Assembly: GCA_958510825.1 (NCBI GenBank)
Contig: OY294050.1
Coordinates: forward strand, 42,235,249-42,299,248
Source of the DNA: Brachypterus glaber
Lineage: Eukaryota > Arthropoda > Insecta > Coleoptera > Kateretidae
DNA length: 64,000 nt
Reading direction: 5' to 3'
A model generated the notes under the pieces. The model saw only the letters and a list, made by a program, of their open reading frames with translations, ran no database searches and was not told the origin of the DNA. The position numbers and the translations under genes are program-made. Below are positions 1 through 64,000 of this stretch, one piece after another; the first letter of the stretch is position 1, and the number at the start of each line of letters is the position of its first letter.

Positions 1-274
1 TTAAGAAGTTAGTGTAGGTTTCGCCATTCAATCTGCCAGGAAACTCATGGGGTCCAACCTAAAAACAAATATTTTAAGCATTTTATGGTGGTTTATTTCT
101 CAAAATAACTTACTATAGCATCTCCCAATATTCCGGCCCAAATATTCAAGGAAAACCTTCGTTGGGGATTTCCTTGCCTGAAGGCATGGGGATTTTCCTG
201 ACCCCAAACATGAGAATTCCTTGAATTAAAAAAACTAATCTGAAACTAAGTTTCGAATCAACTTGTGTCACTAT

Positions 275-1168
275 TTATGACGAGTTATTCACCCGTGACG
301 AGGTTTTTCCTATCAAAGACTTCCATATTGCAGGTAAGTGGTAACCAGTGTCCCGATTGATATTGTTAGGATGCTTGATGATTTCTATCGATTCCCGTAT
401 CTTCCTTGGCATTTTTCTGTTTTCTGTTAATATTTGTTTTGTTTCAGACAAATTGATTTTATGACCTGTTTCATGTACATGTTCGGCTACTGCCGATAAG
501 GAAATTTGTTTCTTTCTTATACTGCTTTCATGCTCTTGAAGTCTTGTAGAAATTTTTCTCTTAGTTTCACCTATGTAAACCGTACCACAGGAGCAGGGTA
601 TTTTATATACGCCTTCTGAACTCAGGGGTATTTTGTCTTTTGTTGAAGTCAAACATTGACCTAATTTTTGGTTGGACCGAAATATAGGCTTAATATTTGA
701 CTTCTTCAAAAGTTTACCTATTTTATCCGTGATACCGCTTACATAGGGAAGTATAACTTGTGTCTGTCTGTCATTGTCACTATTGTCCTGTTGTTTGGGT
801 CTGGGATTTCTGTATTTGTATATGGTCTTATTAATGTCTTTTTTGGTATAACCGTTCATGGTCAAGGCTTTGGTTAGTTTAAGGAGTTCTGTGTCTAGGG
901 AATTCTTGTCTGAAATCATGAAAGCCCTATGAACAAGTGAATTAACTACCGAGCGTTTTTGAGAGGGATGGTGATGTGAAAATGCGTTTAGGTATCTGTC
1001 AGTGTGGGTTTTCTTCCTGTATACCGAGTGTCCTATTGAGCCATTTTCCGTTTTGTAAACCAAAACGTCCAAAAAGGGAAGTGATCCGTTGTTCTCAATT
1101 TCCATCGTAAACCGTATAGATTTATATTGGGAATTGAGGTGATTTAGAAAACCTTGAAGGCTTTCCAT
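275..1168 (-). pseudogene. PLE protein, 5'-truncated: end of reverse transcriptase plus GIY-YIG endonuclease
   Basis: This 297-codon open frame is the C-terminal third of a Penelope polyprotein. Residues 1-130 are the RT thumb/linker region, including SLPFLDVLVY. Residues about 185-215 hold the GIY-YIG nuclease start (GVYKIPCSCGTVYIGETK), with the Cys pair typical of PLE nucleases, followed by the conserved R and EHE segment. The RT catalytic motifs seen in the copy at 61346-62431 are missing because the fragment is truncated, so it is a dead copy despite being open. The family nicks target DNA with GIY-YIG and primes reverse transcription there. It differs from the 61-kb copy at few residues, so it is young. 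Confidence 0.85.
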
Positions 1169-1181
1169 GCCATGTAAGCGG

Positions 1182-1660
1182 CCTATGTAAGCGGTATCAC
1201 GGATAAAATAGGTAAACTTTTGAAGAAGTCAAATATTAAGCCTATATTTCGGTCCAACCAAAAATTAGGTCAATGTTTGACTTCAACAAAAGACAAAATA
1301 CCCCTGAGTTCAGAAGGCGTATATAAAATACCCTGCTCCTGTGGTACGGTTTACATAGGTGAAACTAAGAGAAAAATTTCTACAAGACTTCAAGAGCATG
1401 AGCGCAATATAAGAAAGAAACAAATTTCCTTATCGGCAGTAGCCGAACATGTACATGAAACAGGTCATAAAATCAATTTGTCTGAAACAAAACAAATATT
1501 AACAGAAAACAGAAAAATGCCAAGGAAGATACGGGAATCGATAGAAATCATCAAGCATCCTAACAATATCAATCGGGACACTGGTTACCACTTACCTGCA
1601 ATAATGAAGTCTTTGATAGGAAAAACCTCGTCACGGGTGAATAACCAAAACTCGTCATAA
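1182..1660 (+). pseudogene. PLE GIY-YIG endonuclease fragment
   Basis: Only the nuclease end of the PLE protein is present. The frame is open from the truncation point near 1184 to a stop at 1658-1660. It contains the GVYKIPCSCG and VYIGETKRKIS segments and the terminal basic region. It is nearly identical to residues of the 61-kb copy, with a short C-terminal difference. It has no start codon of its own and no RT, so it cannot move by itself. The 3' noncoding tail and hammerhead-like motif follow directly. Confidence 0.85.
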
Positions 1661-1700
1661 ATAGTGACACAAGTTGATTCGAAACTTAGTTTCAGATTAA

Positions 1701-1741
1701 TCCCTGAAGATGTCTCTAGTAGTAAGAGACGAAACGTCGGA
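1701..1741 (+). ncRNA. candidate PLE hammerhead ribozyme
   Basis: Seen: CTGAAGA (1704-1710, fits CUGANGA), a 5-bp helix GTCTC/GAGAC (1712-1716 with 1726-1730), GAAA (1731-1734), then the palindrome ACGT and C at 1738 as the expected cleavage nucleotide. A 3-bp stem I (TCC with GGA) flanks the core. One extra T (1711) sits between the core and helix II, which is not canonical. PLEs are known to carry hammerhead motifs with very short stem III in their terminal repeats. Activity is uncertain because of the extra base and the weak stem I. Confidence 0.55.
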
Positions 1742-1820
1742 AAGTGAAAATCCATTACCACGGTCTAAACCCGAAAGTGAAAGTTCTTTATATCTTAATG
1801 GCAGTGAAAGCTTAAAATCT

Positions 1821-2657
1821 AAGAATAAGGACAGTTAGTTATTTTTATACCTAATCAGTTAACTCTTACAATGGACTCCAACCACAAGTTTAATAAAGAT
1901 ACTTTTGTAAAATTGCATGTTAATATTAAATTGTTTTTTATTAAAGTAAATAAAATACATTGTACAGTGTTCATGAATTTAAGAGGTAGTTGTTTAATAG
2001 TATATAGTAAAGGTAGTAATAATATCAAATAAAATATCGAGTGAAAAAAGATTGAAAAAAAAAATAAAAAAATCTACCATAGTAGATATTTTAACAGCGT
2101 GCAATGTAGCTGGTTCCTAAATTCTGGCTTAGTTTAACAGTTTTTAGTTAAAATGTATTAGTTTTTTTCATGTTACATGATGTACGAGTATAAATAAATG
2201 ATATGACTTGACTACATACTGGAGTGTATGTTCTAGTAGGACAGTCCTACACAGTATTATGAATGAAAAATTATGATCTTCATTGCACTGAACGAATTCC
2301 TATGTAACTTTTTTATGAGCATAATTAATCTCTACTAGATGATATATATATTTTTTTTAAGTGAGGTCATGTCGTTTATGTACTTTTTAGCCATTAATTA
2401 AAACTTTCCGGTTCACTTATAATCAAAATGGCGGATCATAAATTTTTATATAACCTTGAGATGACAGTTCATCTATGTTCTTTGTCCTATGCTTAAGTTT
2501 TAAAAATCGAATTTCAGTGGTGCATGAGAATATACCTGAATATGTCTTTTGTATTGTATTATTAAGTTTATTCAGTATAATTAATAGTATACTACTTAAT
2601 AAGTAGTGTACTTACTTTATTATGTACACTTCCGAGCAGAGAATTTAACTACAACTC
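1821..2657. other. AT-rich sequence without recognisable gene
   Basis: No open frame of note, no tRNA-like boxes and no clear inverted repeat was found. The sequence is AT-rich with short homopolymer runs. Confidence 0.5.
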
Positions 2658-4704
2658 TTCACGTCCCACACAGGCGGAATTTTCTAAATTCATTGGCCAA
2701 AACCCTCGAAAGCGAAATTGCTTCAAATAGTTGCCTCTATCGTTTTTATCTTCTCTGTGAACTGTACCAATAGATGATGCCAAAGTTATTTTTCTATCAA
2801 AACAAATGAACCGAAAATGTCAGTTCAAAAATCGGGTTTCAAGAAACTAATTTTGAAACGTTATTTTTCCCGAAAAATCAGGTTTTTTTAATATAAATAT
2901 CAAAGCTGTTGCTTTCTTTAAGCAGTTTTTTAAAATGGATTTAAATTCCGTAGGTATGTACCTATTTATTTTTTACAAAAAAGTATTGTTTTTGATTATT
3001 GAGTTTAAAAGTGGAAGTCATAAGTTTTAGTCTGTAAATTAGGTTGCTTTTTTAAAACTTGTATTACGACTTGGCAAAAAGTTTCAGATTAATCAGCATT
3101 AAGCAACTTTTTACACTTGATTGAGAAGATTAATGTGTTTGCTAATTATTAAAACAAGAATTTGCTGCTAATATCCCCCGCCCCTCCCTCCCCAAACCTA
3201 AAAAATGTCTAAGACAGGCAGATTTAGTTTTAGGTATTTTTGAAGTAAAAAAATACTACTGCCAACAAAATAATGCTTTCCCCTGTAGGTCTAGGTTTAT
3301 TAATAAACTGATAAAAAAAATTGAAAAACCAAAAAATTTTCAAAAAATATTTCAAAAATGTTTAAAAAAAAAAATAATAAATTTTTTTTTTTCGAAAAAA
3401 ATTTCTTTTTTTTGAAAAACGAAAAGAAAAAATAAAAAAAGAATGTTTAAAAAATATTTTTATCACATTTTACCCCCTTCACCATCTGCAAATTTTGATA
3501 TAGGCGGCAGCCATATTGGATCCGCCAATTTTGTAAAAATTAAAATAAGTATTACATTCGTAATCAGCGACCAAAAAAAACCCTTGTACAATGGTTTTTA
3601 GTAAAAAATCTGCAAATTTTAATATAGGCGGCAGCAATATTGGATCCGCCATTTTGTAAAAATTAATTTGAATGTAAAATTTGTATTCAGCAGCCCAAAA
3701 ACCCCTAAATACATATTTTGGTATAAATTGGAGAATATTAAGGGTTTTGGCCATGAATTTAGAAAATTCCGCCTGTGTGCGTCTCCCCAGATAGAAATAG
3801 GTTTAAAAAAAATAGCAAGATTAGATGACTATAGTCATAATTAATAGCTAATAATTATGTTATCAAAGGGTCTGTAAACTTCAAAACCTATGAGAACGAA
3901 ATCCTAATGAGCTATAGTTCTTAAATAGTAGTAAAAGTTCTTCCGCATGCTAAACAACAGTAACAAACTGCAATTTCTTTTGCACAATTCTATTAGTGTT
4001 TTTGTTGCTGATTTCTATTTTGTTTAGATCAAATCTCTATATGTTTCCACTTTTAAGAAAAGCTGGAAATCATTTTAAAAGTTCAGTTGAGGAATAGCTT
4101 TTGATGCCTCTGCAATGATGTTTAAAGGAAGGTGAATTTATCCTTGTTAAGCAGTTTTTATAGATTTAAGGTCAAATTTATTATATTTGTCAAGCCCATG
4201 TGTCAATTTTGATAAATATGACATATACTGCCCAAAATAGTCTTAAACAGCAACACTGAATCGTCATTGCAGATGTCTTGAAAACTAGTCTTCAGTTGGA
4301 AGTGAAATCCATATACTTTTCTTTACGATTTTATAGAGCAAGTATGTAACTTGAATTCAAGCTATAGAAACCCTTTGAAGGTGCTTTAATAAATGATTTA
4401 TTGTTCACCTAAAATGACATTTTTTCAAATTTTCGGCAGGGTATTTCTCAAAAGCGGAAAGAGATAGAGATTTGGTTTAAACAAAATAGATATCGACAAC
4501 AAAAACACTATTAGAATTGTGCAAAAGAATGTGCAATTTATTAGTGTTGTTTAGCAGGCAGTCTGCGAAAGAACTTTTACCACTATTTACGAACTGACGC
4601 TCATTAGGATTTCATTCTGCATTTTACAGAACCTTTGCTCACATGATTTATCATCACCTAAGTTTGCTATTTTTTTAACCCATTTCCATTTGGGGGGACG
4701 TGAA
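2658..4704. mobile_element. foldback element, interrupted near its left end
   Basis: Sequence from about 3785 to 4060 is an imperfect inverted copy of about 4440-4700. The right end, gacgtgaa (4697-4704), pairs with ttcacgtc at 2658-2665. The matching left end is therefore separated from the rest of the left arm by the TIR element at 2667-3779. Removing that insertion makes the left arm line up continuously with the reverse complement of the right arm. No coding capacity is seen, so it is a non-autonomous foldback. Confidence 0.7.
2667..3779. mobile_element. TIR element (MITE-like) nested in a foldback
   Basis: Near-perfect terminal inverted repeats of about 38 bp start CACACAGGCGG at 2667 and end with its complement at 3779. 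The flanks cgtcc (2662-2666) and cgtct (3780-3784) look like a slightly decayed 5-bp TSD. Inside, a segment of about 120 bp is directly duplicated (near 3487 and 3611; shared core ggcggcagc..atattggatccgcc). The minus-strand open frame here (3479-3754) is low-complexity and not a credible gene. Confidence 0.7.
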
Positions 4705-4707
4705 CTT

Positions 4708-5863
4708 AAAGAACCTGGCACACATATAGGGGGGTTCCTGGGCCTCAGTCAAACTGCCTCAAATTTTGATATTTTGTAATTTCGGGGGTAAACATTAAAT
4801 TAGGAAAATTGCAGCCAAATTAAATGACCAGTTTCGGAGAAAAACGCTTTTAAAAATCTAATTTTATGACAGATTTTTTGATGTATATTAAGGTTATTTT
4901 TTACTTACGTAAATATTAACTTAATTAGCCGTTTTAAGTTTATACTCTATTAATTAAAGAACATGCAAGATAAATATTACATAAAAGGCTTTATTATCAT
5001 TTACTTACATGTGGTTCTATAAAATTTTTAAAACTTTGTGAAACTTCCACATGCTGGCATTTTCCACGTGTTTGCTAATTATCTGCATATTTTCTGTTAG
5101 ATTTTTGCTTGATTATGTTGAAACATGGTTTGATACATCGACAAATATTTTATAATTATATATTTTAGATTTTCTTGATATATTTTTCCAAAAATACGTC
5201 TGAGGCTTGACAAATCTGACAATCATATTTTCATAGGTAAAATATATTATTGAGATTGCCTAGCAACAACTTTTAATAAATATTATTATAAAGGGTTCAC
5301 TAATGAATTAAGTTGTTGCTAGGCAATCTCAATAATATGTTTTGCATATGAAAATATCATGAAAGATTTGTCAACCATCAGATATTGTTTTGAAAAAATA
5401 TATCAAGAAAATCTAAAATATATAATTATAAAATATTTGTTGATGTACCAAACCATGTTTCAACATAATCAAGCAAAAATCTAACAGAAAATATGCAGAT
5501 AATTAGCAAACACGTGGAAAATGCCAGCATGTGGAAGTTTCACAAAGTTTTAAAATTTTTATAGAACCACATGTAAGTAAATGATAATAAAGCCTTTTAT
5601 GTAATATTTATCTTGCCTGTTATTTAATTAATAGAGTATAATAAACTTAAAACTGCTAATTAAGTTAATATTTACGTAAGTAAAAAATAACCTTAATATA
5701 CGTCAAAAAAATAGATTTTTAAAAGCGTTTTTCTCCGAAACTGGTCATTTAATTTGCCTACAATTTTCCTAATTTAATGTTTACCCCCGAAATTACAAAA
5801 TATCAAAATTTGAGGCAGTTTGACTGAGGCCCAGGAACCCCCTATATGTGTGCCAGGTTCTTA
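4708..5863. mobile_element. long perfect-looking foldback palindrome
   Basis: Arms of about 560 bp (4708-5272 and 5311-5863) are inverted copies with high identity, separated by a central spacer of about 38 bp. The ends read agaacctggcacacatat and its complement. No open frame is present. It abuts the previous foldback within four bases. The two arms have diverged little, which suggests recent insertion or arm-to-arm conversion. Confidence 0.85.
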
Positions 5864-7172
5864 TACATTTTTTTAGTTGTGTTTCGTGTCAATCTATCTA
5901 GCAGCGGTTTAAGCACCATAGTACGCATAGTAGTCGTATTTGGACAAATTAGAGAAAACATTTTTACAATTTCTAAAAATTTAAATGATATTCGTTTAGT
6001 GAAAACATTAAATTAAAACAACCAAATTATTTATTTAAATCCATTTTTACAAAAAAAAATCGTATGAACTATTTTAAGATTTACTTTTTCTGAAAATATT
6101 ATTTATACTAATTTAAAAACCCTTATTAATATTCTTTAAAATCATGTAAAAATTAAATTAAATTATTTTGTTCAAGTAAAGTTTTGAACCTCAAAATAGT
6201 ATATTAAAGTACTAGTTTCATAACATACGTTTTTAGCCCACGAGTACAAGAAAACAAGCCGCTTGCGGTGAGTTTTCTAAAGTACTAGTACACTAAAAAG
6301 TGTTATGAAACGAGTGCTTTATACAATTTTTTCTATTTTGCTCTAAAATTTTAAAAAACTTACATTTAAATTGATGACCGATTTAGGATTTTTTGTTTCG
6401 GGTTGGCATTACAGTTTTCGTCATGTTTAAAATTCTAAGAACGAATATTATTTTGATATATTTTATAGTCATTTCTTCTCTTTTCCACTGCAAGTAACCA
6501 AGCCACAATTTTAACACGGTAAAACATAACCTAAACACAAAAATTTGTAGAAAATTAAAAAAATTAAAGTCAAGAGATAGACTTTTGTCTGTTGCCAACC
6601 CAAAAGAAAAAAACGTAGAGACCTCTTATGGGACCATAAGAACACGCAAAATGCGTGTGATTATAAGCTTATAAGAGTCGCAAAATAGAAAAGTGATAAA
6701 ACGTGTTTGAACTTTCATCGCTTTTTTGAAGTTAGAAACTAGTCAAACCAACCCCAGATTCGGATTCAGCGACCCCAAAAACGTATAGAAATGTCTGGGG
6801 AAACATACCTTTTTTGTGTGCCTGTGTTATTAATAATGTCTCCTTAGTCATTCGTAGCTCATTGTACATCTATAAGACAAAGGCGCGATATTATATGGAT
6901 CTACGGACACACAGCTTTTGAAAACTACAAAATGTACAGCAAAGAATTGGAAATAAAAGTGAAAAATATGACATCACAATTAAGAAAAATTGTTATTTCA
7001 TGGATATTGTTCCACTTCATAACTGCTTTGAGTTACGCACCAATATTTGGAGACGAAGAAGAGTTTTATTCTATAGTAATTTTTGTTTGTATACAAAAAC
7101 GATACACACAGAGAAAAAATCTAATTTGAAGTATTTGTGTTATTATTTGTGATATTATTTTATCTATAACAC
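5864..7172. other. AT-rich stretch with one small hairpin element
   Basis: The only structure noted is an imperfect inverted repeat at about 6194-6335 (tttcataacata..tttttag with ctaaaaagtgttatgaaa) around a short GC-richer loop. It resembles the hairpin at 33571-33704. Small open frames at 6383-6598 (minus) and 6932-7129 (plus) have no recognisable domain and are not called. Confidence 0.5.
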
Positions 7173-7436
7173 AGGGTGATTTAGCTCAGCGGTCAATGGC
7201 ATCGATATAGCCTGACACTGATCTAATGATCGTGAGTTCAAACCTCACTGGCGCCGATTGCCTTTTTCAGTTAATTAATAATTGAAATTGGCGAAGGCGT
7301 ACTCCCTAGATATATTGGTTCGAAAGTCAATTAAAGCCGGTGGTTCCCTCTACTACTAGCCCACACAAGTCCTGGACTTAGGGGATGCTTAATTAAGTAG
7401 AATAGTACGAGGTTAAAAACAAACATAAAAAAAAAC
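7173..7436 (+). mobile_element. tRNA-derived SINE
   Basis: The head has a pol III A box (TAGCTCAGCGG, 7182-7192) and a B box (agttcaaacctc, 7235-7246) at tRNA-like spacing. The arms do not fold into a functional tRNA. A body of about 170 bp of unrelated sequence follows and ends in an A-rich tail (7427-7436). This is the usual SINE layout: internal pol III promoter, body, 3' tail copied by a LINE reverse transcriptase. No clear TSD was found. Confidence 0.7.
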
Positions 7437-7663
7437 TCTATTTACCCAGCCATTTCCTCGAAAACTAAAAGAGGTTATCAGGTTTTGCAAAAACCTCCTT
7501 AAATGGGACAATAATATCTATAAAAAGTAGCCAAAACTAAAATCCACCCTTTAAACCCCCCCTAACTTACCCCTAACTTTATTTTTTTTAAATAGCACCC
7601 CTAAATTTTTTCGGATGTTTCGGATAGAACTTGAGCTTGCAAATACAACGATATTATACACTA

Positions 7664-8584
7664 GAGGAAAGTCGCCTAATTTCGGATACCATTTACAATG
7701 TATTCAATATTTAATACTCGGTATTACTTTTTGATATTTTTTTTATATAACCAGATACAACTTATTATAGCGAACCATGATTAATTATAAAAGCAATTTT
7801 ATTACAGTTTATTTTTTCCAAAAAACACGGTTAAAAAAAATCAGCGCATTTTTGTGCATTTGAAAAAGGGCTCCTAATTTCGGACATATCCGAAAATTTT
7901 TTTTCAAGAGTGGATCTGGATCCCATTGCTTATGTTTCTTGTTATTCCTTCACATTTAAGACGTAATTTAATCATTAAGCGATTTTCTACGAAATACTAT
8001 AGGAACTATAATTTTAGATTCCCAATTTCGAATATCTTAGTATCTTAGGTAATTTTCGTTTTTTCAAAATTGTTTATCTTAGTTTGTTGTATCCTTATAA
8101 AAATAATAATTAATGGTTGGTTATCCTGAATAATAATTACCTTGCGGATATCCGAAATTGTGAATCAAATGCACAAAAATGGTCTATCCGAAATTAGGCA
8201 ACTTTCAGCTTTTTAGATTAGAAATTTGTAGAATGTTTACGTTTTCAAATTGCTTAATTATGAATAGTGGATCAACTTAACTAACATCATAACTTACCCA
8301 AGACAGAATCACGAACTTTTATAACGATTATTTATAAAATAAACAAGCATAATAATGCAACTGAGCACAAAACTGCCATTTGCAATATAAACGATTTGTG
8401 CTGCCATTTAAAGGGGAGAAGCTCTACCGTTATCATATTACAGGACAGATTTAGTTTGGCTTTTGGCTTCACATAAAAGTAGGTTTCTGTTTACCTTTGC
8501 AGACAGTATCTTAAATACACTACTATCCGAAATTTGAAAACCATCCGAAATTTGGAAACCATCCGAAATTAGGCGCATTTCCTC
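7664..8584. mobile_element. TA-flanked MITE (Tc1/mariner-like ends)
   Basis: Terminal inverted repeats of about 24 bp (GAGGAAA..CGCCTAATTTCGGAT) lie just inside TA dinucleotides at 7662-7663 and 8585-8586. The block cctaatttcgga and its complement recur several times inside, most densely next to the right end where three copies stand in a row (8523-8575). There is no transposase frame. TA target duplication points to the Tc1/mariner group. Confidence 0.75.
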
Positions 8585-8586
8585 TA

Positions 8587-10892
8587 CTGGAAAGAATTAA
8601 GGGAACAAAAAAAATCCCAATATTTTTTGTGATTTTTGAAAGGCTGTATCTCATTGAAAAATGGTCATATGGAGATTTAAAAAAAAATTTTTTGAAGCTT
8701 TAAGTTTCTAGTTTTGAGATCTTTTGGCATTTTTGTTTTGTGAGATACGGTTATTGCGCAACCATAGGAAATAGAGTGAGATAAAAAAAATCCATTTTTT
8801 TCTTTTTTTTTGTGCCCAGTCTTATTTTTTTTTTTTTTTCAATTAAACCTATACAAAGGTCAGGTAGCTTGTTTATTCAGTTCTAATTTGATTTTTTATT
8901 ATTTTCTCTACGTCGATTTTTTGCTGAGATATTCGACTTTTAATGAAAAAAGATCCTTTTATTTTTGATCATCGATATCTCAGCAACTAATGACCGCACA
9001 GTAAATCAAATCTCTAGCCCTCGTTTACTCGACCGCCGAATACTGCGCCCCGGCATGGATTAACAGTCATCACACTCATTTGATAGATACTCAACTTAAT
9101 CAAGCTATGAGATTGATAAGTGGAACAATAAAACCAACTGCGATCCAATGGCTACCTGTTTTGTCACACATAGCCCCCCCGCAACTCGGGAGAGAAGCAG
9201 TATTAAAAGCGCTGCACGATAAGTGTAAAACAAACCTAGAACTTCCCATTCAACCTTCATGCAGCCCCACTCATGAATCAGACACAAAGGCTTAAATCCC
9301 GCTCTCCATCAGAACAGCTGCTAACATGCCCGATGACTTTGACATTAACAACCGATGGATGAGTTTATGGAGTGATGGAGATTGTGCCAATAAAGATCTT
9401 GTGGACGACCCTGCTACCAAAGTCCCTGGATTTAATCTTCCCCGCAGGCAATGGTGTGAGTTAAACCGCATACGCACCAATCACGGAAGATGCAACCAGG
9501 AGATGTACCATTGGGGACTTGTACCCTCTACCCAATGTAACCACTGTGGCCACCCGTCCCAAAGCAGAGCCCACCTGTATCGTGACTGTCCAGAAAAAGC
9601 TTTTGATGGTGCTTTGGAGGAGATACATCGTCTAGAACCAAACGCTGCCAATTGGCTTCAAAATGCCGACTTGCGACTGTGATCTTTCACCTTTTTTTTA
9701 TATTTTATTAAAATTTAATTGTACTGTTAATAATGTTAATTTGTTCATACGAAATAATAACAGTAAATCAAAGGGCGGTTTTAAAAACTTGAATGAATTG
9801 TCTATAAGCACCCGCCATGGTTTTTAAAGAAAAAATTATTTTTTCATCCTTTACATTAATTTAAAAAAAAAACTGAAAAAAAAATGACTTTTTACTGTTT
9901 TTTAGAAAATCTACTTATTATTTACAAATTTTGATGAATCGGCTGAATGGAAGCGTAAATCCGACCGTGCAACCTCCACGTGGTACGCTTTGGGTAACGC
10001 AAATGCCGGCCGTTAAATTATGAAGATTAAAACCGTATGGGAAACAACAAGATATTGTTTTCTGAAATGTCCAGCAACTTTTCCAAAACAAAAAAAAATC
10101 AAATTTTTTTTTAATTTTTTTTTTTTTTATTTTTAATTTTTTTTTTCCTTAAATTTAAGCGATATCTGATGTCAAATTTTGGGAAAAGTCGAAGTAAAAA
10201 TCTTTTTTTTCATTTTGATAATGATTACGGAGTGTTTAGTGTTCCTTTAATTCTTTTTAAACGTTTGATCATTTGGAACAGAAAATCGGTTCCATGGATC
10301 AACTTGTAAATTTACTGGGTTATTGTGGGTACCCTAAACTGTAAAAATTACACTCAACATGTCGATTCATCAAAATTTGTAAATAATCCGTAGATTTTAT
10401 AAAAAACATTTTTTTTTCAGTTTTTTTAAATTAATGTATAGGATGAAAAAAAAAATTTCTTTAAAAACCATGGTGGGTGCTTATAGACAATTCATTCAAG
10501 TTTTTAAAACCGCCCTTTGATTTACTGTGCGGTCATTAGTTGCTGAGATATCGATGATCAAAAATAAAATGATCCTTTTTCATTAAAAGTCGAATATCTC
10601 AGCAAAAAATCGATGTAGAGAAAATAATAAAAAATCAAATTAGAACTGAATAAACAAGCTACCTGACCTTTGTATTGGTTTAATTGAAAAAAAAATTAAG
10701 AGTGGGGACCTATGGTTGCGCGATAACCGTATCTCACAAAAAAAAAATTGCCAAAAGATCTCAAAACTAGAAACTTAAAGCTTTAAAATTATTTTTTTTT
10801 AATCTCCATACTACCATTTTTCACTGAGATACAGCCTTTCAAAAATCACAAAAAAATTTGAGATTTTTTTTTGTTCCCTTAATTCTTTCCAG
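8587..10892. mobile_element. TA-flanked foldback carrying a LINE insertion
   Basis: The ends CTGGAAAGAATTAAGGGAAC and its complement lie inside TA at 8585-8586 and 10893-10894. The left arm is 8587-9010 plus 9773-9945; the right arm is about 10354-10892. The central loop is about 400 bp. The left arm is interrupted by the LINE at 9011-9759, and the right arm keeps the uninterrupted version of that site. It shares the TA at 8585-8586 with the neighbouring MITE. Confidence 0.8.
9011..9759 (+). pseudogene. 5'-truncated non-LTR retrotransposon (Jockey-superfamily RT C-terminus)
   Basis: The fragment opens in frame with the segment STAEYCAPAW typical of the end of LINE reverse transcriptases. It continues through DTQLNQAMRLISGT and IQWLPVLSHIAPPQL (within 9080-9295), changes frame near 9290, and ends in a frame (9326-9682) with RRQWCELNRIRTNHGRC and a CNHCG..H..C cluster. 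A stop and a short AATAATA-type tail follow. The 13-bp TSD acagtaaatcaaa (8998-9010 and 9760-9772) bounds it exactly, so it is a target-primed, 5'-truncated insertion. The frame change shows it is dead. Confidence 0.85.
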
Positions 10893-11878
10893 TAGTGCTA
10901 TTTTTAAGTTTAAAAAGTGGCAAAAAAAAACGTTTAAAAACTACCCCCTGATTTCAACTATATTTGGCAACGATTTTCTCCAAAACTAAAAGAGATAATC
11001 AATTTCTAGCCGAAAATAAAATCCATCCCTACACCCCTCCCACAACTTACCCCAACTTAATTTTTTCAAATACCACCCCTATAATCTGTGGGTTGTTTTG
11101 CATAGTTATTGAGCTTGCGACTACAATGGACTTACCTTTGTTTATGGAGTAAATGTATGTGTACAATTATTGTGCAACCATTATGGTTGGCATTGAGTTA
11201 TAGGAAAAAGTTTCTTAATCCTTAATCTCATATAACTTAAGTTATTAATCTAATAAATTGGTTATTGCACATTTTAAAGGGATTAAAATTTGATTTTTGT
11301 GTGAAGGATTACACGTAGAAAAGTAAACAGTAAAAGTAACAGTAACATAACATTAGATTAGTGACATTTTTATGTTTAGGCTCAAACGATATACAAAAAC
11401 GTTATAAAATATATAAATCTAACCTTAGAAACTAACGTTTGACAAAAACGTTATAAAATACATAAATCTAACGTTAGTTTCCTAACCAAATTCTAACCTT
11501 TTTCTAATCTTATTCTAACTTTAAATATTTTTTAAATTTCCGTTATTAATACGTAAGCTATATTAGAAAATACTCATTTCAGACAGCTATGTGCCTAGGT
11601 TTGATAGTTATTTATAAAAAGTTTGCAAATTCTCAAAAAATAAAATAAAAACACTTGATTAAACAGACAGTAATATTATATATGTGCTATCGTTCTTGAA
11701 TATAATATTTCTAACAATCAAATATTTGTCTACTATAAATATATATTAAATTACAATATAATTTTATATTTTTTGTTTCCATAATACATTTAAAAAATAC
11801 CCCCTAAAAGTGAAAATTATAGTAAGTCTGGCAACGCTGTACTAGAATTGAACAAATATTTTAGGATTCTGAATGTAT

Positions 11879-14034
11879 TGTAGCAGTTATGACTGCCACT
11901 GTTTTTAAAGATTACCTGATCTGTGTCACGTAATCATACGATGTTACCATTTTTTCAGAAGTTAGTATTTCTTTCTATTTGCACATATAAGATTGAGTAC
12001 AGACTTATTGTATGGTCTTGTGGAAGTCTTGCGATGGTCCTTGATTCCATTTGCTGGGTCATTTTTCTTTTATTACAGAATTTGTCTTATTTTTGGTGTT
12101 TACTTTTGATAGCCTAAAATATAATAACAAACGTCTAGTAATCTACTACATTCAGTACTTGAGTTAGCTACTGATGTTTTTCAGCTAGTCTTACCTTTTT
12201 AATCACAGCTAAAGCTTCTGGAAGTCGGATAAAATCATTATCAAAGATTGTTTACCTAATTTTGAGGTTAGTTTTACTTCTACCCGCATTCAGGTATACA
12301 GTATGCATTGCATGGTCAGCTGATGACTTCAAGTTGGTTTATTTTCGTCGTATCATTTCTTAAACCATATGAAACGATTGTTAGATGTATGGCTAGGCAT
12401 TTTAAACTTATTTAGAGTATTCTTTTTCTTTATTTTCAAGTATTATCGGGATTATGAATAGATGTTTTTTGTGTTGCCTACCCTCAAAATCGATTTGTTG
12501 TTCGTAGTTCCAAGTTTCGCCACGGGGTGAGTTTTGTACCTTGCCGGAGTTGAAGGGAGTGGCGTTCTTTTTCAAAACGACAAGCAATGGCGTTCAGGTC
12601 GTAAAATCAGAATCTGATTTTTGTGAAACCATCCGTGGTTTATGTTTGTGTAAAAATGTTGCAATAAGTTTGTAATGAAGTGTAGTATAATCCTACGTAA
12701 TTAGTTCAAGCAGTTTTAATGGAAATTCCACAATATTCATCTTTCAAAAGGCGTACAGATGAAGGCTTCAGGCTGCAGAGTATTCTAGTATTCAGCACTT
12801 ACTGCTCCAATTAATTCAGTTTTGGACTGGATTGTTGGTGAAGCTTTTCCATTTCTGTTCTAACGTTCTTCGAATGTTTTGACGATACCTCTATCCCAAA
12901 TTTTATGAATATTGTTGGTGAAGCTTTTATATTTTACAACGTTACCGTTATCTCAAATTTTACGAGTATCGATGGCGAAGCTTTCCATTTCAACTTTAAC
13001 TTCAATTTTCATTGAGGTGTTCTTCAATTTTCCACATTAGTTTTCAAGAGTTTTCAAGATTTTTCAAGATGTTCAGTAAATTGCAGTACCGTTTTTAAGC
13101 CAAGAGGTTTACAAACGTTTCAATGGATCCTCAAGCGTTTGAGTTTCAAACGTGTTCAAATTTGTAAGGAGTTCTCAAGGCAAGGACAAGGAAATGTTCT
13201 GCACAGTGACGTACATCATCAGGGAGTGGGACAACGTATTTGGTCGTTCCAGGGACAACTTTAATTAACAGGTTTTTATAGTTTTAGTGTAAATAATGAA
13301 AATGCGGTTTACTATATTTATTTTTGGTAAAATATCCAAGTTCTCAAATTTTAATATTTATTAAGGTGCTCTATTTTATTATGAATATTCTAGGTTGGTT
13401 TGTAAACAAAGTTGCAACTTTGGGCAGTACGCCTAGATTACTATTTTTCACTTATTAACACATAACTTATATTACTGTTTTTATTTAGGTTATTCACCAT
13501 AATAATTTTGGTATACATATTTTAACATTTTTGCAATAGGGTAGTTCACCATATTTTTTTTTATATTTCGCAATGGGGTCTTTTCACCATACTTTTGGTA
13601 ATTTATAATTTTATTTTAATTAATATGATTAATTAAAGTTGTCTACTTGTCATTTTAAATAAACATTGTAACAGCACATATTTGAGTTTTTGTTTAAATT
13701 ATAATCAACACAAGATATACAAATCTATTCAAATCATAGTTATTTTTCAGGTTTATACATGCTGTAAAAGATAATTAATATTCTAGTACATTATTTTTTA
13801 TGTGTTTGAATCTTAACACATAAACTGCCAAGCACATGTATGTTTACAAGATTCTGGCGCCCAAGGTGTTAAACTAAGCTTATTATCATAATTTTTAATC
13901 CATGAACCCCTGTGCCCGTACTGATGCCAGTTAGCCGATCGCAACCGTACATTTTCTTTTCTATAATAAGTAACCAGGGCAGCGCCTGATAATTTTTTAG
14001 TTTTTACTTATTCTAGACAGGAAAACGCGGTACA
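11879..14034 (+). repeat. 5' LTR
   Basis: 2,156 bp, starting TGTAGCAG and ending GGTACA. It contains a three-fold degenerate internal repeat around GTTGGTGAAGCTTTT (near 12833, 12913 and 12970) and a run of ttttcaaga repeats (13040-13070). A block TGGCGCCCAA at 13855-13864 repeats the first ten bases of the primer binding site. The 64-codon open frame at 11923 occurs identically in both LTRs and is not called as a gene. Confidence 0.93.
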
Positions 14035-14037
14035 CAA

Positions 14038-14055
14038 TGGCGCCCAAATAACGTG
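14038..14055 (+). other. primer binding site, tRNA-Lys type
   Basis: TGGCGCCCAA begins three bases after the 5' LTR and matches the 3' end of insect tRNA-Lys (from memory). The next bases, ATAACGTGGG, match the tRNA again only after a 3-base interruption, so the long complementarity is imperfect. Confidence 0.7.
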
Positions 14056-14289
14056 GGATTAAGCTAGTTTAACTTTTAAATTTTTGAAGTTTGTGAAAAA
14101 AATATAAAGTAAAAAAAAAAAAAAAAAAATTTTTTTTGAGATATTTTTAAGATATTTTTAAGATATTTAGACAAAACTGGATATGGTTGTTGATTTGATT
14201 TAAACAATAGGTGTGCAATGTTTAAAAAATAGTTTGGTGTAAACAGGGAGAAAAGAAACCACGGATAGGTTGAGAGTACCAAAAGGGTA

Positions 14290-14920
14290 AAGTTTTGAGT
14301 TTTATTCGAATTCTAAAATATATAGGATCGTAATAAAAAAAGTATTGGACGCAGTGGTACAGTTTTTGGTTATTTTTGATTCTGAAATATACAGGGTAAA
14401 AATAAAAGTTAGAGAGAATTTTTTTTGAAAAGCAAACATTTTGGTGCATAGTTTTGATTATTTTAATTCTGAAATATATAGAGTAAAATAAAGAGAGAAA
14501 AGTTTGGCCAGTGAGTTATTTTAGTTCTAAAATATATAGGAGAAAATAAAGTTGAGAGGTTTTTGGTTATGAAATTCTAAAATATATAGAATGGATTAAA
14601 GTTTGATGAAAGATGAGAGATTTTTTGAGTTTGTGAAATTCTGAAATATACAGGGTGAACAAAAAAGGTGTAGTAGTACGCGAGAATAAATCGTGGAGTT
14701 TTTGGTTCCGATCCGAATCTAAAAAAGAGTGGCGGACAGGGCAAGTATTTTTGAAAAAATATTGCAAATTTTGAGTGAGATTGCGAGAGATTTTTGAAAG
14801 ATTTCTGAAAGATTTTCAAAAGATTTTTGAGAGTGAATATTTTTAGAAAGAATATTGACTATTTAAAGAGAGATTGCGAAAGATTTTTGACAGATTTTGA
14901 CAGATTTTTGATAGTAAATT
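14290..14920 (+). repeat. leader repeats upstream of gag
   Basis: Six imperfect copies of a block like attctgaaatatatagggtaa occur at about 14308, 14377, 14463, 14520, 14573 and 14635. They are followed by a cluster of agatttttgaaag repeats (about 14780-14915). The region is noncoding on the plus strand; minus-strand open frames here are reflections of the repeats. A role in packaging or translation of the genomic RNA is possible but only inferred. Confidence 0.65.
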
Positions 14921-14945
14921 TTAGTAATAAATTAAAATTTTAATC

Positions 14946-16460
14946 ATGGAAGATTTAAATAAAATGGATCTTAGATATTTGACGGTAGAGCAAATAAATT
15001 ATGAATTGCGTATTAGGTCTTTAACGGCTAGGAATGATAGAAATGCGAAAATTAAAACATTGAGTAGAGCTATAGCAAGGGAAACGGAGGACAATAAATA
15101 TGTCGATCCGGAGTTTAATTTCAATAATGAGGTAAAAGCTATTAATGATAATATTGATATTGTAAAAACTTTAGTTAAAGAACTTGAGGAGTTTGAGTAC
15201 TCAATTTCTCAACTCATTCGTATAAAGTCAAATCTAGCGCACATAAATAAGCGTTTAAATAGGTTTCCGGAAGTAAAGGATAAAGAAGCAGATAGGACAA
15301 AATTTTTACAGATTTCTAAAGCCACTTGTTTAGAATTAGAGGCGGATTTGATTGAGGCTCATACTGCGCATGAGAATAAGGTCAATGAAACTAATATGAC
15401 AAGAATTTCTTTAAATGACACAACGTTTCATGCAGCAGCTAATACTTCGGCTAGATCAGACCCGGACTTTATAAAGCCTGTACCTGTTTATAAATGGGGT
15501 GTTTCTTTTGACGGTACTGGAGACGTACTTTCGTTCATTGAAAAAGTAGATTATTTAAAAGTTTGTAGAAACGTCTCAGATGAAATTTTATTTAAAACAG
15601 CTTATGACTTATTTAAAGAGCCGGCGCTCTCTTGGTTTTTGTCAGTTAAAAGTTCAGTTAATAATTGGTCAGAGTTAATAGGATTATTAAAGAAAGAATT
15701 TTTGTCTGCTAGTGTAGATGATCATACTTGGGATGACATCAGGGCAAAGTATCAAAAACCAGATGAGTCAATTTCAGTTTTTACAGCGGCTATGGAGACA
15801 TTATTTAAGAGACTTTTGCGTTATCCTAGTGATTTTACAAAATTGAAAACAATTAGGGAAAGGATACTTCCACATTATTTTACTCCGTTATCATTAGTAG
15901 AAGTAAACTCGATTGAAGACCTCAGAAAGTATTGTAAAAAGTTAGATGAAGCTTACATTTTGAAACAAAAAAGTGTAACAAATAAAAACGCAATTTATAA
16001 GAAATCAGTACCTAGGGTAAATGTGGTAGAAACTCAAGATAGTAGTTTTGCAGAGGAAAGTAGTTGTGTAAATAAAGCAAGTAGTAGTAAAAATGTTTGT
16101 AAAGAAGGGCACTGTTGTCAGATAAATTCAAATAGTAATTTTAGTAACAATTTTAGAAATAATAATAATAGTAATGGTAACTATAATAGAAATTTCAGAA
16201 ATAATGGATATAAATCTTTTGGTAGTAATAGTAGCAGTAATTTTAATAGTAATAAAAATCAGAAAAATAGCAGTTCAGAAAATAATAGTACAGTAAATAG
16301 TAGTAATCAAGTAAAGCAAATAGTCTGTTATAATTGTAATGGAATTAATCATGTTTTTAGTAAATGTCTTGCAAAAAGGACTAAGTTTTGTTACCGTTGT
16401 GGAAAAAAAGACGTATTTTTAAAAGATTGTTCTAATTGTCAAAAAAATGTAGAGCAGTAG
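14946..16460 (+). CDS. gag: Gag of the Ty3/gypsy element
   Basis: 504 residues, the structural protein that builds the retrotransposon particle and binds its RNA. The N-terminal 40 residues (LRYLTVEQINYELRIRS) look like a small SAP-like helix region. Residues 175-345 are the capsid-like segment (FDGTGDVLSFIEKVDYLK). Residues 385-460 are an Asn/Ser-rich linker. The C-terminus holds two zinc knuckles. The first, CYNCNGINHVFSKC, is a regular CX2CX4HX4C. The second, CYRCGKKDVFLKDC, has Val where the His should be. The ATG at 14946 is the first in frame after the leader. The stop lies 25 bases into the pol frame, and a slippery heptamer is placed just before it. Confidence 0.92.
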   Translation: MEDLNKMDLRYLTVEQINYELRIRSLTARNDRNAKIKTLSRAIARETEDNKYVDPEFNFNNEVKAINDNIDIVKTLVKELEEFEYSISQLIRIKSNLAHINKRLNRFPEVKDKEADRTKFLQISKATCLELEADLIEAHTAHENKVNETNMTRISLNDTTFHAAANTSARSDPDFIKPVPVYKWGVSFDGTGDVLSFIEKVDYLKVCRNVSDEILFKTAYDLFKEPALSWFLSVKSSVNNWSELIGLLKKEFLSASVDDHTWDDIRAKYQKPDESISVFTAAMETLFKRLLRYPSDFTKLKTIRERILPHYFTPLSLVEVNSIEDLRKYCKKLDEAYILKQKSVTNKNAIYKKSVPRVNVVETQDSSFAEESSCVNKASSSKNVCKEGHCCQINSNSNFSNNFRNNNNSNGNYNRNFRNNGYKSFGSNSSSNFNSNKNQKNSSSENNSTVNSSNQVKQIVCYNCNGINHVFSKCLAKRTKFCYRCGKKDVFLKDCSNCQKNVEQ

Positions 16461-18199
16461 TGGGAAATCCCGGCCGACGCTCACTACTTCATAAGGCCAT
16501 ACCTGATAGTAAGATAACTAGTAGCTACGAAGACAATTGGTTCAATTGGACAATTTGGCTAGAAAAAGTAAAAGCATTTTATAAAAATCACTTAATTTCC
16601 TTAGTAAATTTAAATCCTTTTGAAAATTTACCAAATGATAATAGGCCTTATATAAAAGCAAGTATCGCTAATAAGCAAATAGTAGCATTAATAGATACTG
16701 GCGCTAACTGTTCAGTTATAGGAAATTTGGGAATTAGTTTGATTAAAAGTTTAAATTTAGAAATTTGTAATAGTAGTATACCATATGTAACTACGGCTGA
16801 TAAGGCACATCAAAAAGTTTTAGGTTTTGTGGAGTTACCAATTACAGTCAATGATACAGTAAATGTTTTAAAAATTTTAGTAGTACCGACTTTGCAAACA
16901 GAATTTATTTTTGGAGTAGATTTTTTGAAACAATTTTCTATATCTCTAAGTTTCGAAAATAATTCTTGGAAATTTTTGAATAAAGTAGAAATAAATAGTA
17001 TTAATTCTAGTAATGAATTTGGAATTTTAGAGTTAAGTAGTGATCAGGAACATTTAGCTAATAAAGTTAAAGATTTGTTCAAAGAACTAAAAAAAGATAA
17101 GTTAGGGTGTACTCATATAATGAAACATGATATTGATACTGGGGATAACAAACCTTTTAAAATGCGACAATACCAAATGTCTCCGTATATGCAAGAAATT
17201 TTAGTTAAAGAATTAAAAGAGATGTTAGCACAAGGGGTAGTCTCTCCTTCGAATAGCGATTATAATAGTCCGGTATTGTTAGTGAAAAAATCTGATGGAT
17301 CGCATAGGCTTTGTTTCGATGGTAGAAAATTAAATGCTCAAACAAAGAAGGATTCTTATCCATTACCAAAAATTGATAGAATTTTAAGTATGCTTGGTAA
17401 GGCGAGATATATTTCTACAATCGATCTGAAAAAAGCTTTTTGGCAGATTCCACTGACTGAAAGGTCAAAGGAAAAATGCGCTTTCACTGTACCTGGCTAT
17501 GGTCTATTTCACTTTAATCGTATGTGTTTTGGGTTGGCTAACGCGGCGCAAAGGCAACAACGATTGATGGATAAATTGTTTGGTGCTGCCTTTGAACCAT
17601 ATATTTTTGTATATTTAGATGACATAATAATAGTATCATCTAGTTGTGAAGAACATATACGTCTGCTAAAAGAGGTTTATCGTATTTTAAAAGAAGCTAA
17701 TCTTACAATAAATTTTGATAAGTGTAAATTTTTTAGAAAATCATTAAAGTATTTGGGTTTTGTTTTGGATAGAGAAGGGTTACGCACAGATATAGAAAAA
17801 GTACAGGATATGTTAAATTATAAACGTCCTAGTACAACTACAGAGATTAAACGGTTTATAGGGTTATGTTCATGGTACAGACGGTTTGTAAAAAATTTTG
17901 CAACGTTAGTAGCACCACTTAATGCTTTGCTGAAAGGTTTAGGAAAGAAACAACCAATTAAATGGAATAATGAAGCTGAAGTCGCGTTTGTTAAAATAAA
18001 AGAAGCTCTTGTTTCAGCTCCGGTTTTAACCAGTGCTAGGTACGACCTTGTTTTCACCATACAATGTGACGCTAGTAATGTAGGTTTGGGAGCAGTGTTA
18101 ACACAGGTTCAGGAGGGAAAGGAAAAGGTTATTGCATACGCCTCAAGAACTCTCTCAAGATCAGAAAGAAATTTTAGCACCGGTGAAAAAGAAGTTTAG
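16436..18199 (+). CDS. pol: Pol, first part: protease, reverse transcriptase, start of RNase H
   Basis: The frame has no ATG of its own at the junction and should be expressed as a -1 fusion to Gag. The aspartic protease shows ALIDTGANCSVIG (about residues 84-96) and later FIFGVDFL. RT follows: KSDGSHRLCFDGRKLN, STIDLKKAFWQIPL (motif A Asp), FGLANAAQ (motif B), and YLDD (motif C) near residue 393. The RNase H begins FTIQCDASNVGLGAVLTQ at about residue 541, with its first catalytic Asp. The frame then hits a stop at 18197-18199, where the protein should continue; the rest lies in the next -1 frame. Confidence 0.92.
   Translation: MSKKCRAVVGNPGRRSLLHKAIPDSKITSSYEDNWFNWTIWLEKVKAFYKNHLISLVNLNPFENLPNDNRPYIKASIANKQIVALIDTGANCSVIGNLGISLIKSLNLEICNSSIPYVTTADKAHQKVLGFVELPITVNDTVNVLKILVVPTLQTEFIFGVDFLKQFSISLSFENNSWKFLNKVEINSINSSNEFGILELSSDQEHLANKVKDLFKELKKDKLGCTHIMKHDIDTGDNKPFKMRQYQMSPYMQEILVKELKEMLAQGVVSPSNSDYNSPVLLVKKSDGSHRLCFDGRKLNAQTKKDSYPLPKIDRILSMLGKARYISTIDLKKAFWQIPLTERSKEKCAFTVPGYGLFHFNRMCFGLANAAQRQQRLMDKLFGAAFEPYIFVYLDDIIIVSSSCEEHIRLLKEVYRILKEANLTINFDKCKFFRKSLKYLGFVLDREGLRTDIEKVQDMLNYKRPSTTTEIKRFIGLCSWYRRFVKNFATLVAPLNALLKGLGKKQPIKWNNEAEVAFVKIKEALVSAPVLTSARYDLVFTIQCDASNVGLGAVLTQVQEGKEKVIAYASRTLSRSERNFSTGEKEV
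16442..16448 (+). promoter_or_regulatory. probable -1 frameshift site between gag and pol
   Basis: In the gag frame the codons read CAA AAA AAT, giving the heptamer A AAA AAT. Gag is in one frame and pol in the -1 frame, overlapping from 16436 to 16460. This is the standard arrangement for making Gag-Pol by ribosomal -1 slippage. A downstream pseudoknot was not worked out. Confidence 0.65.
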
Positions 18200-19746
18200 C
18201 TCTTTTATTCGCGATTGATCGTTTCAGGGGATATATTGAAGGAGTTAGGTTTAATGTTATAACAGACCATTCTAGTTTAAAGTATTTAGCAAATTTTAAA
18301 GACCCGACAGGAAGAATTGCTAGATGGGCGGTTAAACTCCAACAGTATGACATGAATATTACATATCGTAAGGGTAGTTTACAAGTAGTTCCAGATGCAT
18401 TAAGTAGGGCTTTTGAAGAAGTTGAACCAGAAAAACCAGTATTTCCGTCAGTTAATTTAATATCATTTGATTCGGAACAGTATGGTAAAGATGAGTACTA
18501 TGTTTCATTAAGAGAAAAGATATTGAAGAGTCCAAATCAATATAAAGAGTATAGAATTGTAGAAGATAAAATATATAAATTTGATCGTTCTAATTTAGGT
18601 ATTAAAACGAATATTAAAGAGTGGAAGTTGTTGGTTCCGAGACTCTGTAGGGTGCTTGTTATGAAAGAATGTCATGATGATCCTTTAGCAGCCCACATGG
18701 GTTTTTATAAAACTTTTAATAGGGTATCACAAGAATATTTTTGGCCACGTATGAGATCAGATATTTTGAAATATGTTAAGTGTTGTAAAATTTGCGCTGA
18801 ACAAAAGGTTCCGAATTATGCACGTCATGGGTTGATGGGTAAAGAAAAGAATATTAGTTTCCCTTGGCAGTGTATTTCAACAGATTTTATAGGTCCATTA
18901 CCTAGATCGAATGGAGGGTTTTGTTATTTATTAGTAGTATCTGATTGGTTCACAAAATATACACTTTTACAACCTTTGAAAACAGCTACTGCTCAAGGTG
19001 TAATAAAATTTATAGAAAATCAGGTGTTCTTAATATATGGCGTACCGCAGTACATTATTGTCGATAATGGTACTCAGTTTGCTGGGAAAGCTTTCAAAAA
19101 GCTTGCGGACGACTATCAAGTTCAAAAAATCTGGTACAATGCCAAATTTCATTCACAAGTAAATCCTACAGAAAGACAGAATCGAACGGTAGAAACGGCG
19201 ATAAGGTCTTATATAAAAGAAAATCACCGGGAATGGGATAAAAATATAGGTAAAATAGGTCTTGCGCTTCGTACCGCAGTTAATGAGGTCCACGGACATT
19301 CGCCGGCGTTTCTCAATTTTGGAAGAATCGTACCTTTAACAGGGGCTTACTATGGCAAAGTTTCGTCCACTCAAGACGTTGAGTTGGAACCGGATTCTCG
19401 GGAAATGTATTTTAAGGATTTAGTTGGGTTAAAAGACATTTTTGCGGATGTAAAAACTAAATTGCATGAAGCATACGAGCGAAATAGAAGAGCCTATAAC
19501 CTTAGAAAGCGTGACGTAACGTTCACGATAGGTGAGAAGGTATGGAAAAGAAATAAAGTTCTTTCCAGCGCAGTAAATTATTTTGCGTCAAAATTAGCGC
19601 CTAAGTACGTGTTATGTAAGATAATAGGTAAAAAGTCAAATTTGGTTTATGTGTTACAGGATAAAAACGGTCAATCCATTGGAGACTGGCACGTTAAAGA
19701 TCTTAAGAAATATTTGGGTTCGAATAGTGATGTATCCGTCGGATAA
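18196..19746 (+). CDS. pol: Pol, second part: rest of RNase H and integrase, displaced by a one-base frameshift
   Basis: This frame continues the RNase H without missing residues, so one T appears to be lost in a T run at 18194-18197. Integrase follows, with an N-terminal HHCC zinc finger (CHDDPLAAHMGF and CCKIC) and the catalytic triad in TDFIGPL, VDNGTQF and NPTERQ. The last two acidic residues are 36 apart, as in D,D-35-E. The C-terminus (19560-19730) is a GPY/F-like module with no chromodomain. The first Met is at 18352, but this is not a separate gene. With LTRs this similar, the break is either a very recent mutation or a homopolymer error. Confidence 0.9.
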   Translation, partial: LALLFAIDRFRGYIEGVRFNVITDHSSLKYLANFKDPTGRIARWAVKLQQYDMNITYRKGSLQVVPDALSRAFEEVEPEKPVFPSVNLISFDSEQYGKDEYYVSLREKILKSPNQYKEYRIVEDKIYKFDRSNLGIKTNIKEWKLLVPRLCRVLVMKECHDDPLAAHMGFYKTFNRVSQEYFWPRMRSDILKYVKCCKICAEQKVPNYARHGLMGKEKNISFPWQCISTDFIGPLPRSNGGFCYLLVVSDWFTKYTLLQPLKTATAQGVIKFIENQVFLIYGVPQYIIVDNGTQFAGKAFKKLADDYQVQKIWYNAKFHSQVNPTERQNRTVETAIRSYIKENHREWDKNIGKIGLALRTAVNEVHGHSPAFLNFGRIVPLTGAYYGKVSSTQDVELEPDSREMYFKDLVGLKDIFADVKTKLHEAYERNRRAYNLRKRDVTFTIGEKVWKRNKVLSSAVNYFASKLAPKYVLCKIIGKKSNLVYVLQDKNGQSIGDWHVKDLKKYLGSNSDVSVG

Positions 19747-20579
19747 CTGCATGCATGAGTTTTTAAATTTCAGAAAGAAAAATAAAACCGTTAATTGTAA
19801 ATATTAGCTAAGAGTGAGTAAAAGTCAAGTGTAAATAGTTAAATTTTATTTTAAATAAAATAAAGTCAAATATTGTAAAAAAAAAAAATATTTTCTTTGA
19901 TGCTCGAGGGATCAGGTCTAGAACTGATTGCTGCGACATTTTAGTAGATGGGTGTAGAGTGAGTGTTCTTCAGTTTTGATTGAGATCTTGATTAGAATAC
20001 CTGAAAAATTAAAAGGTTAATAACGGTCAAAACTATGGACTAAAAAGTTTTTGGACTTAGTGTCAATAATAAGGATTATTGATATTAAAAAGTCATTGTT
20101 GTTGAATTTTAGTTAATAAGAATTTTCCCGATTATGTAACTTCCCGATTGTGTAACTATAACTCGATTTTGTCAATTCATGGATTTGTCCCTAGTAAATA
20201 GGCGTGTGGTACGCGTAGATATCAGGCTTAACTAAAAATTCAATAAAAATGCATTCAATAACAAGTTCAATAAACATTGATTCAATATTGATTCATAAAA
20301 ATTGGATAGAAATGCAATGAAAAATAAATAAATATTTTTATTTTTGTATATATTCGGAAAGGGGAATAAAGCTACAATAAATAATAAGTAAATTTAATAG
20401 TTTTTGGTTACAGAATCAGAATATGCTAGTAGCATAAGTTAGGAGTAATTTTTTTTGGTTACGGGGTTATTCTTTGTGATATTGTAATGTTCTATTTAGA
20501 GTTAACTATTGGAGTTTATACTCTGGGTTAAAAAATATTTTTGGGAATAAATATTTTTTATTTATTCGGAGGAGGGCTG
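19747..20579 (+). other. 3' noncoding region and polypurine tract
   Basis: No open frame follows integrase, so there is no envelope gene. The region is AT-rich. It ends with the purine-rich ggaggaggg at 20568-20576, three bases before the 3' LTR, which is the expected plus-strand primer. Confidence 0.75.
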
Positions 20580-22735
20580 TGTAGCAGTTATGACTGCCAC
20601 TGTTTTTAAAGATTACCTGATCTGTGTCACGTAATCATACGATGTTACCATTTTTTCAGAAGTTAGTATTTCTTTCTATTTGCACATATAAGATTGAGTA
20701 CAGACTTATTGTATGGTCTTGTGGAAGTCTTGCGATGGTCCTTGATTCCATTTGCTGGGTCATTTTTCTTTTATTACAGAATTTGTCTTATTTTTGGTGT
20801 TTACTTTTGATAGCCTAAAATATAATAACAAACGTCTAGTAATCTACTACATTCAGTACTTGAGTTAGCTACTGATGTTTTTCAGCTAGTCTTACCTTTT
20901 TAATCACAGCTAAAGCTTCTGGAAGTCGGATAAAATCATTATCAAAGATTGTTTACCTAATTTTGAGGTTAGTTTTACTTCTACCCGCATTCAGGTATAC
21001 AGTATGCATTGCATGGTCAGCTGATGACTTCAAGTTGGTTTATTTTCGTCGTATCATTTCTTAAACCATATGAAACGATTGTTAGATGTATGGCTAGGCA
21101 TTTTAAACTTATTTAGAGTATTCTTTTTCTTTATTTTCAAGTATTATCGGGATTATGAATAGATGTTTTTTGTGTTGCCTACCCTCAAAATCGATTTGTT
21201 GTTCGTAGTTCCAAGTTTCGCCACGGGGTGAGTTTTGTACCTTGCCGGAGTTGAAGGGAGTGGCGTTCTTTTTCAAAACGACAAGCAATGGCGTTCAGGT
21301 CGTAAAATCAGAATCTGATTTTTGTGAAACCATCCGTGGTTTATGTTTGTGTAAAAATGTTGCAATAAGTTTGTAATGAAGTGTAGTATAATCCTACGTA
21401 ATTAGTTCAAGCAGTTTTAATGGAAATTCCACAATATTCATCTTTCAAAAGGCGTACAGATGAAGGCTTCAGGCTGCAGAGTATTCTAGTATTCAGCACT
21501 TACTGCTCCAATTAATTCAGTTTTGGACTGGATTGTTGGTGAAGCTTTTCCATTTCTGTTCTAACGTTCTTCGAATGTTTTGACGATACCTCTATCCCAA
21601 ATTTTATGAATATTGTTGGTGAAGCTTTTATATTTTACAACGTTACCGTTATCTCAAATTTTACGAGTATCGATGGCGAAGCTTTCCATTTCAACTTTAA
21701 CTTCAATTTTCATTGAGGTGTTCTTCAATTTTCCACATTAGTTTTCAAGAGTTTTCAAGATTTTTCAAGATGTTCAGTAAATTGCAGTACCGTTTTTAAG
21801 CCAAGAGGTTTACAAACGTTTCAATGGATCCTCAAGCGTTTGAGTTTCAAACGTGTTCAAATTTGTAAGGAGTTCTCAAGGCAAGGACAAGGAAATGTTC
21901 TGCACAGTGACGTACATCATCAGGGAGTGGGACAACGTATTTGGTCGTTCCAGGGACAACTTTAATTAACAGGTTTTTATAGTTTTAGTGTAAATAATGA
22001 AAATGCGGTTTACTATATTTATTTTTGGTAAAATATCCAAGTTCTCAAATTTTAATATTTATTAAGGTGCTCTATTTTATTATGAATATTCTAGGTTGGT
22101 TTGTAAACAAAGTTGCAACTTTGGGCAGTACGCCTAGATTACTATTTTTCACTTATTAACACATAACTTATATTACTGTTTTTATTTAGGTTATTCACCA
22201 TAATAATTTTGGTATACATATTTTAACATTTTTGCAATAGGGTAGTTCACCATATTTTTTTTTATATTTCGCAATGGGGTCTTTTCACCATACTTTTGGT
22301 AATTTATAATTTTATTTTAATTAATATGATTAATTAAAGTTGTCTACTTGTCATTTTAAATAAACATTGTAACAGCACATATTTGAGTTTTTGTTTAAAT
22401 TATAATCAACACAAGATATACAAATCTATTCAAATCATAGTTATTTTTCAGGTTTATACATGCTGTAAAAGATAATTAATATTCTAGTACATTATTTTTT
22501 ATGTGTTTGAATCTTAACACATAAACTGCCAAGCACATGTATGTTTACAAGATTCTGGCGCCCAAGGTGTTAAACTAAGCTTATTATCATAATTTTTAAT
22601 CCATGAACCCCTGTGCCCGTACTGATGCCAGTTAGCCGATCGCAACCGTACATTTTCTTTTCTATAATAAGTAACCAGGGCAGCGCCTGATAATTTTTTA
22701 GTTTTTACTTATTCTAGACAGGAAAACGCGGTACA
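20580..22735 (+). repeat. 3' LTR
   Basis: The same 2,156-bp sequence as 11879-14034 at an offset of 8,701. I saw no substitution or indel in the blocks I compared along its length. It ends GGTACA, followed by the TSD gtat. Confidence 0.93.
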
Positions 22736-23182
22736 GTATAAATAAATATTAACTACCTAAATATAAAGTTTTTCTGAGAGGTAAATGTAGTTATCGAAGT
22801 ATAACAGCATATTACACGAAAAATATTTAGGGGCACCTAAAAAGATGGCTATTTTATAAATAAATGTAACAAAATTATGTTTAAAAATATTATGATTGCT
22901 AAAATATATTAAGATTTATTTATATGAATAAATTAGTCTCCAGCTGCCATTTTATGATGCAGGTAAAAATTTCCTAGTTGGCCACGCCCCCTCCTAAAGT
23001 TAGAAATTAAACGTTCTTATAACGTATTTCTAATTTAAAAATCTAACGTTAGATTAACGTTTATAACTAACGTTTGATTCTAACGTTAAAAAGCGGGACA
23101 TTTGCACATATTTTATAACGTACTTTTATACATTTTTCTAACATTAGAAAAACGTTATTCTAACGTTAAATTTCTACTAGGG

Positions 23183-24082
23183 TAGGCAACACGGTTCCTT
23201 GCACTTATTGGCGCTGAGACCGAATCTGGCCACAGAATATTTCTACTACCTAAGGGTTCTGAGAAAAATGAGATAAAATTGTTAAAAAATAATTAATTTA
23301 GCTCTCTTTTGTTCTAGAATCATGAACGTTAAAAATATTCCGAGGACAAATTTAGACTCGGCGACTCAATATTAGTTAAAAAATACCCAACTTAGAATAT
23401 GGAAACCTTAAATTCATAGGTAGAATAAATAGGGATAATATGAAAAAAATATTAAATAAAAATGGATCCTGTGACCAAATTAAGCAGGGGTGGAGGGTAA
23501 GGAGAGGGGTACATAAGGGGATAAGCTTATCGCCACGTATTCATCCTAAAAATCGTCAAAAAACATCACTAGGTTGTCAAAAAGTCCAAACCAGAAATAT
23601 GTTACGCAATACGGTTCTTATGTAATAAAGTAACATTTTTATGATGTAGAACCATTAAAAAAACGACAAAAAAATACGCAATATTTTTTTTATAAATTAT
23701 TTTTAAATTGACATAATTGCCTGTACTTAAATTTAAAAAATAAGACGTTCTGGATTTTTTTAAGTCAAATTCGAATTCTGCGCCTTTAAATTGACAAGAA
23801 AAATATATTTTTTGGGCTCGGGAAAAAAGTTTACACCGTGTGCTTTAATTTTATTTATTTACTTTTTACGAATAAACTAAGCAAAATAAATAAAAATATT
23901 TGTATAAATATTTTTGTAGATAATTAAGTCTTATAAAAATTTTATACAAATTTGATAGTTTTGCCACAAATCAGCAATTAAGTAAACTCTGCTCTTTCAT
24001 TTTAAGCTTTTTATTTTTTTGCGTACTTACTGTGACAGTAGGTCCAGTAGGTATAGATTGTTTTTAATTCATCGAATTTACC
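23183..24082. other. AT-rich stretch, no gene
   Basis: No credible coding frame. A block near 23745-23830 (ttttttaagtcaaattcgaattct) is loosely repeated at 24435-24510 on the other side of the MITE at 24083-24336. The open frame at 23440-23625 has no recognisable content. Confidence 0.45.
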
Positions 24083-24336
24083 CAACGAACTAATAACTCT
24101 TCTTTCTAGAATACGCATACCGTTAAAATAAAGTATCGCCTACATCTCGGTTTGTTTGTAAACAAATAGTAGGTATATTCAGGCCTGAACAATAACAATT
24201 ACCAGTAACTGGTATTGTTGTCTCTGTTAGAACAAAAATGTGCGAGAAAGACAGACGAATGTTTATGTTGCCGACGTTTTTGTCAGTTTTTACGAATGAA
24301 ATGCCTATTCTAGAGAGAAGAGTTATTAGTTCGTTG
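24083..24336. mobile_element. MITE with 8-bp TSD, copy 1
   Basis: 254 bp with inverted ends CAACGAACTAATAACTCTTC, and an exact 8-bp TSD, aatttacc (24075-24082 and 24337-24344). Related copies are at 47212-47463 and 55758-56001. An 8-bp TSD is typical of hAT-like and P-like transposases; the ends do not show which. No coding frame. Confidence 0.85.
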
Positions 24337-24589
24337 AATTTACCCTAAAATTTTCAAAATCTCTCTTTTTTTTAGATTTGAAAAAAAAAAAACGTCATTA
24401 TTTCCTGGACATATCTCAAAAATTTTAGGTGCTGGAATTTTTTTAAGGTCAGATTCGGATTCTACGTTCTGAAATTAGTAAGGAAAATTTACCTTCCGAT
24501 CGGGGCAAAAAAAAAAGATGAGATTGGTTCCCTAGTGTTATTAGACACTGATTTATACGAAAAGTATTATCAAGTTTTCTTTAATCTTT

Positions 24590-25115
24590 TATATTTTTAA
24601 ACGTTTTTTACCACTTTTGAAACTTAATTAAAATATCAAGCATAATATACCATGGTATTTGCAAGCTTAAGTTCTATCCAATGCTATTAAAAAAATTAAG
24701 TTAGGGGTAACTTGTAAGAGGGATGTAGGGGTGATTTTATTTTTAGCTACTTTTATAGACATTGTTGTCTTATTTAAACTGTCTTTTGCAGAAATTGTTT
24801 AACTCTTTTAGTTTTCGAGAAAATCGCTGCTAAATATAGTTAAAATAAGGGGGTGGTTTTTATATGTTTTTACCACTTCTTAACTTAAAAATAGCAATTA
24901 TAATATAATTATATTTAAAAGCTCAAGGTATATCCAAAACAAAGCAAAAATTATAGGGGTGATGTATAAAAAAATAAAGTTAGGGGTAAGATGGGGAGAA
25001 GGGTTCAGGGGTGGATTTTACTTGTAGTTACTTTTTATAAATATTGTTGTTCCATTTAAGACAGTTCTTGCAGAACTTGATTGTCTCTTTTAGTTTTCGA
25101 GAAAATTGCTGAGTT
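24590..25115 (-). repeat. dimeric dispersed repeat, minus-strand copy
   Basis: Two tandem units of the family seen at 7437-11135. Each has a cttttagttttcgagaaaa block (near 24808 and 25087), a T-A-G-rich ttaggggtaa block and an aagctcaag or gcttaagtt block. Spacing between equivalent points is about 275-280 bp. Noncoding. Confidence 0.65.
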
Positions 25116-25834
25116 GGGACACAAATTTTAATTTTTTTTAATAATTTGAGTCAACTTCAATTAAAGTTTTTTTTTAAGGTGTAGTTATTTTAAATTTGCC
25201 GCTAAATACTCCACAAAGTCCGATTTACACTGAAGCATGTGGCTTGTTTTGAATGTCAACATAACCAAAATTTATAATTTTTGTTTACTTACTTTGTCTT
25301 TATGATGTTTTGATGTAGCTGTTGCTAAAAACACTTTTTTATTCCTGTAGAAACAAAATTTGCTTATAAAATCGCTTTTATTCCAATAATATAGAGGAGT
25401 AAACCATTGTTTTGTTCTCGTTAATAGTACGTCAACGTTTTACGGTTCTGTAAATTGGGCTTTGTCATTTCGCTTACGACCCATGCGTATCTTACGTCGC
25501 TATGGTAATTTCGAGATTGTTTACAAGCGGGAAGGTTTAAAATAACTATACCTTAAAAAAATAAACTTTAGTACTGTTTCCAATGAATTAGTACCTGTCT
25601 CGGTACCTATTGGTACTATTTTTTTATTATTTTTAGTATTTTAAATACTCAGGTATAAATATCTACTTGCCAACTTTCATTTAAGTTTCTTTAAATACGA
25701 GAAATTTTATTATTCAAACCAAGAACTTTTAGGTATTCAATTTCAATCAAGCACAAAGTTTGGTTTCAGTATACTGAAATCAAATGCTTTGATTAAGTTA
25801 AAACCTAGCATGCTTCCAGATATCCAAAATTTTG
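25116..25834. other. AT-rich stretch up to the assembly gap
   Basis: No gene, tRNA-like box or strong inverted repeat was recognised. Confidence 0.5.
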
Positions 25835-26034
25835 NNNNNNNNNNNNNNNNNNNNNNNNNNNNNNNNNNNNNNNNNNNNNNNNNNNNNNNNNNNNNNNNNN
25901 NNNNNNNNNNNNNNNNNNNNNNNNNNNNNNNNNNNNNNNNNNNNNNNNNNNNNNNNNNNNNNNNNNNNNNNNNNNNNNNNNNNNNNNNNNNNNNNNNNNN
26001 NNNNNNNNNNNNNNNNNNNNNNNNNNNNNNNNNN
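25835..26034. other. assembly gap (200 N)
   Basis: Exactly 200 unknown bases, a round number that suggests a placeholder. Open frames that cross it are artefacts. The LINE fragment on its right side probably continues into it. Confidence 0.97.
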
Positions 26035-26235
26035 CTGCAGTTCGTGACCGTTGACCAGCTTTCTCTTAGTTTTTCTCCAGCCCACGTGTTGAGGGCTGAT
26101 GTGACTTGTTTCCTTGTAATACCAAGCATGGGTTCGGGTCCCATACACGGAGTCTCGGCTCCGAGCCTGGAAAGTTCGTCGACCTTCTCGCTGCTAACAT
26201 CAAACCTTTCTGCTACATTACAAGTTTAAAGAAAA
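26035..26235 (-). pseudogene. LINE fragment: end of an RNase H domain and C-terminal tail
   Basis: Read on the minus strand, this GC-richer stretch encodes EKVDELSRLGAETP then GPEPMLGITRKQV and WAGEKLRESWSTV. That resembles the segment that follows the RNase H domain in insect non-LTR retrotransposons that carry one (conserved GPEP..GI and a Trp-rich tail). The frame has no stop from about 26235 into the gap. The catalytic RNase H residues would lie upstream (higher coordinates), where the sequence is unrelated, so the fragment is truncated there. Confidence 0.6.
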
Positions 26236-26797
26236 AAGTTCAAAGCACGTTGCAGAAGAAGAAGAAAAGTTGCAAGGTTTTACGGTGACAAATTTGTAAA
26301 TAAATAAACTTTTGTCTATTTGTACGAATGTATGCGTTTATTTTATCAGGACAGTTCAGAGTTAGTAGATTAACAAGGGTCTGGTCTGCTTTCGGCAGTC
26401 TATAAAAGTACGAGACTTTTTCCCGCCCTGTTTAATTTTTAAGAAAAAGTACGGTATACCGTGTCAGACTGGGAATGTATACAGTTTCGGTCAAATGGCC
26501 ATAACTCCGGAACTAATCATGTTTAGGTACATGTTTATATAAACTTTTTTATCAAAGCAAATCATTTTATAACATAGTATTTAACAATGTTTTTAAAACA
26601 ATGAAATAAGGGATACAATTAAATGTTTAAAAATGTGACGATTTTTACTTTTATTTTTAAATAAATCTTCTCGGAAACTAAGGATTTTTATTAATAGATG
26701 AATATAAATATTTTTACAGTGGTTAATCAGCGACTATTTGTTTAAATTCTTAACTGAAGCAAATCTCATGCAAAAAATTTAAGTTAGGTTAGTCTAC
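26236..26797. other. AT-rich stretch, no gene
   Basis: No coding frame. A short palindrome, gtacggtataccg, near 26450 recurs in part near 29318 and 31718. Confidence 0.45.
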
Positions 26798-27961
26798 TAT
26801 ACAGGGCGTATTTGAAATAGGGTAGGAATTTTTAACAGGTAATTCTACATGATAAAATATGACAAAAAGTTCCTATAAACATATGTCTAAAAATGCGTCT
26901 TAAGGGAGCTACGCTAAAAAATCGGTTTTTATTTAATAATTCAGGAACCCTTTGAGATATGTTAACGAGGTTTTGCACGTGAATTAATTCTAATAAGGCC
27001 CATCTTTGTATGTCATTTTCACGTACTTATTTAAACCAGGGGTGTGCGAAACGGGGGGGGCCTTATCAGTTTTTTGTCCCAGACTTTTTTCTGTGTAACT
27101 TTTTTGCAATTTTATTTTTGAAATATGATTCCTCAGGTCAAAATACATAAAAGGTACTCTTGTTTGTAATACTGTAGGATTAACCGTTTTCGAGAAAAGT
27201 TCATTTGAAGGTGAAATTTCAAGTTCGAGGACGAAAAATTAAATACTAAAATGTCGAAAACCAAAATTTTAATGATGCAATGTTATTCTACATCAAAAAA
27301 AACGAAAAAAAAGTTTCCATACATGTAGGTCGAAAAAACGCTTTTAAAGCTACCATAGCCCTTTAAAAATGGTGCATATTTAGGAGACCATAGCTCCATT
27401 AGGATTCATTTTTGGAAGTACCTGTATATGAGGTTTTTTTCTTAGTTATTAATGTACATTCGCCCTGCATCATTAAATTTTGGTTTTCAACATTTTAGTA
27501 CTTAATTTTTCGTCCTCGAACCGTGAAATTTCACTTCAAATGAACTTTTCTCCAAAACGGTTAATCCTACAGTATTACAACAAGAGTACCTTTTTTTATG
27601 TATTTTGACCTGAGGAATCATATTTCAAAAATAAAATTGCAAAAAGTTACACAGAAAAAAGTTTGGGACAAAAAACTGATAAGCCCCCCCTTTTCGCACA
27701 CCCCTGGTTGAAATAAGTACATGAAAATAACACACACAAACGGCCTGGATAGGATTAGTTGACGTGTAAAACCTCGTTGATATATCTCAAAGGGTTCCTG
27801 AGTTATTAAATAAAAACCGATTTTTTTAGCCACTTTCAAAGGGGGCGTAGCTCCCTTATGACGCATTTTTAGACATATGTTTATAGGAACTTTTTGTCAT
27901 ATTTTATGATGTAGAATCATCTGTTAAATTTTCCGACACTATTTCAAATACACCGTGTATA
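26798..27961. mobile_element. foldback element with TACAGGG-type ends
   Basis: Ends TATACAGGGCG and CACCGTGTATA. Arms of about 470 bp (26798-27270 and 27475-27961) are imperfect inverted copies around a central region of about 200 bp. It shares tattctacat..aaaatatgacaaaaag-type blocks with the shorter element at 51088-51830, so the two are distant relatives. The 82-codon minus-strand frame at 27618-27866 lies wholly in an arm and is not a gene. Confidence 0.8.
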
Positions 27962-28213
27962 AAAATTAATATTAAGTACCTTAAAAATAATGTAATTATA
28001 ACGTAATTGCTAATATCCCAGAGTGGTTGATGCAAAAAAAAATAAATATTTTTCTAATTTTCATATTATTTATATTTATTTCAAATTTTAAGCAATAATG
28101 TCGCTGCAATTTATAAATTATTATTATTATTATTATACATATGAGAAGAGTTGAGGTGTAAACCTATTTAACTCAATTGCGTTTTCATAATAAAAGAGTG
28201 TACACATTACAGC

Positions 28214-28931
28214 TATACAGAGCGGTCCAAAAGTCCCCCCCCCACCCCTCTTAATTTTTGACCCAGTTGAGATATCGACTTCAAATTTGGAACTTTTAAA
28301 TAAGACAACTTAAACTATCTTTTAGCATATATTAAATACTTTCAGCTATTAAAATGTGGGCAGGGGGGCACATTTTTTAATGGAAAGGGGGTCGTGTAAT
28401 ACATCATTTTAAAGCTCAAAAAATTCTCCATTTAACTCCATGTTTTTAAATTAAAAAAAAATTGGGTTTAAAATGGGATTGAAAATGGTATTAATGTCAA
28501 AATTCCTCTAAAAAAAACAAATAATTTTTTAAAAATGCCGAATTTCATCATAAAAAAATGTTAATTATACTTTTAAACTAATTTTAGTTGACATAAATAA
28601 AAAATTTATAAAAAAAACTTAAAAAATCGAATGTTAGCACAAAAATTGAAAAATCAAAACCTTAAAAAACATTTTTAAAAAATTAAAAATGTTAGTTTAA
28701 TAGAGAATTCTATAAGCTTTAAATGATGTATCACACGACCCCCCTTTCTATTTAAAAAATGTCCCCCCATGCCCCCCTGCCCACATTTTAAGAGCTGAAA
28801 ATATCAAATATATGCTAAAAGCTAAAAGATAGTTTAAGTTGTCCTATTTAAGAGTTCTAAATTTGAAGTCGATATCTTAACTCGTTCAAAAGTTAAAAGG
28901 GGAGGGGGTGACTTTTGGACCGCACTGTATA
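28214..28931. mobile_element. foldback element, TATACAG.GCGGTCC ends
   Basis: 718 bp. The ends read tatacagagcggtccaaaag and, at the right, its near-complement. Arms are about 240 bp and carry C-rich and G-rich runs near the tips. There is no coding frame. The right end was duplicated when the SINE at 28939 inserted. Confidence 0.85.
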
Positions 28932-28938
28932 ATAGTTG

Positions 28939-29226
28939 GTTTGTTTGTTTGTTTGTTTGTTTTACTGTTTAACGTCGTTTTTCGCTGCTATGGCCTAATT
29001 GACGGGACCGCCATCTTTACGTGCCCTCCGAAGCACGGTCCTCAACAGAACTCGCATCCACCCTGAAATGTGTTTACAGTTTCACCTGCAACCCACATTA
29101 CAGTTAGTCATCGTAGTTCCATCTACCGACTATTTACACCACTATACATCCATGCTCTATGTGGGGCTCGAACCCACAACCCCAGGATCCGTAATCAAAC
29201 GCGCTACCATTGCGCTACTGGGGTCG
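28939..29226 (-). mobile_element. tRNA-Arg-derived SINE with 17-bp TSD
   Basis: On the minus strand the first 70 bases resemble tRNA-Arg(ACG): A box TAGCGCAATGGTAGCG, anticodon-arm segment GATTACGGATC, B box GGTTCGAGCCCC. About 190 bp of body follows, ending in an AAAC-type tail (28939-28965 read in reverse). The direct repeat gcactgtataatagttg at 28922-28938 and 29227-29243 is a perfect 17-bp TSD. The tRNA part is not a gene, as it lacks a closed acceptor stem and is fused to the body. Confidence 0.88.
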
Positions 29227-29478
29227 GCACTGTATAATAGTTGTTTTTACTAAAAACGTTAACACAAGGTGTATATAAACATGTATTTAATTTAAGCATT
29301 TTTAGCCAGTCCGACTAGTACGGTATACTACCTATATATTTTTATTCAGGGTGAAATTTCTTTTTTTTTTTTGGTAAATCATACATTATTTTACATACAA
29401 AAATTGAAAAACAGACTTTTAAAAAAGTGTTTTTCCAAAGTGTTTTTTAATAAAATATTGAAATCATGATTTTTGTAG

Positions 29479-29765
29479 ATTTATTACGAAAACAAATTAT
29501 TCAACAAAAAAGTAAAAATGATATTGTTTGTTATTAATTATGTGACTCTTGTGGGTCCAGTTTTTTTGTTAATCTTGTTAACCACCAATTTTTTACACTG
29601 TTGTTTAACTGTTGTTATTCAAACTTGGATTGTGCAGGATATCATTATAAATATTTCAAAACCTTTTAATACCAAGGATCTTAATCTATATGAGAGTAAA
29701 ATTTATCAAAGACAAATACAAAATAAGTTGAAAAAATGCGTTCAGTTGTATACTGAAATACAAAA
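29479..29765 (+). CDS. odorant receptor, internal exon A (partial gene)
   Basis: An open exon between an acceptor (ttttgtag, ending 29478) and a donor (gtaagt at 29766). It encodes about 95 residues in phase with the next exon. It has a hydrophobic helix (LFVINYVTLVGPVFLLILL), a Cys/His segment NFLHCCLTVVIQTWIVQD, and an amphipathic stretch ending NKLKKCVQLYTEIQ. In insect odorant receptors this matches the fourth membrane segment and the following intracellular loop, where an intron commonly falls. The exon ends in phase 2, and exon B supplies the missing base in frame. The 5' exons for membrane segments 1-3 are not in view. A gustatory receptor or pseudogene is the alternative. Confidence 0.5.
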
Positions 29766-29879
29766 GTAAGTATTATTATTAACTAAATTATTAAATACGT
29801 CTATTGTTGGTCATTTTTAAACGTCCCTCCTCCCATTTTACGCATCTCGCCAAAACGCCCCTCTAAATAATTACGCCCC

Positions 29880-30494
29880 GAAAAATATTTATTTATTTTA
29901 TTACTTTATTTATTTTATTAATTATTTTGTTCATTTTATTAATTTTATCCATTTTACGTATTTTATCCATTTTATTCATTTTGTTCACTTTATTCACTTT
30001 ATTGACTTTATTTTATTCTTTTTATTCGTTTTGTTTGTTTTGTTGATTTTGTTAATTTTGTTAATTTTGTTAATTTTGTTAATTTTGTTAATTTTGTTAA
30101 TTTTGTTAATTTTGTTCGTTTTGTTCCTTTTGTTCGTTTTATTTATTTTATTTATTTTATTTATTTTATTTATTTTATTTATTTTATTTATTTTATTTAT
30201 TTTATTTATTTTATTTATTTTATTTATTTTATTTATTTTATTTATTTTATTTATTTTATTTATTTTATTTATTTTATTTATTTTATTTATTTTATTTATT
30301 TTATTTATTTTATTTATTTTATTTATTTTATTTATTTTATTTATTTTATTTATTTTATTTATTTTATTTATTTTATTTATTTTATTTATTTTATTTGTTT
30401 TATTTATTTTATTATTTATTTCATTTATTTTTTTATTTTGTATTTATTTTATTATTTATTTAATTTATTTTTTTATTTTGTATTTATTTGCTTG
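29880..30494 (+). repeat. 9-bp microsatellite array
   Basis: About 600 bp of (ATTTATTTT)n, preceded by seven or so units of (TTAATTTTG)n at 30045-30110 and mixed variants at both ends. The unit is a multiple of three, so it reads as a long Ile-Leu-Phe open frame (30031-30495), which is not a protein gene. Confidence 0.95.
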
Positions 30495-30589
30495 AAAATC
30501 ATAAAACTGAAAGCCCAAATAAGCTTTGCTTGTAATAATCGCTATCCATTAATTTAGCACAAAATACAATATATAATTACACTGAAAAA

Positions 30590-30780
30590 ATATCTGGTTG
30601 GGGCAACCAGATCAATACGGAACAACTATTTTTCTGGTTACTGCAATCAGAAATGTGGTTAGAGCAACAAGAATCTGACAGCATAAATTGTTGTGCTTAC
30701 AAGATCCTTAAAATCCAAGTTTTTTTCTGCCAACCAAAACAAGTTTTGTTGCTCGCACCAACCAGATCAAGATTAAAAAG
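30590..30780. repeat. cluster of CTGGTT..GCAACCAG hairpin blocks
   Basis: Four short related blocks occur in about 190 bp: tctggttggggcaaccagat, tctggttactgcaatcaga, tgtggttagagcaacaaga, and the complement ttgttgctcgcaccaacca. Each could fold as a small hairpin. The outer pair could make this the tips of a small foldback. Function unknown. Confidence 0.5.
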
Positions 30781-31114
30781 TATACAGAATTAAATTTTTT
30801 TTCATAAAAATTTGTGAAATGTTTCAAAAATATAATTTTGGCTTCTTGTGATGTTTTATCTTTTTTTATGTATATATCTTCAAGAGTTTTAAAAAATACA
30901 TAAATTTTTGTAGAGAATTATTTGATCTATCTTTTGTTTTAATTTTTCATTTTATATGATAATTATTAACGATTTATCAATAAAAAAAATTGGTTTTGTA
31001 ACTATTTGCCCCTTTGGGTCCCTAACCCCAATCTGACACTTTTTTTATATATCGATTGAGTAGAATGAAAAGCTCGTATATCGGTTTTCAAAATATTTTT
31101 CACTGACATTAATT

Positions 31115-31535
31115 ACACAGGTTTACAAAAAAAAAAGTCAGGACTATTTGACCGGACTATGGTATTCCTAGGTATTTTGGCGCACTGAATCAGATCCCGG
31201 GGTCAGTTTTGCCCCATCACGTCAGGAAAACTAGATTTCAAGGTCATTTGAGGTCAAAATGGTGATTTTTTGGAAGCGGCCCGCGACAATATCTCAAGCG
31301 ACCTGTTAACTTCACGGGTAACTGTGTAGGTCTTGAATACTTTCTTAACGTTGAGATGTTGTCCCGGGGCCGCTCCCAAAAAATCACCATTTTGACCTCC
31401 AAATGACCTTGAAATCTCGTTTTTCTGACATGATGGGGCAAAACTGACCCCGGGATCTGATTCAGGGCGCCAAAATACCTAGGAATACCATGGTCCGGTC
31501 AAATAGTCCTGACTTTTTTTTTTGTAAACCTGTGT
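31115..31535. mobile_element. foldback element, ACACAGGTTTAC ends
   Basis: 421 bp with arms of about 170 bp that are near-perfect inverted copies, including a conserved gaccggac and a GC-richer gatcccggggtcagttttg block. The central spacer is under 100 bp. The minus-strand open frame inside (31244-31441) is palindrome-derived. Confidence 0.85.
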
Positions 31536-31731
31536 TATCTTCGTCAAAACTTAAAAATGTAGGGGAGATTGCATCACCATGTGCATATTTTCGGCGACAT
31601 TTATTTTAATACATGCTTGTATTGAGAATCAGTTAAAAAATAAGGATATATACTTTTCTTTAGAAAACATAGAAGCATGCAAAACGCATGTATGAAAAAA
31701 TGGCAATTCTCCATACCGGTACGGTATACCT

Positions 31732-31965
31732 ATGACTGGTGTAAAAGTGGGGGATTTATTCGTTGTCAATTATATAAAGTACAAACCAGAAGGAATTAAA
31801 AAAATAAAAAGAACTTTACAGACGCCTTTGAAAATCTACCAAGAGATTTGGCTACAATCCCGTTGGTTAATGATAGATTTCACTCATTATACAACAACCA
31901 AATTTCTATTACAAAATCTAAATATAATCATTTACAAGAGTTAAAAGCAGTAATGCCAAAATAAT
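31732..31965 (+). pseudogene. degraded fragment of a dispersed insect protein
   Basis: One frame starts VKVGDLFVVNY. A shift of frame near 31800 then gives NLPRDLATIPLVNDRF, SLYNNQISITKSKYNHLQEL and a broken end near 31965. The pattern KYxxLQxL..xxIP is one I associate with repetitive, transposon-like insect proteins of unknown function. The frame change and internal stops show decay. The name and family could not be fixed. Confidence 0.35.
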
Positions 31966-31969
31966 ATCA

Positions 31970-34249
31970 TTAGACTTCACGAACTGGAAAGATATATTTG
32001 AGGTTAGAATATAAAAAAATGTAGTAAATAAAAGAACAGGCACATGTTTAAACATCATCGCAAAGGATGAGTAAATACAATTTACGCCCTGAAGCTCTAA
32101 CTCAGTTCTTCAGTTCACATTTTACCATGTGCACCTGTTGACAGTGTGAAAGGAAATTGACAGAAAGGTCAAATTTCCGGAAAGACATGAAATCATGAAA
32201 AAACGATAACCTGTAAAACCCTAGAAAGAATAACAGGTTGCATACCCTCAAAGAGTACATTTTACAATAAATTATTTAAATTATAATAAAATGTAAATAT
32301 TAATTATGATTATAATTTATATTTAAATTTAAATTTATATTTAAATATCCTAATTTTGGTTTCGTTACAACTGCCCGAGAACAAAATGGAACTTCCTGTA
32401 GAATGGACGTGACGTCACACAATTTAAATATAACAAACAAGAATGCAACCCAGATTGTGGTGTATAGTCAACTTTAATAACCTGATAATAATATATTAAA
32501 TGCATTTAAATTGAAAATATATTGGTTTCATTACAACCTTAGATGATATTTATTAATATTTTTATTTGGTCAATTCGTGCAATTTACTTAATAAAGTGTA
32601 GATATAATATTCGTTAAAGAAATTACTTTGTTTTTACTTTTACTTTTCGGTAATTAAAAAAATAAAAAATACATCTGTGATCCCCATCTCTCCTAGAGTA
32701 TAAAACTATTGACATTTATATTCAATGTCAGTTTAAATTCAATGTACCAAAAAAATATACGAGCTTTTTATTCTTCGCGATCGATATTTAGTTTTCATAT
32801 ATGATTACACAACAGGCTGAGAATTATGCGGGAAAAATTCGCTGTTTTCATGAAAATTTGCCATACCCCTGGAGTAATTATTTCCTTTGACAGCAAATTT
32901 GAATGAAAACTGTGAATTTTTCCCGATAATTCGAAGAATCATGTGTAATTTGGAAGATTATTTTTTAACGATTTATAATATGCCAAACCAACTTTTATAT
33001 TTTTCATCGAAAAATTATATAAATAGTTTTATTACTTATCTTAATATTTTTACAGGCATATTCTTTGATTTTATTAATTTATCTATCAATAGTTAAGTCA
33101 CTTACTGCAACTGACTAGCGCGGTACTGCGCTAGGCTTGCAAGCATGTTCATAAAAGTAAACCTATAAAAACTCATTACATTTTATAAAAAGAATATTTT
33201 GAGGTGTTTTTTATTAAATAATAAAGTAATAACAATAACTATAAATACTAATATATTTAATTATTAATTAGTTTTAGGTATGAAATCTTGTCGTAAAAGA
33301 GAAATACTGAAAAACAAAATACTACAGCGATTCTCACTAGAATTTTCTACAGTAGAAAATTCCCAATATAACTGTAATATGATTGAACAGAAATAAACAC
33401 GTGGTCAGAAATATTGTTAAATGATTGGTTGATAAAAACGTTAAAAAATAATCCTTAAAATTTTTTTACATGCTTACCCCCATATTTTTTTTCAATTTTT
33501 TTTCTCTCACAGTTTTTGAAACAGAGGGAAGGCATACAAAAATTATACTTTTTTCAAAATTTCACAGCTAAATAGTATATTGTTTTACTAAGAGGAAAAG
33601 TGAAGCTTTTTTTACTAGTCTGTAGAATTTACGGACGACGCGAAGCGGAGTCCAGATACAGACGAGTAAAAAAAGCACTTTTCCTCTGAGTGAAACATAC
33701 TATTTTTTCTTCAAGCACCCTATATACATGTATGTATGTATATGTATATATTTTTTCAATATTAATTTTTGAATTTAATTTATTCAGTATGTTTTTTTTA
33801 ATTAAAATAGGCCAATAAGTAAACTTAAACCTTCCTTAGCTCATTTTCAATTTTTATCGTAGGCTAAATCGTACACTTTTCGCGATTTCGATGGTAACTT
33901 GTCTAATGTAGCATTTGCAATTTCGGAGAGATTTGTAGGTGTATAAACCATAAATTCTTCTTCAATCATTTTTAATCAATTTCACACAAGGTTTTTGCAC
34001 AGAATCTCGAGTCAACCACCTGTTTACATAATAAACAAACAAGTTTAAAGTATGGCTGTCATCAAAGTCAAAGAGTGCTGCCGCCACAAAAATGAACTCA
34101 TTTTTTACTGTAAAAAAATAGATTACTTCTAACTAGTGTGTTATGTTATGAACATTTTAGTACGCTTGAAGAAAAAAATATTTTTTTCATAAGCATTTAT
34201 AAGATGTATATATGTTATAACCCCGAATTGAAACTTGGGTTTTTAAAAA
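31970..34249. other. intronic AT-rich stretch with one hairpin element
   Basis: If the odorant receptor reading is right, this is intron. At 33571-33704 an imperfect inverted repeat (aatagtat..agaggaaaag with cttttcctct..atactatt) encloses a loop with acgacgcgaagcggagt. The open frame 32887-33096 shows no known domain. The last 30 bases (gatgtatatatgttata) mirror the sequence just right of the errantivirus at 41811-41830. Confidence 0.5.
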
Positions 34250-34493
34250 AGATTTTATTTATTAATACAAATAAAATTAGAAGAACGAGTTACTTGGTCT
34301 AGATTCTAAAATATAATGCCTCTATATAAAACAAAGTTAATCTTAAATACTAAATGGGACTGCTGAGATGGCATTTCTCACGCCTCGAGGGCCTCCCACG
34401 GTGTTATTACATTGTTGGACTGCTGTCTCAGCAGTTTTGGGCACGCTCAAGTCTGGTACGTGCCTTATCGCTGTTTTGATATAGGTGGGTTCA
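34250..34493 (-). repeat. 3' LTR of the errantivirus-like element
   Basis: Matches 41566-41808 along its length apart from about seven substitutions or one-base indels. In the sense direction it starts TGAACCCACC. The outer tip is uncertain by tens of bases. Confidence 0.85.
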
Positions 34494-36342
34494 GCAATTC
34501 ATACGGTAGTATTAAGGGTTGCCAATTGGTCCTCCTCAATAGCAGGATCAATTATTCTTATACTAGGACGTCTTCTGGTGTATCTAGACACGAAGGATTG
34601 GCGTGTTCTGGATGCGCCAGTTGGTGTAGGGTTGTCATCTGGCCTTGTACTATTGTTCAGGATAGCTCTCCTTGTTCTTCTTGAATTATGGTAAAAATGG
34701 AAAACCATGACCAGTTCCTTTTTACGAAGGGTTTATTGGTCTAGTTGTTCGCTATATTTGTTAAGTTTGTGTTCGGCTGTATTGAGTTCGTCCAAATTTA
34801 ATTCGTTTATTTTCAAAGGGGTTATTTAGGTAGGTTTATTGCATCTGGTATTCCTTGACAACATTCGAAAGGAATAATAGGGGTTTGTAGTATTATTGAT
34901 AGGTTTGAACTTCTTTCGAAAGTGGAGATAATTCTTGTAGCGCCGACATATCCTGTGCAGGAGGGTTGTAACTGTAGAATTGAGTTTTGATTTATAAACC
35001 TAGTTTTCGTGGGGCTGTTTATACAGGTGATGGTTACTGGAATTTTGCTTGAAACTACGATGAGCAATAGTTGATTCCTATTGGTTGGACATTGTAGTCT
35101 TCAATGTTGATTGTGTTTATTTGGTAATTGGGTGGTAGTTTTGAAGGGTGGTTAATAATTTGTGCTTCACATGTGGCTGTGGAGTCGATCGGGTATGTGA
35201 CCATATTGTAGCAGATCTTGATTGTTTCCTGTTGCCGGAAGTGCCTTGCACGAGTTCAAGTTAAGGATTTGTGTATAGAATCTATTATCATAGAATACAG
35301 CGATATATTTAGAGGGAGTAAGGATTGTGTGAAATAGGGATGTTCTAGGATCCAGCGTAGGCAGGGAGTATAAGTGTAAAAGGTTATAATTATCGTAGTC
35401 AACAAGGCGAATAGACAAAATAAAAATTAATTTATTTTCTGTTTGGTAGGCTTCGAGTTCGATTATGTCGATGTAATTAGCTATGTTTTGAAAGGAGGGT
35501 TGCAGGGGTATTTTACCCTTTTCGGTAGCCTGTGAAATTTTAGAGAGTTGGTCTAATAATTCTAAGGGTTGTATGATTGAGGGATGAAGTACTTTTAATC
35601 TAGCAAAGGTAATGCTATTAAGGATATCATCTAATTGATGTTCAATTAAAATAAATATTCGATTAATTGTTCACATAAGTTAAAGATTTTAAGTTTGGAT
35701 TTAAAATAATTTTGATTATCCGTAATATTATAAAGTTGATTTTCAATTATTTCCTCATTAAAGGTTTCTTCGTCGATTTGCAATTTCTGAATAGTATAGT
35801 TAAAGGTTTTGATTGTTTGTGTAGTAACTAAAATTTGATTTTTGATTAGTTTTGGATTTTATGTTCAACCTTTTCTAATTTATTTATGCAATTTTCATAA
35901 TATTCGCCATCGCTAGCGTCTAGGTTACCCGTAATGCCCTTCCAGATTGAACCGATTCCATTAAGAATACCTATTTTAGTCCTATAGGAGTATCCCCCCT
36001 TATTTATAGGAACTTCTTTTCTATAGAGTCGGAAATTCTGTCCAACATATGTGTATGCGAGCTAGCGTCGCGTCGGTAGTAATATATAATAAACGTGGAT
36101 TCGAATTTAGATTAAGCAAGTCATTAATGTGATTAAGGATTGTTTTATTATTGTCAATGGAGTTTTTAAGTAAGGTTATGTCTTTATATACTAACAGTGA
36201 GGGTGAATTTTTCTTGGGATCTGCAACCCTGGAGGATAATTATTGCTGTCTAGAAGGACCTGAAACAATATTACCTTTATTATTTCCTTCGTCGTCGTCA
36301 GTATCGTCATTAGGGTCACGATCTGTGGCAGGTTTAAGTCGC
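34494..36342 (-). pseudogene. env: envelope-like gene remnant (insect errantivirus type)
   Basis: Several short open pieces in different frames (for example 35167-35418, 34822-35067 and 34499-34708) follow pol and line up in the same order with the relic at 58015-59790. The pieces include the conserved ASDGEYYENCINKLE segment near 35880-35960 and a Cys-containing C-terminal ectodomain segment around 34990. Errantivirus envelopes are class I fusion-type glycoproteins related to baculovirus F proteins. Multiple stops and frame changes make this copy non-coding. I give no reconstruction. Confidence 0.7.
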
Positions 36343-38350
36343 TTAAAAATTAACCTTAGTAGTGAAGTTGTCTCTCTTAATTATAGCAGAGTTTGAAAAG
36401 GTGGATTCGATGGTGAAAGGCCCATAGTATTTTGGTTTTAATTTGTTACTAATTTGAGACTCTTTGAGCCAGACCTTTTGTCCATCGTGATATTGAGGGG
36501 GTTTTGGGTTGACGTGTTTGTCGAAGCGTTCTTTCGCCTTTTCTTTAGTCCGAATAGTTTTTTCGCGGGAAATTCTATAATTATAAGATATTTTATTATT
36601 AAGGTCGCAAACGTATCTACTAATTAGTTCATTTTGATTATATAATTTTTCTGGAGATCTGGCCGAAAACAAGTTCATAAGGGGTAAAACTCGTGGTTTT
36701 ATCTACTCTAGTGTTATGGGATATTATTGCGTATGGTAGAATTTCTAGGGGATTTTCGTCAGGGAATTCAAGGCTCTGTACTGTACTGTAAGTATTTCCG
36801 CGAGGCTTGCGTGAAATCTTTCTACCGAACCGTTTGATTGGGGGTGAGCTACGGAGCTTGTCGTAAGTTTAAAGTCGTACAGTTTAGCTAAATCGTACAT
36901 TAATTGTTTTTTAAATTCTCCCCCATTGTCAATATGAATTCGTAACGGGGTTCCATATGCTGGAAGAAAACCATTAAGGTTCTTATAATCTCCTTTGCGC
37001 TCTTATCCTTTAGTGGGTAAATTTCGTTAGTTCGTCCCTTATGGTGAGGAAATAGCGTTTGTTAGGAATACTAAATACATCTATGTTTATTCTTTCGAAC
37101 GGAGTTTTAGGAGTCTGTCACTACAAGTGGTCTGTCTGTATTTTGTCTGTTAATTTTTGCTTTGAAACAGAGGTCGCATGACTTTATGTAGGCTTCAACT
37201 TCCTTTTGGAGATTGGGCCAGTTATATTTCTCGCGTATTCTACGGAAGGTTTCGTTAATGCATCTGTGCAAATTGTTTTTTCCCGTCGTGGTACTGAGAA
37301 ACGATTATGGGACGTTGGTCAGGGTCAGGTTCGGTCACGAGATTTTGACAAATGATAAAATTTAGGTCTACATCGGCAAACTCATTTCCTTCGAATATGT
37401 GTTTTTCTTGAAAGAGTAAGTGTTCAATAGCGTTTTTCGCTACTCTAGGTATCGGGATAATGAAATATTTTCTCTTATTGAAGCGCTATTAACAATATTT
37501 ATATTTTGAATTGAAAACTCTCGGTTATCGTCCGGGAAGTCTTCGACAATTGTCTCATGTAAGTAATCTAGATTTTTCTGTTTAAAGAGGGTTATGATAT
37601 TTTTATGTATTTTGTCGAGAAGTTGGTTGTTGGAATACGACACTTTTGAATGGTAGATGTGATCTTTCGTTATAAGCCTTTGAAAAGACTTTATATTCTT
37701 CTTTTTTTTTTTTTTTTTTGAAGAAGTTGGAATAAAGCCAACGAAACGTCGGCAGTTTTAGTAAAAAAACGTTTTTTAATATAAATAACCCTAATCCAAC
37801 CATCTACTATCTAATTTATATTCTTCTTTAACTATTTCGGGGGCTGGTTCGGTTTCTATTTGTTCAGGGGTTTCTCCATTGTCAGTATGAAATATTCTAA
37901 GCGTATTAACTTCGGAACTTAAATTCGTGTTCATATAAATAACAATTTTAATGTCTGAGTCCGAGAAAATTAGTTTCATCAACTTTTGTACGACTGGTCT
38001 AGCCCACACCCAATCTTAGACATAGCGAGATTTATATATTTTGTTTACATAATAATTTTAGGTTTTGAAGAGCCCTGATAAAGCTTTTTTAAGTAGGTTT
38101 TTGGTAGAATTTTTCCTTAGTTACAAGATAGTAAATATTTAGATTGTCGATAGTTAATTGAGCCACCGCCAACGGCTTTTTCTTGGGATTTTAGTTTTTC
38201 TATACCTTTAAACCGATTCCTGAATTCCAAAGCAATACCTTTTTTCATGGACATATCTTTGGATACACAATGAGCTAGGGAATATTCTGGGGGCAGTTAT
38301 TTAGATTGTCGAACACGGTTTTTACATTCTCGTTAGTTACTTCGGGGGAA
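36343..38350 (-). pseudogene. pol: integrase remnant of the errantivirus-like element
   Basis: The best preserved part is the C-terminal domain, a 111-codon frame at 36343-36678 (KERFDKHVNPKPPQYHDGQK, then VWLKESQ and a YYGPF GPY/F-type segment). The N-terminal and core parts (36680-38350) are scattered over frames at 37440-37643 and 37791-38009. A 110-bp insertion at 37705-37814 interrupts the N-terminal part. Integrase would join element DNA to the host; this copy cannot. Confidence 0.75.
37705..37814. mobile_element. 110-bp retroposed insertion with a hammerhead-like block and 15-bp TSD
   Basis: The TSD tttatattcttcttt is perfect (37690-37704 and 37815-37829). The insert starts with about 15 T, that is, a poly(A) end if read on the minus strand. 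Next, on the plus strand, come TGAAGA, a helix GTTGG/CCAAC (37726-37730 with 37738-37742), and GAAACGTCGG (37743-37752). This is the same order as in the PLE tails at 1704-1740, with one extra base before helix II as there. The core C before TGAAGA is missing (it is a T of the T run). A short PLE-derived or retrozyme-like passenger is likely. Confidence 0.7.
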
Positions 38351-39530
38351 AATATTAGTCAAATATATCTATGGTGGTTTCGAGCGTAAGCATTTAAATT
38401 CGTTTTTCCGGGTTTATAGATAATTTGGTACTCGTACTCTTCCAATTTTAATCGCCAACGGGCAAGACGGCTCCCGGTGTCGTTTATCAAAAAGAGCCAT
38501 GTCAAGGGCCTATGATCGGTCACGAGTTTGAATTTCCTCCCGAAAAGGTAGGGCCGAAAGTACGGCCCAGACAATTGCTAGAAGTTCTCTTTCTATGACC
38601 GAATAGTTTATTTCTGTAGTATTCAGGGTCCGGGACGCGTATGCTATGGGTAGGTCTTTACTAAGTGGACCTTGCGAAAGTACGGCACCAATTGCGTAAG
38701 AGCTCGCGTCCGTGGTAACGACGAATTCCTCAGTGAAGTCAGGCAAGCGAAGTATAGGGGCAGTAGTTAAAAGAATTTTACATTTTTAGGATTCAATACA
38801 ATCCTGGTGGTAAGAGGTTTTACAATTTTTGCGAAGTTAGGTATAAAACGGCGATAGTAGCCAATCAAGCCTAGGAAGCTTTTTATGTCTTTTTGGTTTT
38901 TTGGCAGTGGGAATTTTTGAATGCACTCAGTTTTTTTCGGGTTAGGTTTTACTCCATCTTCCGTGATAACATGGCCTAAGTAGGCAACTTCCTTCACATT
39001 TGTGAGGCTGAATTTTAAGGTTATATTCCCTTAAGCGGGAAAAGATTTCGTTGAGACGTGTTTTTCGAGGGACGCAGAAAAGACTATGATGTCGTCCATA
39101 TAGACAAGACATCGTTCGTTTTGTATGCCGAACATAATTTGGTCCCATTACGTGCTGGAATGTGCTTGGGGTGTTTTTAAGCCCGAAATGCATTCGACAG
39201 AATTCGTAGTGTCCGTTGTCTACAGAGAAAGCAGTTTTTGAGATATCAGAGGATGTTAATTTCGATTTGGTAAAATCCGGAGACGAGGTAATAGTAAAGT
39301 AGGTAGATTTTCCGAGTTTGTGTTTGTCACGGAGGTCTGCGATGTTGGGTAATGGATATCTATCACCGATTGTTATTTCATTTAATTTTCGGTAATCAAC
39401 GACTACGCGCCACTTTTCTTTGCCGGTAGCGTCCGTTTTCTTTGGGACAACCCAGACGGGGCTGGACCAAGGGGATGCTGAAGGTCTAATGATATTTTGT
39501 TAGAGCATTTCTTTAACCTGGTTTTTGACT
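38351..39530 (-). pseudogene. pol: reverse transcriptase and RNase H remnant
   Basis: Pieces in order: MHFGLKNTPSTFQHVMG (38942-39193), a YMDD box in a shifted frame near 39090-39105, [15 protein letters not shown] and [18 protein letters not shown] (38767-38997), then RNase H with [18 protein letters not shown] and [12 protein letters not shown] (38510-38746), and [12 protein letters not shown] (38359-38574). The motif A region near 39240-39300 no longer shows the expected catalytic Asp. At least four frame changes occur. Confidence 0.82.
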
Positions 39531-39599
39531 TACTCTTTGTGAACATGGGGGTATGTATAGGATTAAGTAAAAATAGGTCTAGAGTCTCCAGTGTTAATT

Positions 39600-40300
39600 T
39601 CGTGTTTAACTTTTCTTGTAAATGTTAATTTATCTCCTTCTAGTTAAAAGATGTCTGAATATTTTAGGCATAGATTAGTAATAAATTCTGATCCTTCTGT
39701 ATTTAAATGATTGAGTCTTAGAGTTTCTTTAATTTTTCGTTCGCGGTAAGTATCAGCAAAGGTATTTTTTGTGCCGGGATTATTTATTGATTCGTAAGAA
39801 TTAACTGTAACAGGGTTAAGTGGTTCTAGGATTAATTCGGGTAACTTACAAGATTTCTTTATAGAGTTCGTGTTGGCTATAGTTGTGAGGAATTCTCCAT
39901 TATTATCGATTCTAACTATTGAATTTGCCATTTTAATATTATCGAAAGATATTGCGTGACAGATAGCATCGGTACCTTTTAAGTTCCAAACCTGATAGGA
40001 TGGGGAATTTTCCGCTATTAGTGATTGATTCACTGGGTTGATCAGCGGCCCATTCGCTATCAACCCTTGATTTATAATAATTATTCTCAGATTGCTGGCG
40101 GACGGACGGCCCGTCGCCAACAATATTTTCATTTATGGATTCACTTAACTTAAACATTTTTATAGACTTAAAATTAGTATAAAGAATTCTATTCTTCCAA
40201 TCAGCGGAACATTCTTAATGCTCAAGAAAGTCTATGCCAAGGATTCCATCGAATTCTATGTCGAGATCGACCACGTAAACTTTATGCCGGTCATTTTTTT
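39600..40300 (-). pseudogene. pol: protease region and gag-pol junction remnant
   Basis: A 162-codon frame (39644-40132) covers the stretch between protease and RT, including NHLNTEGSEFI. Upstream, near 40203-40270, the minus strand reads FDGILGIDFLEH, the late protease segment. The active-site DTG was not found with confidence. Confidence 0.6.
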
Positions 40301-40559
40301 TAAACGTAAGCCAAGTAGAATTTTGTATTATAATGGGTTGGTTTGTTATTCCCTGTGTCATAACTTTTGAGAATGTTAACGTTTAAATATCCATATTTTA
40401 GAATTGGTTGGGCAGGTTTTCTGGACTTTGTTCTATCGGGGTCAGGTTGCCAGACTCCTGACTCCCTTCAGAGTTTAAATGATGTCCGAGAGTTGGAGGC
40501 TTGGTTAGAGCTACTAGTTGCGCGATTAAAATATTAGGGATTGTGATTGTTAGCATTTT

Positions 40560-41416
40560 GTCTCTTAAAACACTCGTTTATTAGGTGCCCTGCTTTTTGC
40601 AATAGTTGCATATCATTTGGCTTCTATTCGATGAAGGATTATGGAAAAAAAATTGGCTTCTAGTTATCGGAGGGTCCTGTGGTATATTTTGGTATGTTTG
40701 AGTCGAGGGGCCGCTGATGGGCGGTTCCCTAGGTGGGTAGTGTCTAAAATTACTATTACTACTTTGGATAGGTGGCCTTGGTTTAGCCCGGTTAAGTCTT
40801 TGGGTTTCTAGGTATATTAACTGCGTTTCTCGATTAATCCGGGTGGCAGCTTCTATTAGGGAGTAAGGGTTTGAGGCCTGAACTATACTCCCTATTTTCG
40901 GATGTAAGCCTGTCAGAAGCATGTCTAGACACATAGAATCTATTATTAGTCTTTGGGCATACTTTTGATCAGGATTAAGCTGTTGTCGGTTTATTGCCGC
41001 ATGCAATTTTGAATTGTAATTTTGGACTCTGTTAGTATAACTAAGGGTGGATTCATTATTGCCTTGCCTAACCAATTGGAGGTCGTGAATAAGACCCGAA
41101 AGATCTCTTGTGTGGCCAAAATGGGCGAGAAGAAGATCTTTGATCGAAGAACACGTTACTAGACTTCTACTATTTACGAGTTGCGACGCGCGGCCGCGTA
41201 ATTTGTTTTTTATGTGAACCATTAATAAAAATTGCTGTTGACCAACAGCGATTTGTTAAGCTGTATCGCACGCGGTGATGAACGAGTTGAGAAGTACTTG
41301 ATCCCCATCGTACTCAGGGATTAGAGCGAAAATTTCTGCAAGTTTATAGGGTTCCAAAAATTGTTGACTCGCTGAGGGCCTTCTTGTTTTGTTACGGTTG
41401 GTTCTGGATCAGACAT
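40560..41416 (-). pseudogene. gag: Gag remnant of the errantivirus-like element
   Basis: The likely start is the ATG complementary to 41414-41416 (MSDPEPTVTKQ). A frame break follows, then a 213-codon frame (40581-41222) with the capsid-like segment LLLAHFGHTRDLSGLIHDLQ and a Pro-rich tail. It ends in the first half of a zinc knuckle (CNYCKKQG). The second half, with His and Cys, lies in another frame just downstream, so a one-base change cuts the knuckle. Confidence 0.75.
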
Positions 41417-41565
41417 TGTTTAAGGTAAAGGAAAAAGATCTTGAAACAAAAAATAAAAAGGACAGGAGGAAAAAAAAAATATAAAATATATACGCGGTAC
41501 ACGATAAAATAAAAAGATTTAACTTACATTAGTGTCCTTTTTTCCATTTGAACTCGAACTGGAGC

Positions 41566-41808
41566 TGATTTATTTATTAATACATATAAAATTAAAAGAA
41601 CGAGTTACTTGGTCTAGATTCTAAAATATAATGCCTCTATATAAAACAAAGTTAATCTTAAATACTAAATGGGACTGCTGAGATGGCATTTCTCAAGCCT
41701 CGAGGGCCTCCCACGGTGTTATTACATTGTTACACTGCTGTCTCAGCAGTTTTTGGCACGCTCAAGTCTGGTACGTGCCTTATCGCTGTTTTGATATAGG
41801 TGGGTTCA
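41566..41808 (-). repeat. 5' LTR of the errantivirus-like element
   Basis: About 243 bp and about 97% the same as the 3' LTR by eye. In the sense direction it starts TGAACCCACC and ends near AATAAATAAATCA. A standard TGG-initiated primer site right after it was not recognised. Confidence 0.85.
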
Positions 41809-41877
41809 GATATAACATATATACATCTGATAAATGTAATGCCTATTAAAGTTTATGGAGAACCAATAATTTTAAAA

Positions 41878-43240
41878 ATCTGATATTTTGTACTTTTGGA
41901 TTTTTAAATATGGCTAATCGATTAAAAATGTTTTTTATGCTTATAGCACTTCCGGTTATAGCGGAAGTGGCACTCAACTTTGATTTTTTAAATGGAACGC
42001 CCATATATATTTTAATTTTTAAAATTCGCATTAATTTTGCTTTATTTTGATATGTAAGACTTTATCTTTGGTAGTTTTTGAGTTATTCAAGTTTTTAGTG
42101 AAAAATTAGCAAATTCAAGTCTCCAGAAAGGTTGTTTTGTGGTTTACTTAATGATAGGTAACCGAATTATCCTAAGCCGAAACAGAACCCAAAATTTATA
42201 CTTGGTGTCTCAGAAAGCAGCTCAAATCTAACAAATTTAAAATAGCCATAACTCATTTTTTTTTAATTGCAACCTATAGTTTTTTTTATTTAATTAAATA
42301 GAGAATATACCTAACATTAACCGTTTTTGAGTTATTTTCAAATTATTGTGAAAAAAAGCGTATTTCTGTAATTTTCTCAAGTTGTATTTAATCAAGTATG
42401 CCGGTAAATGACATTTTGTTTTTGTTTCTTTAACTTAGATGTCATTGTAATTATCGTGATAAATTAGAGTAAAACAAGCCGTGAAGATGCTGTGAATTCC
42501 AATCTATACTGTTCGCAGTAAACGGTATATTACAATTTCCCAAATACATGAAAAAAAAAATCAAAAAGAACTTTTTTTAAGTAATTTTTTTTCTTTGCAA
42601 TTTTCTAAATACTTTTTACTTAAAAACGAAAGTTTTTTTTGATTTTTTTTCATGAATTTGGAAATTGCAATATACCATTTATTGTGAACACTACATATCT
42701 TTACGGCTTGTTTTACTCTAATTTATCACGATAATTACAATGACATTTAACTTAAGCCGGTAGGCCTACTTGATTAAATACAACTTTAAAAAGTTACAGA
42801 AATACGGTTAATGTTAGGTTAGGGTATCCTGTACTCATTTTAAAGAAAATTTAATTCTCTATTTAACTAAATAAAAAAATATATGGCACTTTCATTTAAA
42901 AAAAAATGATTTATGGCTATTTTAAATTTGATAGATTGGACCTGCCTTTTGAGACATCCTGTATAAATTTTGGGTTCTGTTTCAGCTTAGAATAATTCGG
43001 TTAAGTATCATTAAGTAAATCACAAAACAACGTTTCTCCAATTTAAAAAATCAAGGAGAAATTATTTTTTTTAGGGGTCCTTGGATTTGCTAAATTTTCT
43101 CTATAAACTTAAATAACTCAAAAACTACCGGAGATAGGCATAAAGTGTCAAAATGTATCAAAATAAAGCCAATTTAGTGCACAAGCATGAAAATATTTTT
43201 AATCGATTAGCCATATTCAAAAACCCAAAACCCTGTATAT
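41878..43240. mobile_element. large imperfect foldback
   Basis: Left arm about 41878-42590, right arm about 42610-43240, with almost no loop. Matching blocks include ggctaatcgattaaaaat (left) and its complement (right), and ataattcggttaagtatcatt. The right tip has cctgtatatagg, like other TACAGGG-ended foldbacks here; the left tip is degraded. The arms differ at many sites, so it is older than the palindrome at 4708. Confidence 0.78.
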
Positions 43241-43338
43241 AGGTTGACTAGATTCTTGTTAAGGTTCTCTCGTTAATCTACTATTATGCCAAATTTCAGA
43301 TTCTTAATTAATTATTATTATGTACGTATATTTTTTAG

Positions 43339-43435
43339 ATTTCAAGGGCTGATTTTAAAGGCATACGGAGTAGTGGTATTTCAGTTTCTTTTAGGGCTTT
43401 TCATACTTTTTTCTGCTCTAATTTCTATAATAATG
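43339..43435 (+). CDS. odorant receptor, exon B
   Basis: A 97-base exon between attttttag and gtaat. With the two bases carried over from exon A it reads FQGLILKAYGVVVFQFLLGL then FILFSALISIIM, a hydrophobic membrane segment. In insect odorant receptors the segment after the amphipathic loop has the same pattern (a helix with VxFQFL..L). It ends in phase 0. The surrounding longer open frame (43286-43618) includes intron sequence on both sides. Confidence 0.5.
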
Positions 43436-45600
43436 GTAATTATGCTAAATGAAAAATTAGTAAATTACATAACGTGTACGGAAAATGACTTATTTTGCAT
43501 GAGCAAATGTGTAGAAATATCGCGAGTGCAGGAAAGATACTTTCCGACAAGTTATGTACGTCATACGACCCTAACGAAAATAAAATTATTTAAAATAAAT
43601 ATTACTTTCAGTAAATAAAAATAATAGCAATTATATACCAAGGTAGAGAATACATTTTTTATAGCCGAGCATATTAAATCCCGAGCTACCTAACAGCGAG
43701 GGATTTAAGAGTACGAGGCTATAATAGTACCGTAGTTAACGAGGCTATAATAGTACCGTAGTTTATATATTAATTTTTTCACTACTACACTATTTAACTA
43801 TTTTTATTCAAATAATAAAATAAATTATTAACAGAAATTATATTTCTTGAAATTTTCATAAAAATCAACTAGCCTTGATACTGACAATGACATTTGCTCA
43901 AATAAATACTTTGAACTGACATTTAAAAATTTAGTTTCCTTTTTAAATTTATTTTGATAATATTTAGCTAATTATTGATTGTATTTATTGGTAATAATTA
44001 TAATTAATTATATTTATTAAATAAAAAGTTATTTAAAGCTATTTTCTTGGGTTTAATTAGTAAAAATTGCACAAAGAACTGAAACATCTAAAGTGATAGA
44101 ATTCACTTGTTTATAAAATTTACTCTTACTAGGAGAGAAAAAATTATTATTGCTATAGGTGAAGAAAATTGATTTCCCGACCTGAAGACATGATAAATAA
44201 TGAAAAAATAAAATTATCATTTTTTTAAATTATTACATTGTTCAAAATTAAGTAACTGTTTGTTTGTGTATTATTTATTATTAATTATTTATTTATTCAT
44301 TATTTATATATTACAGGTTCATAGAGAGACCCAAATAAGCTTTAAGCTTGTGCTAGGGGCTCTCTATTAATTTTTATAAAAAAAACTCTAAATGATTCAG
44401 CTGGCGTTACTTAAAATTTTGAAATTTCTAAACTGGGTCATTAAAGCGGCTGTCTTCATGTCTCCGAAATTTTGGGAATTTCCATAATGCTTTGTTCTGC
44501 ATTAAACAAATTTAAATGACTTTCTTCCTATTTTTTTACAAATAATTTAGACGAAAATTAAAAAGACTTTTGATATTAACAGTTATAATATGTTATGCAT
44601 ACACTCACAAAAATTTCTTTTTATTTTATATTGCTTTAAAATAACCAGTTTTTCTATTTTTAAAAATCAATTACTATCAATCAAAATTTAATACTTCATA
44701 ATTAAATTATTAAAGTACTAAATTTTAATAATAAATTATAAAATTCACCAGTGTTTCTATTTTTAAAAATCAATAACTAGTTTCCGACTTTTAAAGAACA
44801 ATTTTCTTAAAAATTAAAAAAATCTTTTTGCTTTAACAAAAAAAAATACTGTCAAAGCAAAAATTTGTTGTTTTTTTTTAATCATATGACTTTTATTTTA
44901 TTTTAAAGGAAGTTTAAGCCAAATGGTAAATCCTATAATAAAAACGCAAAGATCAAAAAATGTTTTTATTCGATTGATTCCAAAAGCGACACTTTTTGTT
45001 CATGTTTTACGGACGAAAAGTTGAACTTTGTGACCCTAGGGCCAAAAAGATTTTTTCGCCAGCTAACTAAAACTTGTTATTTTTAAGCTTTTTAAAAAAA
45101 GATTCTTTACCTTTACTGTAATATTTATAAAGAAATATGACCTTTTGGTCACTTTTGGTCTTGACCTAACCGTTCTTTTTGACCAGATATAGTTATTATA
45201 ATCATTTCATACAAAATAAAAAAAATTCCATAACATAACCTCAAAATATATGTATGTTAACTAATTAATCTGTATTCACCCACTAAAATAAATTAAAAAC
45301 ACAAAATTTGAATTGTAAAATCACTTTCAATATTTATAATCATAGAACGGTTTCACAAGTATTATTTTCACAACAGACACATTTTAACAGAAATTAAGCT
45401 ATAGCTTTTTTAATTTGAAAATGAAACCGCAAGCAAAAGAAACGATTCAATTGTTTTTGTAGCGATTTGATAGGACAGCAATTTGTCATGGATAACTAGA
45501 TAAGTAATAAGACAGTAAAAAGAAATATTTTTTGCACTTTAAAATTAAGTATATTTTAATATTTTATTATAATTAGTAACAATCGAATAAAAAATATTGT
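43436..45600. other. AT-rich intron-like stretch
   Basis: At 43711-43765 a unit of about 25 bp (acgaggctataatagtaccg) occurs twice in tandem. At 44270-44350 an ATT-rich microsatellite is followed by cccaaataagcttt, a phrase also found just after the microsatellite at 30520. No other gene or element recognised. Confidence 0.5.
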
Positions 45601-45602
45601 AT

Positions 45603-45727
45603 AATAGACGGGCAAAGAGTTAAATTTCGGTTTCGTAGGTTTATTACCCTCGGACCGTCCCGAATGGCCGGCCCTCGGCTTCTGAAAATCTACTCAATCG
45701 AAAAATTTAACTTTTCGCCCTTGTATT
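45603..45727. mobile_element. small hairpin element
   Basis: The arms aatagacgggcaaagagtta and aacttttcgcccttgtatt (complementary) enclose a GC-rich loop (ccctcggaccgtcccgaatg). About 125 bp, noncoding, 45 bases upstream of odorant receptor exon C. Confidence 0.6.
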
Positions 45728-45772
45728 ATAAATAACTATTAATATATAATATTAAAGTAATTATTGTTTTAG

Positions 45773-45874
45773 AATTGGCATCCAAAAAGTATAGTAAGGC
45801 AGGTTTTAACTTTTTTCAATGGTGGATTAGTTCTGCTTTTAACAGGAATATATGGACAAATGATTGTTGATGAA
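45773..45874 (+). CDS. odorant receptor, exon C
   Basis: 102 bases, 34 codons, phase 0 at both ends, between ttgttttag and gtaata. The peptide contains VLTFFNGGLVLLLTGIYGQM and ends IVDE. In insect odorant receptors the sixth membrane segment is followed by a conserved Y/F-G-(Q/N)-x-(L/V)-xx-(E/D)-S motif; GIYGQMIVDE fits this. The exon was too short to appear as a long open frame and was found by reading for splice sites. Confidence 0.52.
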
Positions 45875-46668
45875 GTAATAATTAATAATAATTAGTAGTA
45901 ATAATAGCCACCCCCATTAGCAAAAACGTTACATTTACGTTCCAGTAACTTCCTAGTTACATTCCCAAATCAGGGCCGGATGATTGTTTAAAAAAAGTGG
46001 AGAAATGAACAACCCTTCATAAAAAATTGTGACTAAAGACAGAAACGAATGTCATCAGCCCCATGATCTGCGCCCTTTGAACCCAGACTAAAAAATAACC
46101 GATCAAACCAAAAAACAACACATAACCACAAAAAAAATGATACCTATAGATAGATTTTGGGTCGCTGAATTTGAATCCGGCTGCGGAATTTATTTACGGA
46201 TTTGGATTCAGTGACTTAAAATCTATAAGGTATGTTATGTTAGTTGGATTAAAAAAAAAAACATTTACCTTATTTATATTATTTTATTTTAGGTTATTTG
46301 AAATTTATATACTTACATTCCGTTTTTACTTATTACATTTTATAAAAACCATATTTTTTTCTTGAATTTATTAAATGGTTGTTAATTGGTAAAACACGCA
46401 TAAAGTGGCGTAGTCTTTTTTTTTAATCCAGCTATGATAACGTTACTTAAAGATTTTTGTCAGTAAATCCAAGTCCGTAAGCAGAGTGTATCTATTACAT
46501 TCGTTTATTGAAATATGCAGTCCTAAAAACGCAAAAACTGGCCATTTCCCGCCCTTTTAGACCAAGTTGCACTCTTGTACACTAAAAAATAGATTGAGTA
46601 ATATACTAATTTTAGGTTTATTTAAAAGTAAGTTTTTAGAACTTCCTGAATAATAACTGCTTTTTTAG

Positions 46669-46821
46669 AATGTCAAACTTTTTTATGAAATCAGTTTTGC
46701 ACCATGGTACCTTTGGAATAGCGAAAATAAGAGGCTTGTTCAAATGCTTATGATATTCAAAAACGAACGCGGTATTGATTGGCTTGGTTTGATTGAATGT
46801 AAACATCCAGGTTTAACTCTG
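46669..46821 (+). CDS. odorant receptor, exon D
   Basis: Begins after ctttttttag at 46668 in phase 0, continuing exon C. It encodes NVKLFYEISFAPWYLWNSEN then KRLVQMLMIF. The A/S-x-W-Y segment followed by K-R-L-x-x-x-L-M is the hallmark of the penultimate region of insect odorant receptors. A donor at 46822 (ctg|gtaaaag) would keep phase 0; earlier donors at 46772 and 46811 are also possible. Without splicing the frame reaches a stop at 46834. The final exon (last membrane segment) was not found, so the gene may be broken or extend through later insertions. Confidence 0.52.
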
Positions 46822-47061
46822 GTAAAAGTTCCTTAATAATTTACATAACGCACTCGTTGGAAAAGCGTTAAGACATATCCACAGGCTGGCATAACCAAAC
46901 ATAACGCATAATAACATAATGACATAATTTGCATACGGCATAAGACATAAAGACTTATCCACACATCCACTTGCTATACATATATGTGCTTATAAGCACA
47001 TTCGATTTATTATTGACAGTTTGTGCCGTTATTGGCTAAATATTATGTTTAATAGTACATT

Positions 47062-47202
47062 TTAAGGCATATCCATAAGCTCGCATAAGAACGTAATTCA
47101 TAACAATGCGATGCCGGGATTGGCTTGATGTGCCAAAAAAGCCAATCTCGGCACTGCATTCTTATGTTTTATGTTCTTATGCAAGCTTCTGGATAGGCCT
47201 TA
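47062..47202. mobile_element. 141-bp foldback MITE, TTAAGGC ends
   Basis: Near-perfect arms of about 65 bp (ttaaggcatatccataagct and its near-complement), including gccgggattggctt/aagccaatctcggc next to a loop of about 12 bases. The family is the same as the outer element's ends. Confidence 0.8.
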
Positions 47203-47211
47203 AATCACAAT

Positions 47212-47463
47212 CAACTCTAATAACCCTTCTCTCTAGAATAGACATTTCATTCGTTAAAACTGACAAAAATGTCGGCAACATAAACATTTGTCTGTCTTAC
47301 TCGTACATTTTTGTTTTAACAGAGACAACAATACCAGTTATTGGTAATCGTTATTGTTCAGGCCTGAATATACCTACTATTTGTTTACAAACAACCCGAG
47401 ATGTTGGCTATACTTTATTTTAAAGCTATGCGTATTCTAGAAAGAAGAGTAATTAGTTCGTTG
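47212..47463. mobile_element. MITE with 8-bp TSD, copy 2 (reverse orientation)
   Basis: 252 bp, inverted relative to copy 1. TSD atcacaat is exact (47204-47211 and 47464-47471). The right end keeps the full AGTTCGTTG tip; the left tip has mutated. Confidence 0.85.
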
Positions 47464-48022
47464 ATCACAATTGTGAAGGTTAGGTTATAACACTAAAAGC
47501 TGTTAAAACAAAACTGATTTTGAAAAGAACATCATGAAAAAATATAAGAAGAAGAATAAAAAGAAAAATAAATGTGATTAGCATAGCCACAAGATTGCGC
47601 CATTGACTTGTGTGCTTGTGTGCTTTTAAAATCCTTATGTCTTATGCGTGATTTATGTATTATGGTTATGCAAGCATCTGGATAGGCCTTTAAGTAACGC
47701 TTGAAATTATTTCTTTCCTGTTTAATTTTTGTGAAATTTTTAATAAATTTTATTAATACTGCCCTGAAAAGAATAAACGTGGAAGACACAAAGGCATCAA
47801 GGTTAGATCTTTAGTGACCAGTTATCTGGGCTTTTCTTTAAATTATAAAAATTGTGGCAATTAAGTGCCAATAATAAGACTAATAGGCCTGTGGATAGCC
47901 AGTGACGGCCTATCCGCTACCAGAATTGTTCTTCAATAATTACTGGCCAAAATTTTAATCTAAGAGCCAGTGGCCGGCAGACCTACGGTATTTTGTTAAA
48001 CCCTATATTTTGTTCGTTTACT

Positions 48023-48480
48023 CTCTTATACCTGCAGTATATGAAATGGGGTCTCGTTAGTTCAGCAGGCGGTTCCTATAGAGTCACCTAGGTATGAAAG
48101 GTGTTAAAATTTGACTGAGCGTCAAGCGTCAAAGCTGCCACTTGGATATTTTAAAATCCTTATCTATTGTTATTAAAAAAAAACAATTGCAGACAGCTAT
48201 GGCGGTTCCCAGGTCATGGTAGAATTGTGAAAAATGTCAGCCGTGCTAAATATAGGCTTAGAATGTTATTATTAATATCATATATAAACAGCTTGTCGAA
48301 ATACCATCAATTTATTTTTTTTTTTCGGGACTTTTAAAAGTTTCTGCTAGGACCTTGGAACCGCCATAGCTGTCTACCATTGTTTTTTTTTTCAAATTTT
48401 TACACCTTTTATACCTGGGTGATCTAGGAACCACCGGCTGAACTAACGAGTCCCCATTTTATGTACGGCAGGTATAAGAG
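48023..48480. mobile_element. foldback element, CTCTTATACCTGC ends
   Basis: 458 bp. Arms of about 160 bp pair, including ggggtctcgttagttcagc and gacagctatggcggttcc with their complements. The block cgttagttcagcaggcggttc looks faintly tRNA-like but has no matching B box. Noncoding. Confidence 0.85.
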
Positions 48481-48625
48481 TATTTTACTGATTACACTGA
48501 TTTAGTGTTTTATTACTAAAGATTAGTAAAAAAATCAGTAATTAGCATACTTTCATTACAATAACAGGGTCGGACAACATGATTTTAAATTATTTTTTAT
48601 TTTTTGTGAGTTTCTCTAATTCATA

Positions 48626-50564
48626 CCCTGGTAGAAAAGTACACAAATCTAACTTAACATAACGTTAGATTAATGACATTTTTATGTTTAGTCTCAAACG
48701 TTGTCACAAAACGTTATAAAATATATAAATCTAACCTTAAAAACTAACGTTTGACAAAAACGTTATAAAATACATAAATCTAACTTTAGTTTGCCAACTA
48801 AATTCTAACCTTTTTCTAACCTTATTCTAACTTTAAATATTTTTTACATTTCCATTATTAATACGTAAGCTATAGTAGAAAATACTCATTTCAGACAGCT
48901 ATGTGCCTGGGTTTGATAATTGTTTATTACTTCTATAATAAGTTTAAAAAAATATCCCGGAAAAGTCAAAATTATAGTTAGTCTGGCAACGCTGTATTAG
49001 AATTAAAAAAATATTTTAAGATTCTGAATGTATAAATAAATATTAACTAACTAAATATAAAGTTATTCTGAGAGGTAAACGTATTTATCAAAGTATAAAA
49101 GCATATTACACGAAAAATATTTAGGGGCACCTAAAAAAATGGCTAGTTTATAAATAAATGTAAAGAATTTATGTTTAAAAATATTATGATTCCTAAAATA
49201 TATTTAGATTTATATGAATAAATTTGTCTCCAGCTGCCATTATATGATGCAGATAGAAATTTCCTAGTTGGCCACGCCCCCCCCCCCCCCCGAAAGTTAG
49301 AAATTAAACGTACTTATAGATTAGATTAGATGTTTATTGATCACTTTGCTATATAAAATAGATATGACAAGTCAGGTTTAAATAAATAAAAAATCGATCT
49401 ATGTATAAGTATATAAATGCGGTGTTTGAGAATAAGGGATTACATTTCCTAAGTGAGTGTTAAAAAAAAAACAAAAAACGGTAATGACCGAAAAAAAAAA
49501 TTATATATAAAAAGATGTTGAAAAAAATAAAAAAAAAATACGGTTGCCAGTAAAAAAAATTAATAGAGAGAATGTAATGACCATTATGCCTCTAACAAGG
49601 CAAATTAAAATAAAATCATAATATAAAACAAAAGATTAAAAAGTTAAAACATATAAATAAAATCACAAATATAACATTAATTAAGAAATTCGCTAATAGT
49701 ATAAAAACAATTTTCCACCAAAAACTTTTTAACTGTTTTTTTAAAAATGTTATTACTATGAACTTCACGAATATTTAACGGTAGCTTATTAAAAAAGGTT
49801 ATGGCCATATAATTAGGTGAGTGTTCAAAGTAACTAGTTTTGTGCTTTGGTACTTTTAAATTGTCCTTATTTCTTATATTATAGCAATGAAAATTTGAGT
49901 TTCTAATAAAATCACTATAATTTAGTTTAACAAACATAACACATTTAAAAATATAAAGGCTAGCTACGGTTAAAATTTGGTTTGACTTAAAAGCATCTTT
50001 GCAACTTTCTCTGTAGTCTAAATTAAATATTAATCTAATCAGTCTTTTTTGACTTACAAAAACTCTACTAATCTGTTCCACAACCCCAGCAAATTATATT
50101 ATAGTTTAGATATGAAAAAGCCAAAGAGTAATAAATGTCAAGCAAACCCTTTTTAGTAAGATCACTTTTCATTTTTAAAACTGCAAAATACGCACTATTG
50201 AACTTTTTACAGACGTGATCTATATGTGTATCCCAACTTAAATTTTGATCAAAATATGTACCCAGAAATTTAGTTTCCTTGCTAATATTAAGGTTAGGAA
50301 TGGAAAAACCAACAGGAAGGCCTTTTCTATTAAAAAAGTTTACGACCATAGTTTTGGATTTATTTAAGATAAGCTTATTTCTTTGACACCAAGTATCAAA
50401 ATCGTATTTCTAACTTAAAAATCTAACGTTATATTAACGTTTGTAACTAACGTTAGATTCTAAGGTTAAAAAGCGGGACATTTGTACATATTTTATTATA
50501 CGTACTTTCATACAGTTTTCTAACATTATAAAAACGTTATTCTAACGTTAAATTTCTACCAGGG
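48626..50564. mobile_element. TIR element rich in CTAACGTTAG motifs, copy 2
   Basis: Ends CCCTGGTAGAAA and TTTCTACCAGGG. It matches copy 1 (11311-11878 plus 22736-23182) in order and shows what copy 1 looked like before the LTR insertion (gaatgtataaataaat at 49026). It is itself split at about 49320-50403 by a LINE. Without the LINE it would be about 850 bp. Confidence 0.8.
49320..50403 (-). pseudogene. 5'-truncated CR1/Jockey-type LINE fragment
   Basis: Two minus-strand frames (50068-50349, then 49677-50081) cover the end of a LINE reverse transcriptase: ETKFLGTYFDQNLSWDTHID, IYYSLAFSYLNYNIICWG, SQKRLIRLIFNLDYRESC and NKLPLNIREV. A one-base frame change near 50080 separates them. The 3' noncoding part (49320-49676) ends in a ctaat-type tandem tail. 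The related LINE at 63370-64000 has the same protein end. The insertion sits between cttata and cgtatttct of the host TIR element. Confidence 0.83.
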
Positions 50565-50690
50565 ATACCTATGCCGAATAAGATTATGTATTAAACAAAC
50601 TCACCAAAAATTAGAAATAATTTAAAATTCCTGTTGTCCGACCCTGTTATTGTAATAAAAGTATTAACTCTGGTAATTAGTTACTAATTT

Positions 50691-51087
50691 ATGAAATATT
50701 TTGTCCAGTAATTATATTTTTTTTTGATAAGGGAAAATGCATTACTATTACACCTAATAAAAATAATGATAGTTACTTTTTACTTTTTAGTTTTGTAGAC
50801 GACTTTATGCCATGGTTCAATTTTGTATTCATATATATAGGAATTGAAATATAAAATTAAGGTTAAATTTGTTTAATTAATTCTATTCTATTCGATTTTT
50901 TATAAATTAACACTATGTAGCTTTTAAAATTGAATTATATCCTATTTCAAATTCTTGTTTTTCTGTTTTCCTTAAAAAAAACTATTTTTCCTACTTTCCA
51001 TTTAACTGTTTCTATTTTGCTCTCTTCGTTACAACCCTAACAAGCAGAAATGATTTTTATTCACAACCATTTAGTAATTGGCTAATT
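50691..51087. other. AT-rich spacer, no gene
   Basis: No coding frame or strong structure was seen between the two foldbacks. Confidence 0.5.
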
Positions 51088-51830
51088 ACATACAGGGTGT
51101 TCCAGAACTCGCGTACCGAAATTTAAGAGGTGATTCTACATCCAAAAATATGAAAAAAAGTTTCTATAAAGGTTGGTCCGGAAATGAGCCCTAAGGAATC
51201 TAGGGCCCTTTAAAATTGTAATAAAAATAAGGTTTTTAATTAATAACTCGGGTACCGTTTAAGCTAGAGCGGCGAGCTTTTGCATGTATACTAGTATTAA
51301 TAAGGGCAATAAGTTTATGTTAATTTATTTTTTTAATTTATCCAGAGGCGTGCCCAGACGGACAAAATATATGAGGCTTAAAACATTTTTGCCCCAAACT
51401 TTTCTATGTGTATGTTTTTTGGATTTGTTGTAAAAAATATAGATTTCTAGAGTAAAAATACATATAAAATATCATATAGTGTAACACTGTAGGAGCAACC
51501 GTTATCAAAAAAAAATGCAATTAAGAGGAAGTAACATTTTGTGCCACCAAAAACGTTACTTTTTAAAAGGCTATTACTCCTTTAATATTAAATTTAGGTG
51601 TTTTGGTGTATAATACTTTTTTGCTCAGTTTTAAATGAAGAATCACCCTGCAGCATTAAAATTTTATTGGTGCTTTTTTTTGTTCCCCATTCAATACGTC
51701 ATCTTCGAAGGGCCGTAGCTCCCTTAGGGCTCATTTCCGGACCAACCTTTATAGAAACTTTTTTTCATATTTTTGGATGTAGAATCACCTCTTAAATTTC
51801 GGTACGCGAGTTCTGGAACACCCTGCATAT
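51088..51830. mobile_element. foldback element, TACAGGGTGTTCCAGAAC ends
   Basis: 743 bp with arms of about 120 bp, nearly perfect (acagggtgttccagaactcg and its complement), followed by weaker internal pairing. It shares ordered blocks with 26798-27961, so both belong to one wider family common in insect genomes. Confidence 0.83.
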
Positions 51831-52478
51831 ACATAAAAGTTGGAAAATGAATCATTATTAACTGCAACTTCCCAAAAAGTTAGAAACACCTCATTTCCCT
51901 CCCTTGGTCGGGAAGGCTCTTGTAGCTGACTTTACGTATGTCACCTGTCAAAAACTTGAATCTATCAACCTAAAGAACAATGTTAAAAATAGGCAGTTTT
52001 TGGCCGTGCAAACGTAGGAAACATATCCATTCCTAAAGATTTCGACATGCTGAACACGATATCGGCCTTTAAAATTACAGAAACGGTGTGAAAGAGTTTT
52101 TTTTTTCGTAAAAAGGTAAAATTAGGTAGTTTCTGAACTAACCAAGCCAGGTGTAAAAAAAATATATATTTTTTATAGATTTGGGCACGCTAAACACGAT
52201 TCCGTTCTCAAAAGTGACAGAAACGGTGTGGAAGACTTTTGTTCTTTGCAAAAGCTTAAAATAGGTCAATTAGGACCCGTGGATAAAGTATAGTGTTCTA
52301 CTCGCTATTAATAATTCTGGTGATTACGCCACTCGCCTATTGTGTCGCAAAATTCACCCTCATTGATTAATAGCAATTATTATACTAAACTAAATTAAAT
52401 TGTTTGATATTTACAAATTTAAAAAATCTATATAAAACATTTTACTATTCCTTAAAACGACTTTTGTTTGATTAACGC

Positions 52479-52557
52479 AGTCGTCCCTCCGAAGTGACTG
52501 ATCGATTTCGTGCTTTTTAGCACTCTTCAGAGCCACATATCGGTAGTAGGGACAACT
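52479..52557 (-). ncRNA. hammerhead ribozyme, unit 1
   Basis: Read on the minus strand: outer stem I (AGTTGTCCC with GGGACGACT, one G-U), internal loop, inner stem I (GTGGCT with AGTCAC), core CTGAAGA, helix II GTGCT-AAAA-AGCAC, GAAA, palindromic stem III ATCGAT, and C as cleavage nucleotide (complement of 52500, cut before 52499). All core positions fit the consensus CUGANGA..GAAA..UH. The stem III has no loop, so cleavage is expected in a dimer or multimer, as in tandem transcripts. Confidence 0.85.
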
Positions 52558-52915
52558 ACGAAAATCAAATCCTTTCCATATATCTCTATATGGAGTTTAA
52601 AAGTCGCTGTAAGGAAAAGCAAAAACAGCTAGCGACATCTACTGCTAAAAGCAGAGACTGGATAAACCTATCGACAGTCCAAAAAAAGGAAGCAGTTATT
52701 GATTTCAAGAACCTAATGCACGCTGTCGATAGGGGGCAGATTAATCAATGCCACGGTGGACATTGCCGCCAATTGAATCCTAAACGCTAGGAGGTCACCT
52801 TTTACAGTGGTATCTGAATTAATAAACTAAATTAAATTGTTTGATATTTACAAATTTAAAAAATCTATATAAAACATTTTACTATTCCTTAAAACGACTT
52901 TTGTTTGATTAACGC

Positions 52916-52994
52916 AGTCGTCCCTCCGAAGTGACTGATCGATTTCGTGCTTTTTAGCACTCTTCAGAGCCACATATCGGTAGTAGGGACAACT
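52916..52994 (-). ncRNA. hammerhead ribozyme, unit 2
   Basis: Identical core and stems to unit 1 (79 bases), 437 bp further on. It lies in a B-type unit. Confidence 0.85.
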
Positions 52995-53354
52995 ACGAAA
53001 ATCAAATCCTTTCCATATATCTCTATATAGAGTTTAAAAAAATCGTTGTAAGGAAAAGCAAAAACAGCTAGCGACATCTACTGCTAAAAGCAGAGACTGG
53101 ATAAACCTATCGACAGTCCAAAAAAAGGAAGCAGTTATTGGTTTCAAGAATCTATTGCACGCTGTCGATAGGGGGCAGATTAATCAATGCCACGGTGGAC
53201 ATTGCCGCCAATTGAATCCTAAACGCTAGGAGGTCACCTTTTACAGTGGTATCTGAATTAATAAACTAAATTAAATTGTTTGATATTTACAAATTTAAAA
53301 AATCTATATAAAACATTTTACTATTCCTTAAAACGACTTTTGTTTGATTAACGC

Positions 53355-53433
53355 AGTCGTCCCTCCGAAGTGACTGATCGATTTCGTGCTTTTTAGCACT
53401 CTTCAGAGCCACATATCGGTAGTAGGGACAACT
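53355..53433 (-). ncRNA. hammerhead ribozyme, unit 3
   Basis: Identical to the unit 1 motif, 439 bp after unit 2. B-type unit. Confidence 0.85.
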
Positions 53434-53793
53434 ACGAAAATCAAATCCTTTCCATATATCTCTATATAGAGTTTAAAAAAATCGTTGTAAGGAAAAGCAA
53501 AAACAGCTAGCGACATCTACTGCTAAAAGCAGAGACTGGATAAACCTATCGACAGTCCAAAAAAAGGAAGCAGTTATTGGTTTCAAGAATCTATTGCACG
53601 CTGTCGATAGGGGGCAGATTAATCAATGCCACGGTGGACATTGCCGCCAATTGAATCCTAAACGCTAGGAGGTCACCTTTTACAGTGGTATCTGAATTAA
53701 TAAACTAAATTAAATTGTTTGATATTTACAAATTTAAAAAATCTATATAAAACATTTTACTATTCCTTAAAACGACTTTTGTTTGATTAACGC

Positions 53794-53872
53794 AGTCGTC
53801 CCTCCGAAGTGACTGATCGATTTCGTGCTTTTTAGCACTCTTCAGAGCCACATATCGGTAGTAGGGACAACT
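53794..53872 (-). ncRNA. hammerhead ribozyme, unit 4
   Basis: Identical motif in the second A-type unit. Confidence 0.85.
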
Positions 53873-54232
53873 ACGAAAATCAAATCCTTTCCATATATCT
53901 CTATATAGAGTTTAAAAAAATCGTTGTAAGGAAAAGCAAAAACAGCTAGCGACATCTACTGCTAAAAGCAGAGACTGGATAAACCTATCGACAGTCCAAA
54001 AAAAGGAAGCAGTTATTGATTTCAAGAACCTAATGCACGCTGTCGATAGGGGGCAGATTAATCAATGCCACGGTGGACATTGCCGCCAATTGAATCCTAA
54101 ACGCTAGGAGGTCACCTTTTACAGTGGTATCTGAATTAATAAACTAAATTAAATTGTTTGATATTTACAAATTTAAAAAATCTATATAAAACATTTTACT
54201 ATTCCTTAAAACGACTTTTGTTTGATTAACGC

Positions 54233-54311
54233 AGTCGTCCCTCCGAAGTGACTGATCGATTTCGTGCTTTTTAGCACTCTTCAGAGCCACATATCGGTAG
54301 TAGGGACAACT
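54233..54311 (-). ncRNA. hammerhead ribozyme, unit 5
   Basis: Identical motif in a B-type unit. Confidence 0.85.
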
Positions 54312-54671
54312 ACGAAAATCAAATCCTTTCCATATATCTCTATATAGAGTTTAAAAAAATCGTTGTAAGGAAAAGCAAAAACAGCTAGCGACATCTACTG
54401 CTAAAAGCAGAGACTGGATAAACCTATCGACAGTCCAAAAAAAGGAAGCAGTTATTGGTTTCAAGAATCTATTGCACGCTGTCGATAGGGGGCAGATTAA
54501 TCAATGCCACGGTGGACATTGCCGCCAATTGAATCCTAAACGCTAGGAGGTCACCTTTTACAGTGGTATCTGAATTAATAAACTAAATTAAATTGTTTGA
54601 TATTTACAAATTTAAAAAATCTATATAAAACATTTTACTATTCCTTAAAACGACTTTTGTTTGATTAACGC

Positions 54672-54750
54672 AGTCGTCCCTCCGAAGTGACTGATCGATT
54701 TCGTGCTTTTTAGCACTCTTCAGAGCCACATATCGGTAGTAGGGACAACT
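54672..54750 (-). ncRNA. hammerhead ribozyme, unit 6
   Basis: Identical motif in a B-type unit, the last complete one. Confidence 0.85.
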
Positions 54751-55110
54751 ACGAAAATCAAATCCTTTCCATATATCTCTATATAGAGTTTAAAAAAATC
54801 GTTGTAAGGAAAAGCAAAAACAGCTAGCGACATCTACTGCTAAAAGCAGAGACTGGATAAACCTATCGACAGTCCAAAAAAAGGAAGCAGTTATTGGTTT
54901 CAAGAATCTATTGCACGCTGTCGATAGGGGGCAGATTAATCAATGCCACGGTGGACATTGCCGCCAATTGAATCCTAAACGCTAGGAGGTCACCTTTTAC
55001 AGTGGTATCTGAATTAATAAACTAAATTAAATTGTTTGATATTTACAAATTTAAAAAATCTATATAAAACATTTTACTATTCCTTAAAACGACTTTTGTT
55101 TGATTAACGC

Positions 55111-55189
55111 AGTCGTCCCTCCGAAGTGACTGATCGATTTCGTGCTTTTTAGCACTCTTCAGAGCCACATATCGGTAGTAGGGACAACT
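55111..55189 (-). ncRNA. hammerhead ribozyme, partial unit 7
   Basis: Complete motif, although the unit itself breaks off at 55293, before the A/B diagnostic sites. Confidence 0.85.
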
Positions 55190-55296
55190 ACGAAAATCAA
55201 ATCCTTTCCATATATCTCTATATAGAGTTTAAAAAAATCGTTGTAAGGAAAAGCAAAAACAGCTAGCGACATCTACTGCTAAAAGCAGAGACTAGT

Positions 55297-55375
55297 AGTT
55301 GTCCCTACTACCGATATGTGGCTCTGAAGAGTGCTAAAAAGCACGAAATCGATCAGTCACTTCGGAGGGACGACT
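55297..55375 (+). ncRNA. hammerhead ribozyme in the inverted terminal copy
   Basis: The same 79 bases on the opposite strand. The inversion point is at 55293-55295 with one extra base. A transcript through 55111-55375 could fold the two motifs against each other as a long hairpin, which would compete with ribozyme folding. Confidence 0.85.
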
Positions 55376-55757
55376 GCGTTAATCAAACAAAAGTCGTTTT
55401 AAGGAATAGTAAAATGTTTTATATAAATTATTATACTATTTTTAAATAATATACTATTTTTACTGGCATCGTTAGCTCATAACTGACCTATTTTAATTTT
55501 TTTATTAAGAAAAAAACAGTCTTCCACACCATTTCTGTTACTTTTCAGAACGGAATCGTGTTCAGCGTGCCCAAATCTATAAAAACATTGTTTTTTTTAC
55601 ACCTGCATCGTTACCTCAGAAACGACCTAATTTCAGCTTTTTACGAAAAAAAAAAACAGTCTTCAACACCGTTTCTGTAATTTTAAAGGCCGAAAACATT
55701 ACATATAAATTTAAGTTATATTGTTTGGCATTTATGAAAAATAAACAGTGACTACTT

Positions 55758-56001
55758 CAACGAACTAACAACTCTTCTCTCTAGAATACGCCTACCGTTA
55801 ATATAAACATCATCAACATCTCGGTTTGTTTGTAAACAAATAGTAGGTATATTCAGGCCTGAACAATAACAATTACCAGTAACTGTTATTGTTGTCTCTG
55901 TTAGAACAAAGCTGTGCGAGTAAGACAGACAAATGTATATGTTGGCTACGTTTTTTTCAGTTTTTACAAATGAAATGCCTATTTTAGAGAGAAGAGTATT
56001 A
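55758..56001. mobile_element. MITE with 8-bp-TSD ends, copy 3 (right end damaged)
   Basis: Starts CAACGAACTAACAACTCTTC and follows copy 1 in the same orientation. The right end stops at gagaagagtatta, lacking the final AGTTCGTTG, so the TSD cannot be checked. Confidence 0.78.
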
Positions 56002-56786
56002 AATTACTATTTTGGTTTAGTTAAACGTGATAAACTTTAATTAAAAAGAAAAATGCATTAAGTATAAGGTACCTAACTTGATAACACAAATAACAAATAT
56101 AGCTTTAAAGTAAGATAAATTCAAGAATATTATTTACCTTGGTGGCCAATCATTTTTCGTATTTATTTGGTATATCCCTACTATAATCGAAAATGTCATT
56201 GAGCTTCAGCTAGTGTATAAATTTAAATTTTCTATTTTTCTTTGTATTTTACACGGAAAACTATAAATAAATATTTTATTTATTAACTTAATCATGTCTC
56301 ATTAAAAGTCTGCTGTCACAAAACAAACGCACTCAAAAACAAAAACATGTGCTGCCCTCTATCGCTAAAATAACGAAGTAACGTAGGCATTACTACTACT
56401 AGTTTTTAAATAAAAACATTTAAATGTATTGCTTAATTTATATTGAATGAATATAAATGTTTTAAGATTGTTAATCAACAGAAAACAAAGTTTTTTTTAT
56501 TGATTTCTATTTATTATTCTATATCGAAAAATCAACTTTTGTAACAAACTTCACTGTAACTAAACTTTTTAATATGGCGTCAAAATTCAACAGTTTTTGT
56601 AGTGGGAAAGAAGGCAAATGATTGTAAATAAAACAGGTATGGTTGTGAATAAAATAGTATACAAACCTCGATTCAACATTTCATTTGTCCTTCGGGAATT
56701 AGCAGCTACGCTACGCTCCTCGGTTTGCTAAATTTCACTCAAAAAATGAAACTATTATTTCTGCTTGCTGTCATGGAAACTCTATA
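56002..56786. other. AT-rich stretch, no gene
   Basis: No coding frame or strong structure. A GC-richer block near 56695-56735 (gcagctacgctacgctcctc) lies in a possible small hairpin. Confidence 0.5.
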
Positions 56787-56940
56787 ACGGGTGTCCCAAC
56801 TTTATTTACCAAGAGATTTTTTCGAAAACTAAAAGAGCAGGTTCTGCAAAAACCACCTTATATTGTACAATGTCTATAAAAAGTAGCCAAAAGTAAAATC
56901 CTCAGTCCCCTCTCCTAACACAGTAAGAACTAGTAAGTAA
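56787..56940 (+). repeat. dispersed GAAAACTAAAAGAG repeat, single partial unit
   Basis: Starts gtgtcccaact and contains tcgaaaactaaaagag and the tctataaaaagtagccaaaa block, as in the copies at 7437 and 24590-25115. Only the first part of one unit is present. Confidence 0.65.
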
Positions 56941-56964
56941 ATACATTGGGGACTTAAAGAACAA

Positions 56965-57240
56965 AATTTCTTATAACTTCAAACTTGCTCGCGAAAAAAT
57001 GGAAGCAATGAAAACCAAGGCGAAAGATCGTTTTGATCAACACGTGAATCCAAATCCCCCTGAATATTCCGTTGGCTAAAAGGTCTGGCTAAGGGAATCT
57101 CAAATCGGTTATAATCTGAAACCAAAATATCTTGGCCCTCGACGAAATCCACCGAAATTCGGCAATAATAAGTAACAGCAATAATCAAACTAAAGTAAAC
57201 TTTGACAGACTAAAACTATATAACGCACGAGAAATGGAGT
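56965..57240 (+). pseudogene. integrase C-terminal fragment of an older errantivirus-like element
   Basis: In one plus-strand frame: EKMEAMKTKAKDRFDQHVN then an in-frame stop after EYSVG, VWLRESQIGYNLKPKY and LGP. This is the counterpart of 36343-36678 in the other element. The copy is on the opposite strand and clearly more decayed. It marks the 5' side of a relic whose env lies at 58015-59790. Confidence 0.7.
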
Positions 57241-57429
57241 CCGATAACACGTCTCAACAAAAAAAATTTTGTTCTTTGTCCTAAAGTTTTATTTTGATTT
57301 TTCGGTTCATTATGCACAAAAACGAAAAGAAAATACCTTTCTTTTCATTTTCGAATATTTTTATAAATTTCAATTAGTTTAAATACATTCAAAAATACCG
57401 CAAGATCTGAGTGGGGTTTTTAGGTTCAC

Positions 57430-57868
57430 GCAGTGCTTCCAGATGGCACTCAAATGATAAACAACGATCAGGTGTTTTGTACATGTCGAGAAAACGTTAA
57501 AATGGCATCGCGAAAGTGTAAATATAATGCTGATGCATTTTGCTATGTATGTGGTCAATTTATTAAAGTTCGAGACATGAAATATGAACTAAAAACATCT
57601 CACGTTCTCTGTGAAGCCTACGAAGCATATTTTGACCGTCTTGTTCGGAATTAAGACAAGCCATGGGCTCCAAATGTTGCTCGTAGTTATTGTAAAAGAT
57701 TTTTGGAAGGTGAGCAATTTTCAATTAAGCAGTGAATCAAATATAATGGACATATTAACGTTATCAAGTATTGGCCAATGAAAACATGATGGGAGACTAT
57801 ATCTGGGGTTTATTGAGAGAAAGTACTTATGAACATAAAAGAAAGATTAAGAGTGTACACTTTTAAAG
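57430..57868 (+). pseudogene. internally deleted copy of a dispersed insect zinc-motif protein
   Basis: The N-terminal part reads MASRKCKYNADAFCYVCGQF with a CxxC pair, then a His and Cys further on, and is open to a stop at 57652-57654. A short out-of-frame stretch follows, with PWAPNVARSYCKRFLEG. From 57778 it reads NENMMGDYIWGLLRESTY then KRKIKSVHF and a stop. I recognise these as the two ends of an abundant, unnamed insect repeat protein (CYVCG start, MMxDYxWxLxR..YKRK end); the middle is missing. It probably inserted into the errantivirus relic. Confidence 0.5.
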
Positions 57869-58014
57869 TATTTTCTACTTTTTTGTAAGTTATTTTGATA
57901 GTAAAACTTAATAAAAATGATAAACAAATTTGTTTTGATGGTTCTATCTTCCAATAAAAAATAATACCACAGATTTTGAAAAATATATTAACTCCGCTTA
58001 ATAATACTTTGGGT

Positions 58015-58436
58015 TTGGACTATTATCATGAAAGCACTATCAAAATCTCTAACGATAAATGAAAACTCCTGGTCTATAAGGACACTTCCCTTTTACAAAA
58101 ATCTTTTGAGCGTAACCACATAATACTAAAAAGCATCGATAACCTACTAACTAAAGACTCGAACCCCGACTAATGTACCTTTCCACAGACGTCAGATCCC
58201 ATACTCATATTTTAGATAACATTTCAGACACTATAACAAATAAATTTTCAGAAATTAAGGATGATATAAATTTTTAAAATCTTAATTCTAACAGAAATAA
58301 AAGAACGGAATAGGCACAGTCTGGAAAACTATTACCGCTAACTTAGATGCCAGCGATGGTGAATATTACGAAAACTGTATAAACAAATTAGAAAAAGACG
58401 ATCATGAAGTTCAAAACCTTATGAAAAAACAATTTC

Positions 58437-58467
<31 letters not shown>

Positions 58468-59790
58468 TTATTAATGCATCAACCGCTGGGGTCATTAGCA
58501 GTTATAATATGAATGTACAATAGGTAAGCATTAGTATACATGATAGCTTAAAGTAATATTTTGTTTATAAAGTCTATGGAGGAAATGAACTTGAATATTT
58601 TTTCTGTACACTCAGGGTCATAGCTCAGTATTGCGCTTAGGTTAAACCTTTCTTGTAACTACTCAAACAATAAAAACCTTTAACCAGACTATTCAAAAGT
58701 TGCAGATCGATGAGGAAACTTTTAATAATTTAAAAATTATCGAAAACGATCTTTATAACTGATAACCAAAAGTACCTTGCGGGCAAGTTTAACATAAATA
58801 CTATTTGTGAACAGTTAATAGAATCTTTTATGCACAATGATGGACAGTTGGCCGATATATTAAATAGTATAACTATTGCAAGATTAAAAGTTTTTCACCC
58901 CTCCATTATCCAACCCTTGGAGTTGTTAGATCAATTATCAAACAAAGCACTGAAAAGAGAAAACTAGCCTTTCAACCTAGATTACACAACAACGCTAATT
59001 TTATCGACACTATTGAATTAGAGGCTTATTAAACAAATAACAGAATTATTTTTATTTTATCAATTCCTTTAGTCCAAAGCGATTTATACAATTTATTGCA
59101 CCTATACTCTTTACCCCTGACCCTAGAACACTCCTTTTCCATACATTCCTTACTTCTTCAAAATACTTAGGACTATCCGATGATAATAGGTTTTATACGC
59201 AAATTGCAAATATAGACAAATGGAAATCACTCTCAGCTACTGGAAACAAATTCAAAATATGGTACTACCTGGTAACATACTCAATCAATTCGACAACACC
59301 CTGTGAAGCACAAATCCTAAATCACCCTGTGGTACTTTCACAAAATTGCCAGGTCAGCACTTTTAACATCGAGGATTAACATTTACAACCCTAGAGAGCA
59401 AACACTTGGCTCCTCGTTGTATCTCAATTGATCCCGATCACCATAATCTGCACAAACACTGGTATTCAAACTTCATTTGCTACACAGAACTCCATTTTAA
59501 AACTCACACCATCCTGTTCCGGACATGTTGGATCTACAAGAATTTTATCTACCTTCGACAGAACTTCAAATTACTCAGTTATTTAAAATACTATTAAAAT
59601 CCCGTTTGACTGCTTCGAGGATCTTGCTGACGCAGCCAACCTTCCAAAAACTCTCTTCTCTAAAAATAAATAATTTAAATTTAGACGAGTTAAACATGGC
59701 TGAACATAAACTAAACAAATATAGCCAACAACTAGACGAAATGTTTAATGAACAGCAACCCCGAAAAGGTGGTGAAATGGAATGCCCGAA
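58015..59790 (+). pseudogene. env: envelope-like gene relic of the older errantivirus element
   Basis: Segments in all three frames follow the same order as the env remnant at 34494-36342 on the other strand. They include the segment ASDGEYYENCINKLEKDDHE (about 58350-58405), one matching the LNSITIARLK region (58857-58890), and a Cys-containing C-terminal part (59400-59700). A TTTA microsatellite and about 200 bp of unrelated sequence (58437-58650) interrupt it. Many stops and frame changes make it non-coding. No reconstruction is given. No LTR was found on either side. Confidence 0.65.
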
Positions 59791-60102
59791 AAATATATTT
59801 TTAACTTACCGAGTCAAACACATTAGATTTATTACATTTAGATTAGTCTATTTTCAGTTTTACAGAATTATTCAGTAGGCCAGGAGTAAAAAAGGCTTTA
59901 AATAAGTTTATTTAATCAAAATGTCATTTTATAAATTCTCACTTATTAAAAAAATAAGTATCACATATGTCCAAGACACTTTTTAAAGACTGTTCTTACC
60001 CCTTGGCCCAGAATTATTGTGTATAACTATGAGAATAGCTTAATCTGAGTAAGAAATGTAATGTATATGACTCGGCAAGTTAAAAATAGATTTTTTGGTA
60101 GC
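59790..60102. mobile_element. MITE or foldback at the end of the env relic
   Basis: The left arm aaatatatttttaacttacc followed by gagtcaaacacatt pairs with the right arm aatgtatatgactcggcaag followed by ttaaaaatagatttttt. Arms are about 90-110 bp and imperfect. Noncoding. Confidence 0.6.
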
Positions 60103-61252
60103 TCATTGCCAGAGCTTTTGAAGCTTCTAGTACCCAAAGGAACCGGATCCGGAGTCTAACAATTTGAAAATAGCTTAATTTGAATGCACTTTAAAACATA
60201 TATTAAATACAGTCGGGAGAAAATAATGAAATAAAAATTTTAGTATTTAACACTAGTCAACAATCAAGATTTAAACAAAAATATAAGGATTTTTATTTAT
60301 TATTTTATTTTATTGTCGTTTTGAGACCTATTAATAAGTAGTTTATATTATAATAGACAGATTATAAAACAAAAAATTTGGAGGTGCTTCAAAGTTAATT
60401 AAAACATTCCTTAGAATTCCATCGGTCTATGTTTTATACCATCTTTCCACCATAATTTCCGCAAAAGTAAGCAAAATTTTTGAAAAATATTTTAAAACAT
60501 GCCGAATTTTAAATCGTTATTTTCAAATATAAACAACTTCTTCCTCGTTGTATTAATATAAAAATATTTAAATTCTTCAGTAAGAAAAATAATTTTCTTT
60601 TGGGACAAAAATTTTGACATTGTCATAAAATAAATTGATTATTATTATTATTAAGATCATTTTAAAACATGCTTCTGAAGAAAATGAGCATTTTTATTCC
60701 ATAATTTTCTTCCGCGTCTATTTTATATGTCATAAAGCACATGCAAAGTTATTTTTAAAACGCCAGGTCATTGATCCAGTTCTTTTGGGTTCTAGAAGTC
60801 CTTTATTTTCGTATACAATGTTTTTTTGTCCTAGGCTGCAACTATCTTTGAGATATATTGAAAAATCCGTTTTTTGTAAAAAATACGTCAAAAAAGTTCA
60901 AATCGAGTTCAATGTTGCAAAATTGGTCTTTTACTCAATAAACTCAAAATCAAAACTCCCTGAATTGTTTCCGGGTAAAACTGGTGTATAACATACAGAC
61001 ATAACAAATACTCAAAAATATGCACACAAAAAATTATAATTGATTAGTTTTTCCAAGGTATTACTGACCGTCACACACTGACAAAAATTATGTTTGAATA
61101 TTATATCATCTAATAATGGTTTCATGCAGGAGTAAGCAAAAATAATAGAGCCCGTCACAGAAATTACCATAATAAAAATAATTAACTGCTTCTTAGTGTA
61201 CAATGCAACACGGCGTTTTTAAGGCACTCTTTTAACTAAAATTAAAAGTTTT
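60103..61252. other. AT-rich stretch, no supported gene
   Basis: Contains a short ATT microsatellite near 60640. Open frames at 60635-60991 (plus) and 61012-61203 (minus) have no ATG-supported structure or splice sites that I could defend. The minus frame contains one hydrophobic segment only. Confidence 0.5.
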
Positions 61253-61345
61253 AGATTTTAAGCTTTCACGGCCATTAAGATATAAAGAACTTTCACTTTC
61301 GGGTTTAGACCGTGTTAATGGATTTTCACTTTCCGACATTTCTAA

Positions 61346-62431
61346 TCTACATATTTTCTGATACAGGGAGAGTTCTATGAACAAGTGTCAGGCGCCGCAA
61401 TGGGATCCCCATTATCACCCCCTGCGGCCAATGCTTTCATGGAATACTTCGAGAAAAAAGCTATTGAGTCATTTCCATTAAAACCTAAAATTTGGCGCAG
61501 ATACGTAGACGATGTCTATGCTATTTGGCCCCATGGCATGGAAAGCCTTCAAGGTTTTCTAAATCACCTCAATTCCCAACATAAATCTATACGGTTTACG
61601 ATGGAAATTGAGAACAACGGATCACTTCCCTTTTTGGACGTTTTGGTTTACAAAACGGAAAATGGCTCAATAGGACACTCGGTATACAGGAAGAAAACCC
61701 ACACTGACAGATACCTAAACGCATTTTCACATCACCATCCCTCTCAAAAACGCTCGGTAGTTAATTCACTTGTTCATAGGGCTTTCATGATTTCAGACAA
61801 GAATTCCCTAGACACAGAACTCCTTAAACTAACCAAAGCCTTGACCATGAACGGTTATACCAAAAAAGACATTAATAAGACCATATACAAATACAGAAAT
61901 CCCAGACCCAAACAACAGGACAATAGTGACAATGACAGACAGACACAAGTTATACTTCCCTATGTAAGCGGTATCACGGATAAAATAGGTAAACTTTTGA
62001 AGAAGTCAAATATTAAGCCTATATTTCGGTCCAACCAAAAATTAGGTCAATGTTTGACTTCAACAAAAGACAAAATACCCCTGAGTTCAGAAGGCGTATA
62101 TAAAATACCCTGCTCCTGTGGTACGGTTTACATAGGTGAAACTAAGAGAAAAATTTCTACAAGACTTCAAGAGCATGAGCGCAATATAAGAAAGAAACAA
62201 ATTTCCTTATCGGCAGTAGCTGAACATGTACATGAAACAGGTCATAAAATCAATTTGTCTGAAACAAAACAAATATTAACAGAAAACAGAAAAATGCCAA
62301 GGAAGATACGGGAATCGATAGAAATCATCAAGCATCCTAACAATATCAATCGGGACACTGGTTACCACTTACCTGCAATATGGAAGTCTCTGATAGGAAA
62401 AACCTCGTCACGGGTGAATAACCACAACTAG
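61346..62431 (+). CDS. PLE protein: RT palm and thumb plus GIY-YIG endonuclease, 5'-truncated
   Basis: The frame is open from 61346 without an ATG at its start. RT motif B is GAAMGSPLSPPAANAFMEYF (from about 61391) and motif C is RRYVDDVYAIW (about 61498-61530), followed by SLPFLDVLVYK. The C-terminal 130 residues are the GIY-YIG nuclease with PCSCGTVYIGETK and the EH-containing helix. Motifs 1-A of the RT are absent, so it is incomplete. A possible 3' splice site (ctgatacag, 61366) precedes the first recognisable residues; PLEs can contain introns, so this may be an old exon edge. The frame itself has no stop or shift. Confidence 0.85.
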   Translation, partial: STYFLIQGEFYEQVSGAAMGSPLSPPAANAFMEYFEKKAIESFPLKPKIWRRYVDDVYAIWPHGMESLQGFLNHLNSQHKSIRFTMEIENNGSLPFLDVLVYKTENGSIGHSVYRKKTHTDRYLNAFSHHHPSQKRSVVNSLVHRAFMISDKNSLDTELLKLTKALTMNGYTKKDINKTIYKYRNPRPKQQDNSDNDRQTQVILPYVSGITDKIGKLLKKSNIKPIFRSNQKLGQCLTSTKDKIPLSSEGVYKIPCSCGTVYIGETKRKISTRLQEHERNIRKKQISLSAVAEHVHETGHKINLSETKQILTENRKMPRKIRESIEIIKHPNNINRDTGYHLPAIWKSLIGKTSSRVNNHN

Positions 62432-62477
62432 TCATAAATAGTGACACAAGTTGATACGAAACTTATTTTCAGATTAA

Positions 62478-62518
62478 TCCCTGAAGATGTCTCTAGTAGT
62501 AAGAGACGAAACGTCGGA
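62478..62518 (+). ncRNA. candidate PLE hammerhead ribozyme, copy at 62.5 kb
   Basis: Same bases as 1701-1741: CTGAAGA at 62481-62487, helix II GTCTC/GAGAC, GAAA at 62508-62511, ACGT, and C at 62515. Same extra T before helix II. Confidence 0.55.
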
Positions 62519-62658
62519 AAGTGAAAATCCATTAACACGGTCTAAACCCGAAAGTGAAAGTTCTTTATAAAATTAAAAGTGTATTTATAGTTCGTTACTT
62601 ATTACGTGTTTATTAAAAGCTTTGCACATGCGTAATAATATAACTATGGTCTATTATT

Positions 62659-62980
62659 CCATCAATCTATTTTCCAATCATCGCACAGAGTGATATTGGT
62701 AGACTGACAGATTCGGGCTGTATCAATCTATTTTCCAATCATCGCACAGAGTGATATTGGTAGACTGACAGTTTCGGGCTGTATCAATCTATTTTCCAAT
62801 CATCGCACAGAGTGATATTGGTAGACTGACAGTTTCGGGCTGTATCAATCTATTTTCCAATCATCGCACAGAGTGATATTGGTAGACTGACAGTTTCGGG
62901 CTGACATCAATCTATTTTTCAGCCCGAAACTGTCAGTCTACAATATCACTCTGTGCGATGATTCGAAAATAGATTGATGG
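62659..62980. repeat. foldback MITE whose left arm is a 61-bp tandem repeat
   Basis: Units start at 62661, 62722, 62783 and 62844 (atcaatctattttccaatca..tgacagtttcgggctgt), 61 bp each, plus a truncated fifth at 62906. One inverted copy follows (62920-62980), ending gattgatgg. The first unit has gacagattcggg where the others have gacagtttcggg. The block ccaatcatcgcacagagtga links it to the neighbouring element at 63033. Confidence 0.85.
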
Positions 62981-63032
62981 AATAATATTTTTATAATTTT
63001 GTTTAAAATTAAAAATTTCTGTCCTTGATAAC

Positions 63033-63237
63033 TATGGTCTGTTTCATCAAGCAAGAATAGTAAATTAGAAATCGCACAGTAAATATTTTTACAACAGGTT
63101 TGAATAGTATATATTTGTGTATAGAATATAGATATGTTTTATAAAATGAACACCACACATCCAATATTCGAATGTGTTTTGAAAATATTCACTGTGCGAT
63201 TTTTAATTTACTATCTTGCTTGATGAAACAGACCATA
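63033..63237. mobile_element. 205-bp foldback MITE, TATGGTCTGTTTCATCAAGC ends
   Basis: Arms of about 62 bp (including aaatcgcacagt) pair almost perfectly; the loop is about 80 bp. The tip actatggtct also occurs just left of the tandem foldback at 62645, so the two elements are related. Confidence 0.85.
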
Positions 63238-63367
63238 ACACATAACTGACATACTTTTAAGGGGGCAGGTTTTTATAGTTTATTATTGGGAAGTAAAATA
63301 TTTTGTTTTACTTTAATATATTTTATATGCGCTGTGTAGTGTAAATTTATGCCACATTTACCTTATC

Positions 63368-63369
<2 letters not shown>

Positions 63370-63402
<33 letters not shown>

Positions 63403-64000
63403 TTATTCACCAATAAAGATACATACAGTATATATGGTAGTGTCAAAATACGAAATATAAAAAATTACAAAATATGTAATAAAAAGTACACAATATATAC
63501 TTAATAAATTTGAAATAAAAATATAATTATAAATAAAATAAAAATAAAAATGTTAACACGCATTCAAATAAACACACAATCTTAAAATTAACAATAAAAT
63601 AAGTTCAGTTACTAGGGGGTGATAAATATTCCTGAATTTTATAAACAACTTTATCAATCAGATAGTTTTTTACAGAATTTTTAAATGAGTTGTAACTATT
63701 TATATTTCTGATGTTTTTTGGCAGTTTGTTATAAAAAGTTATACAAGAGTATCTCGGAGATTTCTCGTAAAAAGATTTTCTATGCCGCGGAGTCTGAAGA
63801 TAATGATTTTGAGTGGCACCCGAATTTACATTTGAATTGTTTACAAAAAGATTAAAATTTTTTTTCACAAATAAAATACACTTAAAAATAAATAATGAAT
63901 GAATAGTTAACAAACGCTTTTCTTTAAACATCTGTTTGCAGGAATCTCTAAAAGGCATGTTAAAAATCATTCTAATAACCCTTTTTTGAGCCACAAATAC
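63370..64000 (-). pseudogene. CR1/Jockey-type LINE, 3' end, runs off the window
   Basis: The minus-strand frame 63605-63994 encodes AQKRVIRMIFNMPFRDSCKQ, LFIFKCILFVKKNF and FYNKLPKNIRN, the end of a LINE reverse transcriptase like that at 49320-50403 but clearly divergent. The 3' noncoding part is about 200 bp and ends in a (TAA)n-type microsatellite (63371-63405), which serves as the tail in such LINEs. The rest lies beyond position 64000, so completeness is unknown. Confidence 0.82.

Follow-up and report, generated by a model that had tools for sequence, protein, structure and literature searches.

Metazoan non-LTR retrozymes, like the array described here, consist of short tandem repeats that are rich in AT, code for nothing and carry type I hammerheads, have target-site duplications (TSDs) of more than 4 bp, and occur in genomes that also hold Penelope-like elements (PLEs), which have already been proposed as their mobiliser (PMC7229834). 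A 2020 review by their discoverers presents them as having no conserved motif that points to an autonomous mobiliser (PMC7761336). Hammerhead tandem repeats of a size like that of the array are known as pDo500 in cave crickets and as W-elements in Schistosoma, and a TSD was noted for one W-element, as in the array; the available text on either describes no head-to-head insert ends (PMC2837043, PMC8490949). Plant LTR retrozymes share with the array a hammerhead and a non-autonomous nature (PMC4918200), and are set apart from it by LTRs, a type III hammerhead and a 4-bp TSD (PMC7229834, PMC7761336). Penelope/Poseidon-type PLEs resemble it in their direct and inverted partial copies, TSDs of ~10 bp, optional tail of 30–40 nt, hammerhead and two adjacent start sites (PMC3846280, PMC11167929), whereas the array codes for nothing. 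More specifically, PLEs were described with direct pLTRs, an inverted partial pLTR, TSDs of 8–10 bp and, in one inverted pLTR, a tail of 31 bp (PMC3846280). A PLE protein in purified form was shown to cut both strands and to extend each of them, beginning from two neighbouring internal sites that mark the limits of the tail (PMC11167929).

The array lies in a 64,000-nucleotide stretch of Brachypterus glaber DNA (the window) and was detected as a tandem repeat at 52386–55293 with a period of 439, 6.6 copies and 99% matches. The insert as a whole comprises six full head-to-tail copies, one partial copy and one inverted piece (Table 1), with units of 437–439 bp, and is enclosed by a direct repeat, AATTATTATACTA. 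The first-pass annotation had proposed 439-bp head-to-tail units between perfect 13-bp direct repeats; the repeats are indeed identical and the period holds, but the leftmost unit is 437 bp and the final 131 nt are inverted, letter-for-letter identical to part of a unit. No 13 bases were shared by any of ~4000 pairs of random 30-nt stretches 3 kb apart (pairs touching the N gap left out). The homology of the inverted arm ends exactly at the 13-bp repeat, and since this arm is an inverted partial unit, the insert is bounded on both sides by sequence from about the same point of the repeat RNA. There is one ATG ORF of at least 40 aa (66 aa), in one unit, and no RT or GIY-YIG ORF in 52388–55425, so the array is not itself a PLE. 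Searches for an empty target site elsewhere in the window and for sequence relatives in viral_contigs and genome_contigs returned none. Another kind of tandem array with an inverted end is found at 62661–62978.

Rfam family RF02275 matched all eight hammerhead copies at a permissive setting (28.4 bits, E 3e-4), a score below the Rfam gathering score of 52, so that no array hammerhead is listed at the default setting. This covariance-model check, suggested in the first-pass annotation, agrees with the 79-base minus-strand hammerhead proposed for each unit, except that the eighth copy is on the plus strand. The 79-mer folds with a z of −4.05. A relaxed scan of the window gave ten matches, eight in the array and two in the two PLE copies, whereas 100 shuffles averaged 0.17 matches and never exceeded 2. 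An earlier, laxer scan gave the eight array matches plus two in a Gypsy-type element's LTRs but none in the PLE, and a pattern scan gave 14 (eight in the array, two in the PLE and four others; 2.48 expected). The monomer RNA is predicted to be highly self-paired, as in metazoan retrozymes (z −8.57; 0/100 shuffles as stable), and the non-coding repeat (here 436–439 bp, GC 0.361 over the whole insert) falls in the low-GC, 150–450 bp range of that group. With its type I hammerheads of complete core, matched below the gathering score in 8/8 copies, the array is by sequence a metazoan retrozyme, for which self-cleavage and circular RNA are predicted.

Table 1 Positions of the retrozyme array, its hammerheads and the two PLE copies in the window.
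Feature	Position	Strand	Remark
Left TSD, 13 bp	52375–52387	.	Exact match to 55426–55438; TSD recovered here by script
Long arm with units head to tail, 2906 bp	52388–55293	− (RNA sense on minus)	Reverse-transcription start at site 2 (52386–52388)
Tail of 41–43 nt between start sites 1 and 2	52386–52428	−	Left end only
Type I hammerhead, unit 1	52482–52560	−	Predicted cut between 52500 and 52499
Predicted hammerhead, unit 2	52915–52985	−	Rfam match
Predicted hammerhead, unit 3	53354–53424	−	Rfam match
Predicted hammerhead, unit 4	53793–53863	−	Rfam match
Predicted hammerhead, unit 5	54232–54302	−	Rfam match
Predicted hammerhead, unit 6	54671–54741	−	Rfam match
Predicted hammerhead, partial unit 7	55110–55180	−	Rfam match
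Extra A at arm junction	55294		
Short inverted arm, 131 bp	55295–55425	+	Starts at site 1 (55425)
Eighth hammerhead, in inverted arm	55306–55376	+	Rfam match
Right TSD, 13 bp	55426–55438	.	Exact match to left copy
PLE copy A	61251–62569	+	Likely kind of helper
PLE copy A, inverted 3′-end arm	61251–61342		Starts at site 2
PLE copy A, 5′-truncated body	ORF 61346–62431		RT part and GIY-YIG region; ends at site 1 without tail
PLE copy A, TSD of 10–13 bp	Around 61237–61249 and 62568–62580		
PLE copy A, minimal hammerhead core	62481–62511		
PLE copy B, head-to-head halves	236–1822	+	236–1174 minus, 1182–1822 plus
PLE copy B, right end with tail	1793–1822		Left end short of start sites
PLE copy B, hammerhead core	1704–1734		

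The 40 best-scoring insert loci of 935 candidates in the same genome, including the window array, were surveyed for their ends. All 40 contain the exact hammerhead core (118 times in total), and 32 are head-to-head. By script, the outer ends of 29 of these 32 pair a site 1 with a site 2, a number that rises to 31 once L061 and L079 are read by eye; the exception is L067, whose second start coincides with neither. The two sites are 41–43 nt apart, with site 2 further downstream in the RNA. In the eight loci that have no inverted arm, six inserts begin at site 2 and two at site 1. TSDs of 10–15 bp, beyond the >4 bp typical of metazoan retrozymes, flank 27/40 loci, compared with a mean of 0.15 (largest 2.0) when flanks were swapped among loci; 20/40 are exactly 12 or 13 bp, and the AT content of the 27 is 89%.

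Arm lengths range from 48 to 2911 nt (72 arms). Because 68/72 arms are longer than 114 nt, the maximum obtainable from a hammerhead-cut linear monomer, the template RNA was likely an uncut multimer or circle. A cut template was also sought at the inner arm ends, 3/72 of which fall within a few bases of the hammerhead cut (2.0 expected), and this candidate was rejected. The family is very uniform, with unit differences in 1.0% of compared cells within inserts versus 1.1% between inserts. At nine shared substitution sites, 23 insert-by-site cells were heterogeneous and 263 homogeneous, where random draw would give 19.8 of the former. Linked sites of the window array itself account for two of these 23, and the other 21 reflect either an alteration confined to a single unit or arm or a two-against-one split. 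This uniformity keeps unit identity from separating a circular from a multimeric template.

Across the genome, the TSDs, the fixed start sites and the 43/72 arms exceeding one unit support the first-pass reading, in which a multimer entered as one piece through target priming. Its further claim, that the array was not built in place, is less secure for this locus. A smaller retrozyme insert could have grown here by unequal crossing-over or by duplication of a three-unit block, a possibility to which we give well under even weight. At three linked positions the units run X Y Y X Y Y, which fits such a duplication; the other 39 loci, in which the usual unit is 436 bp (49/55 spacings), hold almost no X or Y variants, and the window array is the longest of the 40 inserts. 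However, other inserts reach 2770, 2525, 2376 and 2180 bp, which together with the many arms longer than one unit indicates that multimers were inserted as such at many places, and if two of six units are X, 3/15 arrangements place them three units apart. Units 2, 3, 5 and 6 are letter-for-letter equal, which fits in-place growth and one-piece insertion alike; the three private substitutions of unit 1 keep the predicted pairing, not all of the X/Y sites do, and these changes are too few to serve as evidence. The exceptional length and the near absence of the variants elsewhere are compatible with an unsampled donor or with in-place duplication after insertion, so this array may have expanded later.

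The same genome has 110 PLE candidates, and its PLE follows the same rule. In all four of its readable two-ended inserts with both ends at start sites (window copy A, L090/L091, L092/L093 and L096), the tail, here a start-site spacing of 30 nt, is at exactly one end. End repeats are 10–13 bp in copy A, 15 bp in L090/L091, about 9 bp, T-rich and weak in L092/L093, and 12 bp, read by eye, in L096; copy B has no clear TSD. The PLE ORFs match Pfam families at scores under the curated cut-offs, the PLE hammerhead matched no Rfam hammerhead family up to E 10, and no PLE was confirmed in viral_contigs. Hammerhead-like cores are common to the PLE copies and the array. Of 439 unit windows, the 25 nt that precede retrozyme site 1 are the closest match to the 25 nt that precede PLE site 1, and the reverse comparison over 1233 PLE windows likewise ranks this pair first; this likeness was reached in 9/5000 shuffles, in an anchored test chosen after the alignment had been seen. 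The 3′ regions compared unanchored were not significantly similar (674/1000 shuffles scored as well), and site 2 showed no sequence similarity between the two.

Direct observation covers how the insert is laid out, the TSDs, the return of two start sites from locus to locus and a PLE that obeys the same rule; the argument rests chiefly on features missing from the head-to-tail picture of the first-pass annotation, namely the inverted arm, the pair of start sites and the connection to the PLE. As 31/32 two-ended inserts share the two-point start rule of the genome's Penelope, we consider it likely that the array is a metazoan-type retrozyme inserted by a PLE enzyme, with each target strand priming its own cDNA. 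Uncut retrozyme RNA, as a linear multimer or a circle, would be bound by the PLE RT/endonuclease, and the enzyme would cut both strands of an AT-rich target about 12–13 nt apart. An antisense cDNA would then be primed from each target strand, with site 1 as the start for one strand and site 2 for the other, and end-to-end joining of these cDNAs (131 and 2906 nt in this insert) would give a head-to-head insert with a tail at exactly one end. Counting against this model, biochemical assays of another PLE showed no start-site difference between strands (PMC11167929); the L067 exception, the eight loci with no inverted arm, the lack of similarity at site 2 and in the unanchored comparison, the weak family matches of the PLE and the restriction of the survey to the best-scoring loci weigh on the same side.

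The inverted arm could instead stem from self-priming or fold-back of a single cDNA or antisense RNA, with no second target strand involved. Self-priming was suggested for PLEs in 2013 from junction palindromes (PMC3846280), and the arms overlap widely in sequence, but extension of both target strands has been demonstrated for a PLE (PMC11167929). Self-priming would also leave unexplained why a second outer end adjoins the TSD at a fixed site 41–43 nt away in nearly every insert, and we regard it as improbable.

Twin priming by LINEs yields TSDs and inverted 5′ parts, and the window holds ORF pieces that we take to be LINE-like (49677–50093, with no match in a Pfam search, and 63605–64000), so the inverted arm might be a usual LINE 5′ inversion. 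This seems more improbable still, since LINE inverted arms would begin at varied internal points whereas the second start is at a fixed site in 31/32 inserts, and the tail rule is common to the retrozyme and the genome's PLE. Two further readings, a TIR-type DNA transposon that holds tandem repeats inside and a Helitron-type carrier of satellite DNA, have a negligible chance of being correct: terminal inverted arms do accompany tandem repeats, and the array of another kind at 62661–62978 is comparable, but the ends are offset by 41–43 nt where a TIR transposon would have symmetrical terminal inverted repeats, arm lengths vary from locus to locus, TSDs are 12–13 bp and the exact hammerhead core is in every locus.

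The PLE as mobiliser was proposed earlier (PMC7229834). The words "inverted", "inversion" and "head-to-head" are absent from the available text of that account, and what is added here is that the start sites can be read from the ends of the inserts and are in this way linked to a PLE. In the literature searched, from which subscription papers are mostly absent, no statement of a paired-priming link between the two was found, nor was "retrozyme" found together with "twin priming"; a strict one-tail-per-insert rule is not stated for PLEs in the accessible parts of PMC3846280 and PMC11167929.

This genome's retrozymes are probably SINE-like parasites of its own Penelope, inserted by paired priming on two neighbouring fixed sites, neither of which is used twice, and under this rule every two-ended insert would be a head-to-head pair with exactly one tail. 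The insert ends would supply a sign of the retrozyme's mobiliser, and the question becomes testable with one enzyme and one RNA. If the one-tail-per-insert rule is true, the optional tail of PLEs, noted long ago, and their inverted repeats would be two products of one paired-priming event.

The retrozyme insert, 3038 bp long and bordered on both sides by perfect 13-bp direct repeats, was composed of 2906 bp of head-to-tail units joined, through one extra base, to a 131-bp inverted piece of the retrozyme unit. The first-pass annotation had described a head-to-tail array of 439-bp units; the multiple units and the perfect repeats were confirmed, but the 131-bp end is inverted. The left end lies at unit position 52386-52388 (hereafter, site 2), where the bases TA are common to the insert and the direct repeat, and the right end, at 55425, corresponds to unit position 52429 in antisense (hereafter, site 1). 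These sites are 41–43 nt apart on the retrozyme RNA, at 71 nt (site 1) and 112–114 nt (site 2) downstream of the hammerhead cut. With the left end at site 2 and the right end antisense at site 1, both ends are therefore starts of antisense cDNA on one RNA, a two-start structure that the plain tandem-array reading overlooked and that a plain array cannot show.

The complete hammerhead core noted from the sequence was borne out, as a type I hammerhead was detected in all eight unit copies, including the inverted one (RF02275, E 3e-4, permissive setting; none of the array hammerheads was reported at the gathering threshold). On the minus strand the core comprises CUGAAGA, stem II GUGC/GCAC, GAAA, and a palindromic stem III AUCGAU. 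Cleavage is predicted following C17, at 52500/52499, and the monomer RNA showed strong self-pairing (z -8.57).

Other features were profiled in the same window. The two LTR stretches of a Gypsy-type element were 100% identical across 2035 bp, and therefore its insertion is likely recent. The 61-bp tandem array is a further small tandem-plus-inverted element, of a kind different from the retrozyme.

Coordinates of the retrozyme insert and of other features in the window
Feature	Position	Details
PLE copy B	236-1822	Penelope-like element
Gypsy-type LTR element	12000-22735 (outer limits approximate)	
LTR stretches	12000-14034, 20701-22735	
gag	14931-16460	
protease/RT/RNase H	16436-18199	
integrase	18187-19746	
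Run of 200 N	25835-26034	either an assembly gap or a withheld stretch
Rfam tRNA match	29153-29224, minus strand	32.4 bits; absent from ARAGORN output
AT-only 9-bp repeat	29888-30489	~67 copies
Older inverted repeat	52062-52275 / 55477-55693	encloses the retrozyme; 85% alike, ~140-bp tandem periods
Retrozyme insert	52388-55425	
PLE copy A	61251-62569	Penelope-like element
61-bp tandem array, then inverted copy	62652-62987	4.2 copies; inverted ends ATTATTCCATCAATC

The genome (648 Mb, 842 contigs) was searched for the retrozyme, giving 129 matches (40 scored among 935 candidates) that represent 40 insert loci including the one in the window; the sequences of the other 39 were taken, 20 of them with extended flanks. 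Direct and inverted arms were arranged head-to-head at 32 of the 40 loci, and in 29 of these 32 a script assigned the two outer ends to different sites, one to site 1 and the other to site 2. The misfits were L061 and L067, each with one unclassified end, and L079, scored as site 2 twice. Read from the sequence, L061 has a site 1 start adjoining a 10-bp TSD, and the two ends of L079 fall at sites 1 and 2, each bearing a copy of the 11-bp repeat CAAAAATTAAT. L067 is thus the sole exception to the two-site rule, its second arm beginning in hammerhead stem II next to a 7-bp repeat (L067:1120-1160). Site 2 was the start of the longer arm in 22 of the 32 head-to-head loci, and the eight one-arm loci started at site 2 (n = 6) or site 1 (n = 2). 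TSDs of 10–15 bp were identified by script at 27 of the 40 loci, most commonly of 12 bp (11 loci) and 13 bp (9 loci). Exchanging right flanks between loci as a control gave a mean of 0.15 and a maximum of 2.0. These TSDs and the fixed starts favor the target-primed insertion proposed initially, although that proposal had missed the inverted arm and the two start sites.

If the template were a linear monomer cut by the hammerhead, arms would be limited to 71 nt from site 1 and 114 nt from site 2. A total of 68 of the 72 arms exceeded 114 nt, 43 were longer than one unit and 19 longer than two. The inner arm ends were scattered across the unit and did not cluster at the hammerhead cut (3 of 72 vs 2.0 expected). 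Given these arm lengths and inner ends, the template was likely RNA without hammerhead cleavage, either circular or a linear multimer. The retrozyme family is too uniform for a comparison of units to separate these two forms. The linked variants of the window units follow the order X Y Y X Y Y, which the product of a single monomer circle would not show.

Both PLE copies in the window (98% alike) code for the RT end and a GIY-YIG region, with weak Pfam matches under the cut-off (RVT_1, 4e-4; GIY-YIG, 9e-4). Relatives of the protein carry RT and GIY-YIG domains, and the nearest named ones, among 120 listed of 866 matches, are from insects (e.g., Megachile, Halictus, Macrosteles; 54–55% identity), which points to an insect as the likely host. 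Both copies also contain a hammerhead-like core (CUGAAGA-stem II-GAAA), which was not recognized by Rfam. Copy A has the layout of the retrozyme and a TSD of 10–13 bp; its inverted arm starts at site 2 of the PLE, the end of the tail (the stretch between the two sites), and its body ends 30 nt earlier, at PLE site 1. Copy B consists of head-to-head halves; on the left it terminates immediately 5' of the hammerhead core, not at a start site.

The PLE 3' end had 42 matches in the genome (40 scored among 110 candidates). Ends were read at 17 places beyond the window (20 short stretches) in list order, visible head-to-head pairs first. All four two-ended inserts with both ends at start sites had the tail at one end only, i.e., copy A, L090/L091 (15 shared bases), L092/L093 (9 shared bases, T-rich and weak), and L096 (12 bp, CAGGCTCAAACA, read by eye). 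In the latter three, the tailed end had at least 28 of the 30 tail bases. L094/L095 has one end short of the start sites, stopping in the region where copy B stops, and L097, with one end beyond the stretch read, is outside this count. The tail was present in 5 of the 12 ends lacking a listed partner and absent from 7. Thus, the PLE uses both start sites, and its readable two-ended inserts always have one of each.

The 25 nt before PLE site 1 found their best match among 439 unit windows in the 25 nt before retrozyme site 1, and the reverse comparison picked PLE site 1 as the best of 1233 PLE windows. This likeness was equalled in 9 of 5000 shuffles, and ranked 2 of 439 with 20 nt and 1 of 439 with 30 nt. 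The anchored test was chosen post hoc, after an unanchored PLE–retrozyme alignment, itself not significant, had pointed to site 1. Site 2 showed no likeness between the two elements. We regard the site 1 likeness only as a supporting point for the PLE link.

We conclude that the window array was probably inserted by paired target-primed reverse transcription by a PLE enzyme from uncut retrozyme RNA; its unit number may later have changed in place. The enzyme would prime cDNA on both target strands with this RNA as template. Our guess is that both strands are primed within one complex on one RNA, and that the two ends use different sites because one is already occupied. In published work, PLEs have direct pLTRs, an inverted partial pLTR, and short TSDs, with an optional ~31-bp tail on one inverted pLTR (PMC3846280, similarly PMC8969392). 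A purified PLE protein is described as cutting and extending both strands and as starting at two adjacent internal sites that delimit the tail; in vitro, the start sites do not differ between strands (PMC11167929). Metazoan retrozymes have been described and PLEs suggested as their movers (PMC7229834), and a review states that their mobilizing element is not readable from any motif (PMC7761336). As far as the literature was searched, PLE-type ends on retrozymes and the near-strict rule of different sites at the two ends are new.
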